DNA from: Phycisphaerae bacterium
Lineage (GTDB): Bacteria > Planctomycetota > Phycisphaerae > UBA1845 > Fen-1342
Assembly (NCBI GenBank): GCA_022072445.1
Contig: JAJVHV010000005.1
Coordinates: 1 to 64,000 of the forward strand
Reading direction: 5' to 3'
DNA: 64,000 nt
Shown: piece by piece, positions 1 through 64,000 of the stretch
Numbering within the stretch: position 1 is the first letter of the stretch
Layout of the letters: each line of letters begins with the position of its first letter
The notes under the pieces: generated by a model
What the model was told of the DNA's origin: nothing
Database searches by the model: none
What the model saw: the letters and a program-made list of their open reading frames with translations, nothing else
Program-made: the position numbers and the translations under genes

Positions 1-76
1 CGCCCTTCGGGTTGCGCTCGGACACCGGAAGCCGCGCGACCAGCCAATCCAATTGTTCAGCCGTGATCTTTAGCAT
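1..76 (-). CDS. Transposase N-terminus, partial (IS at window edge)
   Basis: The reverse strand reads from an ATG at 74-76 through MLKITAEQLDWLVARLPVSE and runs off the left edge. Short N-termini of this kind, which place a helix before a Pro- and Arg-rich loop, occur in IS5-type and other helix-turn-helix transposases. The coding start is immediately followed by a sequence that reads as an RHS-like protein fragment, so an IS end probably lies between 77 and about 115. The family assignment is tentative because only 25 codons are visible. Confidence 0.4.
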   Translation of the reverse strand, partial: MLKITAEQLDWLVARLPVSERNPKG

Positions 77-99
77 GCTCCATTATAGACATCCTACAA

Positions 100-336
100 G
101 TGTCCGGGTTATGGGATAGGTTCTACAAGAGCGGCAGCTCGACTACGATCGCGCAGACGACGCGCGGCTTCGACGCGGCCCGCGGGCTGATCGAGTCGGT
201 GCAGAACGACTGGAGCGGCCCGTCGCCGACGGCGTACCTGGCCAGCAAGTATGCCTACGTGAACGACGCCCTGGCCCGGCGGACGAGCTGCGTGCGGACG
301 GGGTCGGCGTTCGCCGGTCCCTTGCTTTCGGGTTAG
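100..336 (+). pseudogene. RHS/YD-repeat protein remnant
   Basis: The frame reads an RHS-like repeat phrase, TAYLASKYAYVNDALARRTS (residues about 44-63). It corresponds to the Y-x-Y-D-x-L-x-R-R-T core of YD repeats found in large secreted or toxin-bearing RHS proteins. Nothing of the rest of such a protein (usually more than 1,000 residues) is present: the upstream side is the IS edge and a stop follows at 336. I read this as an internal piece of an RHS gene cut by IS insertion and deletion. The apparent start codon has no ribosome-binding site. Confidence 0.45.
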
Positions 337-350
337 CGCGTCGTGTCCGC

Positions 351-3149
351 CTAGCCGCCGAGCAGCGCGACAAACCCGTCAACGTCGAACCCATTCACCG
401 ATCCGTCGCCATTGGTATCGCCGAGGAGGATGTCGCAGTTAGGATAAGTGGCGGTGTAGGTGTCGGGATCGGTGAGCGCCAGGACGTAGGGGTCGACGTC
501 GAAGCCGTTCACGGCACCGTCGCAGTTCATGTCGCCGAGCGAGTAGGGCGGGATCACGTGCGCGACCCAGGTTCGCCAGTTGTTGCCGATGGCGTATTCA
601 TGATGCGCCCAGAACGACCGGCCGTCGGCCGGATCGACTTCGACGGCGCTGTAATCTCCCCAGCGGGCTGCGAAGGTGTAGGCCGCGGTCGAAGTCTGCT
701 GCGTCACGGGGGTGCGGAACGTCCCGGCGGCGTCGGTCGCCAGGCGGAACGTGGTGGCCATGCCGATGAAGGACGAGCTGGAGCTGCGCGAGAAGCAGAG
801 CGCGGCGTTCTGGTTGGCGTCGGCGGTGATGGAGCTGAAAAAGCCGTACACGCCCGCACCTGGGACGACGTCTCCGGACTGGACCAGGGCGGGGTTCATG
901 CCCGAGGTTGGCCAGCCGTTCATCTTGATCTGATACCAGCGGACCTTGACGGGGTCGTTGATGTGGTGCGTGGCCCAGAGATAGCCGTCGCGATAGGCGA
1001 CGGACCAGAAGCGCGCGTCGAAGGTCTCGGGGCGATTGGTGGTGCCCATCTGCACCGGGTCGCCGGGCGGGGAGTAGGCCGGCACCGTCAAGGTAAACGT
1101 CGTGAACGTGATCGTGGTAAGCGGGTTGGTCAGCGCGATGAGGCGGACGCTGGTATTCGAGCTGGCCTCCTTGTGCTCGATCATGTAGAGCGCCGGTGGA
1201 TTGTCGAACGAGACGGGCGGCATGCCGGCCGATTGCGTCGACGTGGAGAGCGTGGTGGATTTCTGCACGGCGGGCGGCAGACCGGCCAGCAGCGACGCCT
1301 TGTCGAACGTGTAGACGGGGTAGTTCGAGCTGATGCCGAAGCCGTCGCCGGTGACGTAAAGCGCGTTGGCGTCGACGGCGATGTTCGGCGAGTCGAACAG
1401 GTCTCCGGCCAGCGCGGCGGTGGAAAAGCGGTACTTGTACCAGGTGCCGTTGGGGTTGGAGTCGTCGGAGACGGCGATCAGGACGTGCGAGGTTCCACCG
1501 GGCTCGAATCCCTCGGCGGCCATGGCGAAGAAGCGTCCGCTCAGTTCGTCGTAGAGTACTTCGGGGTCGAAGACGAAGCCGGTGGCGCCGACGGAGCCCC
1601 AGAAGCCGAACGAATCTTCAATCTCGTCCTGGAACTGGAGCACGCCGAGCTTGTTGAAGGCCGCGATGGCGCCGTTGGTCATGACGACGACGTGGTTCGG
1701 GCCGACGGCCATGTGGGGGTCAGGCGGCGTCCAGCCGGTGTTGACGACGGCGGTGAAGCCGAAGTCGGCCATGGCGATGTCGCCCTCGTCGCGCTGCTGG
1801 ACCATGTCGGGGTCGAACGTGGGCGGTTCGTGCGGCTGGGCGGCGGCCTGCTCGCTGCGCCCGGCGGCGGGCGTCATGCCCGCGACGATGCCGATCGGCA
1901 GTGCCGGATCGTGCGGTTGCGGCGAAACAGAGGCGATCGCGACGCCGGACTTGTCCGTCTCGTCCGCTCGACCGCTCCATGCGGCGCGGATGGCGCCGTC
2001 ATCGTGGAGCGCGAGCCTGTGGGCGCCTGACGCGTTCGTCAGGGCCTGGTCGCCTTCGGTCGCGTCCGTCAGGCGGAATTCGCCGCCGACGCGCGTGCCG
2101 TCGGCGCTGAAACGCTGCGCAAAGACGCCGCGCTCATCGCCGTCGCGGCTGTTCCAGGCGACGACGAATTCGCCCTTGGGACTGGCGGCGATGGCTGCGC
2201 CGGCCTGCGTGCCGCGGGCCGTGGTGTTGACGACGAATGCATCGCCGAGCGGTTGGCCGGCGGCGTCGAAGCGCCGCGCGAGCACGCCGTATGCGTCGCC
2301 GTCCGATTCGGCGTCGTGCCAGGTGACGACGAAGCCGTCGGCGGTTGCGGCGATGGCGGGTTCGACCTGGCTGAGGCGCGGGGCGCCGCAGACGTTCAGA
2401 GCGGTGCCGGTGGGTCCGTCGCGCAGGACGGCGCGGACGCGAATGCCGAGCGGTTCTCCGCCAGTCGACGCGACGGCGTACGCGACCCAGAATCGGCCGT
2501 CGGGCGTTGCGGCGGCGCTGGGTACTGACTCGACAGCGGCGGGATCAGCAGTGACGTGGAATTCGTCGCAGAGCGGCTGGCCGGTGGGGGAGAAGAGCCG
2601 GCCGCGGATGTGCGTCGCGTCGCGGGGCGACGGCGTGCAGGTCCAGACGACCAGCGCGGTGCCGTCGGGCGCGACGGCGACGGACGGCGCGGACTGATCG
2701 CCGCGCGTTTCCTGATTCACAAGGATCTCGTCGGCGCCGTGCATGCTGGCATCGAATCGGCGAGCGATGACGGCCGAGCTGTGACCGTCCTGCTTGAACG
2801 ATTGCCAGACGGCCCAGAGGCCGCCGTCGGCGTCGCAGGCGAGGTCGGGCGCGGTCTGGTGGGATTTGCCCCAGATCGCGAGGCAGGTTTCCTGGCCGAC
2901 GGCGACGCCGCGCGGGTCGAAGCGCTGCGCGTAGACGCCGTAGCGGCCCTGCTGCTGCCGACGGCTGGACCAGGCGACGGTGAGATCGCCGTTGGGCGCG
3001 ACGGTGAGGGCGGGCGCCTCCTGGGCGCTGGCGGTAAATGTGTTGGCACGCCAGTTCGTACGGACGAAGTCGTCGCCGGCGGCGAAGCTCGTGAGCAGCG
3101 TGGACGCAACGAAGGCGACGATCAGGCTGGAGCAGCGGGTCTTTGTCAT
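351..3149 (-). CDS. Exported protein with C-terminal dockerin-like repeats
   Basis: A 932-residue exported protein. The start at 3149 is chosen because it gives MTKTRCSSLIVAFVASTLLT, a signal peptide ending near SFAAG, with a GAGGTT element just upstream; the frame stays open for 46 codons further but without signal features. Residues about 30-430 hold repeats of the type W-x-x-x-D-G-x-V-A-R-R-F-D, resembling seven-bladed propeller repeats. The middle reads like an F5/8- or YVTN-type propeller. The C-terminus carries two dockerin type I Ca-binding loops, GDMNCDGAVNGFDVD and GDTNGDGSVNGFDVD, used in planctomycetes on surface-displayed proteins. The function is unknown beyond extracellular or cell-surface location. 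Confidence 0.85.
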   Translation of the reverse strand: MTKTRCSSLIVAFVASTLLTSFAAGDDFVRTNWRANTFTASAQEAPALTVAPNGDLTVAWSSRRQQQGRYGVYAQRFDPRGVAVGQETCLAIWGKSHQTAPDLACDADGGLWAVWQSFKQDGHSSAVIARRFDASMHGADEILVNQETRGDQSAPSVAVAPDGTALVVWTCTPSPRDATHIRGRLFSPTGQPLCDEFHVTADPAAVESVPSAAATPDGRFWVAYAVASTGGEPLGIRVRAVLRDGPTGTALNVCGAPRLSQVEPAIAATADGFVVTWHDAESDGDAYGVLARRFDAAGQPLGDAFVVNTTARGTQAGAAIAASPKGEFVVAWNSRDGDERGVFAQRFSADGTRVGGEFRLTDATEGDQALTNASGAHRLALHDDGAIRAAWSGRADETDKSGVAIASVSPQPHDPALPIGIVAGMTPAAGRSEQAAAQPHEPPTFDPDMVQQRDEGDIAMADFGFTAVVNTGWTPPDPHMAVGPNHVVVMTNGAIAAFNKLGVLQFQDEIEDSFGFWGSVGATGFVFDPEVLYDELSGRFFAMAAEGFEPGGTSHVLIAVSDDSNPNGTWYKYRFSTAALAGDLFDSPNIAVDANALYVTGDGFGISSNYPVYTFDKASLLAGLPPAVQKSTTLSTSTQSAGMPPVSFDNPPALYMIEHKEASSNTSVRLIALTNPLTTITFTTFTLTVPAYSPPGDPVQMGTTNRPETFDARFWSVAYRDGYLWATHHINDPVKVRWYQIKMNGWPTSGMNPALVQSGDVVPGAGVYGFFSSITADANQNAALCFSRSSSSSFIGMATTFRLATDAAGTFRTPVTQQTSTAAYTFAARWGDYSAVEVDPADGRSFWAHHEYAIGNNWRTWVAHVIPPYSLGDMNCDGAVNGFDVDPYVLALTDPDTYTATYPNCDILLGDTNGDGSVNGFDVDGFVALLGG

Positions 3150-3306
3150 GGATGAACCTCGCGAACGATGGTGGGAGCGAACATATCTGTCGATGCCAGC
3201 GCCGAGCGACTCGACTGGGGCCGGAAGCCGTGCGACCGCCGGTGACCCAGCATTCAACGTATCCGTCGGGGGCGGCGGAAGCAACAAAAAAGCGGCGGAG
3301 GCATGT

Positions 3307-3507
3307 CTATCGGGCGCGGAAAATGCGCTCGTGGGTGCCGTCCGGACCGACGGGGACGATCAGCGGACGGAGGCAGCGCGGGCAGCGGCCGCGGTAGGCG
3401 GTGTCGGTGGCGGCGCGGTAGACGCGTGCGTAGACACCGCAGCATTCGAAGAGCACGCCGATGTAGGGACGCGGCTTAGGGAGGTCTGGATGATTCGTAT
3501 GATCCAT
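3307..3507 (-). CDS. Small Cys-rich (zinc-ribbon-like) conserved protein
   Basis: A 66-residue protein with the core RPYIGVLFECCGVYARVYR followed by a C-P-R-C knuckle (RGRCPRCLRP), so four cysteines arranged like a small zinc ribbon. Short proteins of this form occur repeatedly in planctomycete genomes next to metabolic genes; no function is known to me. It sits alone between a dockerin protein gene and a beta-barrel gene on the same strand. Composition and the regular C-x-x-C spacing favour a real gene over chance, although no strong ribosome-binding site is visible. Confidence 0.65.
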   Translation of the reverse strand: MDHTNHPDLPKPRPYIGVLFECCGVYARVYRAATDTAYRGRCPRCLRPLIVPVGPDGTHERIFRAR

Positions 3508-3690
3508 GTGGCGGAACCGGTCAGCGGGCGATACGAATCATCGGCGTAGTAGGAACGGCGAATCGAGGGCGGGCGCGGCTCGGCGGGAGCGTCGCCAACA
3601 AAGACGGACGCCGCCGGAGGCATGCTCGCGGCGGCGTCGTTGAATTCCAGTTTGCTGCGACTCGCCCGGGACAGCGGCGAGCGGTGCGGA

Positions 3691-4587
3691 TCAGTTATAG
3701 GCGATCGACCACTGCAGCTTGGCGACGAAGTTGGGCGTCTCATCGCCGTCGTCGAGTCCGATGTCGACCGCGGCCTTGAGATTGTGGCCGGCGACGATCT
3801 GACGGTCGATGCCGATCTCGAGGATGTTCTGGTTCTGATTCCCGTAGAAATTGCTGACGCGATTCAGATAGTTGATGTTGGCGATCGTCATGTCGTCGAT
3901 CTGGTAATCGAAGCCAGGACCGGCGCCCCACTGGAAGTTGCGCCGATTGTACTCAGCGTCGCCGCGGCTACCGTTGGCGGACTCGATGTAGCCCTTGAAG
4001 TGGGCACGGAAGCGCTCGAAAAGGGTCTTGGTAACGACGCCGTTGAGGCGAATATCCATCTTGGACGAACCCTCGCCGCTGGGGATGCGCGTTTCGGCGT
4101 AAGCGGCGAATGCGGGCAGCGTCTCGGTCTCGCGCATGGCCCGCCAGAAGACCTTCAGCTCGAGGTCGCCGTTGCCCTGCCCGTCGCCGTCGCCGAGGTT
4201 GAGCGGGAGGACGGCAAGCTGAACGAAGATGTCGTCGGTGATGCCGTACTTGATGTTGGGCGAGAGGTACGTATCGTCGTCGGTACCGTCGTCGGTGGTG
4301 CTCCAGGCGAAGTAGACGTCGGAAGCCCATTGGCCGCCGTGCACGTCTGGGTTCGCTTCACGGATGTTGAAGAAATCGCTGATGCCCTTAAAACCATACT
4401 CGTCCGACACTTCGGTCTTGGTTTCGGTCTTCGCGACCGTCTTTGAATCCGCGGTCGCCGCGCCGTTCTTTTTCTCCTGGCTGGTGCCAAGCCCCACCGG
4501 CGAGACGTTGAACGCGGACTGAGCCGACGCGATGGCGACGATCGAAAGCACGGCAATAGGGGTGGCAAGTCCTGCGATTCTACGCAT
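3691..4587 (-). CDS. Putative outer-membrane beta-barrel protein
   Basis: A 298-residue exported protein. The start at 4587 gives a signal peptide (MRRIAGLATPIAVLSIVAIA, cleaved after ASA-Q). The mature part is rich in alternating hydrophobic and polar strands with aromatic girdle residues (VYFAWSTTDD, VFVQLAVLPLNLGDGDGQGN, FAAYAETRIPSGEG, LKAAVDIGLDDGDETPNF) and ends in an aromatic-rich last strand (AKLQWSIAYN), as in the phenol-degradation MetA-like family of outer-membrane barrels. A Lys/Thr/Glu-rich linker lies at residues 40-60. It is transcribed away from the isomerase gene; the 290 bp between them should hold both promoters. The substrate is unknown. Confidence 0.7.
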   Translation of the reverse strand: MRRIAGLATPIAVLSIVAIASAQSAFNVSPVGLGTSQEKKNGAATADSKTVAKTETKTEVSDEYGFKGISDFFNIREANPDVHGGQWASDVYFAWSTTDDGTDDDTYLSPNIKYGITDDIFVQLAVLPLNLGDGDGQGNGDLELKVFWRAMRETETLPAFAAYAETRIPSGEGSSKMDIRLNGVVTKTLFERFRAHFKGYIESANGSRGDAEYNRRNFQWGAGPGFDYQIDDMTIANINYLNRVSNFYGNQNQNILEIGIDRQIVAGHNLKAAVDIGLDDGDETPNFVAKLQWSIAYN

Positions 4588-4878
4588 GCTGAGTAGCCTC
4601 CATACCAGACCCGAAGGTCGAGGCGAACGCCTCGATCCGTTTTGGGCGACCGAACGCGCGCTGCAGCGCGGCATGAGCGATTTGCTCGCGGACCTCGGTC
4701 GCCGCGCCAATTTAGGGAATAACCCTAGCGTGATGGCCGGTGGGACGCAACCATTGCGCTTGAAATTGCCGAAACCGATTACGGACGGTTTTGCGATGGC
4801 CGAGCCCCGCGGTTATGCTGCCCCGCTTGGATACCCGCGGCGCGAGCGCCGCCCCATAGACCCACAAGAGGCACACAG

Positions 4879-5961
4879 ATGAGAAAACTGCTTGGTTGCG
4901 CGGCGATCGTGCTCGCCGTGTCCGTCGCCCTCGCGCAGGAGGGAGAGAAGTCCGCCGTTGTCGAAGGAGATGGCTTGCACCCGCGCGTGAAGATTGAAAC
5001 CAGCCTGGGCGACATCATGCTGGAGCTCGACGCAGAGAAAGCGCCGTGCACGGTTGCCAACTTCGTGAAGTACGTCGAGGGCGGCTACTACACTGACACG
5101 ATATTCCATCGCGTCATGGCCGCCTTCATGATCCAGGGCGGCGGCTACACGGCCGAAATGGCTGAGAAGGCCGGACTGCGGCCGGCGATCCGCAATGAAT
5201 GGAAGAACGGGCTGAAGAACAAGCGCGGCACGATCTCGATGGCACGCGTCGGGGGAAATCCCGATTCGGCAACATCGCAGTTCTTCATCAACGTCGTCGA
5301 CAATGACCGCCTGGACCAGCCGCAGCCCGACGGCGCCGCCTACTGCGTTTTCGGCCGTGTCATCGAAGGAATGGAGACCGTCGACAAGATCAAGGACACG
5401 CCGGTCATCACGCATGCCAAGCTGCCGATGGGAAAAGTCGTTCCGGAGACCCCGATTGTGATCAAATCGGTCACCGTGGCCGGCGGATGCAACAAGGAGA
5501 AGATCGGCGCGGCGGCGGCGGCGGCCGACGAGGCCGTCAGGAAGGCTGTCGCCGATGCGAATGCCGCGAAGGAGAAGGAAGTGTCGGAGCTGGTCACGAA
5601 GATCGAAGCGGAGACCAAAGGAAAGGTCGAGAAGCACGAGTCCGGATTGATGTACGTCGTGCTCAAGGGCGGCGAAGGCGACAGTCCGGCGGCGACCGAC
5701 ACCGTCCAGGTGCACTACACCGGCTGGCTCGTGGACGGTACGAAATTCGACAGCTCGGTCGATCGCGGCCAGCCCGCGGAGTTTCCGCTTAACCGCGTCA
5801 TCAAGGGCTGGACCGTCGGCGTCGGGCTCATGAAGGTCGGCGAAATGCGCAAACTCATCATCCCGCCCGAAATGGGCTACGGCCAGCGCGGCGCGCCGCC
5901 GCGCATTCCGGCCAACGCCTGGCTGGTGTTCGACGTCGAGCTATTGAGCATCAAGAAGTAA
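4879..5961 (+). CDS. Periplasmic peptidylprolyl isomerase, cyclophilin-FKBP fusion
   Basis: A 360-residue exported prolyl isomerase with two unrelated catalytic domains. Residues 1-20 are a signal peptide. Residues about 33-200 are a cyclophilin domain ([44 protein letters not shown]). An Ala/Lys/Glu-rich helical linker spans about 205-245. Residues about 255-360 are an FKBP domain ([49 protein letters not shown]). Both domains keep their active-site aromatic and arginine residues, so both should assist folding of exported proteins by cis-trans isomerisation of X-Pro bonds. An AGAGGCACACAG stretch precedes the ATG. The gene is convergent with the serine hydrolase, with 29 bp between the stops. 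Confidence 0.92.
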
Positions 5962-5990
5962 CGCTGCGGCTGCGGCCGGCACGGCCCGGC

Positions 5991-7043
5991 TCACGCGCTG
6001 CGCGCCAGGAGTTCGCGGACCTGATCGGCGACCACGTACGCTGACTTGTCGTAGTTCGACAGCACCGCCAGCGTGAAGCCGCGATCGAGATAGATGTCGA
6101 GCTGCGCGCTGATGCCCGGGAAACCGCCGGCGTGACCGACGATGCGATCGGCTGGGCCACCCTGCACGCTGAAGCCGCGCCCGTAGGGCGCGCACTTCAG
6201 CGACGCAGGCGTGGGCGTCCACAGCCGTTCCGCGGTCCGTCGCTCGCACAGCAGGCCCGACGTGAGTGCCAGCGAGAAGCGCCACAAGTCGCGCACCGTC
6301 GAGTAGCCACCGCCCGCCGGCCCGCCGCGCACCACGTGCTTGAACGTGTTGGTCTCCCAGGCGCCGTCGCCGCTCGGATCATGGGGCGGCTCGCCGGGAT
6401 GAGTGTGCTCGCCGCGGGCGTGCCGCCGCGAGTAGCCGATCGCCAGGTTAGCAATCGGGCGATCGACGTCGTAGCAATCGCTCTGGATCATGCCGGCGGG
6501 TTCATGGATGTTCCGGCGGATGTAGTCGTAGTAGCTGCCGCCCGTGACGTGCTCGATCATTGCGCCCAGCAACATGAAACCGCTGTTGCTGTACTGCCAG
6601 CCATGGCCCGGCTCGAAGGCCGGCGCATCGTCGCGGATGAGCGGCCGAAAGTCGTCAATCTCGCGAAATCTCAGCCGCGAGGCATGCTCGAACTGCTCGT
6701 TGAAATAACTGCCGAGCCCCGACGTGTGCGTCAGCAGGTGGTCGATCGTGATCCGCGCCGCGTGCTCCGGCGAGAGCCAGCCCGCCGAAAGGTAGCGGCC
6801 AATGGCGTCATCCCAGCCAACGACGCCGCGCTCGACGAGCTGGGCGACGGCGACCGCGGTGAACATCTTGTTCATCGAGCCGAGGTTGAAGCGCGTATCG
6901 ACGCGGTTGGCGACGTTGAAGCTCTTGCAGGCAAGCCCGCAAGCACTCTCAAAGATCAGCTCGTCGTGATGCGCCAGCAGCACGGCACCCGAGAAAGCGT
7001 CGGCGCGCTCCAGCCGGTCGACGAATCTGGCGAGCTCGTCCAT
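5991..7043 (-). CDS. Serine hydrolase, beta-lactamase/class C fold
   Basis: A 350-residue penicillin-binding-protein-like serine hydrolase. Catalytic signatures are visible in order: S-M-N-K (nucleophile and general base, in FNLGSMNKMFTAVAVAQLV), Y-S-N (WQYSNSGFMLLGAMIE) and H-A-G near the C-terminus (VGHAGGFPGISAQLDIYL). Members act as D-amino-acid peptidases, esterases or lactamases; substrate cannot be told from sequence. The start at 7043 (MDELARFVDRLER) is preferred because the homologous part begins there; an in-frame ATG at 7103 exists. No signal peptide is seen with this start. Confidence 0.88.
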   Translation of the reverse strand: MDELARFVDRLERADAFSGAVLLAHHDELIFESACGLACKSFNVANRVDTRFNLGSMNKMFTAVAVAQLVERGVVGWDDAIGRYLSAGWLSPEHAARITIDHLLTHTSGLGSYFNEQFEHASRLRFREIDDFRPLIRDDAPAFEPGHGWQYSNSGFMLLGAMIEHVTGGSYYDYIRRNIHEPAGMIQSDCYDVDRPIANLAIGYSRRHARGEHTHPGEPPHDPSGDGAWETNTFKHVVRGGPAGGGYSTVRDLWRFSLALTSGLLCERRTAERLWTPTPASLKCAPYGRGFSVQGGPADRIVGHAGGFPGISAQLDIYLDRGFTLAVLSNYDKSAYVVADQVRELLARSA

Positions 7044-7919
7044 GCGGCGGATTCTATACGCGCCGTGGCCACGCCGCTCCGCTCGATGGTTTCGGCCCTG
7101 CATGGTGTTTTCGTTGGGAAGGGGGGAGGGGGGGAGGAGCGAACTCCGGAATCGTGGCCCGGCACGACAATCGCTCCGTGGTGGCGGCGTTGCACAGACC
7201 GGAGGAAGCGTGCGCCCGCCGGCACCGCCGGTGGTCCACAAACGGATCGGTCAACGGAATGCAGTCGTCGTTGTCCGTGATCCGCGGCTCACTGCCCGGC
7301 GTGTTCATTAACGACTTCGATGCCGACAATGCTTACGTGGGAATGTCGTCCGAAATCGTGACCAGCGGCGAACACGCAGGAAAGGTTCCGCCGGCCGACG
7401 CCGACAAGATGTTCCCCCGGCCGCGCGCTGTCCATTCGACGCACGCCTCCGGATAGACACTCGCCAAGCCGGCGGACGAAAAGCTGCGAATGGCGACGGC
7501 CTGAGTCGGCTCGATGGCGGCGGTGACTGCTTCCGTCCGACTCGAGCTTTACGCGCGCCGCAGACGGCGCAGAGGGTATCGGCCGCGCCGCCGCCGCACT
7601 CGGTCCATTCGCACACCCGCAAGGGCGAGCGACTCGTTGAAACGACAGTGCAACCTTCAGTCAGAAAGGGCGACAGAAACCGATGGTTGTGCGTAACGGC
7701 CAGCTCTTTGCCGCACGCGATCGCGATCTGATTTGCTTTTTTTGCGTTCCAGCTTGCGAGGCCGGCGTTTTGAGTTCGGCGTGGCCTTCCAAGCGGCCAA
7801 AATCTTGGTATCATCGCCGCGGGCAGGTCGAATGCAGTGCGTTTCAACGGTCTCTGCACTTCCATTCGCCCCGCCGCGCGGTGCGTAATTTGTTTATTAA
7901 CAATTGGTTGCGCACATGT
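7044..7919. other. Gene-free stretch
   Basis: About 880 bp with no convincing coding frame; the open frames present lack ribosome-binding sites and have low-complexity Arg/Pro-rich translations. A G-rich run (7118-7138) and an AT-rich segment just before the tRNA fragment (7886-7908) stand out; the latter could be the former tRNA promoter. Confidence 0.6.
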
Positions 7920-7956
<37 letters not shown>

Positions 7957-8221
7957 AACCGCCCGCCGCAACTTAAGGGGACGAAAAACCGCACTGGCGC
8001 TATCGGGAACGCGGTTTTGCCGGGTCGATTGAGGTCGGTCACTCGGCCTAAGTTGTGCCGACTCGATTGCTAAAGTTGTGAAGGCAGTATGCTTCGCGTT
8101 GATGGCGATTCGGCGATCTCGGGTTGGCTTCAAGGCTAACTCGACCGCTCATGCAGCGCTAGCAACTTCTCGGCAGCGAGCCTCGATGCGCCCGGCAATC
8201 AAGTTGCCTTGCCCTCGGCAG

Positions 8222-8450
8222 TTATCTTCGCCTCTGATGGTACGCCACCAAGGCACCGAAGGCGAGCAACGTGAGCGTTCCGGGTTCGGGGATGACGGCG
8301 ACCCAAGCTTCCAGCGAACCAGACGGGTCGCAGCGCGCTCCTACGATTCGCCAAACCCTCGGCAATCGAAACTGCGTGTGCGCGGTTCGAGAATCAGTCC
8401 ACCACATCGAATCCGAGTGGAACCAAACGAGCAGGCGAGTACGTGTGCCC
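8222..8450 (-). pseudogene. PEP-CTERM protein 3' remnant
   Basis: The frame ends in VIPEPGTLTLLAFGALVAYH plus an Arg cluster and stop, a complete PEP-CTERM sorting tail (VPEP motif, single hydrophobic helix, basic end). Upstream of the tail only about 40 residues read sensibly and there is no signal peptide or start. It lies directly downstream of the dockerin gene ending at 8454, in another frame, so it is either the tail of a second protein lost by deletion or the displaced end of that gene. Confidence 0.5.
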
Positions 8451-8453
8451 TGC

Positions 8454-9656
8454 TCACGGGGCGGTCTCGCATTCAGCAAGGTATGCGGCCTGGAAGACCC
8501 AGAAATCTTGGAGGTCCATGTCGCCGTCGCCATCGAGATCTGCGCCGTCGCAGCCGAGCGGCCCCGCGGGCACGCCGGGGCCGTTGGTGGCCAACACCAA
8601 CGCAGCGAGGTCGCCTAGGTCCACAGTGCCATCACAATTGACGTCTGCTGTGCAAAAGACTTCGATGTGCCGGGTAGTGATATCTTCATCGGCTTCGTTG
8701 TCCGTGACTTCGAGGTCTATGTCATGCCCGCCCGCGGTGGCGAACGAAGTCGCAAACGTAGGCCCCGGAGAGTCGGAATCCGGCACGCCGTCGACAAACC
8801 ACGTGTGAATGTCGATCCCCACCAACGGTTCGCCGCCATCATCTGGATCGTACGACTCGGACTGAAAAAGCAGGTTCGCCCCAACTCGGGTCTGCGTCGG
8901 GCCACTGAACGCTGCAACCGGCGGCACTCCACCCGGAAGATCGATGTCTACCTCAACATCGAGCCAGCCTGTCGCTGAATTCGCACCCCATACCTCTCTG
9001 CTCCACCCAACTACGAATGCGTATCCAAACGTGTACTCTACATCGGGGTATTCCGCGAAGTACCTGTTGTTGGTGCTCAGGTAGTCTGAGCTGGTTGTGG
9101 CGTCGATCGGAAACGGCGGCGTGCATCCATTAGCGCAGTTTCCGCAGAGCCCCGTATACGGAGTGAAGATCGAGAAGCAGTAATACACCGGATCATGCAC
9201 GACCTCCACCATATCTCCAAGATTGAGGGTCTCGACATGCAGTGGCGTGGCATATCCGCCTCGCACCCAGCACGTGACCTGCACTTGGGTATAGTGGCCG
9301 GCGCTCGGCCAGGGTAAGCCGCAGCCGGCGCCCGCCCACTCTACGTGGTTGTCTTCGCGAACGGAGATACGGCCACCAGTCCAATGGCCGTGTGTCTGAA
9401 GGTCAGATGTGTATGTGCCGCAAGTCAACCCGGCTGCGGTGCTCCACGCTCCGCCGCTGGTGATAGCTCCTTCGTTGGTATATTCGTCGCTGTCGTACTG
9501 GCCACCCAGCCCGATTGAAGAGATCGCCTGATTGACCTCGAAAATCACCGGTGGTGTGTAATCCGGCGGGTCAGCGAAAGCGCGTGACGGGGGCCATCCT
9601 GATACCACGATGATCGCAGATACCCACGATGCCACTTGGCCTACATGTCCGCTCAT
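8454..9656 (-). CDS. Exported protein with PKD-like and dockerin-like regions
   Basis: A 400-residue exported protein. The start at 9656 gives MSGHVGQVASWVSAIIVVSG and a signal peptide ending near AFADPPD. Residues about 270-350 (PPVAAFSGPTQTRVGANLLF through GHDIDLEVTDNEADED) resemble a PKD-type Ig-like domain. The C-terminus has two Ca-binding dockerin-like loops, DVNCDGTVDLGDLAAL and DLDGDGDMDLQDFWVF. Cysteines (for example CGNCANGC) suggest disulfides. Expected to be cell-surface or extracellular. The frame extends upstream of the chosen start but with unlikely composition. Confidence 0.8.
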   Translation of the reverse strand: MSGHVGQVASWVSAIIVVSGWPPSRAFADPPDYTPPVIFEVNQAISSIGLGGQYDSDEYTNEGAITSGGAWSTAAGLTCGTYTSDLQTHGHWTGGRISVREDNHVEWAGAGCGLPWPSAGHYTQVQVTCWVRGGYATPLHVETLNLGDMVEVVHDPVYYCFSIFTPYTGLCGNCANGCTPPFPIDATTSSDYLSTNNRYFAEYPDVEYTFGYAFVVGWSREVWGANSATGWLDVEVDIDLPGGVPPVAAFSGPTQTRVGANLLFQSESYDPDDGGEPLVGIDIHTWFVDGVPDSDSPGPTFATSFATAGGHDIDLEVTDNEADEDITTRHIEVFCTADVNCDGTVDLGDLAALVLATNGPGVPAGPLGCDGADLDGDGDMDLQDFWVFQAAYLAECETAP

Positions 9657-9903
9657 TCCTCGTCCTCCCACACTGGCGTCCGCAAGAACTTCTTGTCTGA
9701 ATCGCCTTGCGACGATGACTGATCCGCCGGAACTGATCGCATGTGCAACACTTGAGCGTCGGCCCCAGGTGGGTCGCCAGGCCCACCAATCCGTCTGCCC
9801 GAGTCCAGCGCTGGCTGAGAGGTACTCCCGACCCAGGCTTTCGTGCGGCCGCCGGGATTGGTTTCCAAGCCGACGATCGTCTGCTCGGCGCGACGCAGGC
9901 GCG

Positions 9904-10317
9904 TCATGTTCCAAACTGCACCTGAAATACCGCGAAATCGTGCAGGTCTACGTCTTCATCGCGGTCCAAGTCGAAGCAGCGGCACGCGTCGGGCAACGGC
10001 GGCGGGGCGTCAGGCCCGGTCACGCACGCCGCGAAGCCCGCGAAATCAACGAGATCTACGCGCCCGTTTGAATCGCAGTCGCCTGGCGCAAAGCCACACC
10101 AGAACCCGCCCGCGAGCGACAGCCCATCGCCAGTCAGCGTACCCGCGTCCGCCTGGCCGATCGTCCCAGAGAGTTCGAACGTCCCGCCCGCGCTGGTCAA
10201 CCCCCCACCACCGTCGATGGTCCATCGCCCGATCTCGAAATCCTCGCCGTGGCTGGGGCACAGGCAGGTTAGCCAGACCGCGACAATACAAGGCTGGGGT
10301 ATTCGACTTCGCTTCAT
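9904..10317 (-). CDS. Short exported dockerin-like protein
   Basis: A 137-residue protein. The start at 10317 gives MKRSRIPQPCIVAVWLTCLC, a signal peptide. The mature part begins EDFEIGRWTIDGGGG and continues LTSAGGTFELSGTIGQADAG, a short module common before dockerin repeats in planctomycete secreted proteins. Two Ca-loop repeats follow (GDCDSNGRVDLVDFAGF and DLDRDEDVDLHDFAVFQ). It lies 247 bp downstream of nothing else on its strand and 79 bp after the adhesin-like gene stop, so the two could be co-transcribed. Confidence 0.78.
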   Translation of the reverse strand: MKRSRIPQPCIVAVWLTCLCPSHGEDFEIGRWTIDGGGGLTSAGGTFELSGTIGQADAGTLTGDGLSLAGGFWCGFAPGDCDSNGRVDLVDFAGFAACVTGPDAPPPLPDACRCFDLDRDEDVDLHDFAVFQVQFGT

Positions 10318-10396
10318 TCCGCTTGTTTCCAGTCCGTTTCCGAGGAACGTCCGCGGAGATCGAGCGTTCCACAACTCCTTGCGGTCACCACGGCAC

Positions 10397-13279
10397 TCAA
10401 CGCTTCGATGGTCCGCTTCCACCTCCGCCTGACAAGAAAGCCTGCTCCAACCGGTCCAACCGCAGACGCAGCTCGGCGAGTTCAGCGTCGCGCTCGCCCA
10501 GCGTGGCTTCCAGTGCCTCGACTTGCCGGTCCTTCTCAGTCCTCAGTTGGCGCAGGGCTTCGACCAACAGGGCAGTCGCGCCGCGTTCGGTGACGTACTT
10601 GAAGCCGTCGGCGTCTTCGCCGACCCAATCGGGTAGAACCAGTTCGACTTCCTGGGCGATGAAACCGACCTGCGTACCCGGGCGCCCGCGGCCGGCTTCG
10701 ATTGCGTCCGTGGAATACTCGAACTCGACGCCTTGGAGCGAAAGCACGCGGTCGAGGGCGTTGGCGATCGGTTGAACGTCCGTCTTCAGCCGCGCGTCGG
10801 AGTAGGCGGCCCAACTTCCGCCGCCGGGCTTGGCGGCATCGCCGTTGACGGCGAGGGTGAAGCCGAGCGGGTCGTTGACGTTGATGGCCATACCGCCGCT
10901 GGCGCGAACCAGGAACTGATTGGGACCGGTGGATGTGAAGTCGGCGTCCGCGCTGTCGGCCCAGATGAAAGCGCCTTCGTCGCCGTCACCGTCGCCGGAG
11001 GCGTTGGGGTCGCGCACGATCGCGCGTCGGCCCGCGGCGAAGCTGTAATCGCCGCCGGCTACGTTGAGAATGCCTCCTGGAACGACGGACGCGTGGCCAC
11101 TCGCAGAATTCGACAATCCGCCCGAGACGGTGCTGTTCGGGGAACTCGCCGAATTGTCGACGCCGCCGGATACCGTCGCGCTCTCTCCGCTCGCAATATG
11201 GTCACGTCCACCACCAACCGTCGAATCCGTTCCCGAAGCCGTGTTGTTTGCACCTCCACCAACCGTGGCGCGAATGCCGCTGGCGGTGTTGGTTCCGCCA
11301 CCCGCGACCGTGGTGAATTGCTCGCTGGCTATGTTGTCTGCGCCGCCGCCGATGGAAGCGCCCTCCGCGCTTGCTACGTGGTTGCGTCCGCCAGCAATCG
11401 TCGCGTCCGTTCCCGAAGCCGAGTTGTTCGCGCCTCCGCCGATGGTCGCTCGAATGCCTGTAGCGGTATTGGTTCCGCCGCCCGCGACGGTGGTGAATTG
11501 TTCGCTGGCGGTGTTGTCTGCGCCGCCGCCGATCGTCGCACCTTCCGCACTGGCGACGTGGTTGCGCCCCCCGGCGATGGTCGTGTCGACGGCGATCGAC
11601 TGGTTGCTGTCCCCGCCGCTGACAGTCGAACGAATGCCGCTCGCGATATTCAGCGAGCCGCCGGATACCGTCGCGCTCTCTCCGCTCGCAATATGGTCAC
11701 GTCCGCCGGCAACCGTCGAATCCGTTCCTGAAGCCGAGTTGTTTGCGCCTCCACTGATGGTGGCGCGGACGCCGCTGGCGGTATTGGTCCCGCCGCCCGC
11801 GACCGTGGAGAATTGCTCGCCGGCTGTGTTGTCTGCGCCGCCGCCGATCGTCGCACCTTCCGCACTGGCGACGTGGTTGCGCCCCCCGGCGATGGTCGTG
11901 TCGACGGCGATCGACTGGTTGCTGTCCCCGCCGCTCACGGTCGAACGAATGCCGCTCGCGATATTCAGCGAGCCGCCGGATACCGTCGCGCTCTCTCCGC
12001 TCGCAATATGGTCACGTCCGCCGGCAACCGTCGAATCCGTTCCTGAAGCCGAGTTGTTTGCGCCTCCGCTGATGGTGGCGCGGACGCCGCTGGCAGTATT
12101 GGTCCCACCACCCGCGACGGTTGTAAATTGCTCGCTGGCCGTGTTGTCCGCGCCGCCGCCGATGGAAGCGCCCTCCGCACTCGCTTCGTGGTTGCGTCCG
12201 CCGGCAATCGTCGAATCTGTTCCCGAGCCTGAGTTGTTCGCGCCTCCGCCGATGGTCGCGCGAATGCCGGTGGCGGTATTGGTCCCGCCGCCCGCGACCG
12301 TGGTGAACTGCTCGCTGGCTGTGTTGTCTGCGCCGCCGCCGATACTCGCACCTTCCGCACTGGCGACGTGGTGGCGCCCCCCGGCGATGGTCGTGTCGAC
12401 GGCGATCGCCTGGTTGCTGTCCCCGCCGCTCACGGTCGAACGAATCCCGCTCGCGATATTCAGCGAGCCGCCGGCGATTGTCCCGCTGTCCGCCGTCGCC
12501 TGATTGCTGCGCCCGCCTCCGACGGTCGACTCGACACCTGTGGCCCGATTACCCGTACCACCGCCAATCGTACCGGACGCACTGGTCGCCCAGTTGTCGC
12601 GGCCGCCGCCAACGGTTGCCTGGGCCGAACCGGCCCAGTTGAGATAGCCGCCGCCGACGGTGGCATATTCCGCATCGTCCGTCTGGCCAGCAAAGTCTCC
12701 GGCCACATTTCCGACGCCACCGCCCACCACTCCGAAGTTGTCTGTGAGCCAATGTCCAATGGATGGACTGCCACCGCCGCTGATGGTGCAGCCCCACGCT
12801 CCCTCCAACACGCCGTTTAGCTTGTGTCCTCCGATCACGTTCGGGCTGGTCGCGTTATTCTGCGTCCACAGTCCAGGCAGCGCCAGCGCGAACGGCGCCG
12901 CGGTGACCGGCTGGCGCGGCGCAAGCGTAGCGAACGAGCCGCTGCCGCAGTTTCCTGGGACGGCGTCCGCGCGGACCGCGATCTCCAGCCAGCGGCCGTT
13001 CGTCATGAACTGCCCGCCGAAGTCCAGCTCCACGGTGAACAGCCCGTCGACGACGTCCACAGAATCGAGGCACACCGTGGGCCCGACCTGGTTGCCGAGC
13101 GTCGCCGCATCGAACAGGCGGAATTCAAAATCATGCAGCCCGTTCGCGGGTGCGCCGTCGCTCTTCAGCTGACCTTGATAGGTGAACGTTGTCCCGAGCG
13201 GCGCCTGGCCCACCGCATGGGAACCGCCGATCGCAGCCAGCATCACCGCCACAACAAACACGCTACGCAAGGACGACAT
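10397..13279 (-). CDS. Trimeric-adhesin-like repeat protein with S74 chaperone C-terminus
   Basis: A 960-residue exported protein. The start at 13279 is set by a strong AGGAGGATCTC element and a signal peptide (MSSLRSVFVVAVMLAAIGG, then SHAVGQ). Residues 25-165 form an N-terminal domain (FTYQGQLKSDGAPANGLHDF). Residues about 200-730 are 15-residue repeats of the type T-I/V-x-G-G-x-x-N-x-A-S-G, like YadA/Hia head repeats. Residues about 810-900 match the intramolecular chaperone of endosialidases (Peptidase S74; YSDARLKTDVQPI, VGFIAQEVE), which trimerises and then self-cleaves at the Ser. A final coiled coil of about 40 residues ends the protein. Probably a secreted or surface fibre; ligand unknown. 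Confidence 0.85.
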   Translation of the reverse strand: MSSLRSVFVVAVMLAAIGGSHAVGQAPLGTTFTYQGQLKSDGAPANGLHDFEFRLFDAATLGNQVGPTVCLDSVDVVDGLFTVELDFGGQFMTNGRWLEIAVRADAVPGNCGSGSFATLAPRQPVTAAPFALALPGLWTQNNATSPNVIGGHKLNGVLEGAWGCTISGGGSPSIGHWLTDNFGVVGGGVGNVAGDFAGQTDDAEYATVGGGYLNWAGSAQATVGGGRDNWATSASGTIGGGTGNRATGVESTVGGGRSNQATADSGTIAGGSLNIASGIRSTVSGGDSNQAIAVDTTIAGGRHHVASAEGASIGGGADNTASEQFTTVAGGGTNTATGIRATIGGGANNSGSGTDSTIAGGRNHEASAEGASIGGGADNTASEQFTTVAGGGTNTASGVRATISGGANNSASGTDSTVAGGRDHIASGESATVSGGSLNIASGIRSTVSGGDSNQSIAVDTTIAGGRNHVASAEGATIGGGADNTAGEQFSTVAGGGTNTASGVRATISGGANNSASGTDSTVAGGRDHIASGESATVSGGSLNIASGIRSTVSGGDSNQSIAVDTTIAGGRNHVASAEGATIGGGADNTASEQFTTVAGGGTNTATGIRATIGGGANNSASGTDATIAGGRNHVASAEGASIGGGADNIASEQFTTVAGGGTNTASGIRATVGGGANNTASGTDSTVGGGRDHIASGESATVSGGVDNSASSPNSTVSGGLSNSASGHASVVPGGILNVAGGDYSFAAGRRAIVRDPNASGDGDGDEGAFIWADSADADFTSTGPNQFLVRASGGMAINVNDPLGFTLAVNGDAAKPGGGSWAAYSDARLKTDVQPIANALDRVLSLQGVEFEYSTDAIEAGRGRPGTQVGFIAQEVELVLPDWVGEDADGFKYVTERGATALLVEALRQLRTEKDRQVEALEATLGERDAELAELRLRLDRLEQAFLSGGGGSGPSKR
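11060..12660 (-). repeat. 45-bp coding repeats with a 315-bp tandem duplication
   Basis: The head region of the adhesin-like gene is made of 45-bp units (15 codons). Two nearly identical arms, about 11511-11770 and 11826-12085, are offset by exactly 315 bp, or seven units; a partial third copy starts at 12321, offset by 495 bp or eleven units. The multiples of 45 bp keep the reading frame and indicate expansion by unequal recombination. Confidence 0.85.
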
Positions 13280-13448
13280 GAGATCCTCCTCCGATCGACC
13301 ACATTCTCTATTGCCCGCAATGTGGCAACGCGAGAACCGTCTTACCCTCGTGCTTCCAATTGCCTTACACGCGCTCGGCCGTAGCACAAACCACGGCGAC
13401 AAAGAACACACACCGGACACCGGTGGGATCCCTGCTATCACACTTGTG

Positions 13449-14159
13449 CTAGCGTGTGCGCCTGAAAAGCATTATCGTGCCGGCTGTCAGGAGCAAACCT
13501 AGCGTGGCGGGTTCTGGCACAGCGTGGCCATAAATGTCCCAAGCCGGAGTTCCCGTCGTAAATCCGGGAGAGTTTTCCCACAATAGGGCCTGTCCAGGCA
13601 CAATCGACGTGGCCTTGAAGGCGCTACCGAGATCAAGGGTGCTTTCAGATGCACCCAATATGCCGGATGTCGAAAACACTGTGACGGAGAAGATGTACTC
13701 CCCCGGATCGAGATATATGGGATCGAACTCGTATCCAAAGTAGTAGTTCTGTCGCCCCAAGTTGTCTAGCGTGAATGGGATACGTTCCGGCGAAAAGGTA
13801 ATCTCGGTACTTGAGTACACATTACCTACACCTGGATTTCCCCCAAACCAGACCTCAGGTGGTCCACCACCTTCCCAGCCGAAGATATTGACTCTTTGGG
13901 GGTCGTATTGATCCCACGTACCCGACGCCAGGCCACCCACCATATAGAGCCCAGTGATTTCGGTCGGCTCCGTCAGGGTGATGGGCATCCCAGTGACTTG
14001 GTAGGGCCCCCCGAACTCCGTGTAGAACATGCCTTCCCTTGGCCTACCCTCATGGTATTCCGGGTGATCCGGATACCCTGCAGCGCTGAAAAGCAAGTCA
14101 TCCGCCAAAGAACAACTGCTCCCCAGAAGTGCAACGCAAGCGATCAGTAACGGACGCAT
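13449..14159 (-). CDS. PEP-CTERM sorting-domain protein
   Basis: A 236-residue exported protein with signal peptide MRPLLIACVALLGSSCSLAD and a complete C-terminal PEP-CTERM tail: VPEPATLGLLLTAGTIMLF followed by RRTR. The tail is the substrate of exosortase, which cleaves and anchors the protein. The body has a beta-sandwich character (YFGYEFDPIYLDPGEYIFSV) as in proteins of this class with a single discoidin-like domain. A GGAGC element precedes the ATG at 14159. No exosortase gene is in the window, so it must be encoded elsewhere. Confidence 0.85.
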   Translation of the reverse strand: MRPLLIACVALLGSSCSLADDLLFSAAGYPDHPEYHEGRPREGMFYTEFGGPYQVTGMPITLTEPTEITGLYMVGGLASGTWDQYDPQRVNIFGWEGGGPPEVWFGGNPGVGNVYSSTEITFSPERIPFTLDNLGRQNYYFGYEFDPIYLDPGEYIFSVTVFSTSGILGASESTLDLGSAFKATSIVPGQALLWENSPGFTTGTPAWDIYGHAVPEPATLGLLLTAGTIMLFRRTR

Positions 14160-14313
14160 TCCGAAAGCTCCTTCGTCTGAATGGGTCAAGCAAGCTCAAG
14201 CGCCCGATTCGTTTGGCGTTCGCCGCCCGATACGAAACTCGAGCCCTCAGCGCCGCCGCAACTACTCGGCCCACTTCATGTTACGAGATTGCACGCCCGT
14301 TTTGCTATTACCC

Positions 14314-14682
14314 TCAAGGGGTAGAGCGTCGCGCGGGCCAGCCGTCGCGGGAGCGCTGGCTTAGCAAAACGTCGTGCACCAGCCAGAGTACGAGCCTGAG
14401 CCGGCTGGTGCAGCCGCACTTACGTAGAACCGCCTGGCGGTGCTTGCGGGCCGTCTCCAGGCCCACGCCCAGCTCGACCGCGACGGCCGCGTCCGAGAGA
14501 CCGCGGGTCAAGGCCGTCAGCACCTCCACTTCACGCGGCGTCAGCCCACACGGTCGGGCGACCGCCGCGCGTTCCGCGGCGTCGAGCAGCGGCGGGAAGG
14601 CGCCTGGCGGACCGTCGCGGACGGGATCGCCTGGCGGGGCGGAGCGGCACGTTGCCGTCATCTTGTTCGCCTTACTCGTCAT
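14314..14682 (-). CDS. LuxR-type HTH regulator
   Basis: About 122 residues with a C-terminal GerE/LuxR DNA-binding domain: LTPREVEVLTALTRGLSDAA, then VAVELGVGLETARKHRQAVL with the recognition helix, then RLRLVLWLV. There is no receiver or autoinducer domain; the N-terminal 45 residues are Pro/Arg-rich and disordered. The frame is open to 14871, and the start is uncertain (14682 or 14661). It is transcribed divergently from the sigma factor gene, which may be its target. A 5-bp inverted repeat, TACCC-TCAAG-GGGTA (14309-14323), overlaps its stop. Confidence 0.7.
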   Translation of the reverse strand: MTSKANKMTATCRSAPPGDPVRDGPPGAFPPLLDAAERAAVARPCGLTPREVEVLTALTRGLSDAAVAVELGVGLETARKHRQAVLRKCGCTSRLRLVLWLVHDVLLSQRSRDGWPARRSTP

Positions 14683-14989
14683 GTCGCCCGACCAAGCCGC
14701 AAGCGATTGTTCTCCAGGCGGTTCGGCGCCATCGACCCACCGCCGCGGCCATGGCCGCAGATTCTGTCGGCTCGGCGAAGGTCGATGCCCATGGATGGGT
14801 AGGCGCAGCGGGGCGGCGAAAAGCGCAGTCCAATCTCCCGGCTTTCTTTCGCGGCCGCCAACCAGCAGCACCCCGCCAGGATCGAGAGGGCTTCCGTCGA
14901 GCCGGTTTGGTATGATGAGTGGACGGGCCTGAGCCGAAGGCGCAGAAGCACGAACAAAGGCGCAGTTTTCTTGCGGAATTCAACCGGGC
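14683..14989. other. Intergenic region between divergent regulators
   Basis: About 307 bp between the LuxR-type gene and the sigma factor gene. It should contain the promoters of both. I see no convincing -35/-10 pair; a short hairpin, CCGG-GCTTGAAG-CCGG, overlaps the start of the sigma gene at about 14977-14992. Confidence 0.4.
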
Positions 14990-15607
14990 TTGAAGCCGGA
15001 ATCTCGTCGCATGGCATCGGAAGCGAAAGAAACCTGGAACCCCGCCCTCTACGCGCACCTCCGCCGCGCCGCCGGCGCCCTGTTTCGCCGAGAACGCCCG
15101 AACGGGCTGCTCCAGCCCACGGCGTTGCTCCACGAGGCCTACCTGCGCGTGTCCCGAGGGATAGTGAGTCCGAAGGACAGGACGCGATTCTTCGCCGCCG
15201 CCGTGGGCGAGATGCGGCGGGTCCTAGTGGATCAGGCCCGGCGTCGCAATGCCGTGAAAAACGGTCGGGGGTGCAAACGGCTGCCATTGGATACGCGGGT
15301 GCTGGCCCTGGCGCAGCCGACGGTCGACCTGACCGAGTTGCACGACGCTCTCGACCGTCTCGCAACACTCTCTCCGCGGCAGTCGCGGGTCGTCGAGTTG
15401 CGGTTCCTGGCCGGGATGAGCGAGGATGAGGCCGCGGAGGTGCTCGGGGTGTCGCGCCGCACGGTGCAGCAGGACTGGCGCGGTGCGAAGGCTTGGCTGA
15501 AGCGCGAACTGGCCGACACATGTGAGGCGACTGAGCGCGGCAACTCTGTTTTGGCACGCCGCGCGTCACGCGAGCAGAGCGCGCCGGCGGCGGATACCTC
15601 ACGATGA
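14990..15607 (+). CDS. ECF-type RNA polymerase sigma factor (TIGR02999/X6 type)
   Basis: A 205-residue sigma-70 family factor. Region 2 is seen at residues about 20-85 (LLQPTALLHEAYLRVSRG, RTRFFAAAVGEMRRVLVDQA, RRRNAVKNGRG), and region 4 at about 115-175 (LDRLATLSPRQSRVVELRFL, MSEDEAAEVLGVSRRTVQQD). The phrases HEAYLR and ARRRNA..K are hallmarks of the planctomycete and acidobacterial ECF subgroup that is genetically linked to Ser/Thr kinases. The stop overlaps the kinase start (ATGA, 15604-15607), so the kinase probably regulates this factor. The start could also be Met8 (15011). Confidence 0.9.
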   Translation: MKPESRRMASEAKETWNPALYAHLRRAAGALFRRERPNGLLQPTALLHEAYLRVSRGIVSPKDRTRFFAAAVGEMRRVLVDQARRRNAVKNGRGCKRLPLDTRVLALAQPTVDLTELHDALDRLATLSPRQSRVVELRFLAGMSEDEAAEVLGVSRRTVQQDWRGAKAWLKRELADTCEATERGNSVLARRASREQSAPAADTSR

Positions 15608-17955
15608 CGCCTGAACGACACCAACAGGCGATGGAGGTGTTCGGTGCAGCCGTCGAGCTTGCGCCTGACAGCCGTGCGGCCTTCGTACGCCGGCAATGCG
15701 GCACCGATGCAGAATTGTTCGACGAGGTGTCGTCGCTTTTGAAGTGGGACGTGGCCGGCGCGCCGACCGAACTCGGTGTACCAGGGCCGGCCAGCAAGCT
15801 CGAACCGCCTGCCGAACTCCCGGATCGCATCGGACCGTACGAAGTCACCGGCTTACTCGGTCTCGGCGGAATGTCGATCGTCTATCGCGCCCGGCAGCGA
15901 CACCCTGAACGCGCGGTCGCGCTAAAGGTCATGCGGCCCGCCGAGGGCGGATCCGTCGAGTTGAGCCGGTTTCGACGCGAGATCAACGTGCTCGCCCGGC
16001 TTCGCCATCCTGGAATTGCACCGATATACGGAGCGGGCACCGCCGTTCTTGATGGCTCCGAAACGCAGTATTTCGCGATGGAGCTGGTGGATGGCGAGGC
16101 GCTGACGGTGTTCGCCGATGCACACTCGCTGGATCGCAATCAGCGCGTTGAGCTGCTGCTGCGCGTTTGTGAGGCGGTCTCGTATGCGCACCAGCACGGG
16201 ATCATCCATCGCGACCTGAAGCCGGCGAACGTACTCGTGGAGCGAACCCCCGACGGCGGTCGCCCGCGCGTGCTGGATTTTGGCATCGCGCGGCTCCTGG
16301 AGTCGCACGACGATGGGGCCGCATTCGTAACTCGGGAGCATCGCATCGTCGGCACGTTGGCGTACATGAGTCCTGAGCGCTTCGATCCCGACGGCGCCAA
16401 CGACACTCGTGTGGACGTTTACGCGCTCGGCGCCATCGCCTATGAGCTGCTTGGCGGTCGGCCGCCGCTCGACGTCGCAAGGCTTTCAACCGTCGAAGCA
16501 ATCCAGAGAATCCAACAGGAATCTCCGGCGCCGCTGGGGCGGTTGAATCCCACATGCGGTGGCGACCTGAGCTTGATCGTGGACAAGGCACTCGCCAAAC
16601 TCCCGGGCGATCGATACGCCTCCGTGGAGGCGCTCGCGCATGACCTGCGCGCGTTCCTCCAGAATCGACCGATACGTGCCCGCGGCATAGCGCGACTTTA
16701 CACGCTCCGGAAGTTTGTCCGCCGCAACCGGCTGGCAGTGGCGCTGACGGGGATAGTGGTTTTGGTCGCCATCGCCGGGGGGCTGGGCACGGCACGCGGG
16801 CTTTTGTCGGCCCGGCGGGCCAACCGCGAATTACAGAACCAACTCGCGGAAACGACCGAATCGGCCAGGTTCCTCGTGCGCGAGGTGGTGAGCGGCCTGG
16901 ACAGCGTTGCCGGCACGGCCGAAATCCGAAGGGCGCTGCTGGACAGGCTTGTGGCTCAGATTGAGATGCTGCGAGCGCGCGACCCGTTTGACGACGGTCT
17001 CATGGAAGATCACGCTGCGGCATTGACTTCGCGGTCCGACGCGCTGGTGTTGTCCGAGCGACTCGACGAGGCGCTTGAAGACCGACAAGAAGCCCTGCGG
17101 CTGCGACAGGCCTTATCGCAGCGCGAGCCCGGATCGCATGCGCGCCGGGCGGAGGTATCGCTCGCACTGGTTCGGGTCGGCGATGTGCACAACGGGCGAA
17201 ACGAGTTGGACTCCACCCTCGCTTACTACAAACAGGCCTACGCGATCGATAATGAACTTGTACAGGCCGAGCCCGATTCCGTTCGGTTCCTCGACAACCT
17301 GGCCTTCAGTTATGACCGCCTCGGATGGCTCGCGATGCGCCGTGATGAATACAACGAGGCGGCGGAGCATTTTCAGGCGCGGCTCGCGATCACAAACCAG
17401 CTCTTGCGCGTCGCACCCGACCGCGACGCAACGCGGCACGGCTGCATCATGGTCTACGGTTACCTGGCGGACGTCGCCAGCCGCCGAAGTGACCTGCAAG
17501 CCGCCGAGCAACATCGCCGCGAAGCGCACGCAGCCGCGCGGAGACTTGCCGCCGATCGACCCAACAATCGTCTGTATGCGGATGTGCTCGTGTGCGCATC
17601 ACGTGAACTGGCCACGCTTCTTATGGATGCAGGCCGGTTGTCGGAGGCAGCGGAGTTCCTCGACGAGGCTGTGAGCGCTGCTTCGCACTTGTATGAAGCG
17701 GATCCGCACGATTTCCACCCAGCGAACCTCTACTTCGGCGTCCTTAGACTCCGTGCGGAGCTTGCTCTGTCTCAGGGTGACGAGGTGAGCGCCCGCCGCG
17801 CCCTTGACGCGGCACAATCGCTGGTGCAATCGGATGCCATTCGAACTGCCGGTAATGGAGTGCCAGGCGCGTGCGCAGAGCACTTGCTCGAACTCAACGC
17901 GCGCCTGGAACCTTTGCAATCCACGGCGCTACGGTCCGGCACATCTCTGCCGTAA
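15604..17955 (+). CDS. Membrane Ser/Thr protein kinase with TPR domain
   Basis: A 783-residue protein. Kinase domain at residues about 75-350: glycine loop GLGGMSIVYRA (about 84), VAIK-type lysine in ALKVM (about 106), catalytic loop HRDLKPANVL (about 202), DFG in LDFGIARLL (about 224), activation segment MSPERFD. All catalytic residues are present. One membrane helix at about 378-400 (LAVALTGIVVLVAIAGGLGT). The outer part (about 405-783) has TPR-like helical pairs. The organisation is typical of the planctomycete kinases paired with ECF sigma factors; the TPR part should sense a partner and the kinase then act on the sigma factor. Translationally coupled to the preceding sigma gene. Confidence 0.92.
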   Translation: MTPERHQQAMEVFGAAVELAPDSRAAFVRRQCGTDAELFDEVSSLLKWDVAGAPTELGVPGPASKLEPPAELPDRIGPYEVTGLLGLGGMSIVYRARQRHPERAVALKVMRPAEGGSVELSRFRREINVLARLRHPGIAPIYGAGTAVLDGSETQYFAMELVDGEALTVFADAHSLDRNQRVELLLRVCEAVSYAHQHGIIHRDLKPANVLVERTPDGGRPRVLDFGIARLLESHDDGAAFVTREHRIVGTLAYMSPERFDPDGANDTRVDVYALGAIAYELLGGRPPLDVARLSTVEAIQRIQQESPAPLGRLNPTCGGDLSLIVDKALAKLPGDRYASVEALAHDLRAFLQNRPIRARGIARLYTLRKFVRRNRLAVALTGIVVLVAIAGGLGTARGLLSARRANRELQNQLAETTESARFLVREVVSGLDSVAGTAEIRRALLDRLVAQIEMLRARDPFDDGLMEDHAAALTSRSDALVLSERLDEALEDRQEALRLRQALSQREPGSHARRAEVSLALVRVGDVHNGRNELDSTLAYYKQAYAIDNELVQAEPDSVRFLDNLAFSYDRLGWLAMRRDEYNEAAEHFQARLAITNQLLRVAPDRDATRHGCIMVYGYLADVASRRSDLQAAEQHRREAHAAARRLAADRPNNRLYADVLVCASRELATLLMDAGRLSEAAEFLDEAVSAASHLYEADPHDFHPANLYFGVLRLRAELALSQGDEVSARRALDAAQSLVQSDAIRTAGNGVPGACAEHLLELNARLEPLQSTALRSGTSLP

Positions 17956-18183
17956 GTCCCAACGGTGCCCAGGACCAATCCAACTTTTGTGACATCTTTG
18001 CTTGACCAACATGCGTCTGCCTCACGACCCGACACAATCTGAGGCTTGACGAAATCCCGGCCCTGACAGGTTCCACACTCATGGTCCCAATGGCTCGATG
18101 GCAGCAAGTGCATCGCTGTCGCGCTCTTTCGCCGCGGTAAGGTCGGGCTCGTTGAAACACGGTCGAAGAACCGCAAATGAATC

Positions 18184-18204
18184 CTGCTGTCAGACTGACA
18201 GCAG
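18184..18204. terminator. Hairpin between convergent genes
   Basis: A perfect 10-bp inverted repeat, CTGCTGTCAG / CTGACAGCAG, with one central base (effective stem 8 bp, loop 5) between the stop of the kinase gene (17955) and the stop of the opposing gene (18228). There is no T-run on either strand, so termination would be weak or factor-assisted. Its position suggests a bidirectional terminator. Confidence 0.5.
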
Positions 18205-18227
18205 TTGGCCGCCGAATACCGGCGCTG

Positions 18228-20351
18228 TCACGCGAGATCCTTTGTCTGCTCCCACAGCCGTAGTGCGCGGTCTCGACTGATTGAATCAAGTCCCCCCCCA
18301 CTCGCGAGACTGAACGCAAACTGCGCCGATTCGCCGATCATGGTCTTGCGCAGCTGCGTAAGGTTCGGCGAAATGGAGCGTGCCATTCTACAGAACAACT
18401 GCGCCGCTTCCAGCGTTCGCCCGAGCTGCATGGCCTGGTTGCGGGCGGCGAAGATCGCCCGTTCGGCCCATTCATAGCGACCAAGCGCATCACAAGCAAT
18501 TGCGAGTTCGACGAGTTCAAAAGTCCTGTTCTCAAGGTCAATTGATCGAACAACGACATCCATGAGGTTGTGCAGGACATGGTCTTCGGCATCGCGGTTC
18601 GCCAAACGCCTGGCGCTAAACAACGCGTCGCCGACATCGAGATTGTGAGAGCGCGCGAACTCGGCGATAGGAGCGATGCGATTCCAGTCTTCCGCCTCCG
18701 TGCTGACCGATCGTCCAAGCTCTTCGAGCCCGGCGGCCGACATATGCTCGCCGAGCCACCGCATCGTCTGCGCCCTCTGCCGAATGTCTGCCAACTGTGA
18801 GGTGTCCGACAAGGCCACCGAATAGAACTCACGGGCTAACTCGGTTTGGCTGGCTAGGACTGATTCGCCTGCTGCAATTGCTCGCGAATACGTTTCTCTC
18901 TCAATCACATCTCCTCGCTGAAGAACGTCGACCATCGCGAGGGCACGGTGAGCCAGCGCCTCAAGGACAGGCTCGGCACCTTCGTACAACAGTGAGAGTC
19001 CCACCGCCGTCAACCTGTTCCGGTAGTCGTTGCGTGACTCGTGCTCGCTGTCCTTCGACGAGCGTATCAACTTCGGTACTAATTCCAGGTGTTTCGACAA
19101 CCCGCCGGCTGCAAGCCGCCTTATCTCTGCGCCAAGCGACAGAAGTTCGCAGCCTCGGCAACCGATGCCCTGCAAAAACTGGCTTGAAAAATACCGAGCA
19201 TATGAGTGAGGCGACAGATATCGCGTCGTCGCCCAGAGATGTCTTTCGGCGTCGCTGGCGCAAGCGGTAGCGGTCGAGTAATCGAGCGGCGCACCTGGCC
19301 AACCGGCTGGTAGATCTACGCTGTGCTCGGGACGCCCGGTTACGTTCACATGCGCCAGCGGCGATTCCTGTCCGAATCCAGACTTGAGATCGCCTTGCGT
19401 TCCTGCCGGGGGAAGCCAACCAGACAGCTCCATGGCATACTCAAAGCCACACTGTGCTGCCACTCCGTCGCCGCGCAAGAAGAACGAGCGCGCAGCGATG
19501 AGGGCCAGGTGAACCCGTAGGCCGTTTGTTGCGGCGTCACCCCGGTCTCGATTGGTACGACCTCCAACCAGCAAATCAGCGTGCCGTGAGAACAGCGCCA
19601 GCGCTATGTCGGCGAATTGCTCCACTTCCCGGATGTCGCAACAAAGAGAACTCCACGTCAGATTTCGGATCCACCAATGTTGTCGAGCACGAGACAGATA
19701 GGCAAAGCCGTGGACAATGTCTGGGAGGTAGTCAGTGCGTTTCGTCGCGCGATCATCCTGTTGCAGAAGCCACAGATGCTCCCATTTCGCCCAACTGTCA
19801 GCGGGTGCGTTCTCCCAAAGCCACCTCGCATCATGGAGGGCCTGCCTGGACTCATTGACTTCCGCAAACGCCCACGCGCGGTATCCGCGCACATAGGCTT
19901 CCTGCGCACTGTCGCTACCAGGTGGCGGTGGAATGGCCAGATTTGTTACGCGGATGATGTCGGCCCAGCGGCCGAGGCGCAAGAAAACAAGAGCGATCTG
20001 ATTTACCCGCAACAAGTCGTGCGGGGCCTCGCGCACAAGCGGTCGAAGCGCGAGAATCGCCGCGTCCCAGTCGCCCAAGTCAAGCGCCAAATCCGCCAGT
20101 TCGCCGCGCAAAGGCCGCAACTGCTCGCGGCCCAGCCACAAACACCTAACGGCGTCCTTCAGGAGCTTGAGCCTCGCCAGACACTTCTCATTGTCAGCAC
20201 GTTCTTCAGCCGACAAGGTCGACGATTGGCACGTTCGTGCGGCCGAGTGGAGAATAATGATGGCAAGGACACAGACCGCGGCAAAAACGAGCGCACACGC
20301 TGAGGCGATCATGATTAGCACTGTGACCGCCCAGAGTGGCAGGGAACTCAT
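18228..20351 (-). CDS. Membrane-anchored helical-repeat protein
   Basis: A 707-residue protein with one N-terminal membrane helix (SLPLWAVTVLIMIASACALV through VCVLAIIIL) and a long cytoplasmic or periplasmic alpha-helical part with TPR-like pairs (LADLALDLGDWDAAILALRP, LRVNQIALVFLRLGRWADII, VELAIACDALGRYEWAERAI). No catalytic motif. The ATG at 20349-20351 overlaps the stop of the coupling-ATPase gene (TAATG), so the two are translationally coupled. This suggests a role with the conjugation ATPase or a genetic hitchhiker of the same element. I do not recognise a named family. Confidence 0.75.
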   Translation of the reverse strand: MSSLPLWAVTVLIMIASACALVFAAVCVLAIIILHSAARTCQSSTLSAEERADNEKCLARLKLLKDAVRCLWLGREQLRPLRGELADLALDLGDWDAAILALRPLVREAPHDLLRVNQIALVFLRLGRWADIIRVTNLAIPPPPGSDSAQEAYVRGYRAWAFAEVNESRQALHDARWLWENAPADSWAKWEHLWLLQQDDRATKRTDYLPDIVHGFAYLSRARQHWWIRNLTWSSLCCDIREVEQFADIALALFSRHADLLVGGRTNRDRGDAATNGLRVHLALIAARSFFLRGDGVAAQCGFEYAMELSGWLPPAGTQGDLKSGFGQESPLAHVNVTGRPEHSVDLPAGWPGAPLDYSTATACASDAERHLWATTRYLSPHSYARYFSSQFLQGIGCRGCELLSLGAEIRRLAAGGLSKHLELVPKLIRSSKDSEHESRNDYRNRLTAVGLSLLYEGAEPVLEALAHRALAMVDVLQRGDVIERETYSRAIAAGESVLASQTELAREFYSVALSDTSQLADIRQRAQTMRWLGEHMSAAGLEELGRSVSTEAEDWNRIAPIAEFARSHNLDVGDALFSARRLANRDAEDHVLHNLMDVVVRSIDLENRTFELVELAIACDALGRYEWAERAIFAARNQAMQLGRTLEAAQLFCRMARSISPNLTQLRKTMIGESAQFAFSLASGGGLDSISRDRALRLWEQTKDLA

Positions 20352-21916
20352 TACTCTAACCCCGCGCCGACACCAGGGAGAGTAGTCGAGGGAACCGTGG
20401 AGCGGCTCGATGCAGGCTTCGATTGGGTGAAGGCCGTTTTTAGGACACTCCAAGCCGGGAGCGTCGTTGATGGCAGTGACCGCGCAGTGCGCGGCTGACC
20501 GGCTTGGAACACAATGGCGTCCACGCAGTAGTCGTTTGCCGGTCCGCCCTTGCGGAGGGTCGTGAATTCACTCGCTAAGACCGCGGATTCTGGGGTTGGT
20601 GTGCGGCTTGAGGAAACATGGCCAAGTGAGTCGCCACCGAGGGTCTCCCGAGGAGTCATGTGACGGCCAAAAACTCGCTCCGCCCACTCATTCGTCGTGG
20701 GATCACCGTTCGCATGAAAGATCTTCGTCTGGAGGTTTCCGAGCAGGCTCTGCGCCGCTGATACCGGGTCCCGAGTGGCGAGCATCGCATAGTAGTTCGG
20801 CAAGCTCTGCGTCAAGTAAACCGTCGCGGCCCGCTTACTCCGCGCCGTCTGCTGATACAGCACATCGTGGTTCGTGACGAAGTACTGCGACTCGTCGGCC
20901 CAGAGAAAGACCGTCCGGTCTTTGGCGGCAACAGCTAGCCGTTCGATCGCCCGCTGCCAGATCGTCTTGAAGAGGATTTGGGCGAAGCGGCCGACCTCGC
21001 CATAGTCCTTTATCGGAAGGTTCAGGACGATGACCTTGCCCTGGCGGGTTTCCTCCGGCGTGACAGTGAACGGCTTCTCGCCCGGCTTCGGATCGTCGGT
21101 CGGGCAAAAGAGGCGTTGAAGCGGCCCCCGCAGCAGGCCGGTTACGCGCGATGTGAAGCTGCTGACGATAATGCTTCGGGTTCGCGGAGCAAGCCCGGCA
21201 AAGTCATTCAGCCAGTACTCAATGGTCTGTTCAAGATCGACCAATTCGTTCGCGGTGAGTTCGTCTTTGACCGAATGGTCATTGGCCCGGCGCAGGCATT
21301 GTGCCGTATACGCATCGGAACGCAGGTAGGCCCGAATCCGTTTGCTCGGCGGCGCCGTAGTGATGATCCGGTTCACGTCTGCTAGCCGGACCTGCTTGTT
21401 TGCCAGCGCGGCGAGGTCGATCGCGTTGGTCACGAGCTGCCGAAGTGCATCCGCCCAATATGGGTCGGTCGAGCTTCCCCGGTCGTCGCCGCCGGTCGCC
21501 GCGATCGCCGTAGTGAACAGGGCGACCAGGTTGGGAGTCAGCCTCGCCCCGCCGCCGGCCTGGTACTCGTAATCCATGAAATCGAACCGCTGCCCGCGGT
21601 CCGGCGCCAGCTCGACTCGGTCATCCAATCGCCCGGCTTCTTCGAGGTAGTCGCGCCAGTTCCCAGCCTCATCCGACTTAGCGCAGAGCACTAGGCCGCC
21701 GAAGCCCTTGGCGAGCATCCGAGTCGCGAGGTGATAGCCGCTGCCGGTCGTCTTTCCGCTGCCGGTCGCGCCGAAGATCTGCGTCCCTTCGCAGGCGTCT
21801 CGGATGGACCAGTCGTGTGCGACCTTTCGGTCGACGTCCCGAAATGTCGTCACCGGCTCGTCCAAAGGATCGTTGGAGACCGGGGCGACAGAAGGTGAAT
21901 TTGCTGCGGCTGACAA
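20351..21916 (-). CDS. Type IV coupling protein-like ATPase (TraD/VirD4 class)
   Basis: A roughly 521-residue DNA-translocation ATPase. Walker A is GATGSGKTT (about residue 52), Walker B is VFLWADESQYF (about 338), followed by YQQTARSKRAATVYLTQSL, the conserved AAA motif of conjugative coupling proteins. No N-terminal membrane anchor is present, so this is the soluble TraD-like type; it would pass the relaxase-DNA complex to a transport channel. Start: a GGAGG at 21926-21930 sits directly against a GTG (21925), which leaves no spacing; the in-frame TTG at 21916 has 9 bp spacing and is preferred. Divergent from the relaxase gene. Confidence 0.85.
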   Translation of the reverse strand: MSAAANSPSVAPVSNDPLDEPVTTFRDVDRKVAHDWSIRDACEGTQIFGATGSGKTTGSGYHLATRMLAKGFGGLVLCAKSDEAGNWRDYLEEAGRLDDRVELAPDRGQRFDFMDYEYQAGGGARLTPNLVALFTTAIAATGGDDRGSSTDPYWADALRQLVTNAIDLAALANKQVRLADVNRIITTAPPSKRIRAYLRSDAYTAQCLRRANDHSVKDELTANELVDLEQTIEYWLNDFAGLAPRTRSIIVSSFTSRVTGLLRGPLQRLFCPTDDPKPGEKPFTVTPEETRQGKVIVLNLPIKDYGEVGRFAQILFKTIWQRAIERLAVAAKDRTVFLWADESQYFVTNHDVLYQQTARSKRAATVYLTQSLPNYYAMLATRDPVSAAQSLLGNLQTKIFHANGDPTTNEWAERVFGRHMTPRETLGGDSLGHVSSSRTPTPESAVLASEFTTLRKGGPANDYCVDAIVFQAGQPRTARSLPSTTLPAWSVLKTAFTQSKPASSRSTVPSTTLPGVGAGLE

Positions 21917-21933
21917 CCCTACCACCCTCCTAA

Positions 21934-21958
21934 CCTAAGACCGCACCGCGGGCTTAGG
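21934..21958. promoter_or_regulatory. Inverted repeat in the shared coupling-ATPase/relaxase start region
   Basis: Within the 46 bp between the two divergent starts, CCTAAG (21934-21939) and CTTAGG (21953-21958) form a perfect 6-bp inverted repeat. It is placed to be an operator for both transfer genes. Core promoters are not obvious in so short a gap, so they may lie inside the opposing genes. Confidence 0.4.
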
Positions 21959-21962
21959 GGAG

Positions 21963-24635
21963 ATGTCTGACGCGAATCTTGGCTTCCGGCTCAAACGCTG
22001 TTATGATTCATTCGTGCTGCGAATCACCGAAAAAACGAGTGCCGCTGCGGCCAAGAGCTACTACAAGGACGGCCTTGCCCGCGGCGACTACTACCTCGCC
22101 GGCGACGTGGTACCCGCTATCTGGGGCGGCAAGGCGGCGGAGCTGCTCGGCCTGGACGGCCACGTCGAGCGGTCAGCATTCTACCAAATGTGCGATAACC
22201 TGAAACCGGACGGAACGCCGCTGACCCCCCGCACACGGGCGGACCGCCGAGTCGCGTACGACATCACGCTCGACTGCCCGAAGTCAGTATCGCTCATCTA
22301 CGCGTTCGGCGGGGACGACCGAATCATGCCGGCCTTTCTCGAAGCGATTGCTGAGACCAATCAGCGAATCGAGGCCGACGCCCGCACCCGGGTCCGAACG
22401 GGTGGCCGCTCGGAGGACCGGCCCACGGGAAACCTCGTCTGGGCGACCTTCATCCACGACACGACCCGTCCGGTCGCGGGCATTCCTGACCCGCAGATTC
22501 ACGGTCACACCGTGATTTTCAACGCCACGCACGACCCTGTCGAGCACCGATTCAAGGCTGTCCAGTTGGGCTATATCCACACGAACGCTCCGTTCTACGA
22601 GGCGTTCTTCAACACTCTCTTCGCTTCCAAGATGCGGGCACTGGGTTACGGAATCGTCCGTAACGGCCGGTCGTGGGAGGTGGAAGGCATCGACCGCGGG
22701 CTGATTGAGTCTTTCTCGCATCGAACGCGTGAGATTCTCGCCGCCGCCAGGCGGCTCGGCATCACGGACCCCGACAAACTAGGTGGACTTGGTGCTCGCA
22801 CGCGGGACCGGAAGAGCAACGCGAAACCGTGGGACGTTGTCCGCGAAGTGTGGGCGTCCCGGCTTGCCCTGGACGACATCAAGGCCCTCCAGGCGGCGAG
22901 GCATCTCGGCCAGCGTGAGCGACCTGGCCCTACGCCACGGGAATCGCTGGAGCATGCGCGCGAGGAGTGCCTCACCCGCAGTGCCCTCGTGCCTGAGAAA
23001 GTTCTCCTCGAAGCCGCCATGCGATTCGGTGTGGGGTATGTGTCGCTCGCGGACCTTGAGGCAGAGTTGCCGAAGCTGGGCATGGCTGTACGGGAGGTCC
23101 GAGGCGAACGACACGTCGGTGATGACTCCCGGCTTCGCGATGAGAAGTCCATGCTGGCGGTTGCCCGTGAGACACGAGGTACCTTCCGGTCTTTCTTCCA
23201 TGACGACGTGGTGATGCCGAAGGGAGCGACGCCACGCGAAGAGCAGGTTCTGACACATCTGTCGAAATGTCGGGACCAGATTATCCTGGCCCGACTTCGG
23301 CCCGAAACCGGCTTCGAAGTCGTCAAACGTTTGGAGGCGCGTGGCTTTGAGGTGACACGGTTCGACGGTCGGTCATTGAAGCTCCCGGGCGATGAGCTTG
23401 ACCGGACGCCAATGAGCAATCCCGTGTGGTGGGTGGACAATGCCCAGCACATTGGGACGAGCGAGATGGCTGACCTGTTCCGGAAGGCGAACGATTCTGC
23501 CGTTCGCGTGGTGCTGGTTCCCTCACCGGGCCGCGTTAGCCGGCACAGTCCGCTGCCCCTGCTCGGCTCCCGGGCTGGCCTCCGTACGCCATCATTCGAA
23601 GCAAAACGCACGGCTCGTGAACAGCATCGCGACGCTGCAAGGGCCTTGGAAACTGGTCGTCCTGAAACCGCCCTCAAGCGGCTGGATACACTCGGCGCCG
23701 TCGTAGAGTGTGCTCCCGAGTCGCTGCAGTCGACTATCGCTCAGGCGTATGCCCAGCGGGACAAAGCCGGGAAACAGAGCCGCGTAACAGTCAACGAGGA
23801 ATCCGTGATCGACAAGTTGACTGAGGCGATTCGTTCCGCCTTGCGTCGCCTCAAGATACTGGGGCGTTCCCGCAAGTTCGAAAAACTCACCCCTGTTCAT
23901 CGTTCGGATGATGAACGCAGCGACCCATCCATGTACCGGCCAGGGCAGATTGTCGTGTTCTACCGGTCAATCAAGGGTTTTCGGGCCGGCCAGCGATACA
24001 AAGTTGTTAGCCGTGACCCGTTCGGTAATATCCTCGCCCGGAACCTCAGGCCGCGAAAGGGGCTGATTCAATCGGCTGTTCCGTTCGTTGAAGCACTGCC
24101 GCTGTTATCTCCCAATACGTTCGCGGTTTTTCAGCGTTCAACTATAGAGCTCGCGAAAGGCGACCGTCTTTTTATCACCCGGAGCGGGCGGACGCTGAAT
24201 CAGAGTTTTGGGCCCGAGCTGTTCATGTCCAAGCAGTCGCTCGCCAAAAACGCCGAGTTCTCCCGCAGCCTTGGCCTGGAGCCGCCAGACCGTCGGTATC
24301 GCGTCCGCCGGGGGATGACGCCTCGAATCAAGCGTTTCACCTTGACGGGCGATTTGCTGTGTGACAATGGCTGGATAATTTCGAAGAACTTCGGGCACTG
24401 GGACCACGCGTACTGTAGTGTGGGTGATACCAACGGGGCTGACGCGGTCTTTCGTGAGCGGGAGAAGGACGGTGCTGCACGCACGACCTTTTACACAACA
24501 GACCGGGGTAATCTGTTCGAGGCGGCTCGTGAACGCCAAAGAGCTGCGCAATCTGAGCGGCGGACTGACACCGTGAACCGTCAAGATCGCTCGCGAGGTC
24601 GCAGTCAGAACCGAGGGATGGACTATGGGCGTTGA
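21963..24635 (+). CDS. MobF-family (TrwC-like) conjugative relaxase
   Basis: An 890-residue relaxase. N-terminal residues carry the SAAAAKSYYKDGLARGDYY stretch with paired tyrosines (about 30-43) and the metal-binding triad in DPQIHGHTVIFNATHD (about 176-191); both define MobF enzymes, which nick oriT and stay bound to the 5' end. The usual C-terminal SF1 helicase is degenerate: no Walker A is seen, and the Walker B-like segment reads VWWVDNAQHIGTSEMADLF with DN in place of DE. The start is uncertain: ATG 21963 abuts GGGGAG; a GTG at 22014 (VLRITEKTS) fits family N-termini. Overlaps the next gene by 11 bp. Confidence 0.88.
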   Translation: MSDANLGFRLKRCYDSFVLRITEKTSAAAAKSYYKDGLARGDYYLAGDVVPAIWGGKAAELLGLDGHVERSAFYQMCDNLKPDGTPLTPRTRADRRVAYDITLDCPKSVSLIYAFGGDDRIMPAFLEAIAETNQRIEADARTRVRTGGRSEDRPTGNLVWATFIHDTTRPVAGIPDPQIHGHTVIFNATHDPVEHRFKAVQLGYIHTNAPFYEAFFNTLFASKMRALGYGIVRNGRSWEVEGIDRGLIESFSHRTREILAAARRLGITDPDKLGGLGARTRDRKSNAKPWDVVREVWASRLALDDIKALQAARHLGQRERPGPTPRESLEHAREECLTRSALVPEKVLLEAAMRFGVGYVSLADLEAELPKLGMAVREVRGERHVGDDSRLRDEKSMLAVARETRGTFRSFFHDDVVMPKGATPREEQVLTHLSKCRDQIILARLRPETGFEVVKRLEARGFEVTRFDGRSLKLPGDELDRTPMSNPVWWVDNAQHIGTSEMADLFRKANDSAVRVVLVPSPGRVSRHSPLPLLGSRAGLRTPSFEAKRTAREQHRDAARALETGRPETALKRLDTLGAVVECAPESLQSTIAQAYAQRDKAGKQSRVTVNEESVIDKLTEAIRSALRRLKILGRSRKFEKLTPVHRSDDERSDPSMYRPGQIVVFYRSIKGFRAGQRYKVVSRDPFGNILARNLRPRKGLIQSAVPFVEALPLLSPNTFAVFQRSTIELAKGDRLFITRSGRTLNQSFGPELFMSKQSLAKNAEFSRSLGLEPPDRRYRVRRGMTPRIKRFTLTGDLLCDNGWIISKNFGHWDHAYCSVGDTNGADAVFREREKDGAARTTFYTTDRGNLFEAARERQRAAQSERRTDTVNRQDRSRGRSQNRGMDYGR

Positions 24636-24984
24636 CCTTCTCGCAAAATACTATGGCGAGGATTCCAAGGAGTCGCTTGACCCTGCGGATGCCGGACCGT
24701 GTTTCCGGATTGGCAGTAAACCGGCTAAGTACGTCTTCTTTCGGTTAGATAGCAAACTCGCAGCGTTCGGTTATTTCGCCCTGCTGTCACTGCAGTATGA
24801 CCCTGGTGTGGGTTTAGTCCTCTACTTCGGCAAGACCACTGTGACCATCCAAGGCCGCAATTTGAAGCCTTTGTGCCAGTTGTTCATGGAACATCTGGTT
24901 CGGGATTGTCTCGTTGGAGATGAACATCAGGGTGTTCCGCCAAAGGCACCGTTTGTCGAGCAAGTTGTTATTGATTTCGAATAA
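24625..24984 (+). CDS. Hypothetical protein coupled to relaxase
   Basis: A 119-residue protein (MGVDLLAKYYGEDSKESLDP) whose ATG lies inside the last codons of the relaxase gene, an 11-bp overlap. Sequence is compact and alternating (AKYVFFRLDSKLAAFGYFAL, GLVLYFGKTTVTIQGRNLKP) as in a small alpha/beta domain; no known family recognised. Tight overlap predicts co-translation and possibly a role in relaxosome function. Its stop lies within a 16-bp perfect palindrome. Confidence 0.7.
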   Translation: MGVDLLAKYYGEDSKESLDPADAGPCFRIGSKPAKYVFFRLDSKLAAFGYFALLSLQYDPGVGLVLYFGKTTVTIQGRNLKPLCQLFMEHLVRDCLVGDEHQGVPPKAPFVEQVVIDFE

Positions 24985-25082
24985 CCCGCGGGTTATCCGT
25001 ATTTGCTGCCGTACGCCGTCCGTCGCCTTCGGGTCCTCGCCCCGCGAGGCCGGCAGGCCCCTGGGACCCGAAGGTGACGGAC
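24981..25082. terminator. Two consecutive inverted repeats between convergent operons
   Basis: ATAACCCGCGGGTTAT (24981-24996) is a perfect 16-bp palindrome that contains the stop of the small gene. Directly after it, 25018-25036 and 25064-25082 pair over 19 bp with a single G-T wobble, around a 27-nt loop. They sit between convergent gene groups (stop at 24984 and stop at 25160), which fits bidirectional termination. Inverted repeats this long next to a relaxase gene could alternatively be part of an oriT; I cannot choose from sequence. Confidence 0.5.
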
Positions 25083-25159
25083 GCTGCGGTCCCCTGCTGC
25101 CGGTGCCGGCCCCGAGTCACAGGGCTCCTCGTCCGCGATGACCTGCAATGCTGATGCAC

Positions 25160-25504
25160 TCAGCCGGCAAGGTCTGCCAGGTCCGGGTCGATGCGATGGT
25201 CACTCGGTGGAGCCTCGCCCGCCAGTCGCCGCTCCTCCCAAAGAAAAACATCAGACAGCCGGACGTACCGAATCCGTCCGCGTCGCTCATACGGCAGTTC
25301 CCCTGATTCCATTGCGGCGATGACCGTCGCTCGTCGCATCCGCTGCATCTTGCGAATCTGCTCCAGGGACAGCCAGTGCGAAAAAGGTCCATCAGTGGCG
25401 ACAGGCTGCTTTGGTTCGAAGAAGGTCGCGTTCAGCGGGTTGCTGGGTGTTGCGAGCGGTCCTGCATGCGAAGGGTGGCCGTTCCCCCGTCCGAAGCGGT
25501 TCAT
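25160..25504 (-). CDS. Excisionase/MerR-like HTH protein
   Basis: A 114-residue protein with a winged HTH of the excisionase (HTH_17) kind at residues about 45-95: LSLEQIRKMQRMRRATVIAA, then MESGELPYERRGRIRYVRLS, then DVFLWEERR. Such proteins bind attachment sites or promoters in mobile elements. The N-terminal 35 residues are Pro-rich. Its ATG overlaps the stop of the methyltransferase gene upstream (ATGA at 25501-25504), so they form one transcription unit on the minus strand. Confidence 0.75.
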   Translation of the reverse strand: MNRFGRGNGHPSHAGPLATPSNPLNATFFEPKQPVATDGPFSHWLSLEQIRKMQRMRRATVIAAMESGELPYERRGRIRYVRLSDVFLWEERRLAGEAPPSDHRIDPDLADLAG

Positions 25505-26211
25505 CGCCCGTCCCGAGCAAGCCCGGCCTCCCCGTGACGCTGGAACACGACGCAGTACTCATGCAGGATGCGTGGGTCTTTCAGCGGGTAATCGACGCCG
25601 TCGGAGCGGCATCTGTGTTGAGCCTTGATGATGACGCTGCGGAGCTGACCGAGCTCGTTCTCCAGGTTGAGCACGTCCCGGATAATCGGCGTGTACCTGC
25701 CGCGGCGCCGAACATCGCCGATGAGCACGGCGAGCCGTCCACCGGGTGTGAGTGCGGCGTAGCATCTACGCAGACAGGTTCGCAATGCCGCCCGAAATTC
25801 CTCGTACTTGTCGAAGGTGCTAAGGTCAGAAATGTCGCTGCTGTACCGAATAATGTTCCAGTAAGGCGGATGAATCCACACCAAGTCGAACGTCCCGGGC
25901 AGGTCTTGCTTCAGCAGGTTGAACCCGTGCCGCAAGTCGGAGCCCCAATACCGGATGGGGTCGGCTGTCTCGCACTGAAGGCAATTCACGTCACGAATGA
26001 CGTCTCGTGTCGTGCCAGAGCCGAACATCGGGTCCGCTATGCTTCGCGGCTTGTAGTGCTGTACAAGCTGCAGGAATAACCGTCCGTCGCAGTTGCCGCG
26101 GTAGCGGCCATCGCCCCAGGCCGGGCACCGCTCCGGATAGGAGACAATTGAGCCGAGCGGCCGCATGTTCTGATACAGCAAGGTGTCTGAATCGATGTCA
26201 TGTACTTCCAT
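25501..26211 (-). CDS. Adenine/cytosine-N DNA methyltransferase
   Basis: A 236-residue DNA methyltransferase. Motif I (AdoMet binding) is ADPMFGSGTTRDV (about residues 59-71) and motif IV (catalytic) is WIHPPYWN (about 111-118), with HPPY where DPPY is usual. The order here, motif I before motif IV, is that of gamma-type N6A enzymes, but the short size and FGSGTT motif resemble N4C/N6A enzymes of phages and plasmids. No cognate nuclease gene is adjacent, so it is probably an orphan, protecting the element from host restriction. The start has a GGAGG at a spacing of 5 (CGGAGGAATATG). Confidence 0.82.
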   Translation of the reverse strand: MEVHDIDSDTLLYQNMRPLGSIVSYPERCPAWGDGRYRGNCDGRLFLQLVQHYKPRSIADPMFGSGTTRDVIRDVNCLQCETADPIRYWGSDLRHGFNLLKQDLPGTFDLVWIHPPYWNIIRYSSDISDLSTFDKYEEFRAALRTCLRRCYAALTPGGRLAVLIGDVRRRGRYTPIIRDVLNLENELGQLRSVIIKAQHRCRSDGVDYPLKDPRILHEYCVVFQRHGEAGLARDGR

Positions 26212-26232
26212 ATTCCTCCGTAGTCAAAGAAA

Positions 26233-26255
26233 GACCCGCCGCAATGCGGCGGGTC
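26233..26255 (-). terminator. Intercistronic hairpin 1
   Basis: On the minus strand GACCCGCCGC-ATT-GCGGCGGGTC forms a near-perfect hairpin followed by TTTCTTT, between the stop of the upstream small gene (26262) and the ribosome-binding site of the methyltransferase gene. It resembles an intrinsic terminator or attenuator. It is one of four similar hairpins in this operon. Confidence 0.55.
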
Positions 26256-26261
26256 AGGTTA

Positions 26262-26600
26262 TCAATAATCGTCCGGCAGCAGCACGGTGGTAGCCGAGCG
26301 GTCGGCCTCCGTGATGACCCAGAACTTGGTGCCCCTGCGGTCCCGGTACACGGACAGAATCCGTCTCTGTCGCACGAGTGAACGGTCATTCTCGTCGCGG
26401 TCGGCCGGTCCGCAGTCACCCCAGTCGCCGGCCGCGTGGCGGTCGATGCAGGTGTGAACGTCGTCGGGATTCAGGCGTTGCTCTGCGTTTGGCGTGATAA
26501 GCAGCCTGCCGAGCGGGAACCGCGGCGTTTCCGGTGAATCCGGAGGCGTGTCGCCGGGTCTTGTTGCTTGTGGTGGGTTCTTTCTCTCATGATGTGCCAT
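26262..26600 (-). CDS. Plasmid-related conserved protein
   Basis: A 112-residue protein with disordered N-terminus (MAHHERKNPPQATRPGDTPP) and a conserved C-terminal domain: FPLGRLLITPNAEQRLNPDD, HAAGDWGDCGPADRDEND, SVYRDRRGTKFWVITEADRS and the end TTVLLPDDY. This small family is widespread on conjugative plasmids and integrative elements, next to antirestriction genes; its function is unknown. The start at 26600 is set by ACGGAGGAATATG, the same ribosome-binding site as the methyltransferase gene. Confidence 0.82.
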   Translation of the reverse strand: MAHHERKNPPQATRPGDTPPDSPETPRFPLGRLLITPNAEQRLNPDDVHTCIDRHAAGDWGDCGPADRDENDRSLVRQRRILSVYRDRRGTKFWVITEADRSATTVLLPDDY

Positions 26601-26617
26601 ATTCCTCCGTGTGATAC

Positions 26618-26642
26618 GCGACCGCCGAGGCCCGACGGTCGC
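26618..26642 (-). repeat. Intercistronic hairpin 2
   Basis: On the minus strand GCGACCGTCGGG-CC-TCGGCGGTCGC pairs with few mismatches, directly before the CACACGGAGGAATATG start of the plasmid-related gene. It shares the GACCG(C/T)C...GGCGGTC pattern of the other three operon hairpins. Confidence 0.5.
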
Positions 26643-26656
26643 CTGAATAGCTGCTT

Positions 26657-27226
26657 TCAAATGTGAGAATCAAAGACGTGAATCTGTCCGTCGCACTCGA
26701 CGGTGAAGATGTCGCCGTTCATCTGCATGTCGTCGGCGATGCCCTCAAAGTCGATGTGATAGCGGATGAAGTCGGGGAGCTTCGAGAGGCTCTCGTTGTA
26801 GCAGTCCTCAATCAGCTCCTGGGCATAATCGCTGAGGCGCTCGAAAGCGCCACGATAGCCTTCCTGCATGTAGCGGGTGGCCTCGTCGATACTCTGCGTA
26901 CCCCCGAAGTGGCTGACCAGGCCGGTAAAGACCGCCCCGTGCTCGACGATGCCGCGAGCTGTTGCGGCGACTTTCTCGATGTCCGCAAACTCACAGAGCC
27001 GCAGTTCTCCAAAATGCTCGTAATCGTGAATAGCCCAGTCTTTCGCGATGGGTTCACGTGATTCGCTCAACATTTCCTGAATCGCTGTGTGAATGTCCTC
27101 GGCCGGCTGAGCGGCGGAAATCCATCGGCCGTGAAGTCGTCCCGCGTTGTAGTCTGCAAGTGATGCGACATAAATGCGGGGAGTGTCCTGTGTGTCTGTT
27201 TTAACTGCGGTGTTCTCTGAATCCAT
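26657..27226 (-). CDS. ardA: ArdA-like antirestriction protein
   Basis: A 189-residue protein opening TPRIYVASLADYNAGRLHGR, the signature start of ArdA. It is very acidic (for example EFADIEKVAATARGIVEHG and the tail NESLSKLPDFIRYHIDFEGI), as expected of a DNA-mimic that blocks type I restriction enzymes after conjugative entry. Length matches the family (about 165-190). The start at 27226 is preceded by ACGGAGGGCT. A hairpin (27247-27269) and a 27-bp promoter-like motif (27291-27317) lie upstream. Its presence supports a conjugative or mobilizable element. Confidence 0.88.
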   Translation of the reverse strand: MDSENTAVKTDTQDTPRIYVASLADYNAGRLHGRWISAAQPAEDIHTAIQEMLSESREPIAKDWAIHDYEHFGELRLCEFADIEKVAATARGIVEHGAVFTGLVSHFGGTQSIDEATRYMQEGYRGAFERLSDYAQELIEDCYNESLSKLPDFIRYHIDFEGIADDMQMNGDIFTVECDGQIHVFDSHI

Positions 27227-27246
27227 AGCCCTCCGTGTAAGAAAAT

Positions 27247-27269
27247 GACCGCCGGGATTGCCGGCGGTC
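27247..27269 (-). repeat. Intercistronic hairpin 3 in the ardA leader
   Basis: GACCGCCGG-CAATC-CCGGCGGTC on the minus strand, a 9-bp perfect stem followed by ATTTTCTT, lies between the promoter-like motif and the ardA ribosome-binding site. In that position it could act as an attenuator. Confidence 0.55.
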
Positions 27270-27290
27270 TTGTGTATCACTGAGACGACC

Positions 27291-27317
27291 GTATCATAAG
27301 TTTGATACAGATGGCAA
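27291..27317 (-). promoter_or_regulatory. Promoter/operator-like motif upstream of ardA
   Basis: On the minus strand the 27 bp begin TTGCCATCTGTATCAAACTT and end ATGATAC. The same motif with four changes occurs at 28273-28299 upstream of the next transcription unit. It holds TTGCCA (-35-like), TATGAT (-10-like, but only 13 bp away) and an inverted repeat TATCA-AACTTA-TGATA, so it may be a promoter overlapped by an operator. AT-rich against a GC-rich background. Confidence 0.55.
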
Positions 27318-27486
27318 GCAGAAAAAGCACATTTGTTGCGAGCTGCGGTCTGTGTGCTATGCTTTTGCGGTTCGCATGTGCCGGTGTCGCCGGCTGTGGC
27401 TCGACTGCTCGTTATCACTTATCCACGCGCTGCAATGCTCTGCCTGTCTTCCAGGCTTGGAAGTCGTCGCAGAGTCCGGCAAACCA

Positions 27487-27792
27487 CTACAAGCTCCACT
27501 CCTCACCACGGACTGTGCTCAGCGTGTTAGTCTCGTCAAGTTCGTTGCGCAGCCATGCCATCAGATAGCGATGACATAGTGGCAAGTGGCAGCACGGGCT
27601 CCCGTCAGGCCATTGTCGTACCACGTATTCCGGCGTTCTCCGCACGTACCAGGCGAGATAGGCGATGACTTCGCCGAAGTTCTGCGGGGCCAGGTCGCTG
27701 GCTCGTCTGATGCGGCATTTGCGGTGTTGTTGCGTCTGACAGCGTGTTCCTATTGTCCGACGCAATGCGTTCATCCAGTTCATTGGAAACAT
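27487..27792 (-). CDS. Hypothetical mobile-element protein
   Basis: A 101-residue protein, MFPMNWMNALRRTIGTRCQT, with a compact segment NFGEVIAYLAWYVRRTPEYV and a Cys/His group PCCHLPLCHRYLMAWLRNEL. The start at 27792 is chosen because AAAGGAG lies 8 bp upstream; an overlapping ATG at 27799 has only 2 bp spacing. No family recognised. It sits in the same direction as ardA. Confidence 0.6.
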   Translation of the reverse strand: MFPMNWMNALRRTIGTRCQTQQHRKCRIRRASDLAPQNFGEVIAYLAWYVRRTPEYVVRQWPDGSPCCHLPLCHRYLMAWLRNELDETNTLSTVRGEEWSL

Positions 27793-27817
27793 GTGTCATT
27801 CTCCTTTGTCTGTAAGT

Positions 27818-27848
27818 GAGCGACCCGCCCCTCTTCGGCGGACCGCTC
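27818..27848 (-). repeat. Intercistronic hairpin 4
   Basis: GAGCGGTCCGCC-GAAGAGG-GGCGGGTCGCTC on the minus strand folds with an outer GAGCG/CGCTC and inner CCGCC/GGCGG stem. It lies between the stop of the gene at 27857 and the AAAGGAG of the gene starting at 27792. Confidence 0.5.
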
Positions 27849-27856
27849 TTGGGTTG

Positions 27857-28099
27857 TTAAAGCATGTCTCCGTCGGCGAGTGTGACGGCCAGGCCGTCCA
27901 CGTCGTCGCCGAAAAGTTTCGCCAGCGTGGCGATTCGGCGAAGCCGGGCCTGTTCTGCGTCCGCAAGCACCGGCGGTTTCGCCGGACAAACCGGGCACCG
28001 CATGATGAGTCCGCCATTGCGTTTGAAGTCCGCGGGAGCTTCGTGAAGCACGTGGTCCATGTTCCACGGCTCGCCGCATCGAGTACAAACTAGGTCCAT
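27857..28099 (-). CDS. Small Cys-knuckle mobile-element protein
   Basis: An 80-residue protein MDLVCTRCGEPWNMDHVLHE with a first knuckle C-T-R-C and a second C-P-V-C (IMRCPVCPAKPP), so probably a zinc ribbon, followed by a helical end (EQARLRRIATLAKLFGDDVD). Proteins of this form accompany conjugation genes in many integrative elements; function unknown. The start at 28099 follows AGGA at a spacing of 5; the frame is open to 28183 without further support. First gene of its operon, with the 27-bp motif 174 bp upstream. Confidence 0.72.
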   Translation of the reverse strand: MDLVCTRCGEPWNMDHVLHEAPADFKRNGGLIMRCPVCPAKPPVLADAEQARLRRIATLAKLFGDDVDGLAVTLADGDML

Positions 28100-28272
28100 A
28101 TGTATCCTGTTATGAAACCCCGCATTGGCTTCGCGACGCGGGTGTGATACGGTGGGGTCGCTCTGGCCCGTGACGGCAGTCACGGAAGCTCACCGGTTGC
28201 CGGGCGGCTCGCCGCGTCAAATCCATTCTTGGCCAGGATGCACGCGGCGCCTCCTCAAGCAGCAAGGCGGGT

Positions 28273-28299
28273 GTATCATAAGTTTAATGCAGATTGCAA
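28273..28299 (-). promoter_or_regulatory. Second copy of the 27-bp promoter/operator motif
   Basis: On the minus strand it begins TTGCAATCTGCATTAAACTT and ends ATGATAC, matching 27291-27317 at 23 of 27 positions. It lies upstream of the small Cys-knuckle gene. Shared spacing and AT-richness make it a good candidate for the regulated promoter of the mobile-element genes. Confidence 0.55.
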
Positions 28300-28509
28300 C
28301 ATCTTTGAGGATGTTGTGAATGACCATTCGGTGGCGGTGAGTTGTGGCTGAGCAGTCTGCGTCGCCCGAAAGACTTGGCCATAGAGGGGACCCGCGAAGG
28401 GACGGCAAAAGTCCCGCGGCGGGGAGTCGCTGTGGGCAAGTCAGGTTGGTTCAGACGGCTGCAACAAGACGGTTGCGTTTGAGCAGCGTTATGCGGCATT
28501 CTGGGTGAT

Positions 28510-28935
28510 ATGCATCCCGCTGAACCAATATCTCTGACAACCCGCGAGCGAAACCGGCTGCGTGACCTGCTTCGTGAGCATGGCCCGCGTGCTCGAATTG
28601 GGCGGCGTGCCGGCATCCTGCTGCGGGCGGCGGATGGCCTGTCCAACGAGCGCATCGCTGCCGTTCTAAACACAGACCCGCACACGGTCGCCCGATGGCG
28701 GCAGCGATACCTGGATGGCGGCCTGCCCGCGATTTTGCAGGAGCTGCCCCGCTCTGGACGTCCGCCAACGGTTCCGGCGGACGAGGAAGTGGCCGCGGTT
28801 CGAAGGGCTCTGGCCGAAACGCCCCCCGACGGTCGTCCATGGTCGACCCGAAGCCTCGCCCGGCATCTGGGGGTGAGCCATTGCCGCATCTCCCGCCTCT
28901 GGCGGCGCGAGGGTGAGGCCGGGTCGGCAGCCTGA
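28510..28935 (+). CDS. IS630-type transposase N-terminal HTH protein, stand-alone or truncated
   Basis: A 141-residue protein with two HTH units as in the N-terminal half of IS630/Tc1-type transposases: LTTRERNRLRDLLREHGPRA, DGLSNERIAAVLNTDPHTVA, RWRQRYLDGGLPAILQELPR, then RSLARHLGVSHCRISRLWRR. The stop comes exactly where the DDE catalytic domain should begin; no DDE remnant is seen downstream. It is either the surviving half of a transposase or a domesticated DNA-binding protein. The open frame is clean, without frameshift. Confidence 0.65.
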   Translation: MHPAEPISLTTRERNRLRDLLREHGPRARIGRRAGILLRAADGLSNERIAAVLNTDPHTVARWRQRYLDGGLPAILQELPRSGRPPTVPADEEVAAVRRALAETPPDGRPWSTRSLARHLGVSHCRISRLWRREGEAGSAA

Positions 28936-29460
28936 ACCGGATGGGCGCGGCCCTGCCATGGTCCGGCTTGAATCCTGCTGTCTCATGGCTGCTGCCGCAT
29001 TGTTCTGTTTGAACTTCAACTTTTCAGACTATCTGCACGCCGGCGACGCCTCGCAGCGTTTGCGCTGCAAGCTAAATCAGATTGGGTCGTGCCGTGGGAG
29101 TTGGGCTGGCTGGTGGACGCTATGAGACCTGATTCGTGCGGAGGGGGTTGGCTCTCCTGTGTAGGGCCGTTCGCGACTGGCCGGGCGTGCCCCCAGCATC
29201 AGGTGCGTAGGGACCCGCTGTTTTTCCCCTGCGAAGGGTCGTCACCGGCAGTCACCCGCCGCTTGCCGCCGGAACGTCCTTTCTTGCGTCTGAAGTGAGG
29301 TCGGCGAGTGCTGTAAGGGAGTCTGATTCCTGTTAAGCGGTTCGAAGGTGACTTGGGCTCAGAAATGCGCTAGGCTCGACCTGCGAGACACTGTTTGTTT
29401 CGCGTTCGTCAGAATCATGCAAACGCGTGGCCTGACGTCTGAATCGTGGGATCGGACACC
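28936..29460. other. Gene-free stretch before the structured region
   Basis: About 525 bp without a supported gene. Open frames are short and lack ribosome-binding sites. Fewer strong hairpins are visible here than in the following 1.5 kb, so I place the left edge of the structured region near 29460, but it could begin earlier. Confidence 0.5.
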
Positions 29461-31010
29461 CGGTAAACCTGACCACCAATCAGGCTAAGGGGGCGGACTT
29501 CATCATCCGCCATGTTCGAGGCTCGTAGCGCTGGATTGCCATGAGAGTGGCTCGTCCAGTGCGAGGGAGGCTCGACAGAGTAAACCCGAATTCTTCGGAG
29601 TAATCCTGTTGTTCTATCCCATGTAAGTCCGGGCGAACCGCACACATTCTCAGTTCGTGGCTGCGTCTAATCGGCGGTCCGGGTGCGCGCCGTTCGCCCA
29701 AGTGCCGGCCTGCGGGTCGGCAGGAAGACGGGCGACCGGGACACACTCGCGCGCTCGCGCGAGCCGGATCAGTCAAAGTGGGTGATGCCGCCATGCGGCG
29801 GATAATCCCCCTGCGGGGTTCGGGCCAACCTTCGAGCGCATGCTCGGAGCGGCCCGCTCAACGCCAGCCCAGGCAGGGAGCTCGTCGGCAGCGATGCCGG
29901 CGACCGGGGCGATGATAAGCCTCGGCGTTCCACGAAAATCGTGGACGGTGAAAAGCTCAACTGCGAAAGGCGGGATGACCGCTTCTGGGTGAATTTGATC
30001 GGAGACGGTGCCAAACCGCGATAGAAAGACCTGCGCTGAGGGTAAGGGGAGCTTCTAGATTCGTACCCCGAAATCGTCCGTTTCGGCGGGCGTAAACATG
30101 CCCTCCGGCGGGAGCCGGCGGGTGATCAGCGTTGTGAACGCAACGTGCGGGAGAGACGCACGCGGCGTTTCCAGGTCAAGCGACGTGACCGATCAGACGG
30201 AGACTGGTTCTAACCGGGGAAGGACTTCGGCGGCCGGGGTGATGCCCGGTGCCCGCGATTTATCGCGTGGGTGCTTGAAAAGCCGGAGTCTGGGAGCGGG
30301 GCCTCAGTAGGAGCACGCGGAAGCGTGGCGGCAAAGCGGCAAGGCAGTCGCGATGCCGTTCGTGCATTTACGGGTGGTGCCGGATGCTGAACGACGACGA
30401 AAGGGCTGACGAGCAATTCCCATGTTTGCAGACGTGTCGGTGCGGCGCCGGGGCAGGGAAGTCCTGCCCCGGCCCGTTTCGGCGGGTCGGAAGACAGCCA
30501 ATGCGGTCAAACGAGGACCCTCGGGAGAGGGCCGTCGTTTGGCAGCGGAATGACGATGCACAGGCGGGGTGTACCCGCGTGTGCGTCGAGGTTGGGTGGC
30601 CGCAACTGCTGTGGATTCGCACTGATTTCTCGTAGTGCGGGATGCGTGGCATTCGCAAGAGAATTCGGCGGCTTGGTGCAGCGAGAGCATGAATCGGTGC
30701 TGCGATTTTGTGCATTGAGCAACTGCAATAGATGAATCTAGCCGCATGGTGCGGACGAGGGCCGGTCGCATGATGCGAGTCGATGAGCTGACGGCGACAC
30801 CGGCGACGGTGGGGCCAGAAGCAAGGTCGGATTCGCAACGGCGGGGAAGCGACGGCATTTGGATGCGCCAACGCGGTGATGGATTCACTGGTGGCAGTGT
30901 GCTCGAGGCGTAGCGGGAAGCGGCCTGGTTCTCATCGAAGAAGGTGGTTCTGCGCGCCGAGCCGGTAACGCGGGCGACCGCGTGGCCGGTGTGCGGGAGG
31001 TTCGGGTTCG
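29461..31010 (+). ncRNA. Candidate giant structured RNA (about 1.5 kb)
   Basis: No protein-coding frame is supported, yet strong hairpins follow each other almost without gap. Examples: 29468-29484; 29492-29511; 29531-29559 with an inner GCCA/TGGC; 29703-29722; 29746-29763; 29788-29801; 29807-29818; 29821-29856 (CGGGCC/GGCCCG around an inner 8-bp stem); 29884-29901 with a GCGA loop; 29929-29945; 29968-29984; 30068-30086; 30144-30162; 30254-30267; 30448-30472 (10 bp, CCGGGGCAGG); 30508-30541 (CAAACGA/TCGTTTG, inner loop GGGA); 30552-30587; 30618-30639; 30678-30703; 30762-30774. Wobble pairs are G-T on the plus strand (A-C on the other) and tetraloops are GNRA on the plus strand, so the RNA is read left to right, towards the two genes at 31031 and 31337. 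It matches no family I can recall. Confidence 0.6.
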
Positions 31011-31015
31011 AGCGA

Positions 31016-31027
31016 AAGGAGGTGATC
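31016..31027 (+). promoter_or_regulatory. Extended Shine-Dalgarno site
   Basis: AAGGAGGTGATC, 12 bases fully complementary to the usual 3' end of bacterial 16S rRNA, with GGAGG ending 8 bp before the ATG at 31031. Such full-length complementarity is rare; a shorter echo, AAAGGAGGTGA, recurs at about 31263-31273. Confidence 0.8.
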
Positions 31028-31030
31028 TGA

Positions 31031-31273
31031 ATGGGTTGGTGGCGCACGCGGAGCGGCGGGGTTATCGGCGACGGGCCGGCGAACATCATCGACGAGTTCG
31101 ATGAGGTCGCGTGGAAGCAGCCCTCGGAGATTCCGCCGAACGTGCGGGCACGCATCGTGGCGTGCTATCGGGAGGATTTCGACCGCGAGCCGACGGAACA
31201 GGAACTCCGGGAGTTGCTGGACTTCTGCGACGATGTCGGCCCGGACGGTTCATGCTCGAACGAAAGGAGGTGA
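31031..31273 (+). CDS. Small conserved-type protein linked to the structured RNA
   Basis: An 80-residue protein: Trp/Arg-rich start (MGWWRTRSGGVIGDGPANII), then an acidic helical core (DEFDEVAWKQPSEIPPNVRA, then ARIVACYREDFDREPTEQEL, then RELLDFCDDVG). The segment IPPNVRARIVACYREDFDREPT resembles a small DNA- or protein-binding helical bundle. No family named. It has an exceptional ribosome-binding site and is followed, 63 bp later, by the 191-residue gene; the pair looks like a module downstream of the RNA. Confidence 0.7.
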   Translation: MGWWRTRSGGVIGDGPANIIDEFDEVAWKQPSEIPPNVRARIVACYREDFDREPTEQELRELLDFCDDVGPDGSCSNERR

Positions 31274-31336
31274 ACAGGGCTTTGCGGGGTTGTGCCAGAA
31301 CAACCCGCTCATTTTGTCGGAGGAGGAGGGAGTCGC

Positions 31337-31912
31337 ATGGAGTATCGGTGTGTCGCAACATCCATCGAAGGGTTCGTTCAGCAACTCGCCGTCGCGTACA
31401 TCACGCACGGCTACTGGTTCTATGTCGCCGGGACGATCCCGGAAGGGAAGGATCCGACCGCCGTCGATGCGAAGCTCATCGATCGCTACGGTATCGGCAT
31501 CTCGAAATGGGCGCGGTGCCGGCGCAAGAAGCGGGGCTTGGCGAACATGCAGTACCTGCGGCACGAGCAGTTCTTCGTCCTATTGGCGACCAGGGGCCAG
31601 CACGAGTTCTTCGACCGCGAGCGGGTATCGATTCGGGATGTACGGCGGGTACCGATTAAGTTCGCCGGCTACAGCGTTGGATGTCGCAAGGGGCGGGATG
31701 GGAGATGGCATGCGTCTGTTCGCCTAGCGGCGGATCGATACTTGGAGCTGCGCGACGGACTGCTTGAGGGGGCTGCCGGACGTAAATCGTCAACTTTCGG
31801 CGAGAGCATCAAGGGGATTCGGTTCGCTCGGTTCGGTCCAGTTCGCCAGCAGCTCTTGTGCCTGCGGCGCGCTGTCACTCTCGCAAGATTGCCCGTCCGA
31901 CCATTTCGGTAG
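31337..31912 (+). CDS. Conserved-type protein of unknown function, partner of the structured RNA
   Basis: A 191-residue basic protein. The start at 31337 is set by GGAGGAGGGAGTCGC. Core phrases: TSIEGFVQQLAVAYITHGYW, FYVAGTIPEGKDPTAVDAKL, YGIGISKWARCRRKKRGLAN, MQYLRHEQFFVLLATRGQHE, SIRDVRRVPIKFAGYSVGCR. The pattern (alternating beta strands, conserved Tyr/Trp, and a run of Arg/Lys) suggests an RNA- or DNA-binding alpha/beta protein. I recall proteins of this type recurring as hypotheticals in planctomycetes but cannot assign a function. Its position directly after the RNA region suggests a ribonucleoprotein or a mobile-element maturase/endonuclease role; no catalytic motif is obvious. Confidence 0.72.
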   Translation: MEYRCVATSIEGFVQQLAVAYITHGYWFYVAGTIPEGKDPTAVDAKLIDRYGIGISKWARCRRKKRGLANMQYLRHEQFFVLLATRGQHEFFDRERVSIRDVRRVPIKFAGYSVGCRKGRDGRWHASVRLAADRYLELRDGLLEGAAGRKSSTFGESIKGIRFARFGPVRQQLLCLRRAVTLARLPVRPFR

Positions 31913-31954
31913 GCCTGGGCGTACAACCAAGGTCGTCGATGTAACACCATGTGC

Positions 31955-32052
31955 CACATAGCGTTACGGACAGTCACATAGCGTTTGCTATGCGTAATTA
32001 CCATGCGCACGCGAACGCATCTTGTTGACGGATAAAACCCGGACGCTATGAT
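31955..32052 (+). promoter_or_regulatory. Promoter and operator of the defence operon
   Basis: TTGACG (32025-32030), 16 bp, TATGAT (32047-32052) is the best promoter match in the window. Upstream lie two direct repeats CACATAGCGTT (31955-31965, 31975-31985; 20 bp apart, two helical turns) and an inverted repeat CATAGC-GTTT-GCTATG (31977-31992). CGCTATG recurs at 32044-32050, overlapping the -10. The first gene encodes an XRE domain, so autoregulation through these sites is likely. The predicted transcription start (about 32059) leaves almost no leader before the ATG at 32061, so the mRNA may be leaderless. Confidence 0.65.
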
Positions 32053-32060
32053 GCGCAAGT

Positions 32061-35000
32061 ATGATGCGTGCGATACCGTCGGGTCGAGGTGATTCTGCTG
32101 TCGCCGACCGCGTAAGGCGTCTGCGCGAGAAACTCGGACTGACTCAGGTCCAACTCGCGGAGTCGCTGGGGGTCTCGTTCGCCTCCGTAAATCGGTGGGA
32201 AAACGGGCAAGCGAAGCCGGGCTCGTTGGCGTGGCAGCAGATTCTGCGGTTGGAGTCGGCTGGCCTGGGAGCCCTGGGGCCATCGGACGACGCTGAACAG
32301 CGCAAAGGGTCGGTTCCGCTTGGCACGGACTTCCTGGCATCCGCCGGACGAGTTCGCCTCGTGGCCGAAGCCGAACGGCTCTCCTACGGGCACCTCTTCA
32401 ACCCGACTTTCGCGACGGAAGTGTCGCTGATTGACCCGCTGCCGCATCAGCGGATCGCAGTGTACGAGCACATGCTAACCCAGCCTCGATTGCGATTGCT
32501 GCTCGCCGACGACGCCGGTGCGGGCAAGACGATTATGGCGGGGCTGTACATCCGCGAGATGCTCGCCCGTCGACTTGTTCGGCGTGTGCTAATCGTGCCG
32601 CCGGCCGGCTTGGTCGGGAACTGGGAACGGGAACTTCGGACTCTATTCAGCCTCAACTTCCGAATCATCCGTGGACCTGATGTACGTCAGGGGAACCCCT
32701 TCGCGGACGCCGAGAGCGACCTGGCGATTTGCAGCGTTGACACGCTGAGCGGTGAAAGGGTGTTCGGGCCGCTGAAGGACCCGAGCGTCGAACCCTACGA
32801 CTTAGTCATTTTCGATGAGGCGCACAAGCTCGCGGCTGATCGCGAGGCGGACCTGACAGTTCGCCGGACCGAACGATACAAGCTGGCAGAATCGCTTGCC
32901 GGTATTCAGACCGACGATGCGCGGTGGCTACTGCCGTGGTCGGCGCAGCACCTCCTCCTGCTTACGGCGACGCCCCATATGGGTAAGGACTACCCGTATT
33001 ACTGCCTGTGGCGACTGCTTGAGCCGGAAGTCTTGCCGACACTCGATGCGTTCAACGCGTATCCAACGGACGCTCGACGACGGCATTTCATTCGGCGAAC
33101 AAAAGAGGAGATGGTGCACCTTGATGGGAGGCCGCTCTACCCCACGCGGGAATCGAACACGCTGAGCTTCGACCTGACGCAAGGCAGTGTCAGCGAACAG
33201 GCGCTGTACGACAAGACCACTGCATACATGCAAGCCTTCTACAACGCCGCGCAGATTCTGAATCGCTCGGCCGCGCGATTGGCGATGAGCGTGTTCCAGC
33301 GGCGGCTGGCCAGTTCCACGTTCGCGGTCAAGCGGTCGTTCGAGCGCCGACTTGAGCGGCTTAACGGTTTCATTGAGCGCGTCCGGGCGGGCAGGATCAC
33401 GGCGGACGAACTCCTGAAGGCCCAGAGGGAACTGAATAATCGGCGGGACCCATTTGACGACAGCACGGCGGATGATGACGCGACTGAGGATGGACAAGAG
33501 CGACACGAGCTGGCCGAAGATGAACTGCTGGAAACCATCATCTACACCTCGCTCGGTGAACTCGAAGCGGAACGCACGCAGGTCCAGGAATTGGTGGAGC
33601 TTGCACAAGCCGTGCTCGACACTGGGCAGGAGTCGAAGTTCGAGAAGCTGCGAGACGTTCTGAGCGACCCACAGTTTCGCGACGAAAAGCTCATCGTCTT
33701 CACCGAACACCGGGACACGCTGGCCTGGCTGGGACAACGGCTGGAGGCTCTCGGCTTCACCGACAAGATCGCGTTCCTTCACGGCGGGATGGACTACAAG
33801 GAGCGCGAGCGGCAGGTCGAGCATTTCCGCAGAGCGGACGGGGCCCAGTACTTGGTGGCAACCGACGCTGCGGGCGAAGGTATTAACCTCCAATTCTGCT
33901 GGTTGATGGTCAATTACGACATCCCGTGGAACCCAGCCCGTCTTGAACAGCGGATGGGCCGCATCCACCGCTACAAGCAGCAGCACGATCCGGTGATCAT
34001 CGTGAACCTCGTAGCAGGTAAGACGCGCGAGGGCCGCGTCCAGGCGACGCAGCTTCGCAAGCTTGAGGCGATGCGACGCGAGTTGGGCTCGGACAAGGTC
34101 TTCGACGTGATCGGCCGCACGTATGAGAACGTGTCCATCACGGCTCTGATGGCACAGTGCCTCACGGAGGATGGAGCATCGGAAGCCGTGAAGCGAATCG
34201 AGGGGACCCTCACCAAAGAGCAGATCGAAGCGCTTGAGGCACGCGAGAAGCGCCTGTTCGGCGATGGCGGCGACGTGAAGGGCGAACTGCCGCGCTTGCG
34301 TGATCAGTCGCGGGTGGAGATGTTCCGCAGGTTGTTGCCCGGCTACGTCCGCCAGTTTGTTGAGCGCGCCGCGGCCGAGCTCGACCTGGTGGTCGACGGC
34401 GACCTCGACGATTTCTTCGCGCTGCGGTCTGGGCGAGCGGCGGGGTTGGACCTGCTCTGGCCTGTGCTCGAATCGTATCCTGAGGAGACTCGCGAGCGAT
34501 TGACGGTACACCGCCCGAGCGAGTCGGAGGATGCGATCTTCCTGCACCCCGGGGAGCCACTGTTCGAGCGGCTTCGGGCCGTTGTGCTGGATCGGTTTGC
34601 AGCGGACGCCCAACGCGGCGCCGTGTTCATCGACCCGACGGCGGTTCGCCCGTACATCTTCCACCTGGCCGAGATCACTGTGGAGCGCCGCGCCGGCTCG
34701 ACGGGCGCGGACGGTGACGCAGAGTTGCTTGAATGCCGCCTGGTCGGTTTGAAAGACGACTCGGGGGTGATCGACGAGTCTCCGGTCGAGTACCTGCAGC
34801 TCCTGCGCGGCAGTGATCGCTTCCCGCCGGAGTTCGCTCGCGTCGCGCTGGCCGCGGAGGAGTCGAAGATTCGGGCGTCGCAGTACGCGGAGGAGAAGGT
34901 TGCGGCGCCGCTTGCGGCGGCCCGACAACGGGCGTTGCTCGACTCGCTGGCCGAGCGCGAGGAGTTTCTCGTCCGGGGTTACAACTCGCAGGATGCGGAG

Positions 35001-35624
35001 TTGGCAAGTCAGCGCGCTCGTCTGACAGATCGCCTCCGTGCCGGCGATGCAAAAGCGCGGGCTGCCGTGGACGCCATCAAGCAGCAGCAACGCACGCTAG
35101 CCGACCGACGGGATGCGGCCGTCGCAACGCTACGGGCCGAGCCGGCTGAGATCTTACCGGGTGAAATTCGCTTCCTCGCGCACGCCTTGGTTGTGCCGTC
35201 CGCTGACCCCGAGGACCGGAAACGACACGATGCCGAAGTCGAGGCAATCGCTATGCAGGTGGCGACGGTATACGAAGAAGCGTTGGGGGCGACGGTCCGC
35301 GATGTTTCAACGCCACCCAAGGCACGGGCCGCTGGCCTGTCCGACAGCCCCGGCTTCGACCTCCTCTCGATTTATCCATCCGGCGAGCGGCGGGCCATCG
35401 AGGTGAAAGGCCGGGCCGCCATCGGTGACGTGGAAGTTACGGAGAACGAGTGGGCCAAGGCCTGCAACCTGCGCGACGGGTACTGGCTCTATGTCGTGTT
35501 CAATTGTGCTTCACAGCATCCGCAGGTGACGCGGGTGCGCGATCCGTTCGGGAAACTATTGGTCCGTGCCAAGGGCGGCGTGGTGATCGACGAGAGCGCG
35601 ATCTTCGCCGCGGCGGAGTCCTGA
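32061..35624 (+). CDS. XRE-HTH / SNF2-type helicase / DUF3883 fusion
   Basis: A 1,187-residue protein. Residues about 15-68: XRE helix-turn-helix (LREKLGLTQVQLAESLGVSF, ASVNRWENGQAKPG). Residues about 130-660: SNF2/RapA-type helicase with Walker A DDAGAGKT (150), DEAH in LVIFDEAHKLA (252), LLLTATPH (about 304), and the C-lobe DAAGEGINLQFCWLMVNYD, PWNPARLEQRMGRIHRYKQ (about 610-650). An acidic insert is at 465-490. Residues about 1090-1175: DUF3883-like, GFDLLSIYPSGERRAIEVKG, a PD-(D/E)XK-like core with E-V-K. Related helicases occur with DUF1156 methylases and in DISARM-like systems. The HTH domain is an unusual addition. First gene of the operon. Confidence 0.88.
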   Translation: MMRAIPSGRGDSAVADRVRRLREKLGLTQVQLAESLGVSFASVNRWENGQAKPGSLAWQQILRLESAGLGALGPSDDAEQRKGSVPLGTDFLASAGRVRLVAEAERLSYGHLFNPTFATEVSLIDPLPHQRIAVYEHMLTQPRLRLLLADDAGAGKTIMAGLYIREMLARRLVRRVLIVPPAGLVGNWERELRTLFSLNFRIIRGPDVRQGNPFADAESDLAICSVDTLSGERVFGPLKDPSVEPYDLVIFDEAHKLAADREADLTVRRTERYKLAESLAGIQTDDARWLLPWSAQHLLLLTATPHMGKDYPYYCLWRLLEPEVLPTLDAFNAYPTDARRRHFIRRTKEEMVHLDGRPLYPTRESNTLSFDLTQGSVSEQALYDKTTAYMQAFYNAAQILNRSAARLAMSVFQRRLASSTFAVKRSFERRLERLNGFIERVRAGRITADELLKAQRELNNRRDPFDDSTADDDATEDGQERHELAEDELLETIIYTSLGELEAERTQVQELVELAQAVLDTGQESKFEKLRDVLSDPQFRDEKLIVFTEHRDTLAWLGQRLEALGFTDKIAFLHGGMDYKERERQVEHFRRADGAQYLVATDAAGEGINLQFCWLMVNYDIPWNPARLEQRMGRIHRYKQQHDPVIIVNLVAGKTREGRVQATQLRKLEAMRRELGSDKVFDVIGRTYENVSITALMAQCLTEDGASEAVKRIEGTLTKEQIEALEAREKRLFGDGGDVKGELPRLRDQSRVEMFRRLLPGYVRQFVERAAAELDLVVDGDLDDFFALRSGRAAGLDLLWPVLESYPEETRERLTVHRPSESEDAIFLHPGEPLFERLRAVVLDRFAADAQRGAVFIDPTAVRPYIFHLAEITVERRAGSTGADGDAELLECRLVGLKDDSGVIDESPVEYLQLLRGSDRFPPEFARVALAAEESKIRASQYAEEKVAAPLAAARQRALLDSLAEREEFLVRGYNSQDAELASQRARLTDRLRAGDAKARAAVDAIKQQQRTLADRRDAAVATLRAEPAEILPGEIRFLAHALVVPSADPEDRKRHDAEVEAIAMQVATVYEEALGATVRDVSTPPKARAAGLSDSPGFDLLSIYPSGERRAIEVKGRAAIGDVEVTENEWAKACNLRDGYWLYVVFNCASQHPQVTRVRDPFGKLLVRAKGGVVIDESAIFAAAES

Positions 35625-35627
35625 GAA

Positions 35628-36278
35628 TTGCGAACATTCGACTTCTATGAATTCGCTGGCATCATCGCGCCGGGTGCCGTCGTCATTACCGGGGTCGCGG
35701 TAATTCATCCGCCGCTGAAGCAACTCGTCGGTGACCAAGGCTTGAGCCTCGGCGAGTTCGGCATCTTTGTCGTGCTCGCGTATGTCGCCGGTCATCTGGT
35801 GCAAGCCGTCGGAAATCTGCTCGAATGGTGCTGGTGGAAACTGTGCGGTGGATGGCCTTCCGACTGGGTGGGTCGCCGAAAGGGCGACCTGCTCAACCGG
35901 GCACAGCTTGAGCGACTCGAATCCGTTATCGAGGCGCAGCTCCACCTGCCTGGCATGGCGCCTTGCTCGGAAATGACCCGCAAGAAGTGGCACCCAGTCG
36001 TACGCCAAGCCTATGCAGCCGTCGCCGCAGCCGGGCGTGCGGGGCGAATCGAATCGTTCAACGGCAACTACGGCCTGTGTCGCGGCATCGCCGCGGCATT
36101 CGTGGTCGTGTTCACCCTCTCGTTGTTTCAGGACATCGGGCAGCATTGGCCGGAGCGGATCGCGCTGCTGGTCGCCCTTGGTTTGGCACTCGCGCGGATG
36201 CATCGATTTGGCGTTCATTACGCCCGCGAGTTATTCGTTCAGTGTCTGACTCTCGACGCACGCAAAGAGGAGTCGTAA
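35628..36278 (+). CDS. Membrane protein in defence operon
   Basis: A 216-residue protein with about four membrane helices: FAGIIAPGAVVITGVAVI (10-27), FGIFVVLAYVAGHLVQAV (44-61), IAAAFVVVFTLSLF (151-164) and IALLVALGLALARM (177-190). The start is TTG at 35628 (LRTFDFYEF, read as Met), 3 bp after the helicase stop; no ATG gives the first helix. The phrase RTFDFYEFAGIIAPG occurs on membrane proteins in defence islands; a membrane-acting effector is possible but not shown. Confidence 0.7.
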   Translation: MRTFDFYEFAGIIAPGAVVITGVAVIHPPLKQLVGDQGLSLGEFGIFVVLAYVAGHLVQAVGNLLEWCWWKLCGGWPSDWVGRRKGDLLNRAQLERLESVIEAQLHLPGMAPCSEMTRKKWHPVVRQAYAAVAAAGRAGRIESFNGNYGLCRGIAAAFVVVFTLSLFQDIGQHWPERIALLVALGLALARMHRFGVHYARELFVQCLTLDARKEES

Positions 36279-36315
36279 TGCGGAACGCCAAGGTCGGCTT
36301 GGTTGGAGTGTGCTG

Positions 36316-37173
36316 ATGGTCGTAAAGGTGTTTGACGTCGCGCACGGTTCGGCGAGCTTTCTGATCTCGCCGACCGGCAAGTTCGAGCTTGTCGATCTTG
36401 GAGCGCGCGCCGATTGGTCACCGCTCGACCACATCTATCGAAACTACATCCCGTGCGGCGGTCGGCTTGATCGCATCGTGCTAACGCACCACCACGGCGA
36501 TCATCTAGACGACGTGTACAAGTTGACTACTGACCGGATGCCGCGCGTCGTGCTACGGAGGTCGCTCGTGGGCCGGTACGAGCAGGCGTGTAGGGAAAGC
36601 AATTCGACAGAAGGCCAGCAGAAGGCGCGGCACTTTGATCAGTTGTTCGCGGGATACACGGGCAGCGTGTCAGACGTTGACATGGGCTCGCTCGCTTGGG
36701 GAATCGGCAACCACAACTGGTCCTTGTCGGTGGAACAGGCAGATGCTGTCACATCGTCGTGGGGTGGCATGGCTAACTGTTGCAGCTTCGTCGATCTATA
36801 CGACCACAGCGGCACGAAGATGCTGCTGTGCGGGGATATGGAAACCGATGGCATGGTGCTCCTGCTGAATACATACTCTGACTTCCGTTCGATGGTCCGG
36901 GGCGTAAACATCCTGCTCGCGCCGCATCACGGTCATTCATCCGGGTTCTCAACAGACCTGATGAACGCGATCGGCAAGCCAGACATCGTCATCGCTTCGA
37001 TCATGTCCGGCGACGAGCACGTGGACAGCCGCTATTCCAGTTCGGATTGGGTGAAGGGTGTTCGATGGTCGGACGGCAGTGTCAGGCGTCTTCTGACGAC
37101 GCGCAATTACGGTGCGATTACGGTCACGTCGCGCGGAAACGGAGGCTTTCAGGTGACGACTAACCAGCGCTGA
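36316..37173 (+). CDS. Metallo-beta-lactamase-fold hydrolase (ComEC-like)
   Basis: A 285-residue protein with the metal-binding motif LTHHHGDHLDD (HxHxDH) at residues about 55-65, a second metal ligand near LLCGDME (about 170-176) and H in LLAPHHGHSSGF (about 203-214), as in the soluble domain of ComEC and related nucleases or phosphodiesterases. All ligands seem present, so the protein should be active. The start at 36316 has GGAG 7 bp upstream. It is followed 32 bp later by a second, divergent member of the same fold. Confidence 0.82.
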   Translation: MVVKVFDVAHGSASFLISPTGKFELVDLGARADWSPLDHIYRNYIPCGGRLDRIVLTHHHGDHLDDVYKLTTDRMPRVVLRRSLVGRYEQACRESNSTEGQQKARHFDQLFAGYTGSVSDVDMGSLAWGIGNHNWSLSVEQADAVTSSWGGMANCCSFVDLYDHSGTKMLLCGDMETDGMVLLLNTYSDFRSMVRGVNILLAPHHGHSSGFSTDLMNAIGKPDIVIASIMSGDEHVDSRYSSSDWVKGVRWSDGSVRRLLTTRNYGAITVTSRGNGGFQVTTNQR

Positions 37174-37205
37174 CGAAGGGCAGCATTTGGCAACCGGTGA
37201 CGATT

Positions 37206-38222
37206 ATGGCAACCATCCACTTTCTGAATGTGCGTAACGGCGATTGCTCAATCATCCAGAACAACAGCGGCCGCACGACCGTGATCGACATCTGCAACGG
37301 CAACGCGGCGAACCAGCGGAAGGTCGCTGAGGCGATCCGGAACATACTCGGGATTGAGACATTCGGCGCGCCCGCTCGACGGGGCGGCAACTTCGGGATG
37401 CGCGACAAGCCCACAGACCCCGTCGAGTACATCCGTGCCCTTGGCGTCGGGCAGGTCTTTCGGTTCATCCTATCACACCCCGACATGGACCACATGGATG
37501 GATTCAAGGCTCTCTGCGACGACATTGGCATCGTGAACTTCTGGGATTCCGGCGTGAGAAAGGAAAAGCCCGATTTCTCTGGCGGCCCCTACAACGAGGG
37601 AGATTGGGACCACTACGTCAAGGTGCGGGACGGACGCACGGATGTGAAGGTTGTGACTCCGCGAGCTGGCAGCCATTTTCAGTTTGCCAACGCCGGCGAG
37701 CCAAACGATGGCGGTGACTATCTGAGCATCGTGGCGCCCAGCAACAATCTTGTTGATGAAGCGAACGCCGACGGCGACGTAAACGATGGTTCCTACGTCA
37801 TCGTGTATCGGTCGGCTGGTGGGCGAATCGTTTTTCCAGGCGACGCACACGATGCCACGTGGGAGTACGTTCTTGCGAATCACCACGACCTTGTTGCTGA
37901 TTGCGCCGTGTTGATCGCTCCGCACCACGGTCGAGCGTCCGATCGGTCTTACGACTTCCTCGACGTGCTCAGGCCTGGTCTGACGTTGTTCGGGTGCGCG
38001 GATTCAGAACACCTCGCGTATGACGCCTGGAGCAGCCGAGACCTCCCCATCATCACCAACAACCAGGCGGGGAACATTGTCTTGGAGCCCAGCGGCGATG
38101 GCGTCGACGTTTTCGTTGAGAATCTTGAGTGTGCCCGGACGTACGAGTCGGCTGATCTTACGCGGAGGTCGCACGGGTGTTATTTCGTTGGGCGGGTTGC
38201 GAAGCCTCAGCCGGTGGCCTGA
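37206..38222 (+). CDS. Second metallo-beta-lactamase-fold hydrolase
   Basis: A 338-residue protein, MATIHFLNVRNGDCSIIQNN, with the metal motif ILSHPDMDHMDGFK (about residues 92-105; HxDxDH), acidic ligand in VFPGDAHDATWE (about 213-224) and LIAPHHGRASDRS (about 239-251). It differs from its neighbour in length and loops, so this is a pair of paralogues from distinct lineages, not a recent duplication. The start is uncertain (GTG 37197 or ATG 37206); no strong ribosome-binding site. Confidence 0.82.
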   Translation: MATIHFLNVRNGDCSIIQNNSGRTTVIDICNGNAANQRKVAEAIRNILGIETFGAPARRGGNFGMRDKPTDPVEYIRALGVGQVFRFILSHPDMDHMDGFKALCDDIGIVNFWDSGVRKEKPDFSGGPYNEGDWDHYVKVRDGRTDVKVVTPRAGSHFQFANAGEPNDGGDYLSIVAPSNNLVDEANADGDVNDGSYVIVYRSAGGRIVFPGDAHDATWEYVLANHHDLVADCAVLIAPHHGRASDRSYDFLDVLRPGLTLFGCADSEHLAYDAWSSRDLPIITNNQAGNIVLEPSGDGVDVFVENLECARTYESADLTRRSHGCYFVGRVAKPQPVA

Positions 38223-38259
38223 CGACGTGGTGATTCAGGCGGCATGAAAGGAATCTCGG

Positions 38260-39378
38260 ATCACGACTGAACCGAAACAACTCGGAGCCCACGCTCAAGC
38301 CGACGTAGAGCAGCTTCGGCGCCGGGCGCTGGAGAGCGTTCAGCTTGCGATCGAGCTGTTCAATCGCCCGCACGAGGGCGCTCGGCCAGAGGCGGTGCTC
38401 ATCCTGCTGCATCACAGCTTTGAAATGATTCTCAAGTCGCTCATCGTTGAACGCACCGGCACCGTCTTTGACGCGGAGCGCGGCTACTCGTACGGGTTTG
38501 ATACCTGCCTGCGATTGGCAGCGGACGAGCTCGATCTGCTTACGAAGGACCATCGGAAGTTCCTGTCGATCCTCGACAATCTGCGCGATTCTGCGACGCA
38601 CTACTACCAGGAGGTCTCGGAGCCCGTCCTTTACATCTTCGCCCAGGCGTCTGTGTCGCTCTTCAATGAGTTAATCCGAAAGGCGACCGGGAAGGGGTTG
38701 TTGGAGTTTTTGCCAGGCCGGGTGCTGCCCATTTCCTCGATCCCGCCGCAGCGACTCGGGTGTGTGCTCGACGAGGAGTTCAATCGCCTTCGCGAACTTC
38801 TGCGCCAGCCTGACATGAACAAGCGGCAGGCGGTGGCGATGTTGCGACCATTGATGGCTTTCAAAGTCGGCGGTGAAGAAACGCACCGTCGCATGACCGT
38901 GGCGGAATTGGAAGTCGCCGTTGAGAATCTCAGCGCCGCTCAGAGTTGGCGGGTCGTGTTTCCGGAGATTGCTCGAATCGAGCTCGGCTCGGACGGCGAC
39001 GGGATATCAGTCGGCTTCAAAGTCGTTAAGGACACGCCGGAGGCGCTGCCTGTTCGCGTCTTGAAGCCCGGCGATCCTGAGCCGACCGGCGGGGTCATCA
39101 TCCAAAAAGAGGTGAATCTGTTTGATAAGTTCAACCTCGGACTCGATCAGCTGTCGAAGAAGCTCGGCATTAGTAGGTGGCGAGTGATCGCCATGATTCG
39201 TGAGTACAAGCTCGATTCCGACGACGGTTGTTTTCGCGAACTACGCATTGGATCACAGCGCTACAAGCGATACAGCATGAAAGCCCTCGACGCCCTGCGT
39301 GCGAAGCTCGACACCGCTGAGGAGTGTTGGGCTAAACACGGCTACGAGCTGACCCATCGGAAGGGAAAAAGAAAATGA
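38260..39378 (+). CDS. DUF3644-like protein with apparent AUC start
   Basis: About 372 residues. The conserved N-terminal part includes LESVQLAIELFNRPHEGARP and EAVLILLHHSFEMILKSLIV, then RGYSYGFDTCLRLAADELDL and DSATHYYQEV, matching DUF3644, a HEPN-like helical domain of defence loci. The C-terminus has a winged-helix-like stretch (LSKKLGISRWRVIAMIREYK). No ATG, GTG or TTG exists in frame before 38395, which would cut the conserved domain. The only well-placed codon is ATC at 38260, 7 bp after AAAGGA and reading I-T-T-E-P-K. The stop overlaps the methylase start (ATGA at 39375). Confidence 0.68.
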   Translation: MTTEPKQLGAHAQADVEQLRRRALESVQLAIELFNRPHEGARPEAVLILLHHSFEMILKSLIVERTGTVFDAERGYSYGFDTCLRLAADELDLLTKDHRKFLSILDNLRDSATHYYQEVSEPVLYIFAQASVSLFNELIRKATGKGLLEFLPGRVLPISSIPPQRLGCVLDEEFNRLRELLRQPDMNKRQAVAMLRPLMAFKVGGEETHRRMTVAELEVAVENLSAAQSWRVVFPEIARIELGSDGDGISVGFKVVKDTPEALPVRVLKPGDPEPTGGVIIQKEVNLFDKFNLGLDQLSKKLGISRWRVIAMIREYKLDSDDGCFRELRIGSQRYKRYSMKALDALRAKLDTAEECWAKHGYELTHRKGKRK

Positions 39379-42300
39379 CCGACAAACGCCTCATCGAAGT
39401 CGCCTTTCCACTCAAGCAAGCGTCGATTGACTCCGTGCATGAGAAGAACGTGCGGCATGGGCATATTTCGACGCTGCACATCTGGCCGGCGCGGCGGCCG
39501 CTTGCGGCTTGTCGGGCGGCGCTGATTGCGACGCTGTTGCCGGACCCCGGCTCGCCGGAGAAGCGGAAGGAACTGTGCGAGAAGATTGGCGGCAAGGTCG
39601 TGAAGGTCGTCAAGCGGAAGAAGTTGCCGACGGGCAAAGTCGAGGACAAGGTCGTCGAGGAAACCGTCGGCGGCATCCTGCACTGGGGCCGCGAGACGGA
39701 GAACAAGGCGGACGTCGATTGGTTCCGCGAGGAAATCCGCAAGGCCTACGGCGGGCGGGCGCCGAAGGTGCTCGACCCGTTCGCTGGCGGCGGCGCCATT
39801 CCGTTGGAGGCGATGCGGCTGGGCTGCGAGGTCACGGCCATCGACATTAACCCGGTCGCGTGGTTCATCCTCAAGTGCACGCTTGAATACCCGCAGAAGC
39901 TGGCCGGCCAGAAGCGGCGGCTGCCGGATTTCGCCCTGCGCGACTCGGAGTTCATGGAGAGCTTTTTCAAGGCTCACGGCTTCAAGAAGGCGCAGATCCG
40001 CACGTTCCTGAAGCACCTGGGCCTGGGCGAGGATGATGCGCCACCCCTTCCGGGCATGGGCGGTGTCGCCGGCGGCGAGATCGATCCGTCGTTCCTGGAG
40101 GCCGACCTTGCCTGGCACGTGCGGGCGTGGGGCCGATGGGTATTGGCCGAAGCGCGGAAGGAGCTGGCCCGCTTCTATCCGACCTACGCTGATTATCAAC
40201 CGCTCGAAGATGTCGAGGAGTGGCGCGAGAAGCACCCGAAACTCGTGCGGCCGATGCGGCTCGTGCCGCTGAAAGACGACGGCACGCCGGACATCGACGC
40301 GCTGAATGAGGAAGTGCTCAAGGAGGCGTTCGCCAAGGACAAGAAGTTCTGGGGCAAGGACAAGGAGAGCAAGAAGCACCGCAAGGAAGCGACGGAGGCG
40401 TTCTTCAAGAAAAAAAGCAATCCGCGCTGGGTGGCGAAACCCACGGTGGCCTACCTCTGGGCGCGGACGGTGCGGTGCAAAAACTGCCGCGCGACGGTCC
40501 CTCTGCTTAAGACGCGCTGGCTAGCAAAAAAGAGCAACAAGCGCGTCTTGCTCAACATGGAGCCGAACGCAGAGGGTACAGGCGTCGTGTTCAGTGTCGA
40601 GAGTAATGTGCCGGCGATCGGCGGGAACAACGCTCAGAAGCGCGAGCATGACCGGAGACTCGGGCAGGGAACAATGAGCCGCGCCGGGGCGTGGTGTCCG
40701 TCTTGCGGGAAGCCGAGTACGGTCGCAATGGAGATGGAAGATGTTCGGCAGGAGGGCGTGAACGGTCGACTCGCCGCGATGATGACAGCGGTGGTAGTCG
40801 ATGGTGTGGCTGGGAAGGAATATCGCCTACCGACGCGCGAAGAGCTGCAAGCGGCGGATGATGGAGCGGCGCACGTTGATCGCGTGTTCGCAGATGTTCC
40901 GTTCGGTGTTCCTGAGGAGCCGACGCCCAAAGGCGGTGGTACTGGCGCGGGCCGCGCGTTTAGTGTCCAGGGATACGGGATGATGCGCTGGCGTGACCTC
41001 TTTGCGCCGCGCCAGTTGGTAGCGCTAGGGACCGTCGCGCGAGCAACGCGCGATGTCGCTCAGGCTATGCGGGACGAATCGTACGATCGGGGATGGCATG
41101 AGAACGTCATCGGGTTCCTCGCCCTCATGCTCGACCGGCTTTCTAACCAGACAAGCGCGCTGTCCCGATGGAATCAGGGAGGTGAGAAGATCGAGGGGAC
41201 GTTCGCACGCTTCGCCTTGCCGATTCTCTGGGACTTCGCCGATACGAATCCGCTAGCGAATACGAGCGGCGCATACATGAGCGCGGTCGAGTGGGTCTCG
41301 CTCGCAGTTTCGCATCTACTCGCAGCTACGACCAACGCTCCTTCTCCACATCCGAACTGCCGATCGGCGATTGAGTCGCTCAACGGAGCTTCATTCGATC
41401 TCGTCGTCACCGATCCGCCATACTACGATGCGATCCCCTACTCTGACTTGATGGACTACTTCTACATTTGGTTGCGTCGTTCCGTCGGAGATGCGAATGA
41501 TGCGATTCGAGAGGCTTTCCATGAGCCGCTGTCGCCGAAATGGGATCATGCCAATAACGATGGCGAGCTAATCGACGATTCAAGCCGGCACGACAACGAT
41601 GCTGAGAAGTCAAAGGCCGTCTACGAGGACGGTATGGCTCGCGCATTTTTAGCGGCGTCGAAAGCTCTTGCTTCTGAGGGCCGCCTTGTCATCGTGTTCG
41701 CAAACAAGCAGCCAAATGCTTGGGAAACGCTCGTTTCGGCGATCATAAAGGCGGGCTTCGTCGTGGACGGAAGTTGGCCAATTCAAACTGAAATGGGCAC
41801 GCGGCAACGGGCGCTTACCTCCGCGGCTCTCGCATCGTCGGTATGGCTCGTTTGTCGAAAACGGCCCGAAACGGCACGCCCGGGCTGGGACAACACTGTG
41901 CTCGGGGAGATGCGCTCCCGCATCGGTGAACAGCTTCGGACGTTTTGGGATGCCGGCATTCGCGGCCCTGACTTCGTGTGGGCGGCGACCGGCCCCGCGA
42001 TGGAAGCGTACAGCAAGCACCCGTTCGTCAAGAAGGCCGACCAGCCGGGCGAGACGATGAGCGTGTCGGAGTTTCTGCGGGCGGTTCGCCGAATCGTCGT
42101 CGACTTCGTCGTCGGCCGAGTGCTGAGCGAAGCAAGCGGCACGGAATCCGACACCGAGACGACCGCTTCACTCGACGATGTGACCACCTACTACCTGCTG
42201 CACCGGCACGACTTCGGCATGGAGGATGCACCGGCCGGGGCGTGCATCCTGTACGCCGTGTCGTGCAACCTCTCGGAGAGCGACCTGGCGGACAAGTACG

Positions 42301-42824
42301 ACCTGCTGGTGCGCTCGGGCGGCGTGGACAAGGACGACGACGGCGAGCCGGATGCCGGCGACGCCGACGCGGAAGGCGAGGCGACGGAGGGCACGGGGAG
42401 CACGTTCAAGCTCAAAGCGTGGAAGCAGCGCAAGCGGCCCGGGATGGGTGTCGATCCGCTGGCGGACGCGGCCCGAGCCCGCCGGCTGCGGGAAGTGGCC
42501 CAGCCGAGGCTGTTCGAAGGAACGGAATCGACGGAGCAGGCGCCTGCGGCAAAGATGATGCCGCTGATCGACCAGGTCCACCGGCTGATGCACCTGTGGA
42601 GGGCCGGGGACGTGACGAAGGTCGATCTGTACCTCGAAGACCGCGGCCTGCGGCGGAGCGAGCTGTTCAAGCAGCTCCTGCAGGCGCTGATTGAGCTTTC
42701 GCCCGAAGGCAGCGAAGAGCGGAGCGTGCTGGAGAGCATCAGCAACCATGTGCAGGCGCGGGGCATGACACGGAAAGAAGACGCCAAGCTGTTCGTGGAA
42801 ATCGTCGATGGCGAGGAGGATTGA
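39375..42824 (+). CDS. DUF1156-type DNA methylase (COG1743)
   Basis: An 1,149-residue adenine-type methylase. It opens RLIEVAFPLKQASIDSVHEK and GHISTLHIWPARRPLAACRA, the DUF1156 signature. Motif I is VLDPFAGGGAIPLEAMRLG (about residue 132) and motif IV VVTDPPYYDAIPYSDLMDYF (about 676). A Zn-ribbon is formed by VRCKNCRATVP and WCPSCGKPS (about 366-442). The C-terminal third is acidic, then helical. Members pair with DUF499 ATPases and SNF2 helicases in predicted anti-phage systems; this enzyme should mark self DNA. Coupled upstream by ATGA and downstream by close spacing. Confidence 0.9.
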   Translation: MTDKRLIEVAFPLKQASIDSVHEKNVRHGHISTLHIWPARRPLAACRAALIATLLPDPGSPEKRKELCEKIGGKVVKVVKRKKLPTGKVEDKVVEETVGGILHWGRETENKADVDWFREEIRKAYGGRAPKVLDPFAGGGAIPLEAMRLGCEVTAIDINPVAWFILKCTLEYPQKLAGQKRRLPDFALRDSEFMESFFKAHGFKKAQIRTFLKHLGLGEDDAPPLPGMGGVAGGEIDPSFLEADLAWHVRAWGRWVLAEARKELARFYPTYADYQPLEDVEEWREKHPKLVRPMRLVPLKDDGTPDIDALNEEVLKEAFAKDKKFWGKDKESKKHRKEATEAFFKKKSNPRWVAKPTVAYLWARTVRCKNCRATVPLLKTRWLAKKSNKRVLLNMEPNAEGTGVVFSVESNVPAIGGNNAQKREHDRRLGQGTMSRAGAWCPSCGKPSTVAMEMEDVRQEGVNGRLAAMMTAVVVDGVAGKEYRLPTREELQAADDGAAHVDRVFADVPFGVPEEPTPKGGGTGAGRAFSVQGYGMMRWRDLFAPRQLVALGTVARATRDVAQAMRDESYDRGWHENVIGFLALMLDRLSNQTSALSRWNQGGEKIEGTFARFALPILWDFADTNPLANTSGAYMSAVEWVSLAVSHLLAATTNAPSPHPNCRSAIESLNGASFDLVVTDPPYYDAIPYSDLMDYFYIWLRRSVGDANDAIREAFHEPLSPKWDHANNDGELIDDSSRHDNDAEKSKAVYEDGMARAFLAASKALASEGRLVIVFANKQPNAWETLVSAIIKAGFVVDGSWPIQTEMGTRQRALTSAALASSVWLVCRKRPETARPGWDNTVLGEMRSRIGEQLRTFWDAGIRGPDFVWAATGPAMEAYSKHPFVKKADQPGETMSVSEFLRAVRRIVVDFVVGRVLSEASGTESDTETTASLDDVTTYYLLHRHDFGMEDAPAGACILYAVSCNLSESDLADKYDLLVRSGGVDKDDDGEPDAGDADAEGEATEGTGSTFKLKAWKQRKRPGMGVDPLADAARARRLREVAQPRLFEGTESTEQAPAAKMMPLIDQVHRLMHLWRAGDVTKVDLYLEDRGLRRSELFKQLLQALIELSPEGSEERSVLESISNHVQARGMTRKEDAKLFVEIVDGEED

Positions 42825-42828
42825 GCGA

Positions 42829-44604
42829 ATGAGCCCCCAAGACATTACGCCGGACAAGCGGGCGATCATCGGCCTCGTCGCGCAGGCGTACGAGGGCAGG
42901 GCATGCTTGCCGAACTTCCAGCGGGACTTCGTGTGGCCGCGCGAAGGCGTGGCGGACCTGCTGCGATCGATCCTGCGGGGTTACTACATCGGGTCGCTGT
43001 TGCTCTTACGGTGCGATCCGGCCAATGCGCCTTTCTCGCCCGTGTTCCTGCGTGGCGCCAAACCGACAGGTCGTGAGGCGATGCCCGAGGTGCTGATTCT
43101 CGATGGACAGCAACGGCTCACGTCGCTCTTGTACGCACTCACCGCGCCCGACTTGGCGCTCAAAGACTCGAAGATTCCGCGACGGTTCTTTGTTGACCTG
43201 GTGAAGCTCATCGAAGACCCCGACGATGACGAAATCGTCTTTGACGTTCCGAAGACGGAGTTGAACGGGCTGGATCAGCCGGAAACGCAATTCGCGCGGC
43301 GTGTGCTGCCGTGCTCGACGTTGTTGCGGGCGGATGACTTCATGACCTGGCGCGACGGGCTCGATGACTGGTTGCGCGGGAACAACGGCGAGATGCACGA
43401 GCAGTTTCGGGCGCGTTGGCGCGGACCGTGGACCAAGGCGGTGACCGGATTCCAGAACTTCCTCGTGCCACTGGTGGAGCTGCCGCAGGTCAGCTACGAG
43501 CACCCGAACTCGGTCGGCCGCGTGTGCGCGATTTTCGAGAAGCTCAACTCGACCGGCGTCGAACTATCGGTTTATGACCTGCTGACGGCGAGGTTGTACC
43601 GGCACGCCATCCGCCTGCACGACCTTTGGCGCGCGAGCGTGAAGGAGCACAAGCGGCTGGCGAAGTGGTCGGAGGGCAAGGCGGAGACGCACAAGTTCGG
43701 CGTTCAAATGCTGCGCACGCTGGCGCTGCGGCGTGGCATCGATCCCAAACCCAAAATGCTGATCAATCTGGAGCCGGAGGGGTTCGAAGACGATTGGCGG
43801 CGGGCGGCGGCCGCGATGGAGCGGGCGCTAGAGTTGTTGGAACACGTCGGCGACGACGGTTTCGGCGTCTTCGCGCACAAGTGGCTGCCCGGTTTCGGTC
43901 AGCTTCCGGCGCTGGCGGCGTTGCGGGCGGAACTCGAAGACAACGACTTGGGCGAGACGGCGCGGGCGGAGCTGCGCCGGTGGTACTGGTGCAACGTTTT
44001 CCTGGAGCGTTTTTCGAGCGGCGTCGAGAGCAAGTCGCGGAAGGACTACTCCGAGATGACCGAACACTGGTTTCGCGACGGCCCTGAGCCGGCAGTGTTC
44101 GCGGAGGCGAAAGCGCGTATTGGAGCGGACGGATATTCGATTCGCGGCTCGGCGAGCTATGCGAGCGCCGTTTACAGCGGCGTGTTCTGCCTGCTGGCGA
44201 ATCGTGGCGCACGAGATTGGATGCTCGGTGAGAACCTCCAGTTGCAGAAGCTTCACGACCACCACGTCTTTCCGAAGAAGTACTTGCGGGACCACGGCAT
44301 CACGAAGAAGCCTGAAGTGAACTCGATCGTCAATCGGACGCTGATCAGCAACAAAACGAACGGGAAGATCAAGGACAAGGCGCCTGCCGAGTATCTCGCG
44401 AACGACAAGATCGTGTCGCCGCTGCAAGGTGATGCGGTGCTGCTGCCCCACTTTCTGGATGAGGAGTCGCGGCGGGCGATGCGGCAGGCCGGACCCGACA
44501 CCATGTCGGCGGGCGTGTCGGCCGCGTACGCCCATTTCTGCCAGAGTCGTGAGGCGATGATCATTCGCGAGATTCGCCGCGTGTGCGGATTGGCGTCGGA
44601 ATAG
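42829..44604 (+). CDS. DUF262/HNH (GmrSD-type) nuclease-like protein
   Basis: A 591-residue protein. DUF262 motifs: NFQRDFVWPREGVADLLRSI (about 27-46), GYYIGSLLLLR, and ILDGQQRLTSLLYAL (about 91-105), the NTP-dependent DGQQR core. The C-terminal HNH-like region, LHDHHVFPKKYLRDHG and NSIVNRTLISNKTNGK (about 475-520), matches DUF1524-type nucleases of GmrSD-like type IV restriction enzymes, which cut modified phage DNA. The start at 42829 follows AGGAGG with 9 bp spacing, 4 bp after the methylase stop. Confidence 0.88.
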   Translation: MSPQDITPDKRAIIGLVAQAYEGRACLPNFQRDFVWPREGVADLLRSILRGYYIGSLLLLRCDPANAPFSPVFLRGAKPTGREAMPEVLILDGQQRLTSLLYALTAPDLALKDSKIPRRFFVDLVKLIEDPDDDEIVFDVPKTELNGLDQPETQFARRVLPCSTLLRADDFMTWRDGLDDWLRGNNGEMHEQFRARWRGPWTKAVTGFQNFLVPLVELPQVSYEHPNSVGRVCAIFEKLNSTGVELSVYDLLTARLYRHAIRLHDLWRASVKEHKRLAKWSEGKAETHKFGVQMLRTLALRRGIDPKPKMLINLEPEGFEDDWRRAAAAMERALELLEHVGDDGFGVFAHKWLPGFGQLPALAALRAELEDNDLGETARAELRRWYWCNVFLERFSSGVESKSRKDYSEMTEHWFRDGPEPAVFAEAKARIGADGYSIRGSASYASAVYSGVFCLLANRGARDWMLGENLQLQKLHDHHVFPKKYLRDHGITKKPEVNSIVNRTLISNKTNGKIKDKAPAEYLANDKIVSPLQGDAVLLPHFLDEESRRAMRQAGPDTMSAGVSAAYAHFCQSREAMIIREIRRVCGLASE

Positions 44605-44645
44605 GTGTGTAGCCGCGACACGCTGGATCGCAAAGGACTGAAACC

Positions 44646-47600
44646 ATGAGCGCAAGTAAACTCGCGTGGAAACCCTGGCACGAGGTCGTGACGCTTCGCG
44701 ATGACGTGCAAACGGGTGAGCTTGCGATGAGTGAATTCGCCGCGGACCTGTACGACGTTGTTCTGAAGAGCGGAAAAAGGCGCGTTTACGAGGACCCACG
44801 CGAGTTCTTCGCACTGACGTATCCGACAACGAATCTACGCGACCTCGCGAAAGACGTGTGCCTCCGGCTGGCCGCTAAGAACCAGAAGGCGGTTCGACAG
44901 CTTGAGCTAACGTACGGCGGCGGCAAGACGCACACACTCATTACGCTGTACCACTTGGTGAACGACCCATCGAAGCTCCCAGACTTGCCGAGTGTTCGTG
45001 AGTTTCAGGCACATATCGGCATCGCGCCGCCGCGGGCGCGCGTGGCCGTGTTGCCGTTCGACAAGCTCGATGTCGAAAAAGGGATGGAGGTGCTCGACCC
45101 GTCCGGCAAGAAGCGCCGCCTCCGTCAGCCGTGGAGCGTGCTCGCGTGGCAGCTTGCCGGCAGCGAGGGGATCAAGACGCTGCACGCCGACGACAAGGAT
45201 GAGGAGCGTGAATCTGCGCCGGCGGAGCCGCTGCTCGAAGCGCTGCTGAAGGCACCCGAAAAGGACGGCCTGGCGACCTTGGTTCTCATCGACGAAGTGT
45301 TGATGTACGCGCGCGAGAAGGCGGGTATCGAGCCGGCTTGGCGCGATCGCCTGGTGAACTTCTTCCAGTACCTGACACAGGCCGCAACCAAGGTCGATCG
45401 GTGTGCCGTCGTGGCCTCGCTCTTGGCGACGGATCCCAAGAAGAGTGACGAGCTTGGCAAGGCAATGCAGGACGAGCTTTATGCCATCTTTCGCCGCGAG
45501 CGAGAAGAGGGGGTGCAGCCAGTCCTCAAGGAGGATGTGGCGGAAGTGCTTCGACGGCGATTCTTCACGCCCGAATCGATTCAGGACAAAGAGGCGTTTC
45601 GTCAGGCTGTATTCGCGGCGATGAAGGGAATCGTTGATCTCGACGACGAGACGAAGAAGGGCCAGAAGAAGGCGGAAGAGCGCTACATCGCGAGCTATCC
45701 CTTCCATCCCGACCTGACGGAGGTGCTGTACTCGAAGTGGACGCAGCTTGAGGGGTTTCAGCGCACGCGCGGCATTTTGCGAACGTTTGCGCTGGCGCTG
45801 CGCGACGCAGAGAAATGGGACGAGTCGCCGCTCGTCGGACCGAACGTGTTTCTACACCAGCCAGAGAAGGACGGCATCTCGGAGGCATCGCGCGAGCTGA
45901 CGAGTGTCGCGACGGCCGAAGTGTATGAGGGGAAGCGGCAAGAATGGACGGCGATCCTTCAAACAGAGTTGGCGAAAGCGCGCGAGGCTCAAAGCGATTA
46001 TGGAGGGTTGAAACACCGCGAGATTGAGCAGGCGGTCTTTGCCACGTTCTTGCACTCGCAGCCGATTGGGGCAAAGGCGATGCTGCGCGATCTCATGGTC
46101 CTGATTGGGGCGACGCGACCCGACAAAATCGAGCTTGAGAAAGCGCTGCGGCAGTGGTTTGACCGCTCATGGTTCCTCGATGAGTCCGCGGATGCCGAAG
46201 TGAAGCCGACGAACGGCGCGAAGCCGCTGCCCGTTTCGTGGCGACTGGGCTCAAAGCCGAATCTGCGGCAGATGCACGCCGATGCGTGCACGCGCGTGCC
46301 CGATGAGTTGGTTGAGATGCGGTTGCTGGAGGACATTCGAAAGCTCAAGAGTCTGACGGCCGCGGCATCAGCGGCTGGTGCGAAGGTTCACCTGCTGCCG
46401 GACAAACCGGCGCAGATTGAGGATGACGGCGAGTTCCACTACGCGGTGCTTGGGCCGAACTTCGCGTGCGAATCGGGCAAGCCGGCGGCTGCACGGCACT
46501 TCATCGAAGAGACCACCAGTTCGGAGCGGCCGCGAAAGGAACGTAACGCCGTGGTGCTCGCCACGCCATCGCGTGACGGGCTCGTTGGCGTGAAGACGGC
46601 CATCAAGGAGTATCTCGGCTGGGAAACCGTTCGGGACACGCTCAAGCGGCAGGGCCAGGAGCTTGATCCGATCCGGCAGGCAATGTTGCAGGGTTACATC
46701 GACGCCAGCAACAAGCGCATTCCCGGAACACTGCAGCAAGCGTATTGCATCGTCGTGACGGTGAGTGACCACGATGAGGTCCAGGCGTTCAAGATTCAGG
46801 TTGGCGACGAACCGCTGTTCATTACCATCAAGAACGACAAGCGTTCGCGGATCCAGGATACCGCAATCAGCGCGGACGCAATTCTGCCGGGCGGGCCGTA
46901 TGACCTATGGCGCGAGGATGAAGATGCGCGTCGCGTGAAGGACCTTGTCGGAGCCTTCGCTCGGTTTCCGCGACTGCCAAAGATGCTGAATCGCAAGGCG
47001 ATCCTTGACACGATTGTGAATGGGTGCCTTGAAGGCGTTTTTGTCGGGCGCCTGACCCGCCCAGACAAATCTTTCCGCACGTTGTGGCGACAACGACCGG
47101 AAGACTCGATTCTCGATGACCCCGGTTTCGAGCTTGTACTTCCAGAGAAGGCGGAGCTCACGGAGCTGGCGCCCGCAATGGTGTATCCGCAGGGAATCAA
47201 GGAGCTTTGGGACACGCCGGAGCTTGCCGTGCGCCGCGTTCGAGAGTTCTTCTCGGGCGGACGAACGATGAAGGTTAATCGCGGAGACTACGAAGAGGCG
47301 ATCACAGTGCCAGGCGTTCCAGCCGGCGCGGTAGATGCGGCCATCACAGCGGCCGTGCGCGACGGAAGATTGTGGCTCACATCAGGGCCGGCGAGCTTCC
47401 TAGCCGAGGATGTGCCAAGCGGACTGCTCAGCGAAGATGCGATGGTTCAGGCTCCACCGCCGGCCTTGCCGCCGATTGACCTTCTACCGGTGCGAACCCC
47501 CGAGGCCTGGACGGATGGCGCGACCACGGGACAAGCCCTCGCGATGGCGGTTTCCAGCCGCTTGGGCAAGGTGCTACCGTGGACAACAATCCGTGACGCA

Positions 47601-47969
47601 ATCGAAGGCGCTCTGCGCGCTCGGATGATCGAGCGACTGCCCGATTCAGGACCGTGGCCGTGCGATTACGCGAGCGCGACGAACTTGCGGCTTCGCGTTT
47701 CGACAGGGGCTGTCGCGCCCGCTGGCCCAACTCCGCCGATTCCGCCACCCGCTCGGCCGGGCACTCGGTCAGGTGAGGGACGATTGCAGCCGAGCCAGAT
47801 TCAGGATCTCGCTGATGCGATGGGCGAACTGCTAAAGGCCCGTCAGAACTGCGAGTTAGCATTCTCGCTACGCGTCGAGGTGAGCGGAAAGGAGGCACCG
47901 CCGGATGCGATCGTGGCTGACGTGAACCGCGTCCTTCGAGGCGTGAGCGATGCGCTCCAGATACAATGA
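44646..47969 (+). CDS. DUF499 ATPase (COG1483, BrxC/PglY-like)
   Basis: An 1,107-residue AAA+-type ATPase. Walker A is TYGGGKTHTLITLYHL (about residues 89-104) and an acidic Walker B-like segment is LVLIDEVLMYAREKAG (about 213-228), as in DUF499. The rest is a long helical protein with charged middle. Members occur with DUF1156 methylases; distantly related proteins act in BREX. The start follows AAGGACTGAAACC; the stop overlaps the next start (ATGA, 47966-47969). Confidence 0.88.
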   Translation: MSASKLAWKPWHEVVTLRDDVQTGELAMSEFAADLYDVVLKSGKRRVYEDPREFFALTYPTTNLRDLAKDVCLRLAAKNQKAVRQLELTYGGGKTHTLITLYHLVNDPSKLPDLPSVREFQAHIGIAPPRARVAVLPFDKLDVEKGMEVLDPSGKKRRLRQPWSVLAWQLAGSEGIKTLHADDKDEERESAPAEPLLEALLKAPEKDGLATLVLIDEVLMYAREKAGIEPAWRDRLVNFFQYLTQAATKVDRCAVVASLLATDPKKSDELGKAMQDELYAIFRREREEGVQPVLKEDVAEVLRRRFFTPESIQDKEAFRQAVFAAMKGIVDLDDETKKGQKKAEERYIASYPFHPDLTEVLYSKWTQLEGFQRTRGILRTFALALRDAEKWDESPLVGPNVFLHQPEKDGISEASRELTSVATAEVYEGKRQEWTAILQTELAKAREAQSDYGGLKHREIEQAVFATFLHSQPIGAKAMLRDLMVLIGATRPDKIELEKALRQWFDRSWFLDESADAEVKPTNGAKPLPVSWRLGSKPNLRQMHADACTRVPDELVEMRLLEDIRKLKSLTAAASAAGAKVHLLPDKPAQIEDDGEFHYAVLGPNFACESGKPAAARHFIEETTSSERPRKERNAVVLATPSRDGLVGVKTAIKEYLGWETVRDTLKRQGQELDPIRQAMLQGYIDASNKRIPGTLQQAYCIVVTVSDHDEVQAFKIQVGDEPLFITIKNDKRSRIQDTAISADAILPGGPYDLWREDEDARRVKDLVGAFARFPRLPKMLNRKAILDTIVNGCLEGVFVGRLTRPDKSFRTLWRQRPEDSILDDPGFELVLPEKAELTELAPAMVYPQGIKELWDTPELAVRRVREFFSGGRTMKVNRGDYEEAITVPGVPAGAVDAAITAAVRDGRLWLTSGPASFLAEDVPSGLLSEDAMVQAPPPALPPIDLLPVRTPEAWTDGATTGQALAMAVSSRLGKVLPWTTIRDAIEGALRARMIERLPDSGPWPCDYASATNLRLRVSTGAVAPAGPTPPIPPPARPGTRSGEGRLQPSQIQDLADAMGELLKARQNCELAFSLRVEVSGKEAPPDAIVADVNRVLRGVSDALQIQ

Positions 47970-50900
47970 TACCCCCGCCAGCGCCAGTTAGCCTGCTCGG
48001 CTATGAGGGCACAGAAGCGGTCCGATCCTCCATAACGGTATTGCCTGCGTTTTGGAGGAGCATTGTGGCGAAGTTCGCACAACTCGAGTTCGATTGGTCA
48101 GTGACGCCGCGCACTGCGGAGATTGGGGAGCTGGCAGCCCGGCTGCCGGCGCCGGAAAGGGCGTGTGAGGGAAGAGCTGACCCGGCTAGCGGGCTCGCGC
48201 AGCGAATCGACGACCGCGAACCCGACCTGCCGGTGTTCTTACTCGCGCGGCGCGTTGCGTCTCTGCTCGAAGCGGATCCCGACGCGACGATCGACAACAG
48301 CACGCTAAGCCTCTTGGCGGACGAGGCTTTGGGCGCTTCGGCAGGCCATGCTCGGGATGCCTATGACGCGGCGGAAGCGGGCATGAACATCTACCTGACG
48401 CGATCTGATCTGGACTTGGCCGACGTGCTCGGATCCATCGACCGGCTCCAATTGTTGCAGGAACGGATGCCGCGACAATCGCGACGGGATTCCACGCAAG
48501 TCGAACTCCAGCAATTCAGCACGCCGCCAGCGGAGGCGTTACTGGTCGTGAGCACTGCAGGGCTGCAGGCCGGAATGGTGGTTCTGGAACCGAGTGCCGG
48601 TACGGGCAATATTGCCGTCTTGGCTCTACTAGCCGGCGCCACAGTGGACACGAACGAAATCGACGCTCGACGGCGCAGTCTGCTGGAGCTTCAGGGTTTC
48701 TCTCCCACAGCGTTCGATGCTGAGCGTCTCGATAACCTCCTGCCACCCGACCGGCTCTACGATGCCGTCGTCATGAACCCGCCATTCTCCGCAACCGGCG
48801 GTCGCGTACGCGGTCACAGTACGGCGTTCGGAGCACGGCACGTCGAGCAGGCGCTATTACGCCTGAAACCCGGCGGGAGGCTCGTGGCGATCGTCGGGCG
48901 CGGGATGGCCTTGGACCGACCGACCTTCCAGAAGTGGTGGGCGGAGATTGCGGGGCGCTTCCGACTACGAGCGAACGTCGGCATCGACGGCCGCGAGTAT
49001 GCGAGATTCGGCACATCGTTCGACCATCAAATCATCGTCATCGACAACACCGGCCCTACCGAGAGCGATGACGACATCGTGCGGGGCGAAGCACTGCCTC
49101 TGCGCGAAGCATGGAACCTATTGAGGCCGTTTTCAGAGGAGGACGTATATGGGCGAATTCGCAGAATCGACCCGAGCGAGGGCTGCGGAGGCGCTTCGTT
49201 CGATAGCTCAGCAGGAGTGTCCGCGGGAGTTGGACCCCGTGATCGAACTCATCGCGCACCTGTTGACCTCGGAGACAACAGAAGATCAACCCGATCCGAT
49301 GGAGTTCGTGGAAACAGAGCATTGGATTTGTTGGAACCGCCTGATGGCCGAGCGACCGCGCTCGGTCCGGGCGGCGATCACGGCAACGTTGGAGTGGGAG
49401 AAGCCGAAGTTCCCGTACGCGAAACCGATGCTGCGGGTCTGGGCGGCCAGGTTGGTGCTCAGCACGCTCGACCGGTTGGCCATGACATAGCCGCCTTGCA
49501 GGAGCGCGGTCCGCCGGCACCGCTGCGCATTGAAGAGGGTTCGGTCTATGCGGCGTACCGCGTTCAGAAGGCCCTCGTGCATGGCAGCGAGACTCATCCG
49601 GCCAATGTCGTCGAATCCACGGCTATGGCGTCCGTTGAGCCGCCGGATGTCGCGTATCGGCACCGCCTCCCGCCCGAAGTGATCAGCGAGGGCCGTATCT
49701 CCGACATCCAACTCGAAGACGTAATCTACGCGGGGCAAGCGGCTGAGACGGGGCTACCCGACGGTTCACGCAAGGGGCACTGGAATGGCGACGGCACGGG
49801 CATCGGCAAGGGTCGGGAGATCTACGCCTACGTCTACGACCAGTTTCAGCGGGGGCGGGTCAAGCACGTACATATCTCAGCCTCACACCAGCTCGTCGCC
49901 GACGCCGAGCGCGACCGCGACGCGATCGGCGTGCCGCTGCCACTCATTCACCAGGCACGATTCAAGGCGGCCGACCCGATCTCCGGTGATGCAGGTGTGT
50001 TCTTCACGACGTACACGATGTTGAGCCTCGATTTCGACGGTGATCGACCGCGGTTCAATCAACTCATCGACTGGTTGGGGCCGGACTTCGACGGAGTGAT
50101 CGCGTTTGATGAAGCCCACCTTATGAAGAACGCAGCGGCAACGCCGCACGGCGGCAAGGCCACGGTGGACCAGGGCACACTGCGGGGCAACATGGGGATC
50201 ACTTTGCAGCGTATTTTCCCGCAGGCCCGCGTGCGTTACTTCAGCGCGACCGGAGCGACAGAGGCCCGTCACATGGCGCCGTACGAGCGGCTCGGGTTGT
50301 GGGGCGACGGCGCGCCGTTCCCGGATTTCGCGTCGTTCCTGGTGGCGATGGAACGCGGCGGCGTGGCCGCAATGGAGATGTTGTGCCGTGACCTGAAGTC
50401 GGTTGGCACATACCTGTCACGGACAATTAGCTACGGCCCGACCCGCCTGCTCGACGGGAGCATCGTCCCTGAGAGCGCTGTCGAGTACGAGCCGCTCCTG
50501 CACCGACTGACCGAGGATGAGCGGCGGCAGTACAACCAGATCGCCGACCTGTGGAGCGAGTTGCTCATCGCGTTCGAGCGGGGCGAGTCGAACGCCCACC
50601 AGAAACGCAACGCCCACCGCTACGCCCAGTTCTACGCGGCACAGCAGCGCTTCTTCCTGCAACTCATGCTAGCGTACACGCTTCCCGACGTGATTCCCGA
50701 AATCGAAAAAGACCTGGCCGCCGGTCGGTCCGTCGTGCTGAGCCTATTCAACACGGGCGAAGCACAGGCTGACCGCAAGGTTCGCGACGCACGGGCACAA
50801 GGCATCGAACTGTCCGAGATCGATGCAACGCCGCGCGAGATGATCGTTCAGCTCATCGAGAACCAGTTTCCGATTTACCAATACCGTGAGCAGACTGACC

Positions 50901-52687
50901 CGAAGACCGGCAATGTCATCAGCGTCCGTGTCGAGGACGGGGCAGGTAACCCGGAGATCAACCGCGAGAACCTCCGCCGGCAGCAGGAATTACTCGAAAA
51001 GGTCGCCGACCTGGACATGCCGCACAATCCGCTCGACGCGCTGATCGCACACTTCGGCGTGGGCGATGTCGCCGAAATCAGCGGGCGAACACACCGCTGG
51101 GAAAACGGCAAGTACGTCCGCCGCAAGCTCCACGGCGTTCCGCGTCGCCAGCTCAACGAGTACGAGACGCGGCTGTTTCAGGCCGGACGGAAGCGGCTCG
51201 CGGTGATCTCCGGCGCCGGCTCAATGGGAATCAGCGTGCATGCCGACGTGATGGCGAAGAACCAGCAGCGGCGCGTGTTCTATGCGTTCCAGCTTTCCTG
51301 GTCGGCCGACCAGCAGATGCAGGCGTTCGGACGCGTTCATCGCTCGAACCAGACCTCGGCGCCGATCATCCGGCTGGTGCTGCTCGACCTCGCCGGCCAG
51401 AAGCGACTGGTCAACGCCGTTTCGAAGCGCCTCGCCGCCCTGGGTGCCCTGACAAAGGGCGAGCGACACTCGCTATCGAGCGACCTCTTCCGTCCCGAGG
51501 ACGTGACGGACGAGTACGGCAAGGCCGCGCTCACGCGCCTCTATAGACAGATCGAACTGAACGAGCATGCGGCGGCCGGGATCGGGATGCGCGAACTCGA
51601 ACGGATGGGCGTGCTCAACAAGGAGAAGACGGCCGTCCGCGACAGCTACGCCCGCAACGTCGAACAGTTCCTCAACAGAATCATGGTCCTGCACGTTGAG
51701 CAACAAAACCGCATCTTCGAGTTGTTCTACGAGCGATACGTACAGGCGGTAGATGCAGCAAAACATGCCGGCGCCTTCGACTTCGGCGTCGAGGAGATCC
51801 GCGCGCGGAACCTGCGAAGCGTCACCGAGCCGCAGATTCTGTTCACCGACCCGGCGTCAGGCGCCCGCACGATGCTGCACGAGCTTGAGGGGGAGGTGGA
51901 CGTCGAGCGTCACACGTTCGCCGCTGTGCTGGTCAGCCAGGCCGAAGCGGGCTTCTACCGCAATCGCCGCAGCGAGCGAATCTACGCCGTCGGCCGGCAC
52001 CTGGACACGCACCCGAACGAAGTGCTGCTCGCCGGCGTGAAGGGAGCACGGCGGGCACTGGAACGCCACGAGCTGGAGGAGAAGTACGACCGCGTGGATG
52101 CCGACGAGGCGCGGGAATGGTGGGAGCGCACGTACGCAAACACACCCGCGACCGAGCCTCGCCGCTTCCATATCCTCAGCGGCGCCATTTTCCCCATCTA
52201 CGACAAGATCATGGGCTCCTCCGGCATCCAGAGCGTCAAGATCGCCCGTGCCGTGCTGGTGGACGGCCGCGCCCTGGTCGGGCTGAACCTGAGTCCCTCC
52301 GATGTGCCGAGCGTCAAGCAACGCCTCGGCATTGGCACACCGCTCGCGGAGGCCTCGGCCGCGGAAATCCTGGGGTTGATCGAAGGTGGTGGCGTCATCG
52401 AGCTCGACAACGGCTGGCGGCTGACGAAAAGCCGCCTCGCCGGCGACGACATCGTCGAGCTAGTGCTCAACGGCGTGCCCGCGAATCGCAACGAGCTGGA
52501 GCGTTACGGGTTGGCTGAGGAGATCGTGCATTTCAAGCGCCGCTGGTTCGTTGTGGTGGAAGACGCCCTGGACGTGCTGCCGCGACTCCAGCGAAAACAC
52601 AAAGCGATTCGCGATGCGACGGTCGCTGATGAAGCAGACGTATCCGAACACGCCGCAAGTTCAACCGCCGAGACGGCGTTTGATTAG
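47966..52687 (+). CDS. Methylase plus strawberry-notch-type helicase
   Basis: A continuous 1,573-codon frame. Residues about 190-400: N6-adenine methylase with motif I VLEPSAGTGNIAVLALLAG (208) and motif IV VVMNPPFSA (271). Residues about 515-1170: strawberry-notch helicase with Walker A GDGTGIGKGRE (about 605), DEAH in IAFDEAHLMKN (about 714), SATGATEARHM (about 759) and SWSADQQMQAFGRVHRSNQ (about 1110). Between the two (about 397-510, 49149-49490) the frame translates to low-complexity Gly/Arg/Asp sequence while another frame carries a well-formed gene. So this may be one fused protein with a poor linker, or three genes read through by chance in GC-rich DNA. Confidence 0.78.
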   Translation: MIPPPAPVSLLGYEGTEAVRSSITVLPAFWRSIVAKFAQLEFDWSVTPRTAEIGELAARLPAPERACEGRADPASGLAQRIDDREPDLPVFLLARRVASLLEADPDATIDNSTLSLLADEALGASAGHARDAYDAAEAGMNIYLTRSDLDLADVLGSIDRLQLLQERMPRQSRRDSTQVELQQFSTPPAEALLVVSTAGLQAGMVVLEPSAGTGNIAVLALLAGATVDTNEIDARRRSLLELQGFSPTAFDAERLDNLLPPDRLYDAVVMNPPFSATGGRVRGHSTAFGARHVEQALLRLKPGGRLVAIVGRGMALDRPTFQKWWAEIAGRFRLRANVGIDGREYARFGTSFDHQIIVIDNTGPTESDDDIVRGEALPLREAWNLLRPFSEEDVYGRIRRIDPSEGCGGASFDSSAGVSAGVGPRDRTHRAPVDLGDNRRSTRSDGVRGNRALDLLEPPDGRATALGPGGDHGNVGVGEAEVPVRETDAAGLGGQVGAQHARPVGHDIAALQERGPPAPLRIEEGSVYAAYRVQKALVHGSETHPANVVESTAMASVEPPDVAYRHRLPPEVISEGRISDIQLEDVIYAGQAAETGLPDGSRKGHWNGDGTGIGKGREIYAYVYDQFQRGRVKHVHISASHQLVADAERDRDAIGVPLPLIHQARFKAADPISGDAGVFFTTYTMLSLDFDGDRPRFNQLIDWLGPDFDGVIAFDEAHLMKNAAATPHGGKATVDQGTLRGNMGITLQRIFPQARVRYFSATGATEARHMAPYERLGLWGDGAPFPDFASFLVAMERGGVAAMEMLCRDLKSVGTYLSRTISYGPTRLLDGSIVPESAVEYEPLLHRLTEDERRQYNQIADLWSELLIAFERGESNAHQKRNAHRYAQFYAAQQRFFLQLMLAYTLPDVIPEIEKDLAAGRSVVLSLFNTGEAQADRKVRDARAQGIELSEIDATPREMIVQLIENQFPIYQYREQTDPKTGNVISVRVEDGAGNPEINRENLRRQQELLEKVADLDMPHNPLDALIAHFGVGDVAEISGRTHRWENGKYVRRKLHGVPRRQLNEYETRLFQAGRKRLAVISGAGSMGISVHADVMAKNQQRRVFYAFQLSWSADQQMQAFGRVHRSNQTSAPIIRLVLLDLAGQKRLVNAVSKRLAALGALTKGERHSLSSDLFRPEDVTDEYGKAALTRLYRQIELNEHAAAGIGMRELERMGVLNKEKTAVRDSYARNVEQFLNRIMVLHVEQQNRIFELFYERYVQAVDAAKHAGAFDFGVEEIRARNLRSVTEPQILFTDPASGARTMLHELEGEVDVERHTFAAVLVSQAEAGFYRNRRSERIYAVGRHLDTHPNEVLLAGVKGARRALERHELEEKYDRVDADEAREWWERTYANTPATEPRRFHILSGAIFPIYDKIMGSSGIQSVKIARAVLVDGRALVGLNLSPSDVPSVKQRLGIGTPLAEASAAEILGLIEGGGVIELDNGWRLTKSRLAGDDIVELVLNGVPANRNELERYGLAEEIVHFKRRWFVVVEDALDVLPRLQRKHKAIRDATVADEADVSEHAASSTAETAFD
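49149..49490 (+). CDS. Nested small gene between methylase and helicase parts
   Basis: A 113-residue protein in a different frame from the surrounding giant frame. It has a strong ribosome-binding site (AGAGGAGGACGTAT before ATG at 49149) and natural composition: MGEFAESTRARAAEALRSIA, QQECPRELDPVIELIAHLLT, EHWICWNRLMAERPRSVRAA, LEWEKPKFPYAKPMLRVWAA, ending LSTLDRLAMT. The giant frame in the same bases is Gly/Asp/Arg-rich and repetitive. No family recognised. If real, the giant gene is either interrupted by this gene or ends and restarts around it. Confidence 0.65.
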   Translation: MGEFAESTRARAAEALRSIAQQECPRELDPVIELIAHLLTSETTEDQPDPMEFVETEHWICWNRLMAERPRSVRAAITATLEWEKPKFPYAKPMLRVWAARLVLSTLDRLAMT

Positions 52688-53027
52688 CGATTCGGAATCG
52701 TGCTACGGTCGGCCCATGAAACAAACACGCTCCCCACCACGATGAACCAAAAGGGGCGGCGCATCGTCGCCGTCCGTCTGCGAATAGCTTTGGCGGCTGG
52801 CCTCTGCGGACCGGAACGAATCCTTCTCCAACCGTTGATCTCGGAAGTGGCGTGGGTCGAGGGGCAGGCTCAGAGCTATTTGCAGGCGGGCGCCGGGGTG
52901 GGAAAGAGCCACGAATCGTGTGCGTCATCGCCCCGCCGAGCCCCCATAACCACATCAGGGAAACGTTCACCCGCACGGTCACGGAACCACGGCTCTGGGT
53001 GACGGCGCGAGCCTTCGCGCCGGCGCC
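52688..53027. other. Gene-free stretch before the DUF932 cassette
   Basis: About 340 bp between the helicase stop and the left inverted repeat of the first DUF932 cassette. No supported gene; several GC-rich hairpins (for example GGCGCGAGCC-TT-CGCGCC near 53005). It marks the end of the defence operon. Confidence 0.5.
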
Positions 53028-53043
53028 GAGAGACCGGTGGTGC
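53028..53043. repeat. DUF932 cassette inverted repeat, left end of cassette 1
   Basis: GAGAGACCGGTGGTGC. It matches, in inverted orientation, the element at 54238-54254 beyond the DUF932 gene, and elements at 55055-55071, 61255-61271 and 62407-62422. Each lies at an end of a DUF932 unit. Confidence 0.7.
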
Positions 53044-53087
53044 GGTTTCTGGTTCAACTCGGCCAACGTGGCCGAAGGAGGTTTTCG

Positions 53088-54188
53088 ATGCAAACACTGA
53101 CGCAAGCGAGCGACGAACTCTTCCGGCGCGGGCCGGACGAGAGCTTCGTGACGTTCGACGATCTCTGGCGACACTGCCAGGGGACGAAAGCAAAGTCGAT
53201 CGACCGCTGGCACCCGCCGGCGGAAGTTCGACTCGACCCTGAGCACGGCCGGCTCGCCCTGCAACTGGGCGACGCCGGACGGTTCTGGCTCAACGACTGG
53301 AGCTTCTCACAGCTCTGCTCGACGGCCGGGATCAGCAAGGACACGGTCAACAAGCTGAGCGCGGCGACAGCCAGCAAGGTCTTCGCCGAGACGCTGCCGG
53401 GCGGAAACAAGCCGTTGCAGTTTCTAACAACCAACGGCGACAGCGCGGACCTGGTCCGCTCCGTGCACGGCGCCGCGTACACGCGGCTCTTCGACGCGGA
53501 CCTGCTGTCGATGGTGCGGGAGTTCGCCACGGACTTCCAGCCGCCGCAGCAGGGCAACAGAGGGCAGGCCGACCCGGCAGTGTCGGACGACGACATCCCG
53601 TTCGACCCGGACCCGGTCGAGCCGCACGGCACGGGTCTATATCGCGGCGAGCAGGACATGTTCGTGTTCCTGATCGACCCGCTCGGCTGGGCGGAGATCG
53701 AGGGTGAGACGTTCGCTCCGGGCTTCTTCCTGTGGAACTCGGAGGTCGGCAAGCGCTCGGTTGGGATTCAGACGTTCTGGTTCCAGGCGGTCTGCCAGAA
53801 CCACATCGTCTGGGACGCGGTGGAGGTCGTGGAGTTCAGCCGCAAACACACGGCCAACGTCCACGAGGCCTTCGGCGAGATCCGCCGCATTGTGGAGCGC
53901 CTCGTTGCCAAGCGCGACGAGCGCCGCGACGGCTTTGCCAAGATCGTCCGCAAGGCGATGGGCACGAGCCTGGGTGATAAGGCAGACGAGGTGCTCAAAG
54001 TCCTATCGCAACGGGGCATCACCCGCGCCGTGGCGAAGGAGGCGCTTGAATCGGCCAAGGCGGCCGGGCGGTTCACGGTGTTCTCGCTGGTCGATGCGCT
54101 GACGCGCATCTCCGGCCGCATGAAGTTCGCTGGCGACCGTACCGACGCCGACGCCAAGGCCTCGGCGCTGCTCGCCCTGGCGGCCTGA
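53088..54188 (+). CDS. DUF932 protein (phage/plasmid-like TIGR03299 type)
   Basis: A 366-residue protein: MQTLTQASDELFRRGPDESF start set by AAGGAGG with 6 bp spacing. DUF932 phrases: DMFVFLIDPLGWAEIEGETF, APGFFLWNSEVGKRSVGIQT, FWFQAVCQNHIVWDAVEVVE, FSRKHTANVHEAFGEIRRIV, and the end SGRMKFAGDRTDADAKASAL. The family is common on phages and plasmids; function unknown. It is flanked by matched inverted repeats (53028, 54238), and its last 345 bp are repeated at 54652-55005. A second, inverted, related gene is at 61317-62342. Confidence 0.9.
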   Translation: MQTLTQASDELFRRGPDESFVTFDDLWRHCQGTKAKSIDRWHPPAEVRLDPEHGRLALQLGDAGRFWLNDWSFSQLCSTAGISKDTVNKLSAATASKVFAETLPGGNKPLQFLTTNGDSADLVRSVHGAAYTRLFDADLLSMVREFATDFQPPQQGNRGQADPAVSDDDIPFDPDPVEPHGTGLYRGEQDMFVFLIDPLGWAEIEGETFAPGFFLWNSEVGKRSVGIQTFWFQAVCQNHIVWDAVEVVEFSRKHTANVHEAFGEIRRIVERLVAKRDERRDGFAKIVRKAMGTSLGDKADEVLKVLSQRGITRAVAKEALESAKAAGRFTVFSLVDALTRISGRMKFAGDRTDADAKASALLALAA

Positions 54189-54237
54189 TCGAAGCGGTTC
54201 GACGGCGACGGTCGCCGTTGAGGGTTCTGAGGCTCCT

Positions 54238-54254
54238 GCACCACCGGACCTCTC
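54238..54254. repeat. DUF932 cassette inverted repeat, right end of cassette 1
   Basis: GCACCACCGGACCTCTC, whose complement GAGAGGTCCGGTGGTGC matches the left end at 53028 with one extra base. It follows the stop after an imperfect hairpin, GGCGACGGTCGCCG. Confidence 0.7.
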
Positions 54255-54312
54255 CCTTGAACACTTGAACATGGTGATTACATGAGGATTGCGCTCGACC
54301 GATTTCCGTGTT

Positions 54313-54332
54313 AAGTACGTTGCCAGGTACTT
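54313..54332. promoter_or_regulatory. Inverted repeat at the start of the inserted gene
   Basis: AAGTAC (54313-54318) and GTACTT (54327-54332) form a perfect inverted repeat ending at the base before the ATG at 54333. It could mask translation or be an operator. No Shine-Dalgarno site is seen. Confidence 0.4.
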
Positions 54333-54599
54333 ATGGCACGCGCGCGTTTAGACCCACAAACCAGAGAAATGCTGAAGGTCATATACAAGTGCGCCGCTCG
54401 CGCATCGCGGCCACAGATAAAAGCCATCTTCGCGAATGCCGGGATTGCCCACCGTGAGACTCACAAGTCACGATTGGTTGGTCCCCGACGGAGATTCGCG
54501 GACCAGTTCGATGCGTCCCTGGACCTGACGCAGGAACCGGACCTTGACAAGCTGTGCCAGGCAACCCGATCGTTTTTCCTTCGCTACGGACTGAAATAG
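54333..54599 (+). CDS. Hypothetical protein between DUF932 copies
   Basis: An 88-residue protein, MARARLDPQTREMLKVIYKC, with helical, basic middle (ASRPQIKAIFANAGIAHRET) and end LDKLCQATRSFFLRYGLK. It lies in the 400 bp inserted between the full DUF932 gene and the duplicated 3' part. No ribosome-binding site is seen; the inverted repeat touches the ATG. Composition is plausible but the family is unknown; it could also be a remnant. Confidence 0.45.
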   Translation: MARARLDPQTREMLKVIYKCAARASRPQIKAIFANAGIAHRETHKSRLVGPRRRFADQFDASLDLTQEPDLDKLCQATRSFFLRYGLK

Positions 54600-54651
54600 C
54601 ATCTCAGTCGCAATCACATTCGACTAATCGTCGTGCTGTTGTCGCTTCACT

Positions 54652-55005
54652 TTCAGCCGCAAGCACACGGCCAACGTCCACGAGGCCTTCGGCGAGATCC
54701 GCCGCATTGTGGAGCGCCTCGTCGCCAAGCGCGACGAGCGCCGCGACGGCTTCGCCAAAGTCATCCGCAAGGCGATGGGCACGAGCCTGGGCGACAAGGT
54801 CGACGAGGTGCTGAAGGTCCTTTCGCAGCGTGGGATCACTCGCGCGGTTTCGAAGGAGGCCCTCGAATCGGCCCAGCGCTCCGGGCGGTTCACGGTGTTC
54901 TCGCTGGTCGATGCGCTCACACGCATCTCCGGCCGCATGAAGTTCGCAGGCGAACGCACCGACGCCGACGCCAAGGCCTCGGCGTTGCTGGCCCTCGCGG
55001 TATGA
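54652..55005 (+). pseudogene. Duplicated 3' part of the DUF932 gene
   Basis: Begins TTCAGCCGCAAGCACACGGC, near-identical to bases from 53838 of the full gene, and stays in frame (HTANVHEAFGEIRRIVERLV through DADAKASALLALAV). It lacks the first two thirds. Synonymous differences are scattered (for example RMKFAGERTDAD against RMKFAGDRTDAD), so the copy is not very recent. It includes the same stop-side sequence and the inverted repeat (55055-55071). Confidence 0.88.
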
Positions 55006-55054
55006 TGGAAGTGGTTTGACGGCGACGGTCGCCGTTAAGGGTTCTGAGGCTCCT

Positions 55055-55071
55055 GCACCACCGGGCCTCTC
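55055..55071. repeat. DUF932 cassette inverted repeat after the partial copy
   Basis: GCACCACCGGGCCTCTC; complement GAGAGGCCCGGTGGTGC. It ends the duplicated segment just as 54238-54254 ends the full cassette. Confidence 0.7.
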
Positions 55072-55210
55072 ATAAGTGCGCTCCCATCGGGCAAAGCGGG
55101 AGTTGGGCTTGACCCGACGGACCGCGAGACAGACACTCTGGATAGTGGATGAATCCGGTACTCACTGGCACGACCGGCCAGTTTTTTAGGCCGCACAGGA
55201 GCTTGTCGGC

Positions 55211-58200
55211 ATGAAAGAGCTCGCCATCCATCACTTGCGCGATGCTAACAAACCGACAGATTGCGTGAGGGTCGCGTACCGAGCAGAACCGACAGCACAG
55301 CCTCAAGAGTGCGTCGCGGAATTCAAATTCGATGTGCCCGATGAAAGCCGTCGGCTCGTCCAGTGGTATCTCGAAGAGTATTTGCTTTACCCCTGGGGGG
55401 AGTTTCGCACCCGTGCTCGACATGTTGAGGAGTTGATGGAACAGATTGGCAACGATCTGTTTGCCGCGGTCTTCAGCAGCCGACACGCTGTCGCGCTCTA
55501 CAGCCACGTGGCTGGCGATTTGCCCAAGACACGATTCGTCATTCACGCAGCTGATCCACGGGGCATCGCATTGCCCTGGGAACTTATGTGTGACGCGACC
55601 AAGGGGAAATACGGCGTCCTGTCTCGCTTGGCCCGCGCTTTCGTTCGCAGCCAACCTGACCTGATGATTGACCCGGCGCCTGAGCCACGACCAGAAAGCA
55701 CCTTTAACATCCTTGTTATCATCGCACGCCCTGGCGGCAAAAGAGACGTTCCTTTTCAGTCGGTGGCGCGGCCGCTGCTCCAGCTGCTTCGTCCTTATCG
55801 CGATCGTGTTCGATTGGACGTCCTGCGACCACCCACAATTGAGAAGCTGACCTCCATTCTGTCAGGTCGGCCGGACTTTTACCACGTCATCCACTTCGAC
55901 GGTCATGGCACTTTCCCGGGATCCAGCCAGCCGGCTCGGTTCTTCTCCGAGCCTGGTACCCAGGGATACCTTGCTTTCGAGGCCGAGGACGGTGGAGCCA
56001 ACCACGTTTCGGGTGAGGCTCTCGGGCGGATACTTGCCGGCAAGCGAGTACCCGTGGTGCTCCTTAATGCGTGCCAGTCTGGCATGTCGCATCCAGAAAG
56101 CGTCTATCCCTCGGTCGCTAACCAGCTTCTCAGGGCAGGCACGCGCGGCGTCGTCGCGATGGCCTATTCAGTCTATGTACAAACGGCGTCGCGATTCATG
56201 GCGCGTCTATATGAAGCGCTGATGAACGGCGAGGAGCTAGGCCGGGCCGTTTCACTCGCACGCGAAGACCTGTTGGCGCACCCGCGTCGTTTGTCTCCGA
56301 TCGGAGAGATTGACTTGTCCGACTGGGTCGTGCCGGTGCTGTTCGAGGCTGCGCCGACGCGAGTCGCAATGCGACAGACTGACACAGTGCGGCTCAATCC
56401 GGAGCTGCTGGAGGACCGGCACGCAACGTCGCGTGCCGAGATTGACTTTCCGCCGCCGCCGGCATTCGACTTTGTTGGGCGGGATGACGATCTGCTCGAC
56501 CTGGAGCGTGCGTTTCGCTCCGAGACTGTCGTCCTCCTGGATGGCATGGCCGGGATTGGCAAGACGGAAACCGCTGTCGGATTCGCCCGATGGTGGAGGG
56601 AGACGGGAGCGCTCGACGACACCTTGTCGCGGATGCTCTTTTTCCGCTTTGAGCACCACCTGACCGCGGCGGAGATCTGTGACCGTATTGGTCATGAGTA
56701 TAACGGCCTCGTTCGTCAGCAACTGGAGACTGATTGGCATCTTCTGAGAGAGGAGCAGCGCTTCCAAATCGCTGTCACTATCCTCAAGCAAGTGCCCTCG
56801 GTGCTTATTTGGGACAACTTCGAGGCTGTCGCCGCTTCGGAGATGGGCGGCGATGCCGTTTGGGCTCCCGACGAAGCGACGATGCTCAGGAAGTTCCTCT
56901 GGGAAATCAGGGGTGGCCGAAGCAAGGTGTTGCTGACCAGCAGGCGTGACGAGCCGTGGCTCGGATCAGTGTATCGACGGGTATCGCTCGGGGGCCTAAA
57001 TATCGCCGCCGCTCAGGAGCTAGCAGTGCGTGTGCTTATTCGCGCTGGGATGGAGCCCCAAGAGCTACAGTCTCTTCCAGACTACAATCCCCTCCTGGCG
57101 TATCTTGGCGGCAATCCGCTCGCTATTCAGGTTATTCTCCCCGAACTAAAGCATCAATCCCCATCTGTGCTTTTGAAGGCGCTGCGCGAAGGAACCGCCA
57201 GCCTAACCAACGATGTCTCGGAGCAAGAAAGAGGCACTTCGCTCACAGCCTCACTTAACTACCGCGTTGCGGCGCTCGACACCACGCTTCGCAAGCGGCT
57301 CGGCGCGATCGGCCTATTCCAAAGCTTCGTCGACGTGTTGGTATTGGAGGCAATGGGCTCGCTCGACAGTGCGCCTGAGATTATTCGCGGTGTACCTCGC
57401 GACGACTGGGCACATACGCTAGACAGGGCGGCACAGGTTGGGCTTCTACGACAACTCGCCGAGGGATTGTTCAGCGTGCATCCTGCGCTACCGTGGTTCT
57501 TGCACAAGTTAATGGTTTCGGCATTCGCAACCGACCTCGTCCGCCTTCGGAGCACTTTTGTTGCAGCCTACGCGGACCGCGCATATGCGCTGCAGGAGTC
57601 GGTGAAATCGGCTCGGTCAATCGCAATCACGATTCTGGAGCTTGAAGAACAGAACCTACGTCACGCTCTGTCGATCGCAATGGAGCAGGGATTCGCGAAC
57701 CACGCAGCAAAGATACTCCTCGGCCTCGTTTGTTTGTTCACTACGCGTGGTCGTTGGACAGAGTGGCAGGCGCTGGTCATTCGGGTCGAAAAGGCAATGG
57801 CATCGACCGATTGGGACGCGCCGGCAGACGCCGAGCGTCTACGGTATCAGCTTCTGTGTTTTCAGCAGGAAATCGCCCATCATTACCGAGACTTTGAGAC
57901 CGAAGTACCACTTCTGCGCCAGTTGACGGAGCAAGCGGAGCGCGAGGGCGACGTGCGCAACCACGCTGTCTTGATGGAGCAAACAGGCAATGTAGCCTTT
58001 GCTCGTGAGGAAATGAGCGAAGCCGAAAGATACTACAGTCAAGCCCTGGCCCTTGCGGACAAAGCAAATGACGAGCACGAGCAGGGCGTGCTTCTGCACA
58101 AACTCGGAATGGTCGCGCAGGAACGAGAGGATCGAGATGCGGCGACGGTGTGGTATCACAGGAGTCTTAAGATCCGGGAGCGGATTGGAGACGAGTTTGG

Positions 58201-59116
58201 CGTCGCATCGTCACTGCACCAACTCGCTGTGCTGGCCCAGCGAAGCTGGCAGTTCGACGAGGCGGAGCGTGTGTACCTACTCTGCCTCGCAACCTGGGAT
58301 CGGATTGGAGATGAACGCGAGAAGTCGAACGTGTATCACAATCTCGGTGCGATGGCGCAGGACCGTCGGCGGTTTGACCAAGCAGAGCGTTGGTTTCGAC
58401 AATGCCTCCAAGGTCGCGAGCGCATGTGCGATGAGCACGGACAAGCGAGCGTGCTTCGCCGACTGGGCGTGATTGCACAGGAACAAGACCGCCTGGACGA
58501 GGCGGCTCGATGGGTCGAGCGGAGTCTGACAATCGCGACGAACATTGGGGATGAAGATGGTCGAGGCGCGTCGCTTCTGGATTTAGGAAACATTGCGAGC
58601 CGCCGAGGCGAGTTGGACGCTGCGATTCAGTTGTACCGTGAGAGTCTTGTCATCGCCGGGCGACTCGGGAAGCAGCGTGGACGAGCCGCAAGTCTACAAC
58701 AGCTCGGAATCGCGCTGTTCCGCTGCGGCAGGGACCGGCTCGCCTACCGCCTGCTACGGAAGTGCCTTGACGTGAGGATGCGCATGGGCGACGAACATGG
58801 CATGGCGCAGGTGTTCTATCACATGGGCAACGTACTGGCCGCCAATGGCCAGCTTGAGGATGGACGGTCTGCATTCAGCAAGGCGCTGGACCTAACGCAG
58901 CGGATTGGCGATGAGTATGGTGCCGCGAAGATACTGCACCATCTGGGGGCCGTGCTCGAGGAACAGGACGAGCTGGGGAACGCGGAGCAGGTGTGTGAGC
59001 GCGCCGAGGAAATTCTGGCCCGGATGGCAGATCCCCACGCTCTGGCTGAGATTCGTGAAACTCTTCAGCGAATCCGAAAACGGCAAGAAGGGGTCGAGGA
59101 TCGTCATGTGCAATGA
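55211..59116 (+). CDS. CHAT protease / NB-ARC-type ATPase / TPR protein (STAND)
   Basis: A 1,301-residue protein. Residues about 120-385: CHAT domain (caspase-like), with catalytic His in YHVIHFDGHGTF (about 225) and Cys in LLNACQSGMSHP (about 286). Residues about 420-760: NB-ARC/NACHT-type ATPase, P-loop LLDGMAGIGKTETAVGFARW (about 442), Walker B-like VLIWDNFEAV (about 533) and sensor VLLTSRRDEP (about 576). Residues about 880-1290: about ten TPR units, many with the Fis-like phrase RIGDE. All catalytic residues are present. Such STAND proteins bind a phage trigger through the TPRs, oligomerise, and then the protease acts. Start: AGGAG 9 bp upstream. No protease target gene is adjacent. Confidence 0.92.
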   Translation: MKELAIHHLRDANKPTDCVRVAYRAEPTAQPQECVAEFKFDVPDESRRLVQWYLEEYLLYPWGEFRTRARHVEELMEQIGNDLFAAVFSSRHAVALYSHVAGDLPKTRFVIHAADPRGIALPWELMCDATKGKYGVLSRLARAFVRSQPDLMIDPAPEPRPESTFNILVIIARPGGKRDVPFQSVARPLLQLLRPYRDRVRLDVLRPPTIEKLTSILSGRPDFYHVIHFDGHGTFPGSSQPARFFSEPGTQGYLAFEAEDGGANHVSGEALGRILAGKRVPVVLLNACQSGMSHPESVYPSVANQLLRAGTRGVVAMAYSVYVQTASRFMARLYEALMNGEELGRAVSLAREDLLAHPRRLSPIGEIDLSDWVVPVLFEAAPTRVAMRQTDTVRLNPELLEDRHATSRAEIDFPPPPAFDFVGRDDDLLDLERAFRSETVVLLDGMAGIGKTETAVGFARWWRETGALDDTLSRMLFFRFEHHLTAAEICDRIGHEYNGLVRQQLETDWHLLREEQRFQIAVTILKQVPSVLIWDNFEAVAASEMGGDAVWAPDEATMLRKFLWEIRGGRSKVLLTSRRDEPWLGSVYRRVSLGGLNIAAAQELAVRVLIRAGMEPQELQSLPDYNPLLAYLGGNPLAIQVILPELKHQSPSVLLKALREGTASLTNDVSEQERGTSLTASLNYRVAALDTTLRKRLGAIGLFQSFVDVLVLEAMGSLDSAPEIIRGVPRDDWAHTLDRAAQVGLLRQLAEGLFSVHPALPWFLHKLMVSAFATDLVRLRSTFVAAYADRAYALQESVKSARSIAITILELEEQNLRHALSIAMEQGFANHAAKILLGLVCLFTTRGRWTEWQALVIRVEKAMASTDWDAPADAERLRYQLLCFQQEIAHHYRDFETEVPLLRQLTEQAEREGDVRNHAVLMEQTGNVAFAREEMSEAERYYSQALALADKANDEHEQGVLLHKLGMVAQEREDRDAATVWYHRSLKIRERIGDEFGVASSLHQLAVLAQRSWQFDEAERVYLLCLATWDRIGDEREKSNVYHNLGAMAQDRRRFDQAERWFRQCLQGRERMCDEHGQASVLRRLGVIAQEQDRLDEAARWVERSLTIATNIGDEDGRGASLLDLGNIASRRGELDAAIQLYRESLVIAGRLGKQRGRAASLQQLGIALFRCGRDRLAYRLLRKCLDVRMRMGDEHGMAQVFYHMGNVLAANGQLEDGRSAFSKALDLTQRIGDEYGAAKILHHLGAVLEEQDELGNAEQVCERAEEILARMADPHALAEIRETLQRIRKRQEGVEDRHVQ

Positions 59117-59158
59117 TGCCTTCTTGTGACGGGCTCCAGGGGAGCGCCTCGTCCCCGC

Positions 59159-59571
59159 TCAGATCGCAATCCGCTCCACGTCGTCCAGCGTGATTTCGTC
59201 GTGCCGGCGGTCGTACAGGCCTGTCGTGCGGGAGGATTCGTGGCCGGCCATGTACTGGGCCTTCTCCAGCGTCCCGCCGTTCCTCAGGTAGGTGGTGATC
59301 CCCGTGGCCCGGAAGGTGTGGCAGCAGGCTTCGGTGGGCAGGCTGGCCGGCTGGCCGAGCGGCACCGCCGTTTGACGAACGCCCACACAAGCTGTCGCGT
59401 CATCCGCTTTGCCATTAGGCGGTCGTGCCGGTGCTTCTCCACCGGGCGGAACAGCGGCCCCTTGCGGTCGTCGCGAATTGCGGCGTGCTCCAGGTACTCG
59501 TCCAGGTACGCCTCCAGGTTGTGGGGCACACCCATCTCGATCACCTTGCCGTTCTTCTCGTGCAACCGCTG
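59159..59571 (-). pseudogene. Tyrosine recombinase (integrase) remnant, frameshifted
   Basis: Two frames together read as the catalytic half of an XerC/D-type integrase. In the first frame: RLHEKNGKVIEMGVPHNLEA, YLDEYLEHAAIRDDRKGPLF, RQLVWAFVKRR. After a frameshift near 59376, the second frame reads CCHTFRATGITTYLRNGGTL, EKAQYMAGHESSRTTGLYDR, DEITLDDVERIAI with the HxxR, H and Tyr active-site residues. The N-terminal half is missing: the sequence joins a ClpX fragment at about 59567-59571. It marks a former integrative element in this region. Confidence 0.8.
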
Positions 59572-59925
59572 TCTGGACGCCCTCGCCGGCGACTTCGCGG
59601 CTATTGACCTCCTGGCGGCGGATCTTGTCGGTTTCATCGATGAAGACGATTCCGCGCTGGGCGGCTTCGAGTTCGCCGCGTGCCACGATGTAGAGCTTGC
59701 GCATCAGGCCGTCGAGATGTTCGCCAACATAGCCCGTTTCGACGAGCGAGGTTGCATCGCCGAATGCGACCGGGACGCCGAGACAGTCCACCAGCATCCG
59801 CACCTTGTACGTCTTGCCGGTCCCCGTTGGACCAAGTAGGAGCACGTGACGCCGGCCAAACGGCTGAACCCCCTCCTGCCTCCTTTTCCGTTTTCCTTCC
59901 GCCCGGTAAGATGCCCAAGCTTGCG
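59565..59925 (-). pseudogene. ClpX fragment
   Basis: Reads RHVLLLGPTGTGKTYKVRML, VAFGDATSLVETGYVGEHLD, RGIVFIDETDKIRRQEVNSR and EVAGEGVQ, which is the ClpX AAA+ core from Walker A (GPTGTGKT) through Walker B (FIDETDK). Everything after this point (sensor, arginine finger, C-domain) and the zinc-binding N-terminus are lost; the frame continues into the integrase remnant. It is a broken copy, unlikely to be functional; the housekeeping clpX must be elsewhere. Confidence 0.8.
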
Positions 59926-60076
59926 GAGGCGGCGTACCGCGCTCTCTGTGCGATACGGCGGCGCGCGTCAGGCTACGGGCCGAACACAATGCAGCGACCA
60001 TGGGCCCCCGTCGCGTTCTCAAACGGCTCTTGTCTCAGTGCCGCCGGGCTTCGAGGTACTGCATCGGGATTTCTCC

Positions 60077-60805
60077 ATGAATCGTGACGAGCGGGAGCGT
60101 AGCGGGCGCGGTCGAAACAGGGGAACACCCGCACGCACTCGCGCGCACTTCGAGCGCGAAGTCGTCTTGGGCGACCAGCAGCGCACGGTGGGGCGATCTT
60201 CGAAGCGGCTCATACTGGGACCAGCAGCCACGAGCCCGCCTCTGACGCCGGTGACGGCGCGAACCAACGAACGTCCACGCGAGTCGTGGCGCGAGATGGA
60301 GCAGCGTCAGGCGAGCCACATACGTAATATGTCGCATGTTTTTGCGAATTGGCATGATACGAAACTGAATGTCAGACGCGTTTCATTCATGGCGGTGGAT
60401 CGTACGTTTGCTGTGCTGCAGCGGCGCCCTCAGCTCGAAGGCATTTCAGTCTATGATGGGCCTCCGAGAGATCGAGGCATATATTGGGCGTCAGAGAACC
60501 GCATCGAGTTCAACCGTTCCGTGCTGCGTCGACGTTCTCCTAGAGAGGCCATCAAGTCGTATCTTCACGAAGTGCGGCACGCGTATCAGTTCGATGTCAT
60601 TCGTAATCCAGAGAATCATCCAGAAGTCTCGGCCGCGCGTGTGCTGCTCTGGAAGGCGGCAGCCCGTATGTACCCGAACGTCGGGAATAACCCAACCTAC
60701 ATGCAGGCGATTGCGTACACCCTTAACCCGCTGGAGATTGATGCGCGCGCGTTCGCGGCGCGTATGTTCATGCGAGTGTTTCCCGGAATTGCTCATGTCC
60801 TCTAG
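60077..60805 (+). CDS. HExxH metallopeptidase-like toxin candidate
   Basis: A 242-residue protein with a basic, disordered first 90 residues (MNRDERERSGRGRNRGTPAR) and a C-terminal domain containing HEVRH (about residues 164-168) in IKSYLHEVRHAYQFDVIRNP, a zinc-peptidase-type motif, followed by aromatic helices (AARVLLWKAAARMYPNVGNN) and DARAFAARMFMRVFPGIAHV. Short HExxH domains of this kind occur at the C-termini of polymorphic toxins. Here it overlaps the next gene by 11 bp (60795-60805), as in toxin-immunity or toxin-antitoxin pairs. The start at 60077 is tentative. Confidence 0.65.
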   Translation: MNRDERERSGRGRNRGTPARTRAHFEREVVLGDQQRTVGRSSKRLILGPAATSPPLTPVTARTNERPRESWREMEQRQASHIRNMSHVFANWHDTKLNVRRVSFMAVDRTFAVLQRRPQLEGISVYDGPPRDRGIYWASENRIEFNRSVLRRRSPREAIKSYLHEVRHAYQFDVIRNPENHPEVSAARVLLWKAAARMYPNVGNNPTYMQAIAYTLNPLEIDARAFAARMFMRVFPGIAHVL

Positions 60806-61181
60806 AACGTGGTTTGAGCCAATGGAAAATCTTGCGGCCGGTATCGCAGCCCGCGATGGATGCTCCATGAAAGAGGCGACTGCGGTGGCGCGGGAACTGC
60901 TTGATCTCGATCCGACACTCCAGTCTGCTTTTAAGACCTGGTGGGAGACGGGCGAAGTTCCTGGCGATTGCACCGCACATGGAGTAACGCCCCAAAAGCT
61001 AATCGACGGGGGCTGGTGCACAACTATTCCAGTGGCGTTCACTTGGATGAACGGACTGGTGAAACGACCGGATGAAGCGAAATGGCTAATGCGACAAGGG
61101 CGGGATTACATTCGACCCTCCCCAACCGAATGGGGAACCGAGGATAATGCGGAAGACGGCTCGGATCAAAACAATGGGTGA
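60795..61181 (+). CDS. Partner of the HExxH protein, immunity/antitoxin candidate
   Basis: A 128-residue protein: MSSRTWFEPMENLAAGIAAR, helical DGCSMKEATAVARELLDLDP, TWWETGEVPGDCTAHGVTPQ, AFTWMNGLVKRPDEAKWLMR, and an acidic end (GTEDNAEDGSDQNNG). The ATG overlaps the upstream gene's end, so translation is coupled. No known family. Small, acidic-tailed and coupled to a toxin-like gene: the typical arrangement of an immunity protein, but this is inference. Confidence 0.65.
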   Translation: MSSRTWFEPMENLAAGIAARDGCSMKEATAVARELLDLDPTLQSAFKTWWETGEVPGDCTAHGVTPQKLIDGGWCTTIPVAFTWMNGLVKRPDEAKWLMRQGRDYIRPSPTEWGTEDNAEDGSDQNNG

Positions 61182-61254
61182 TTGCGAAGCAGACGCTCCA
61201 ACTACCCGGGCCGCTGCTCAGTAAGTTGTGCGGTCAAGACTTGTAGGCGAGGTT

Positions 61255-61271
61255 GAGAGGCGCGGTGGTGC
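61255..61271. repeat. DUF932 cassette inverted repeat, 3' side of cassette 2
   Basis: GAGAGGCGCGGTGGTGC, 46 bp beyond the stop of the inverted DUF932 gene. It pairs with 62407-62422 on the other side. Confidence 0.65.
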
Positions 61272-61316
61272 GATGCCTCCAACCTTGAACCCGCGTGTGA
61301 TGACCGGGTGGAACCA

Positions 61317-62342
61317 TCAAACCACGAGCGCGAGCAGTGCTCCGGCCCGTTCGTCCGCTTCTGTGCGCTCACCCGCGTTCTTAATCTTGCCCGCAAGCCG
61401 GGTCAGGGCATCGACGATACTGAAGATCGTGAATCTTCCGTTCGCGCGGGCCAGCTCCAGCGCCTCCTTCGCCACGCTCCGTGGAATGCCCTGCTTCGCC
61501 AGGAGTTTCGTGACTTCCTCGGCGTCGCTCCCGAGCGTGGTCTCCATCGCCTTGCCGATCGTCTTGACGAATCCGTCGCGGCGCTGGTCGCGTTTTTCGA
61601 CCAGGCCGGCGATCAGCCGCCGCACTTCGCCCAGGCACTCATGCACGTTTGCCGTGTGCTTGCGGGAAAAGTCGACCACTTCGACCGCGTCCCAGACGAT
61701 GTGGTTCTGGCAGACCGCCTGGAACCAGAACGTCTGCATGCCGACCGAGCGCTTGCCGACCTCCGAGTTCCAGAGGAAAAACCCCGGCGCGAACGCCTCG
61801 CCGTTGATCTCCGCCCAGCCGAGCGGGTCAATCAGGAACACGAACATATCCTGCTCGCCGCAGTACAGGCCCGTGCCGCCGTTGGCGGCCGTTTGCGGCG
61901 GCTGAAAGTCGGTCGCGAATTCGCGCACGATGTTCAGCAGGTCCACGTTGTGGAGTCGCGTGTAAGCCGTGCCATGAATCGAGCGAATCGAGTCATCCTG
62001 CGTAAGAAGCTGAAGCGGCTTTTCACCGCTCGGCATCGTCTCCCGAAAGATCTGTGCTGCCGTGCCGGCCGAGACCCGGTTCACTGTCTCCTTGCTCACT
62101 CCGGCCAGGCGGCAGAGCTGGCCAAAGCTCCAATCGTTGAGCGCGAACTCACCGTCGTTGCCGACGGTAACGCGGAACCGGCCCCCGGTCGGCGCCGGCT
62201 GAATCGACTGCGGCGGGTGCCAGCGGTCGATCGATGCGGTGCGCGTCGTGTAGCAATGCTCGTACAGCGATTGCAGCGAATCGAAGCGTTCATCCGGTCC
62301 GCGCCGGAACAGCTCGTTTGAAGCGCGTGTCAGTGTCTCCAT
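61317..62342 (-). CDS. Second DUF932 protein
   Basis: A 341-residue protein: METLTRASNELFRRGPDERF start set by AAGGAG (spacing 8). It keeps the DUF932 phrases DMFVFLIDPLGWAEINGEAF, APGFFLWNSEVGKRSVGMQT, FWFQAVCQNHIVWDAVEVVD and the end KIKNAGERTEADERAGALLA. It is about 60% like the copy at 53088 and lacks its Pro/Asp-rich insert (residues about 155-180). Inverted relative to that copy and bounded by the same inverted repeats. Confidence 0.9.
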   Translation of the reverse strand: METLTRASNELFRRGPDERFDSLQSLYEHCYTTRTASIDRWHPPQSIQPAPTGGRFRVTVGNDGEFALNDWSFGQLCRLAGVSKETVNRVSAGTAAQIFRETMPSGEKPLQLLTQDDSIRSIHGTAYTRLHNVDLLNIVREFATDFQPPQTAANGGTGLYCGEQDMFVFLIDPLGWAEINGEAFAPGFFLWNSEVGKRSVGMQTFWFQAVCQNHIVWDAVEVVDFSRKHTANVHECLGEVRRLIAGLVEKRDQRRDGFVKTIGKAMETTLGSDAEEVTKLLAKQGIPRSVAKEALELARANGRFTIFSIVDALTRLAGKIKNAGERTEADERAGALLALVV

Positions 62343-62406
62343 GCAAAATCTCCTTGAAAGTGCCGCGTTTGCGATTGAGAAAAGAACCCCGTCCAAACCG
62401 TGAATT

Positions 62407-62422
62407 GCACCACCGGCCTCTC
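62407..62422. repeat. DUF932 cassette inverted repeat, 5' side of cassette 2
   Basis: GCACCACCGGCCTCTC; complement GAGAGGCCGGTGGTGC. It lies 64 bp upstream of the gene start, the same kind of position as 53028-53043 relative to 53088. Confidence 0.7.
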
Positions 62423-62695
62423 GTGGCGCGGAGTAACGCCCCACGAGTACCGGGAAATCTGTCTACCCCGCGTTTGGTCCTGAAAGAGCGATAGACGAAG
62501 TGAGAAACGGAGCAGCAGAAGGCGAACGCCAGCGCAATGGTTCAATCTGAACGATGTGCGTACGCCCCGTAGCCGTCATGGCCGGCCGGCGTAGTCGGCA
62601 CGTGATACGACGGCAAACGCCGTTCTACTGCTCTCGTGCTGAGTGTGGCACGATTCGCGATCATTAGTAAAGCGCGTCGACAAAAAAACGTTGCG

Positions 62696-63682
62696 TCAGT
62701 CGTTTGATGAGCGCCGGGCCGCGTGAATCGGTTCCCAGCGCTGCTCGCGGTCAAGCGCCTGCCGTAACCACTGCACGCGACCCAGACCCATCCGGATGTG
62801 GTTGTATTTCAAGGCGATCGAGCTGGCACGGGCCAGTTCGTCGTTGCCGCCATAGGCGATTTCGCGGTCGAATCGGCTGAGCGCTTCAACGCCTTTCTCG
62901 ATGATCTCCTCGTAGCGACGCCGGTCCTCCGCGAGTCGCTCGGTTTCCATCGCCAGCAATTCCCGCACGCGGGCCAGCCGCTTGGCCGGGTTCTTTGGCA
63001 AATCGCGCTCCAGCCATCGCCCCGCGTCCTCGGCTGGAGCAATTTCGGCGAACGTGAGCGGCTGCGCGTTATCCCCCGCCCAGTAGTAATGCCATGGGTG
63101 GCCGGGGTCGTAAGGCAGCCGCCTCGGCGTTCCTGCAACCTGGCGGCGAACCCAGGTGTCAAGTTCGCGCGACGCATCGGAACCGAACCCCTCCTCGAAC
63201 GCGGCGAGCATGTTCGCGTAGCTCGATTGAAGCTGATCGAGTTCGCGACGCCAGCGTTCGGTAGCCCGTTCCGTCGCCTCTGCCGTCTTCATCATGCGCC
63301 CGGTCCGCGGGTCAACGCCCGTACGAATCGCCTCCTGGAGAGCCTCTGCTTCGACGAGCGTGCAAATCAGCTCGTGCACGTGCTCCTGAGTCAAGGCTGC
63401 GACGGCGTGCTCATCCGGTGCAATCGGTCCATTCAGATCAAGGCCGAATACGCCCGCCTCAATGGCGGTTCGCAGTGGTTTGCAAATCGGAGGCGCTTCA
63501 TGCGATTCTTCGTCGAAATCGGCAGCAGGCGCCGCCGCGTTGTCGTGCGACGCGACCGCGTCGTCCGGGGTCTGCTCAAAGACGATTGGCGGACGCGAAG
63601 CGGCATCGTCGTTCGCCGGTTGCGGCGATGACTCGGGCTTGACTGCGTCGCCCCATAGGGAAAGTTGCTGCATGTTCGGCAT
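62696..63682 (-). CDS. Conserved-type hypothetical protein
   Basis: A 328-residue protein, MPNMQQLSLWGDAVKPESSP, with a disordered Ala/Asp-rich first 70 residues and a helical rest: ALTQEHVHELICTLVEAEAL, QSSYANMLAAFEEGFGSDAS, PGHPWHYYWAGDNAQPLTFA, AKRLARVRELLAMETERLAE. Coiled-coil-like heptads lie at about 215-270. The LSLWG start resembles short helicase- or clamp-binding peptides but I cannot assign a function. It follows the cupin gene on the same strand after an 82-bp gap. Confidence 0.7.
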   Translation of the reverse strand: MPNMQQLSLWGDAVKPESSPQPANDDAASRPPIVFEQTPDDAVASHDNAAAPAADFDEESHEAPPICKPLRTAIEAGVFGLDLNGPIAPDEHAVAALTQEHVHELICTLVEAEALQEAIRTGVDPRTGRMMKTAEATERATERWRRELDQLQSSYANMLAAFEEGFGSDASRELDTWVRRQVAGTPRRLPYDPGHPWHYYWAGDNAQPLTFAEIAPAEDAGRWLERDLPKNPAKRLARVRELLAMETERLAEDRRRYEEIIEKGVEALSRFDREIAYGGNDELARASSIALKYNHIRMGLGRVQWLRQALDREQRWEPIHAARRSSND

Positions 63683-63764
63683 AGGGCCTCGACGGTTCGA
63701 CTCATGACCGTTCGAGGTTGTTATGCCGAGTCCTTCCCCCTATGTGACGTAACCGCGAGACCCG

Positions 63765-64000
63765 CTACTGAATCAGTGCCTCGCGCGGCGTCCATCGCAT
63801 CGGGGGCAACGTGTATTGCCGCGGGTCCTCAAAGGAGATCTCCGGGCTGTGATACGACAGCAACAGCAGGTTTTCGTTCTCGGCGCTGAAGGTGTGCAGC
63901 AGATTCCGCGTGAACACGAGCACATCGCCCGCATGCACGTCCGTCGAACGAATGTCGTTCCCGCGAAACGCCCGCCAATGCTCCTCCGACCACCAGAAGC
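63765..64000 (-). CDS. Cupin-domain protein, C-terminal part (partial)
   Basis: The last 78 codons of a gene that enters from the right edge: FWWSEEHWRAFRGNDIRSTD, VHAGDVLVFTRNLLHTFSAE, NENLLLLSYHSPEISFEDPR, QYTLPPMRWTPREALIQ. The segment G-D-V-L-V-F-x-x-x-x-x-H-T-F is the second conserved cupin motif with its metal-binding His. Stop is TAG at 63765-63767. Substrate unknown. Confidence 0.75.
   Translation of the reverse strand, partial: FWWSEEHWRAFRGNDIRSTDVHAGDVLVFTRNLLHTFSAENENLLLLSYHSPEISFEDPRQYTLPPMRWTPREALIQ

Follow-up and report, generated by a model that had tools for sequence, protein, structure and literature searches.

The window, a 64,000-nt stretch of DNA from a Phycisphaerae bacterium (assembly GCA_022072445.1, contig JAJVHV010000005.1, positions 1-64,000, forward strand), carries a strongly structured, non-coding plus-strand RNA at 29400-30600, which is followed on the same strand by two genes. 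The first (31031-31273) is an 80-aa ORF of no known family that has a strong ribosome-binding site and is retained in near relatives without indels, with substitutions of 100/83/162 over the three codon positions; it gave no significant match in Pfam or NCBIfam. Part of the DNA immediately before this ORF (about 30963-30997) occurs again elsewhere in the genome, as a 35-nt match on contig 12. The second gene (31337-31912) encodes a 191-aa protein, here called AcpG-like, with codon-position substitutions of 237/213/504. The position-3 excess in both ORFs, as in genuine genes, bears out the two co-directional downstream genes that a first-pass annotation of this DNA had proposed. Judging from a TrwC (MOBF) relaxase and a TrwB-like coupling protein encoded at 20351-24635, the module lies within a mobilizable element that has integrated. 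MOBF is also the type of the K2D and Calothrix plasmids that bear the module. An Hma-like defence operon (32061-47969) begins right after the module and comprises an HmaA-like SNF2 helicase (32061-35624), two MBL-like genes (36310-38222), an HmaB-like DUF1156 methylase (39375-42824), a GmrSD_N nuclease gene (42808-44604) and a DUF499 ATPase (44646-47969). Further along, a CHAT peptidase, NACHT-like and TPR protein (55211-59116) is likely encoded by another defence gene, and two DUF932 genes lie in opposite orientation at 53037-54188 and 61317-62444; relatives of the latter occur near the RNA in other loci.

The first-pass annotation had described about 1.5 kb upstream of the two genes as a gene-free structured RNA transcribed from the plus strand. 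Folding of 200-nt windows against dinucleotide-shuffled sequence gave plus-strand z-scores down to -7.2, with many such windows across 29401-30900. Minus-strand scores over the same region were mostly weaker, in keeping with the annotated orientation, and scores in the adjoining coding DNA used as a control (31001-34000) were near 0. Codon-position counts revealed no coding signal on either strand of the RNA region. When near relatives were compared, substitutions in the RNA core favoured no codon position and most indels (77 of 92) broke the frame, so that no conserved reading frame runs through the region and no ORF lies inside the RNA. A conserved antisense ORF at 30304-31155 was also considered and dismissed, as it lacked codon periodicity and its indels were mostly frame-breaking. 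The plus-strand fold and the lack of coding signal thus stood, but the full 1.5 kb did not: the conserved ribozyme covers about 29460-30415 together with a hairpin at 30506-30543, and 30620-31010 is non-coding spacer, with 0.295 substitutions per site versus 0.174 in the core. No Rfam family reached threshold in the window, where only sub-threshold chance matches (Pistol, RAGATH-5) appeared, and the earlier view that this giant RNA of a mobile element is none of GOLLD, ROOL or HEARO proved correct.

A DNA search found homologues of the RNA in 32 of 61 related genomes, several of which have more than one copy. A distant DNA match fell on a Calothrix plasmid, where an HMM detected two copies of the RNA (E 9e-106 and 8e-89), and a distant DNA search in phages found no homologue. 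We aligned 96 homologues, of which 79 were left once near-identical ones had been dropped, and searched for covariation with a home-made R-scape-style test, in which APC-corrected G statistics were compared with 40 null alignments simulated by re-dealing substitutions along the tree. Covariation among homologues, on which the first-pass annotation had staked its proposal, was found: at empirical E<0.05 the 79 sequences contained 68 covarying pairs, of which 66 have a canonical share of 80% or more. These pairs trace a full group II topology, with D1, D2, D3, D5, D6 and a split D4. Consistently, homologues matched RF00029 above the gathering threshold at the D5-D6 position, and in the homologous loci such matches lay only upstream of the protein gene. 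The window's own copy has no RF00029 match; a possible reason is the extra T in its D5 (29536), which is common to a few relatives. Among the individual stems annotated earlier, 29884-29901 and 30508-30541 are directly supported by covariation; 29968-29984 is conserved but varies little, and the 10-bp stem at 30448-30472, though present in the sequence, lies in a poorly conserved stretch.

All elements of the RNA lie on the plus strand, in the order D5-D6, linker, D1-D2-D3, with D4 split between both ends. The helix list and the pseudoknot pairs place stems specific to circularly permuted (CP) ribozymes in the 5' region (29400-29520). There, a P2-type hairpin (29493-29498:29506-29511) carries a loop (29502-29505) that pairs with the D2 loop at 30240-30243; in the 79 sequences these pseudoknot pairs are 95-100% canonical and show compensatory changes (A-U to G-C, C-G to U-A). 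A further hairpin at 29468-29484 is a candidate for loop pairing with 30373-30377 in D3, where the sequence is mostly conserved. The strand 29521-29526 pairs with 30409-30414, forming a helix that connects the base of D5 to the end of D3. It is 97-100% paired, and 29521:30414 and 29523:30412 covary. We read this helix as D4 with its loop opened, 30409-30414 being the 5' strand and 29521-29526 the 3' strand, so that both ends of the RNA lie inside D4. The catalytic hairpin, D5 (29528-29562), is identified by RF00029 in the homologues and by covarying pairs, and is capped by a GNRA tetraloop (29543-29546). D6 (29565-29620) has seven covarying pairs (29565:29620 and 29573-29578:29606-29611). Beyond the linker, D1 spans 29730-30217 (covarying 29737-38:30215-16, 29768-72:30204-08 and 29996-30001:30190-95, among others), D2 spans 30222-30291 (30222-30231:30282-30291 and 30250-30257:30266-30273) and D3 spans 30300-30407 (30300-30304:30403-30407, 30336-30340:30347-30351 and 30361:30393). 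The conserved 3' hairpin beyond the core (30506-30543) covaries at 30514:30535 and 30521:30528.

Within D6 a bulged A at 29616, the branch point, is invariant in 79 of 79 homologues, and the conserved borders of the linker are the 3' splice site AT (AU in RNA; 29621-29622) and the 5' splice-site motif GGGCGA that opens D1 (29730-29735); taken together, branch A, AU and GGGCGA are invariant in 77-79 of 79. The linker between them (29623-29729) is 107 nt long in the window and ranges from 13 to 220 nt across the homologues, with no conservation of sequence. Its last six bases (29724-29729) are IBS1, which pairs with EBS1 (30057-30062) in the loop of a D1 hairpin closed by 30047:30067. Across the homologues 348 of 444 IBS1-EBS1 pairs could form, compared with 293 +/- 6.6 when linkers were shuffled (maximum 315 in 2000 shuffles), and among all D1 windows the loop 30057-30062 scored best for pairing with the linker end. 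This covariation implies that the linker end is recognised like the 5' exon of a normal intron. The window copy itself forms just 3 of the 6 pairs.

A D5-D6-first order is the hallmark of the CP group II ribozymes, described as 'T-large' RNA, for five members of which back-splicing has been shown (Roth et al. 2021, PMC8637638). We are nearly certain that the RNA is a CP group II ribozyme; it belongs to the class of Roth et al., and the first-pass suggestion of an undescribed system has to be given up. By analogy with the members studied by Roth et al., the class found in the window would be expected to catalyse back-splicing. A plus-strand transcript would fold as a group II intron does; the 2'-OH of branch A29616 would attack the 5' splice site at 29729/29730, and the 3' end of the linker, thereby freed, would then attack the 3' splice site at 29622/29623. 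The predicted products are a 107-nt circle and a 2'-5' branched RNA that still bears the downstream genes. Such an RNA could have arisen if an ordinary group II intron underwent permutation within D4, for example by tandem duplication and loss. A permutation is the most likely origin, since the protein gene still occupies the site of an intron ORF, after the 5' half of D4.

The AcpG-like gene follows the RNA in nearly all loci located by DNA search. A genome search with the protein alone returned 80 loci, and in 74 of these the RNA lies upstream on the same strand at a median distance of 353 nt; of the remaining six, four lie on contigs that lack upstream DNA, and in two the RNA is about 5 kb upstream, behind par and rep-like genes, so that the RNA accompanies the protein in 76 of 76 testable loci. 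In loci L107 and L111 (17-6612) a gap of about 5 kb, containing parA and a rep-like gene, separates the RNA from the AcpG gene, which comes immediately after the rep-like gene. Searching plasmids by protein alone added two, from Leptolyngbya and a planctomycete, both with the RNA upstream. On one Calothrix plasmid (L003), tandem CP group II RNAs (5743-6600 and 7873-8765) share one AcpG gene (9193-9786), which lies after the second. The single-contig genome G036 contains two copies of the RNA and no group II RT match was found in it, indicating that in this genome the constant partner is the AcpG-like protein rather than a canonical intron RT; a general need for a canonical intron RT acting in trans is unlikely for the same reason.

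The AcpG-like family has no match in Pfam or NCBIfam, and phmmer with Thermus AcpG against the ORFs of the loci found nothing, the link being visible only by profile comparison. With hhalign, the family aligned to Thermus AcpG (TTHC007) over 168 columns with P 1.6e-5 and a score of 42.8, against maxima of 21.4 for 60 column-shuffled decoys and 21.3 for other plasmid proteins. On the strength of these scores we treat the family as AcpG, to which its profile marks it as homologous. Members are typically about 210 aa long; the window's copy has a C-terminal tail (31850-31912) about 20 residues shorter than its kin.

AlphaFold modelled a compact family member with a pLDDT of 96 and the window's own copy with 91. 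For the compact model the highest-ranking Foldseek hits were RTs of group II introns and retrons (best E 4e-4), and RTs of group II introns also headed the structural alignment (8h2h_D, Z 9.6, 185 of 203 residues, 3.9 A); the same RT families lead for the model of the window protein (Z 9.4). In the predicted structures the match runs from the palm through the thumb, and the fingers are absent. We also looked for a YADD active site, and the invariant columns of the family contain no Asp pair. Comparison of the sequence profile with RT profiles, PDB chains, Pfam and NCBIfam gave no significant match (hhalign P 0.07-0.11); the maturase assignment is one of predicted fold, with moderate Z-scores and an rmsd of about 4 A. 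According to these models, the AcpG-like protein likely folds like the palm and thumb of an RT, lacking the fingers and any conserved catalytic aspartates. Because no Asp pair is invariant and the model begins at the palm, we call it maturase-like and not an active RT. As the partner of the RNA, it is most likely a reduced maturase that would bind and stabilise the RNA.

The loci found by protein search come from Planctomycetota, Verrucomicrobiota, Acidobacteriota, Nitrospirota, Nitrospinota and Gammaproteobacteria, the taxon being that given in the sequence records, and cultured hosts of the RNA-protein pair are Leptolyngbya boryana, Calothrix sp. NIES-4101, Thiocystis violacea and Tautonia sociabilis. 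What is new here is the presence of the class in Planctomycetota, Cyanobacteriota, Verrucomicrobiota, Acidobacteriota, Nitrospirota and others, some of which may already be metagenome entries in the supplement of Roth et al. The AcpG proteins of a Nitrospira MAG (L106) and a Deltaproteobacteria MAG (L088) are 65-70% identical to the clade of the window, closer than those of many planctomycetes; either a recent transfer or mis-binning of the contigs would account for this. Where 6 kb of upstream DNA is available (46 loci), genes for ParA, ParB or a replication-initiator-like protein neighbour the RNA in 22 loci. In the typical layout, parB-parA run leftwards and rep rightwards, followed by the RNA and AcpG.

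Six domains with an RT-like ORF after D3 are also typical of a normal intron, and canonical introns are present in some of the related genomes. We therefore considered an ordinary group II intron or a tandem pair, in which the 5' D5-D6 would be part of an upstream intron and D1-D3 and the ORF would belong to a normal one with its own D5-D6 after the ORF. However, in all but one of the 63 loci whose upstream DNA is long enough (62 loci) the elements run D5D6, D1, D2D3, protein; a single D1 is present in 62, and D5-D6 lies downstream of the protein in none, although 52 have at least 3 kb there. RF00029 matches being confined to the upstream side, the flank of D5 covarying with the end of D3 in the split D4, and the P2-D2 pseudoknot being specific to the permuted class all speak against this arrangement as well. 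We rejected it on the permuted order and the missing downstream D5-D6, and regard it as very improbable. An unrelated giant RNA class of the GOLLD or ROOL type, resembling D5 by chance, is more improbable still: no Rfam model covers the whole RNA and the window copy escapes RF00029, but chance would hardly produce the invariant branch A, AU and GGGCGA, the EBS1-IBS1 covariation, the six-domain topology and the AcpG homology.

More weight is due to a dead or decaying CP ribozyme that persists only as the leader sequence for the AcpG operon or as debris of a plasmid, with the protein acting on something else. The reaction appears futile, and the window copy has an extra D5 base and a shortened AcpG; with these two features and its 3 of 6 IBS1-EBS1 pairs, this particular copy may be impaired or decaying. 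Across the class, however, catalytic positions do not vary across several phyla, compensatory changes are ongoing and IBS1 changes in step with EBS1, from which we conclude that the class is under selection for a splicing-competent structure; decay as a general explanation is unlikely. A CP group II ribozyme, predicted to yield a 107-nt circle, with the AcpG-like protein as its partner and most likely a reduced maturase, is the reading in which we have high confidence.

We propose that the two form a back-splicing RNP whose ancestor was a group II intron that became permuted within D4. With somewhat more conviction than doubt, we extend this to an obligatory two-gene system, in which AcpG would be a miniaturised, polymerase-dead maturase and the D4-permuted intron would have been taken over by plasmid replicons (rep, parA/parB) in at least seven phyla, where it would yield an RNA circle together with a branched mRNA for AcpG and serve some plasmid-related function. 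Possible roles would be plasmid maintenance, autoregulation of acpG via the branched leader, or EBS1-guided trans-cleavage. Roth et al. detected no homology for AcpG and left open whether a protein partners the CP ribozyme (PMC8637638). A strict RNA-protein pair in several phyla bears on the latter question, and the predicted shrunken maturase would provide a structural answer on the nature of AcpG. If this is true, a group II retroelement lost its mobility and became a fixed RNP on plasmids, by a logic comparable to that of the maturase-like core of spliceosomal Prp8, and the class would offer compact ribozymes that make circles and come with a helper of their own.

Like the CP group II ribozymes of Roth et al., the RNA described here has the permuted domain order, linker borders of the form NU (3' splice site) and GGGCG (5' splice site), the branch A, a short variable linker, the P2-D2 pseudoknot, no internal ORF, a plasmid location (in pPNAP05 the copy is close to the origin; PMC8637638) and AcpG nearby. 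It is distant from them in sequence, the HMM of the present clade reaching at best E 0.03 on pPNAP05 and giving no match on pTT8, and occurs in phyla not named there. Its D5-D6 scores as canonical RF00029, whereas that of the Thermus and Polaromonas members does not, and linkers of 107 nt and more occur here, compared with 15-86 in the earlier set (PMC8637638). In the present loci the AcpG-like gene invariably lies downstream of the RNA and in its orientation, while in those of Roth et al. it is optional and in any orientation. With canonical bacterial group II introns and their RT/maturase the system shares the six domains, the D5/D6 sequence, EBS1-IBS1 and a protein of predicted RT fold encoded after the first half of D4, but it differs in its permuted order, in the lack of excision from an exon and in a protein of about 210 aa that has neither fingers nor conserved catalytic aspartates. 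GOLLD, ROOL, OLE and HEARO resemble it in large size and mobile-element setting; in contrast to these, it has no Rfam match and its topology is that of a group II intron.
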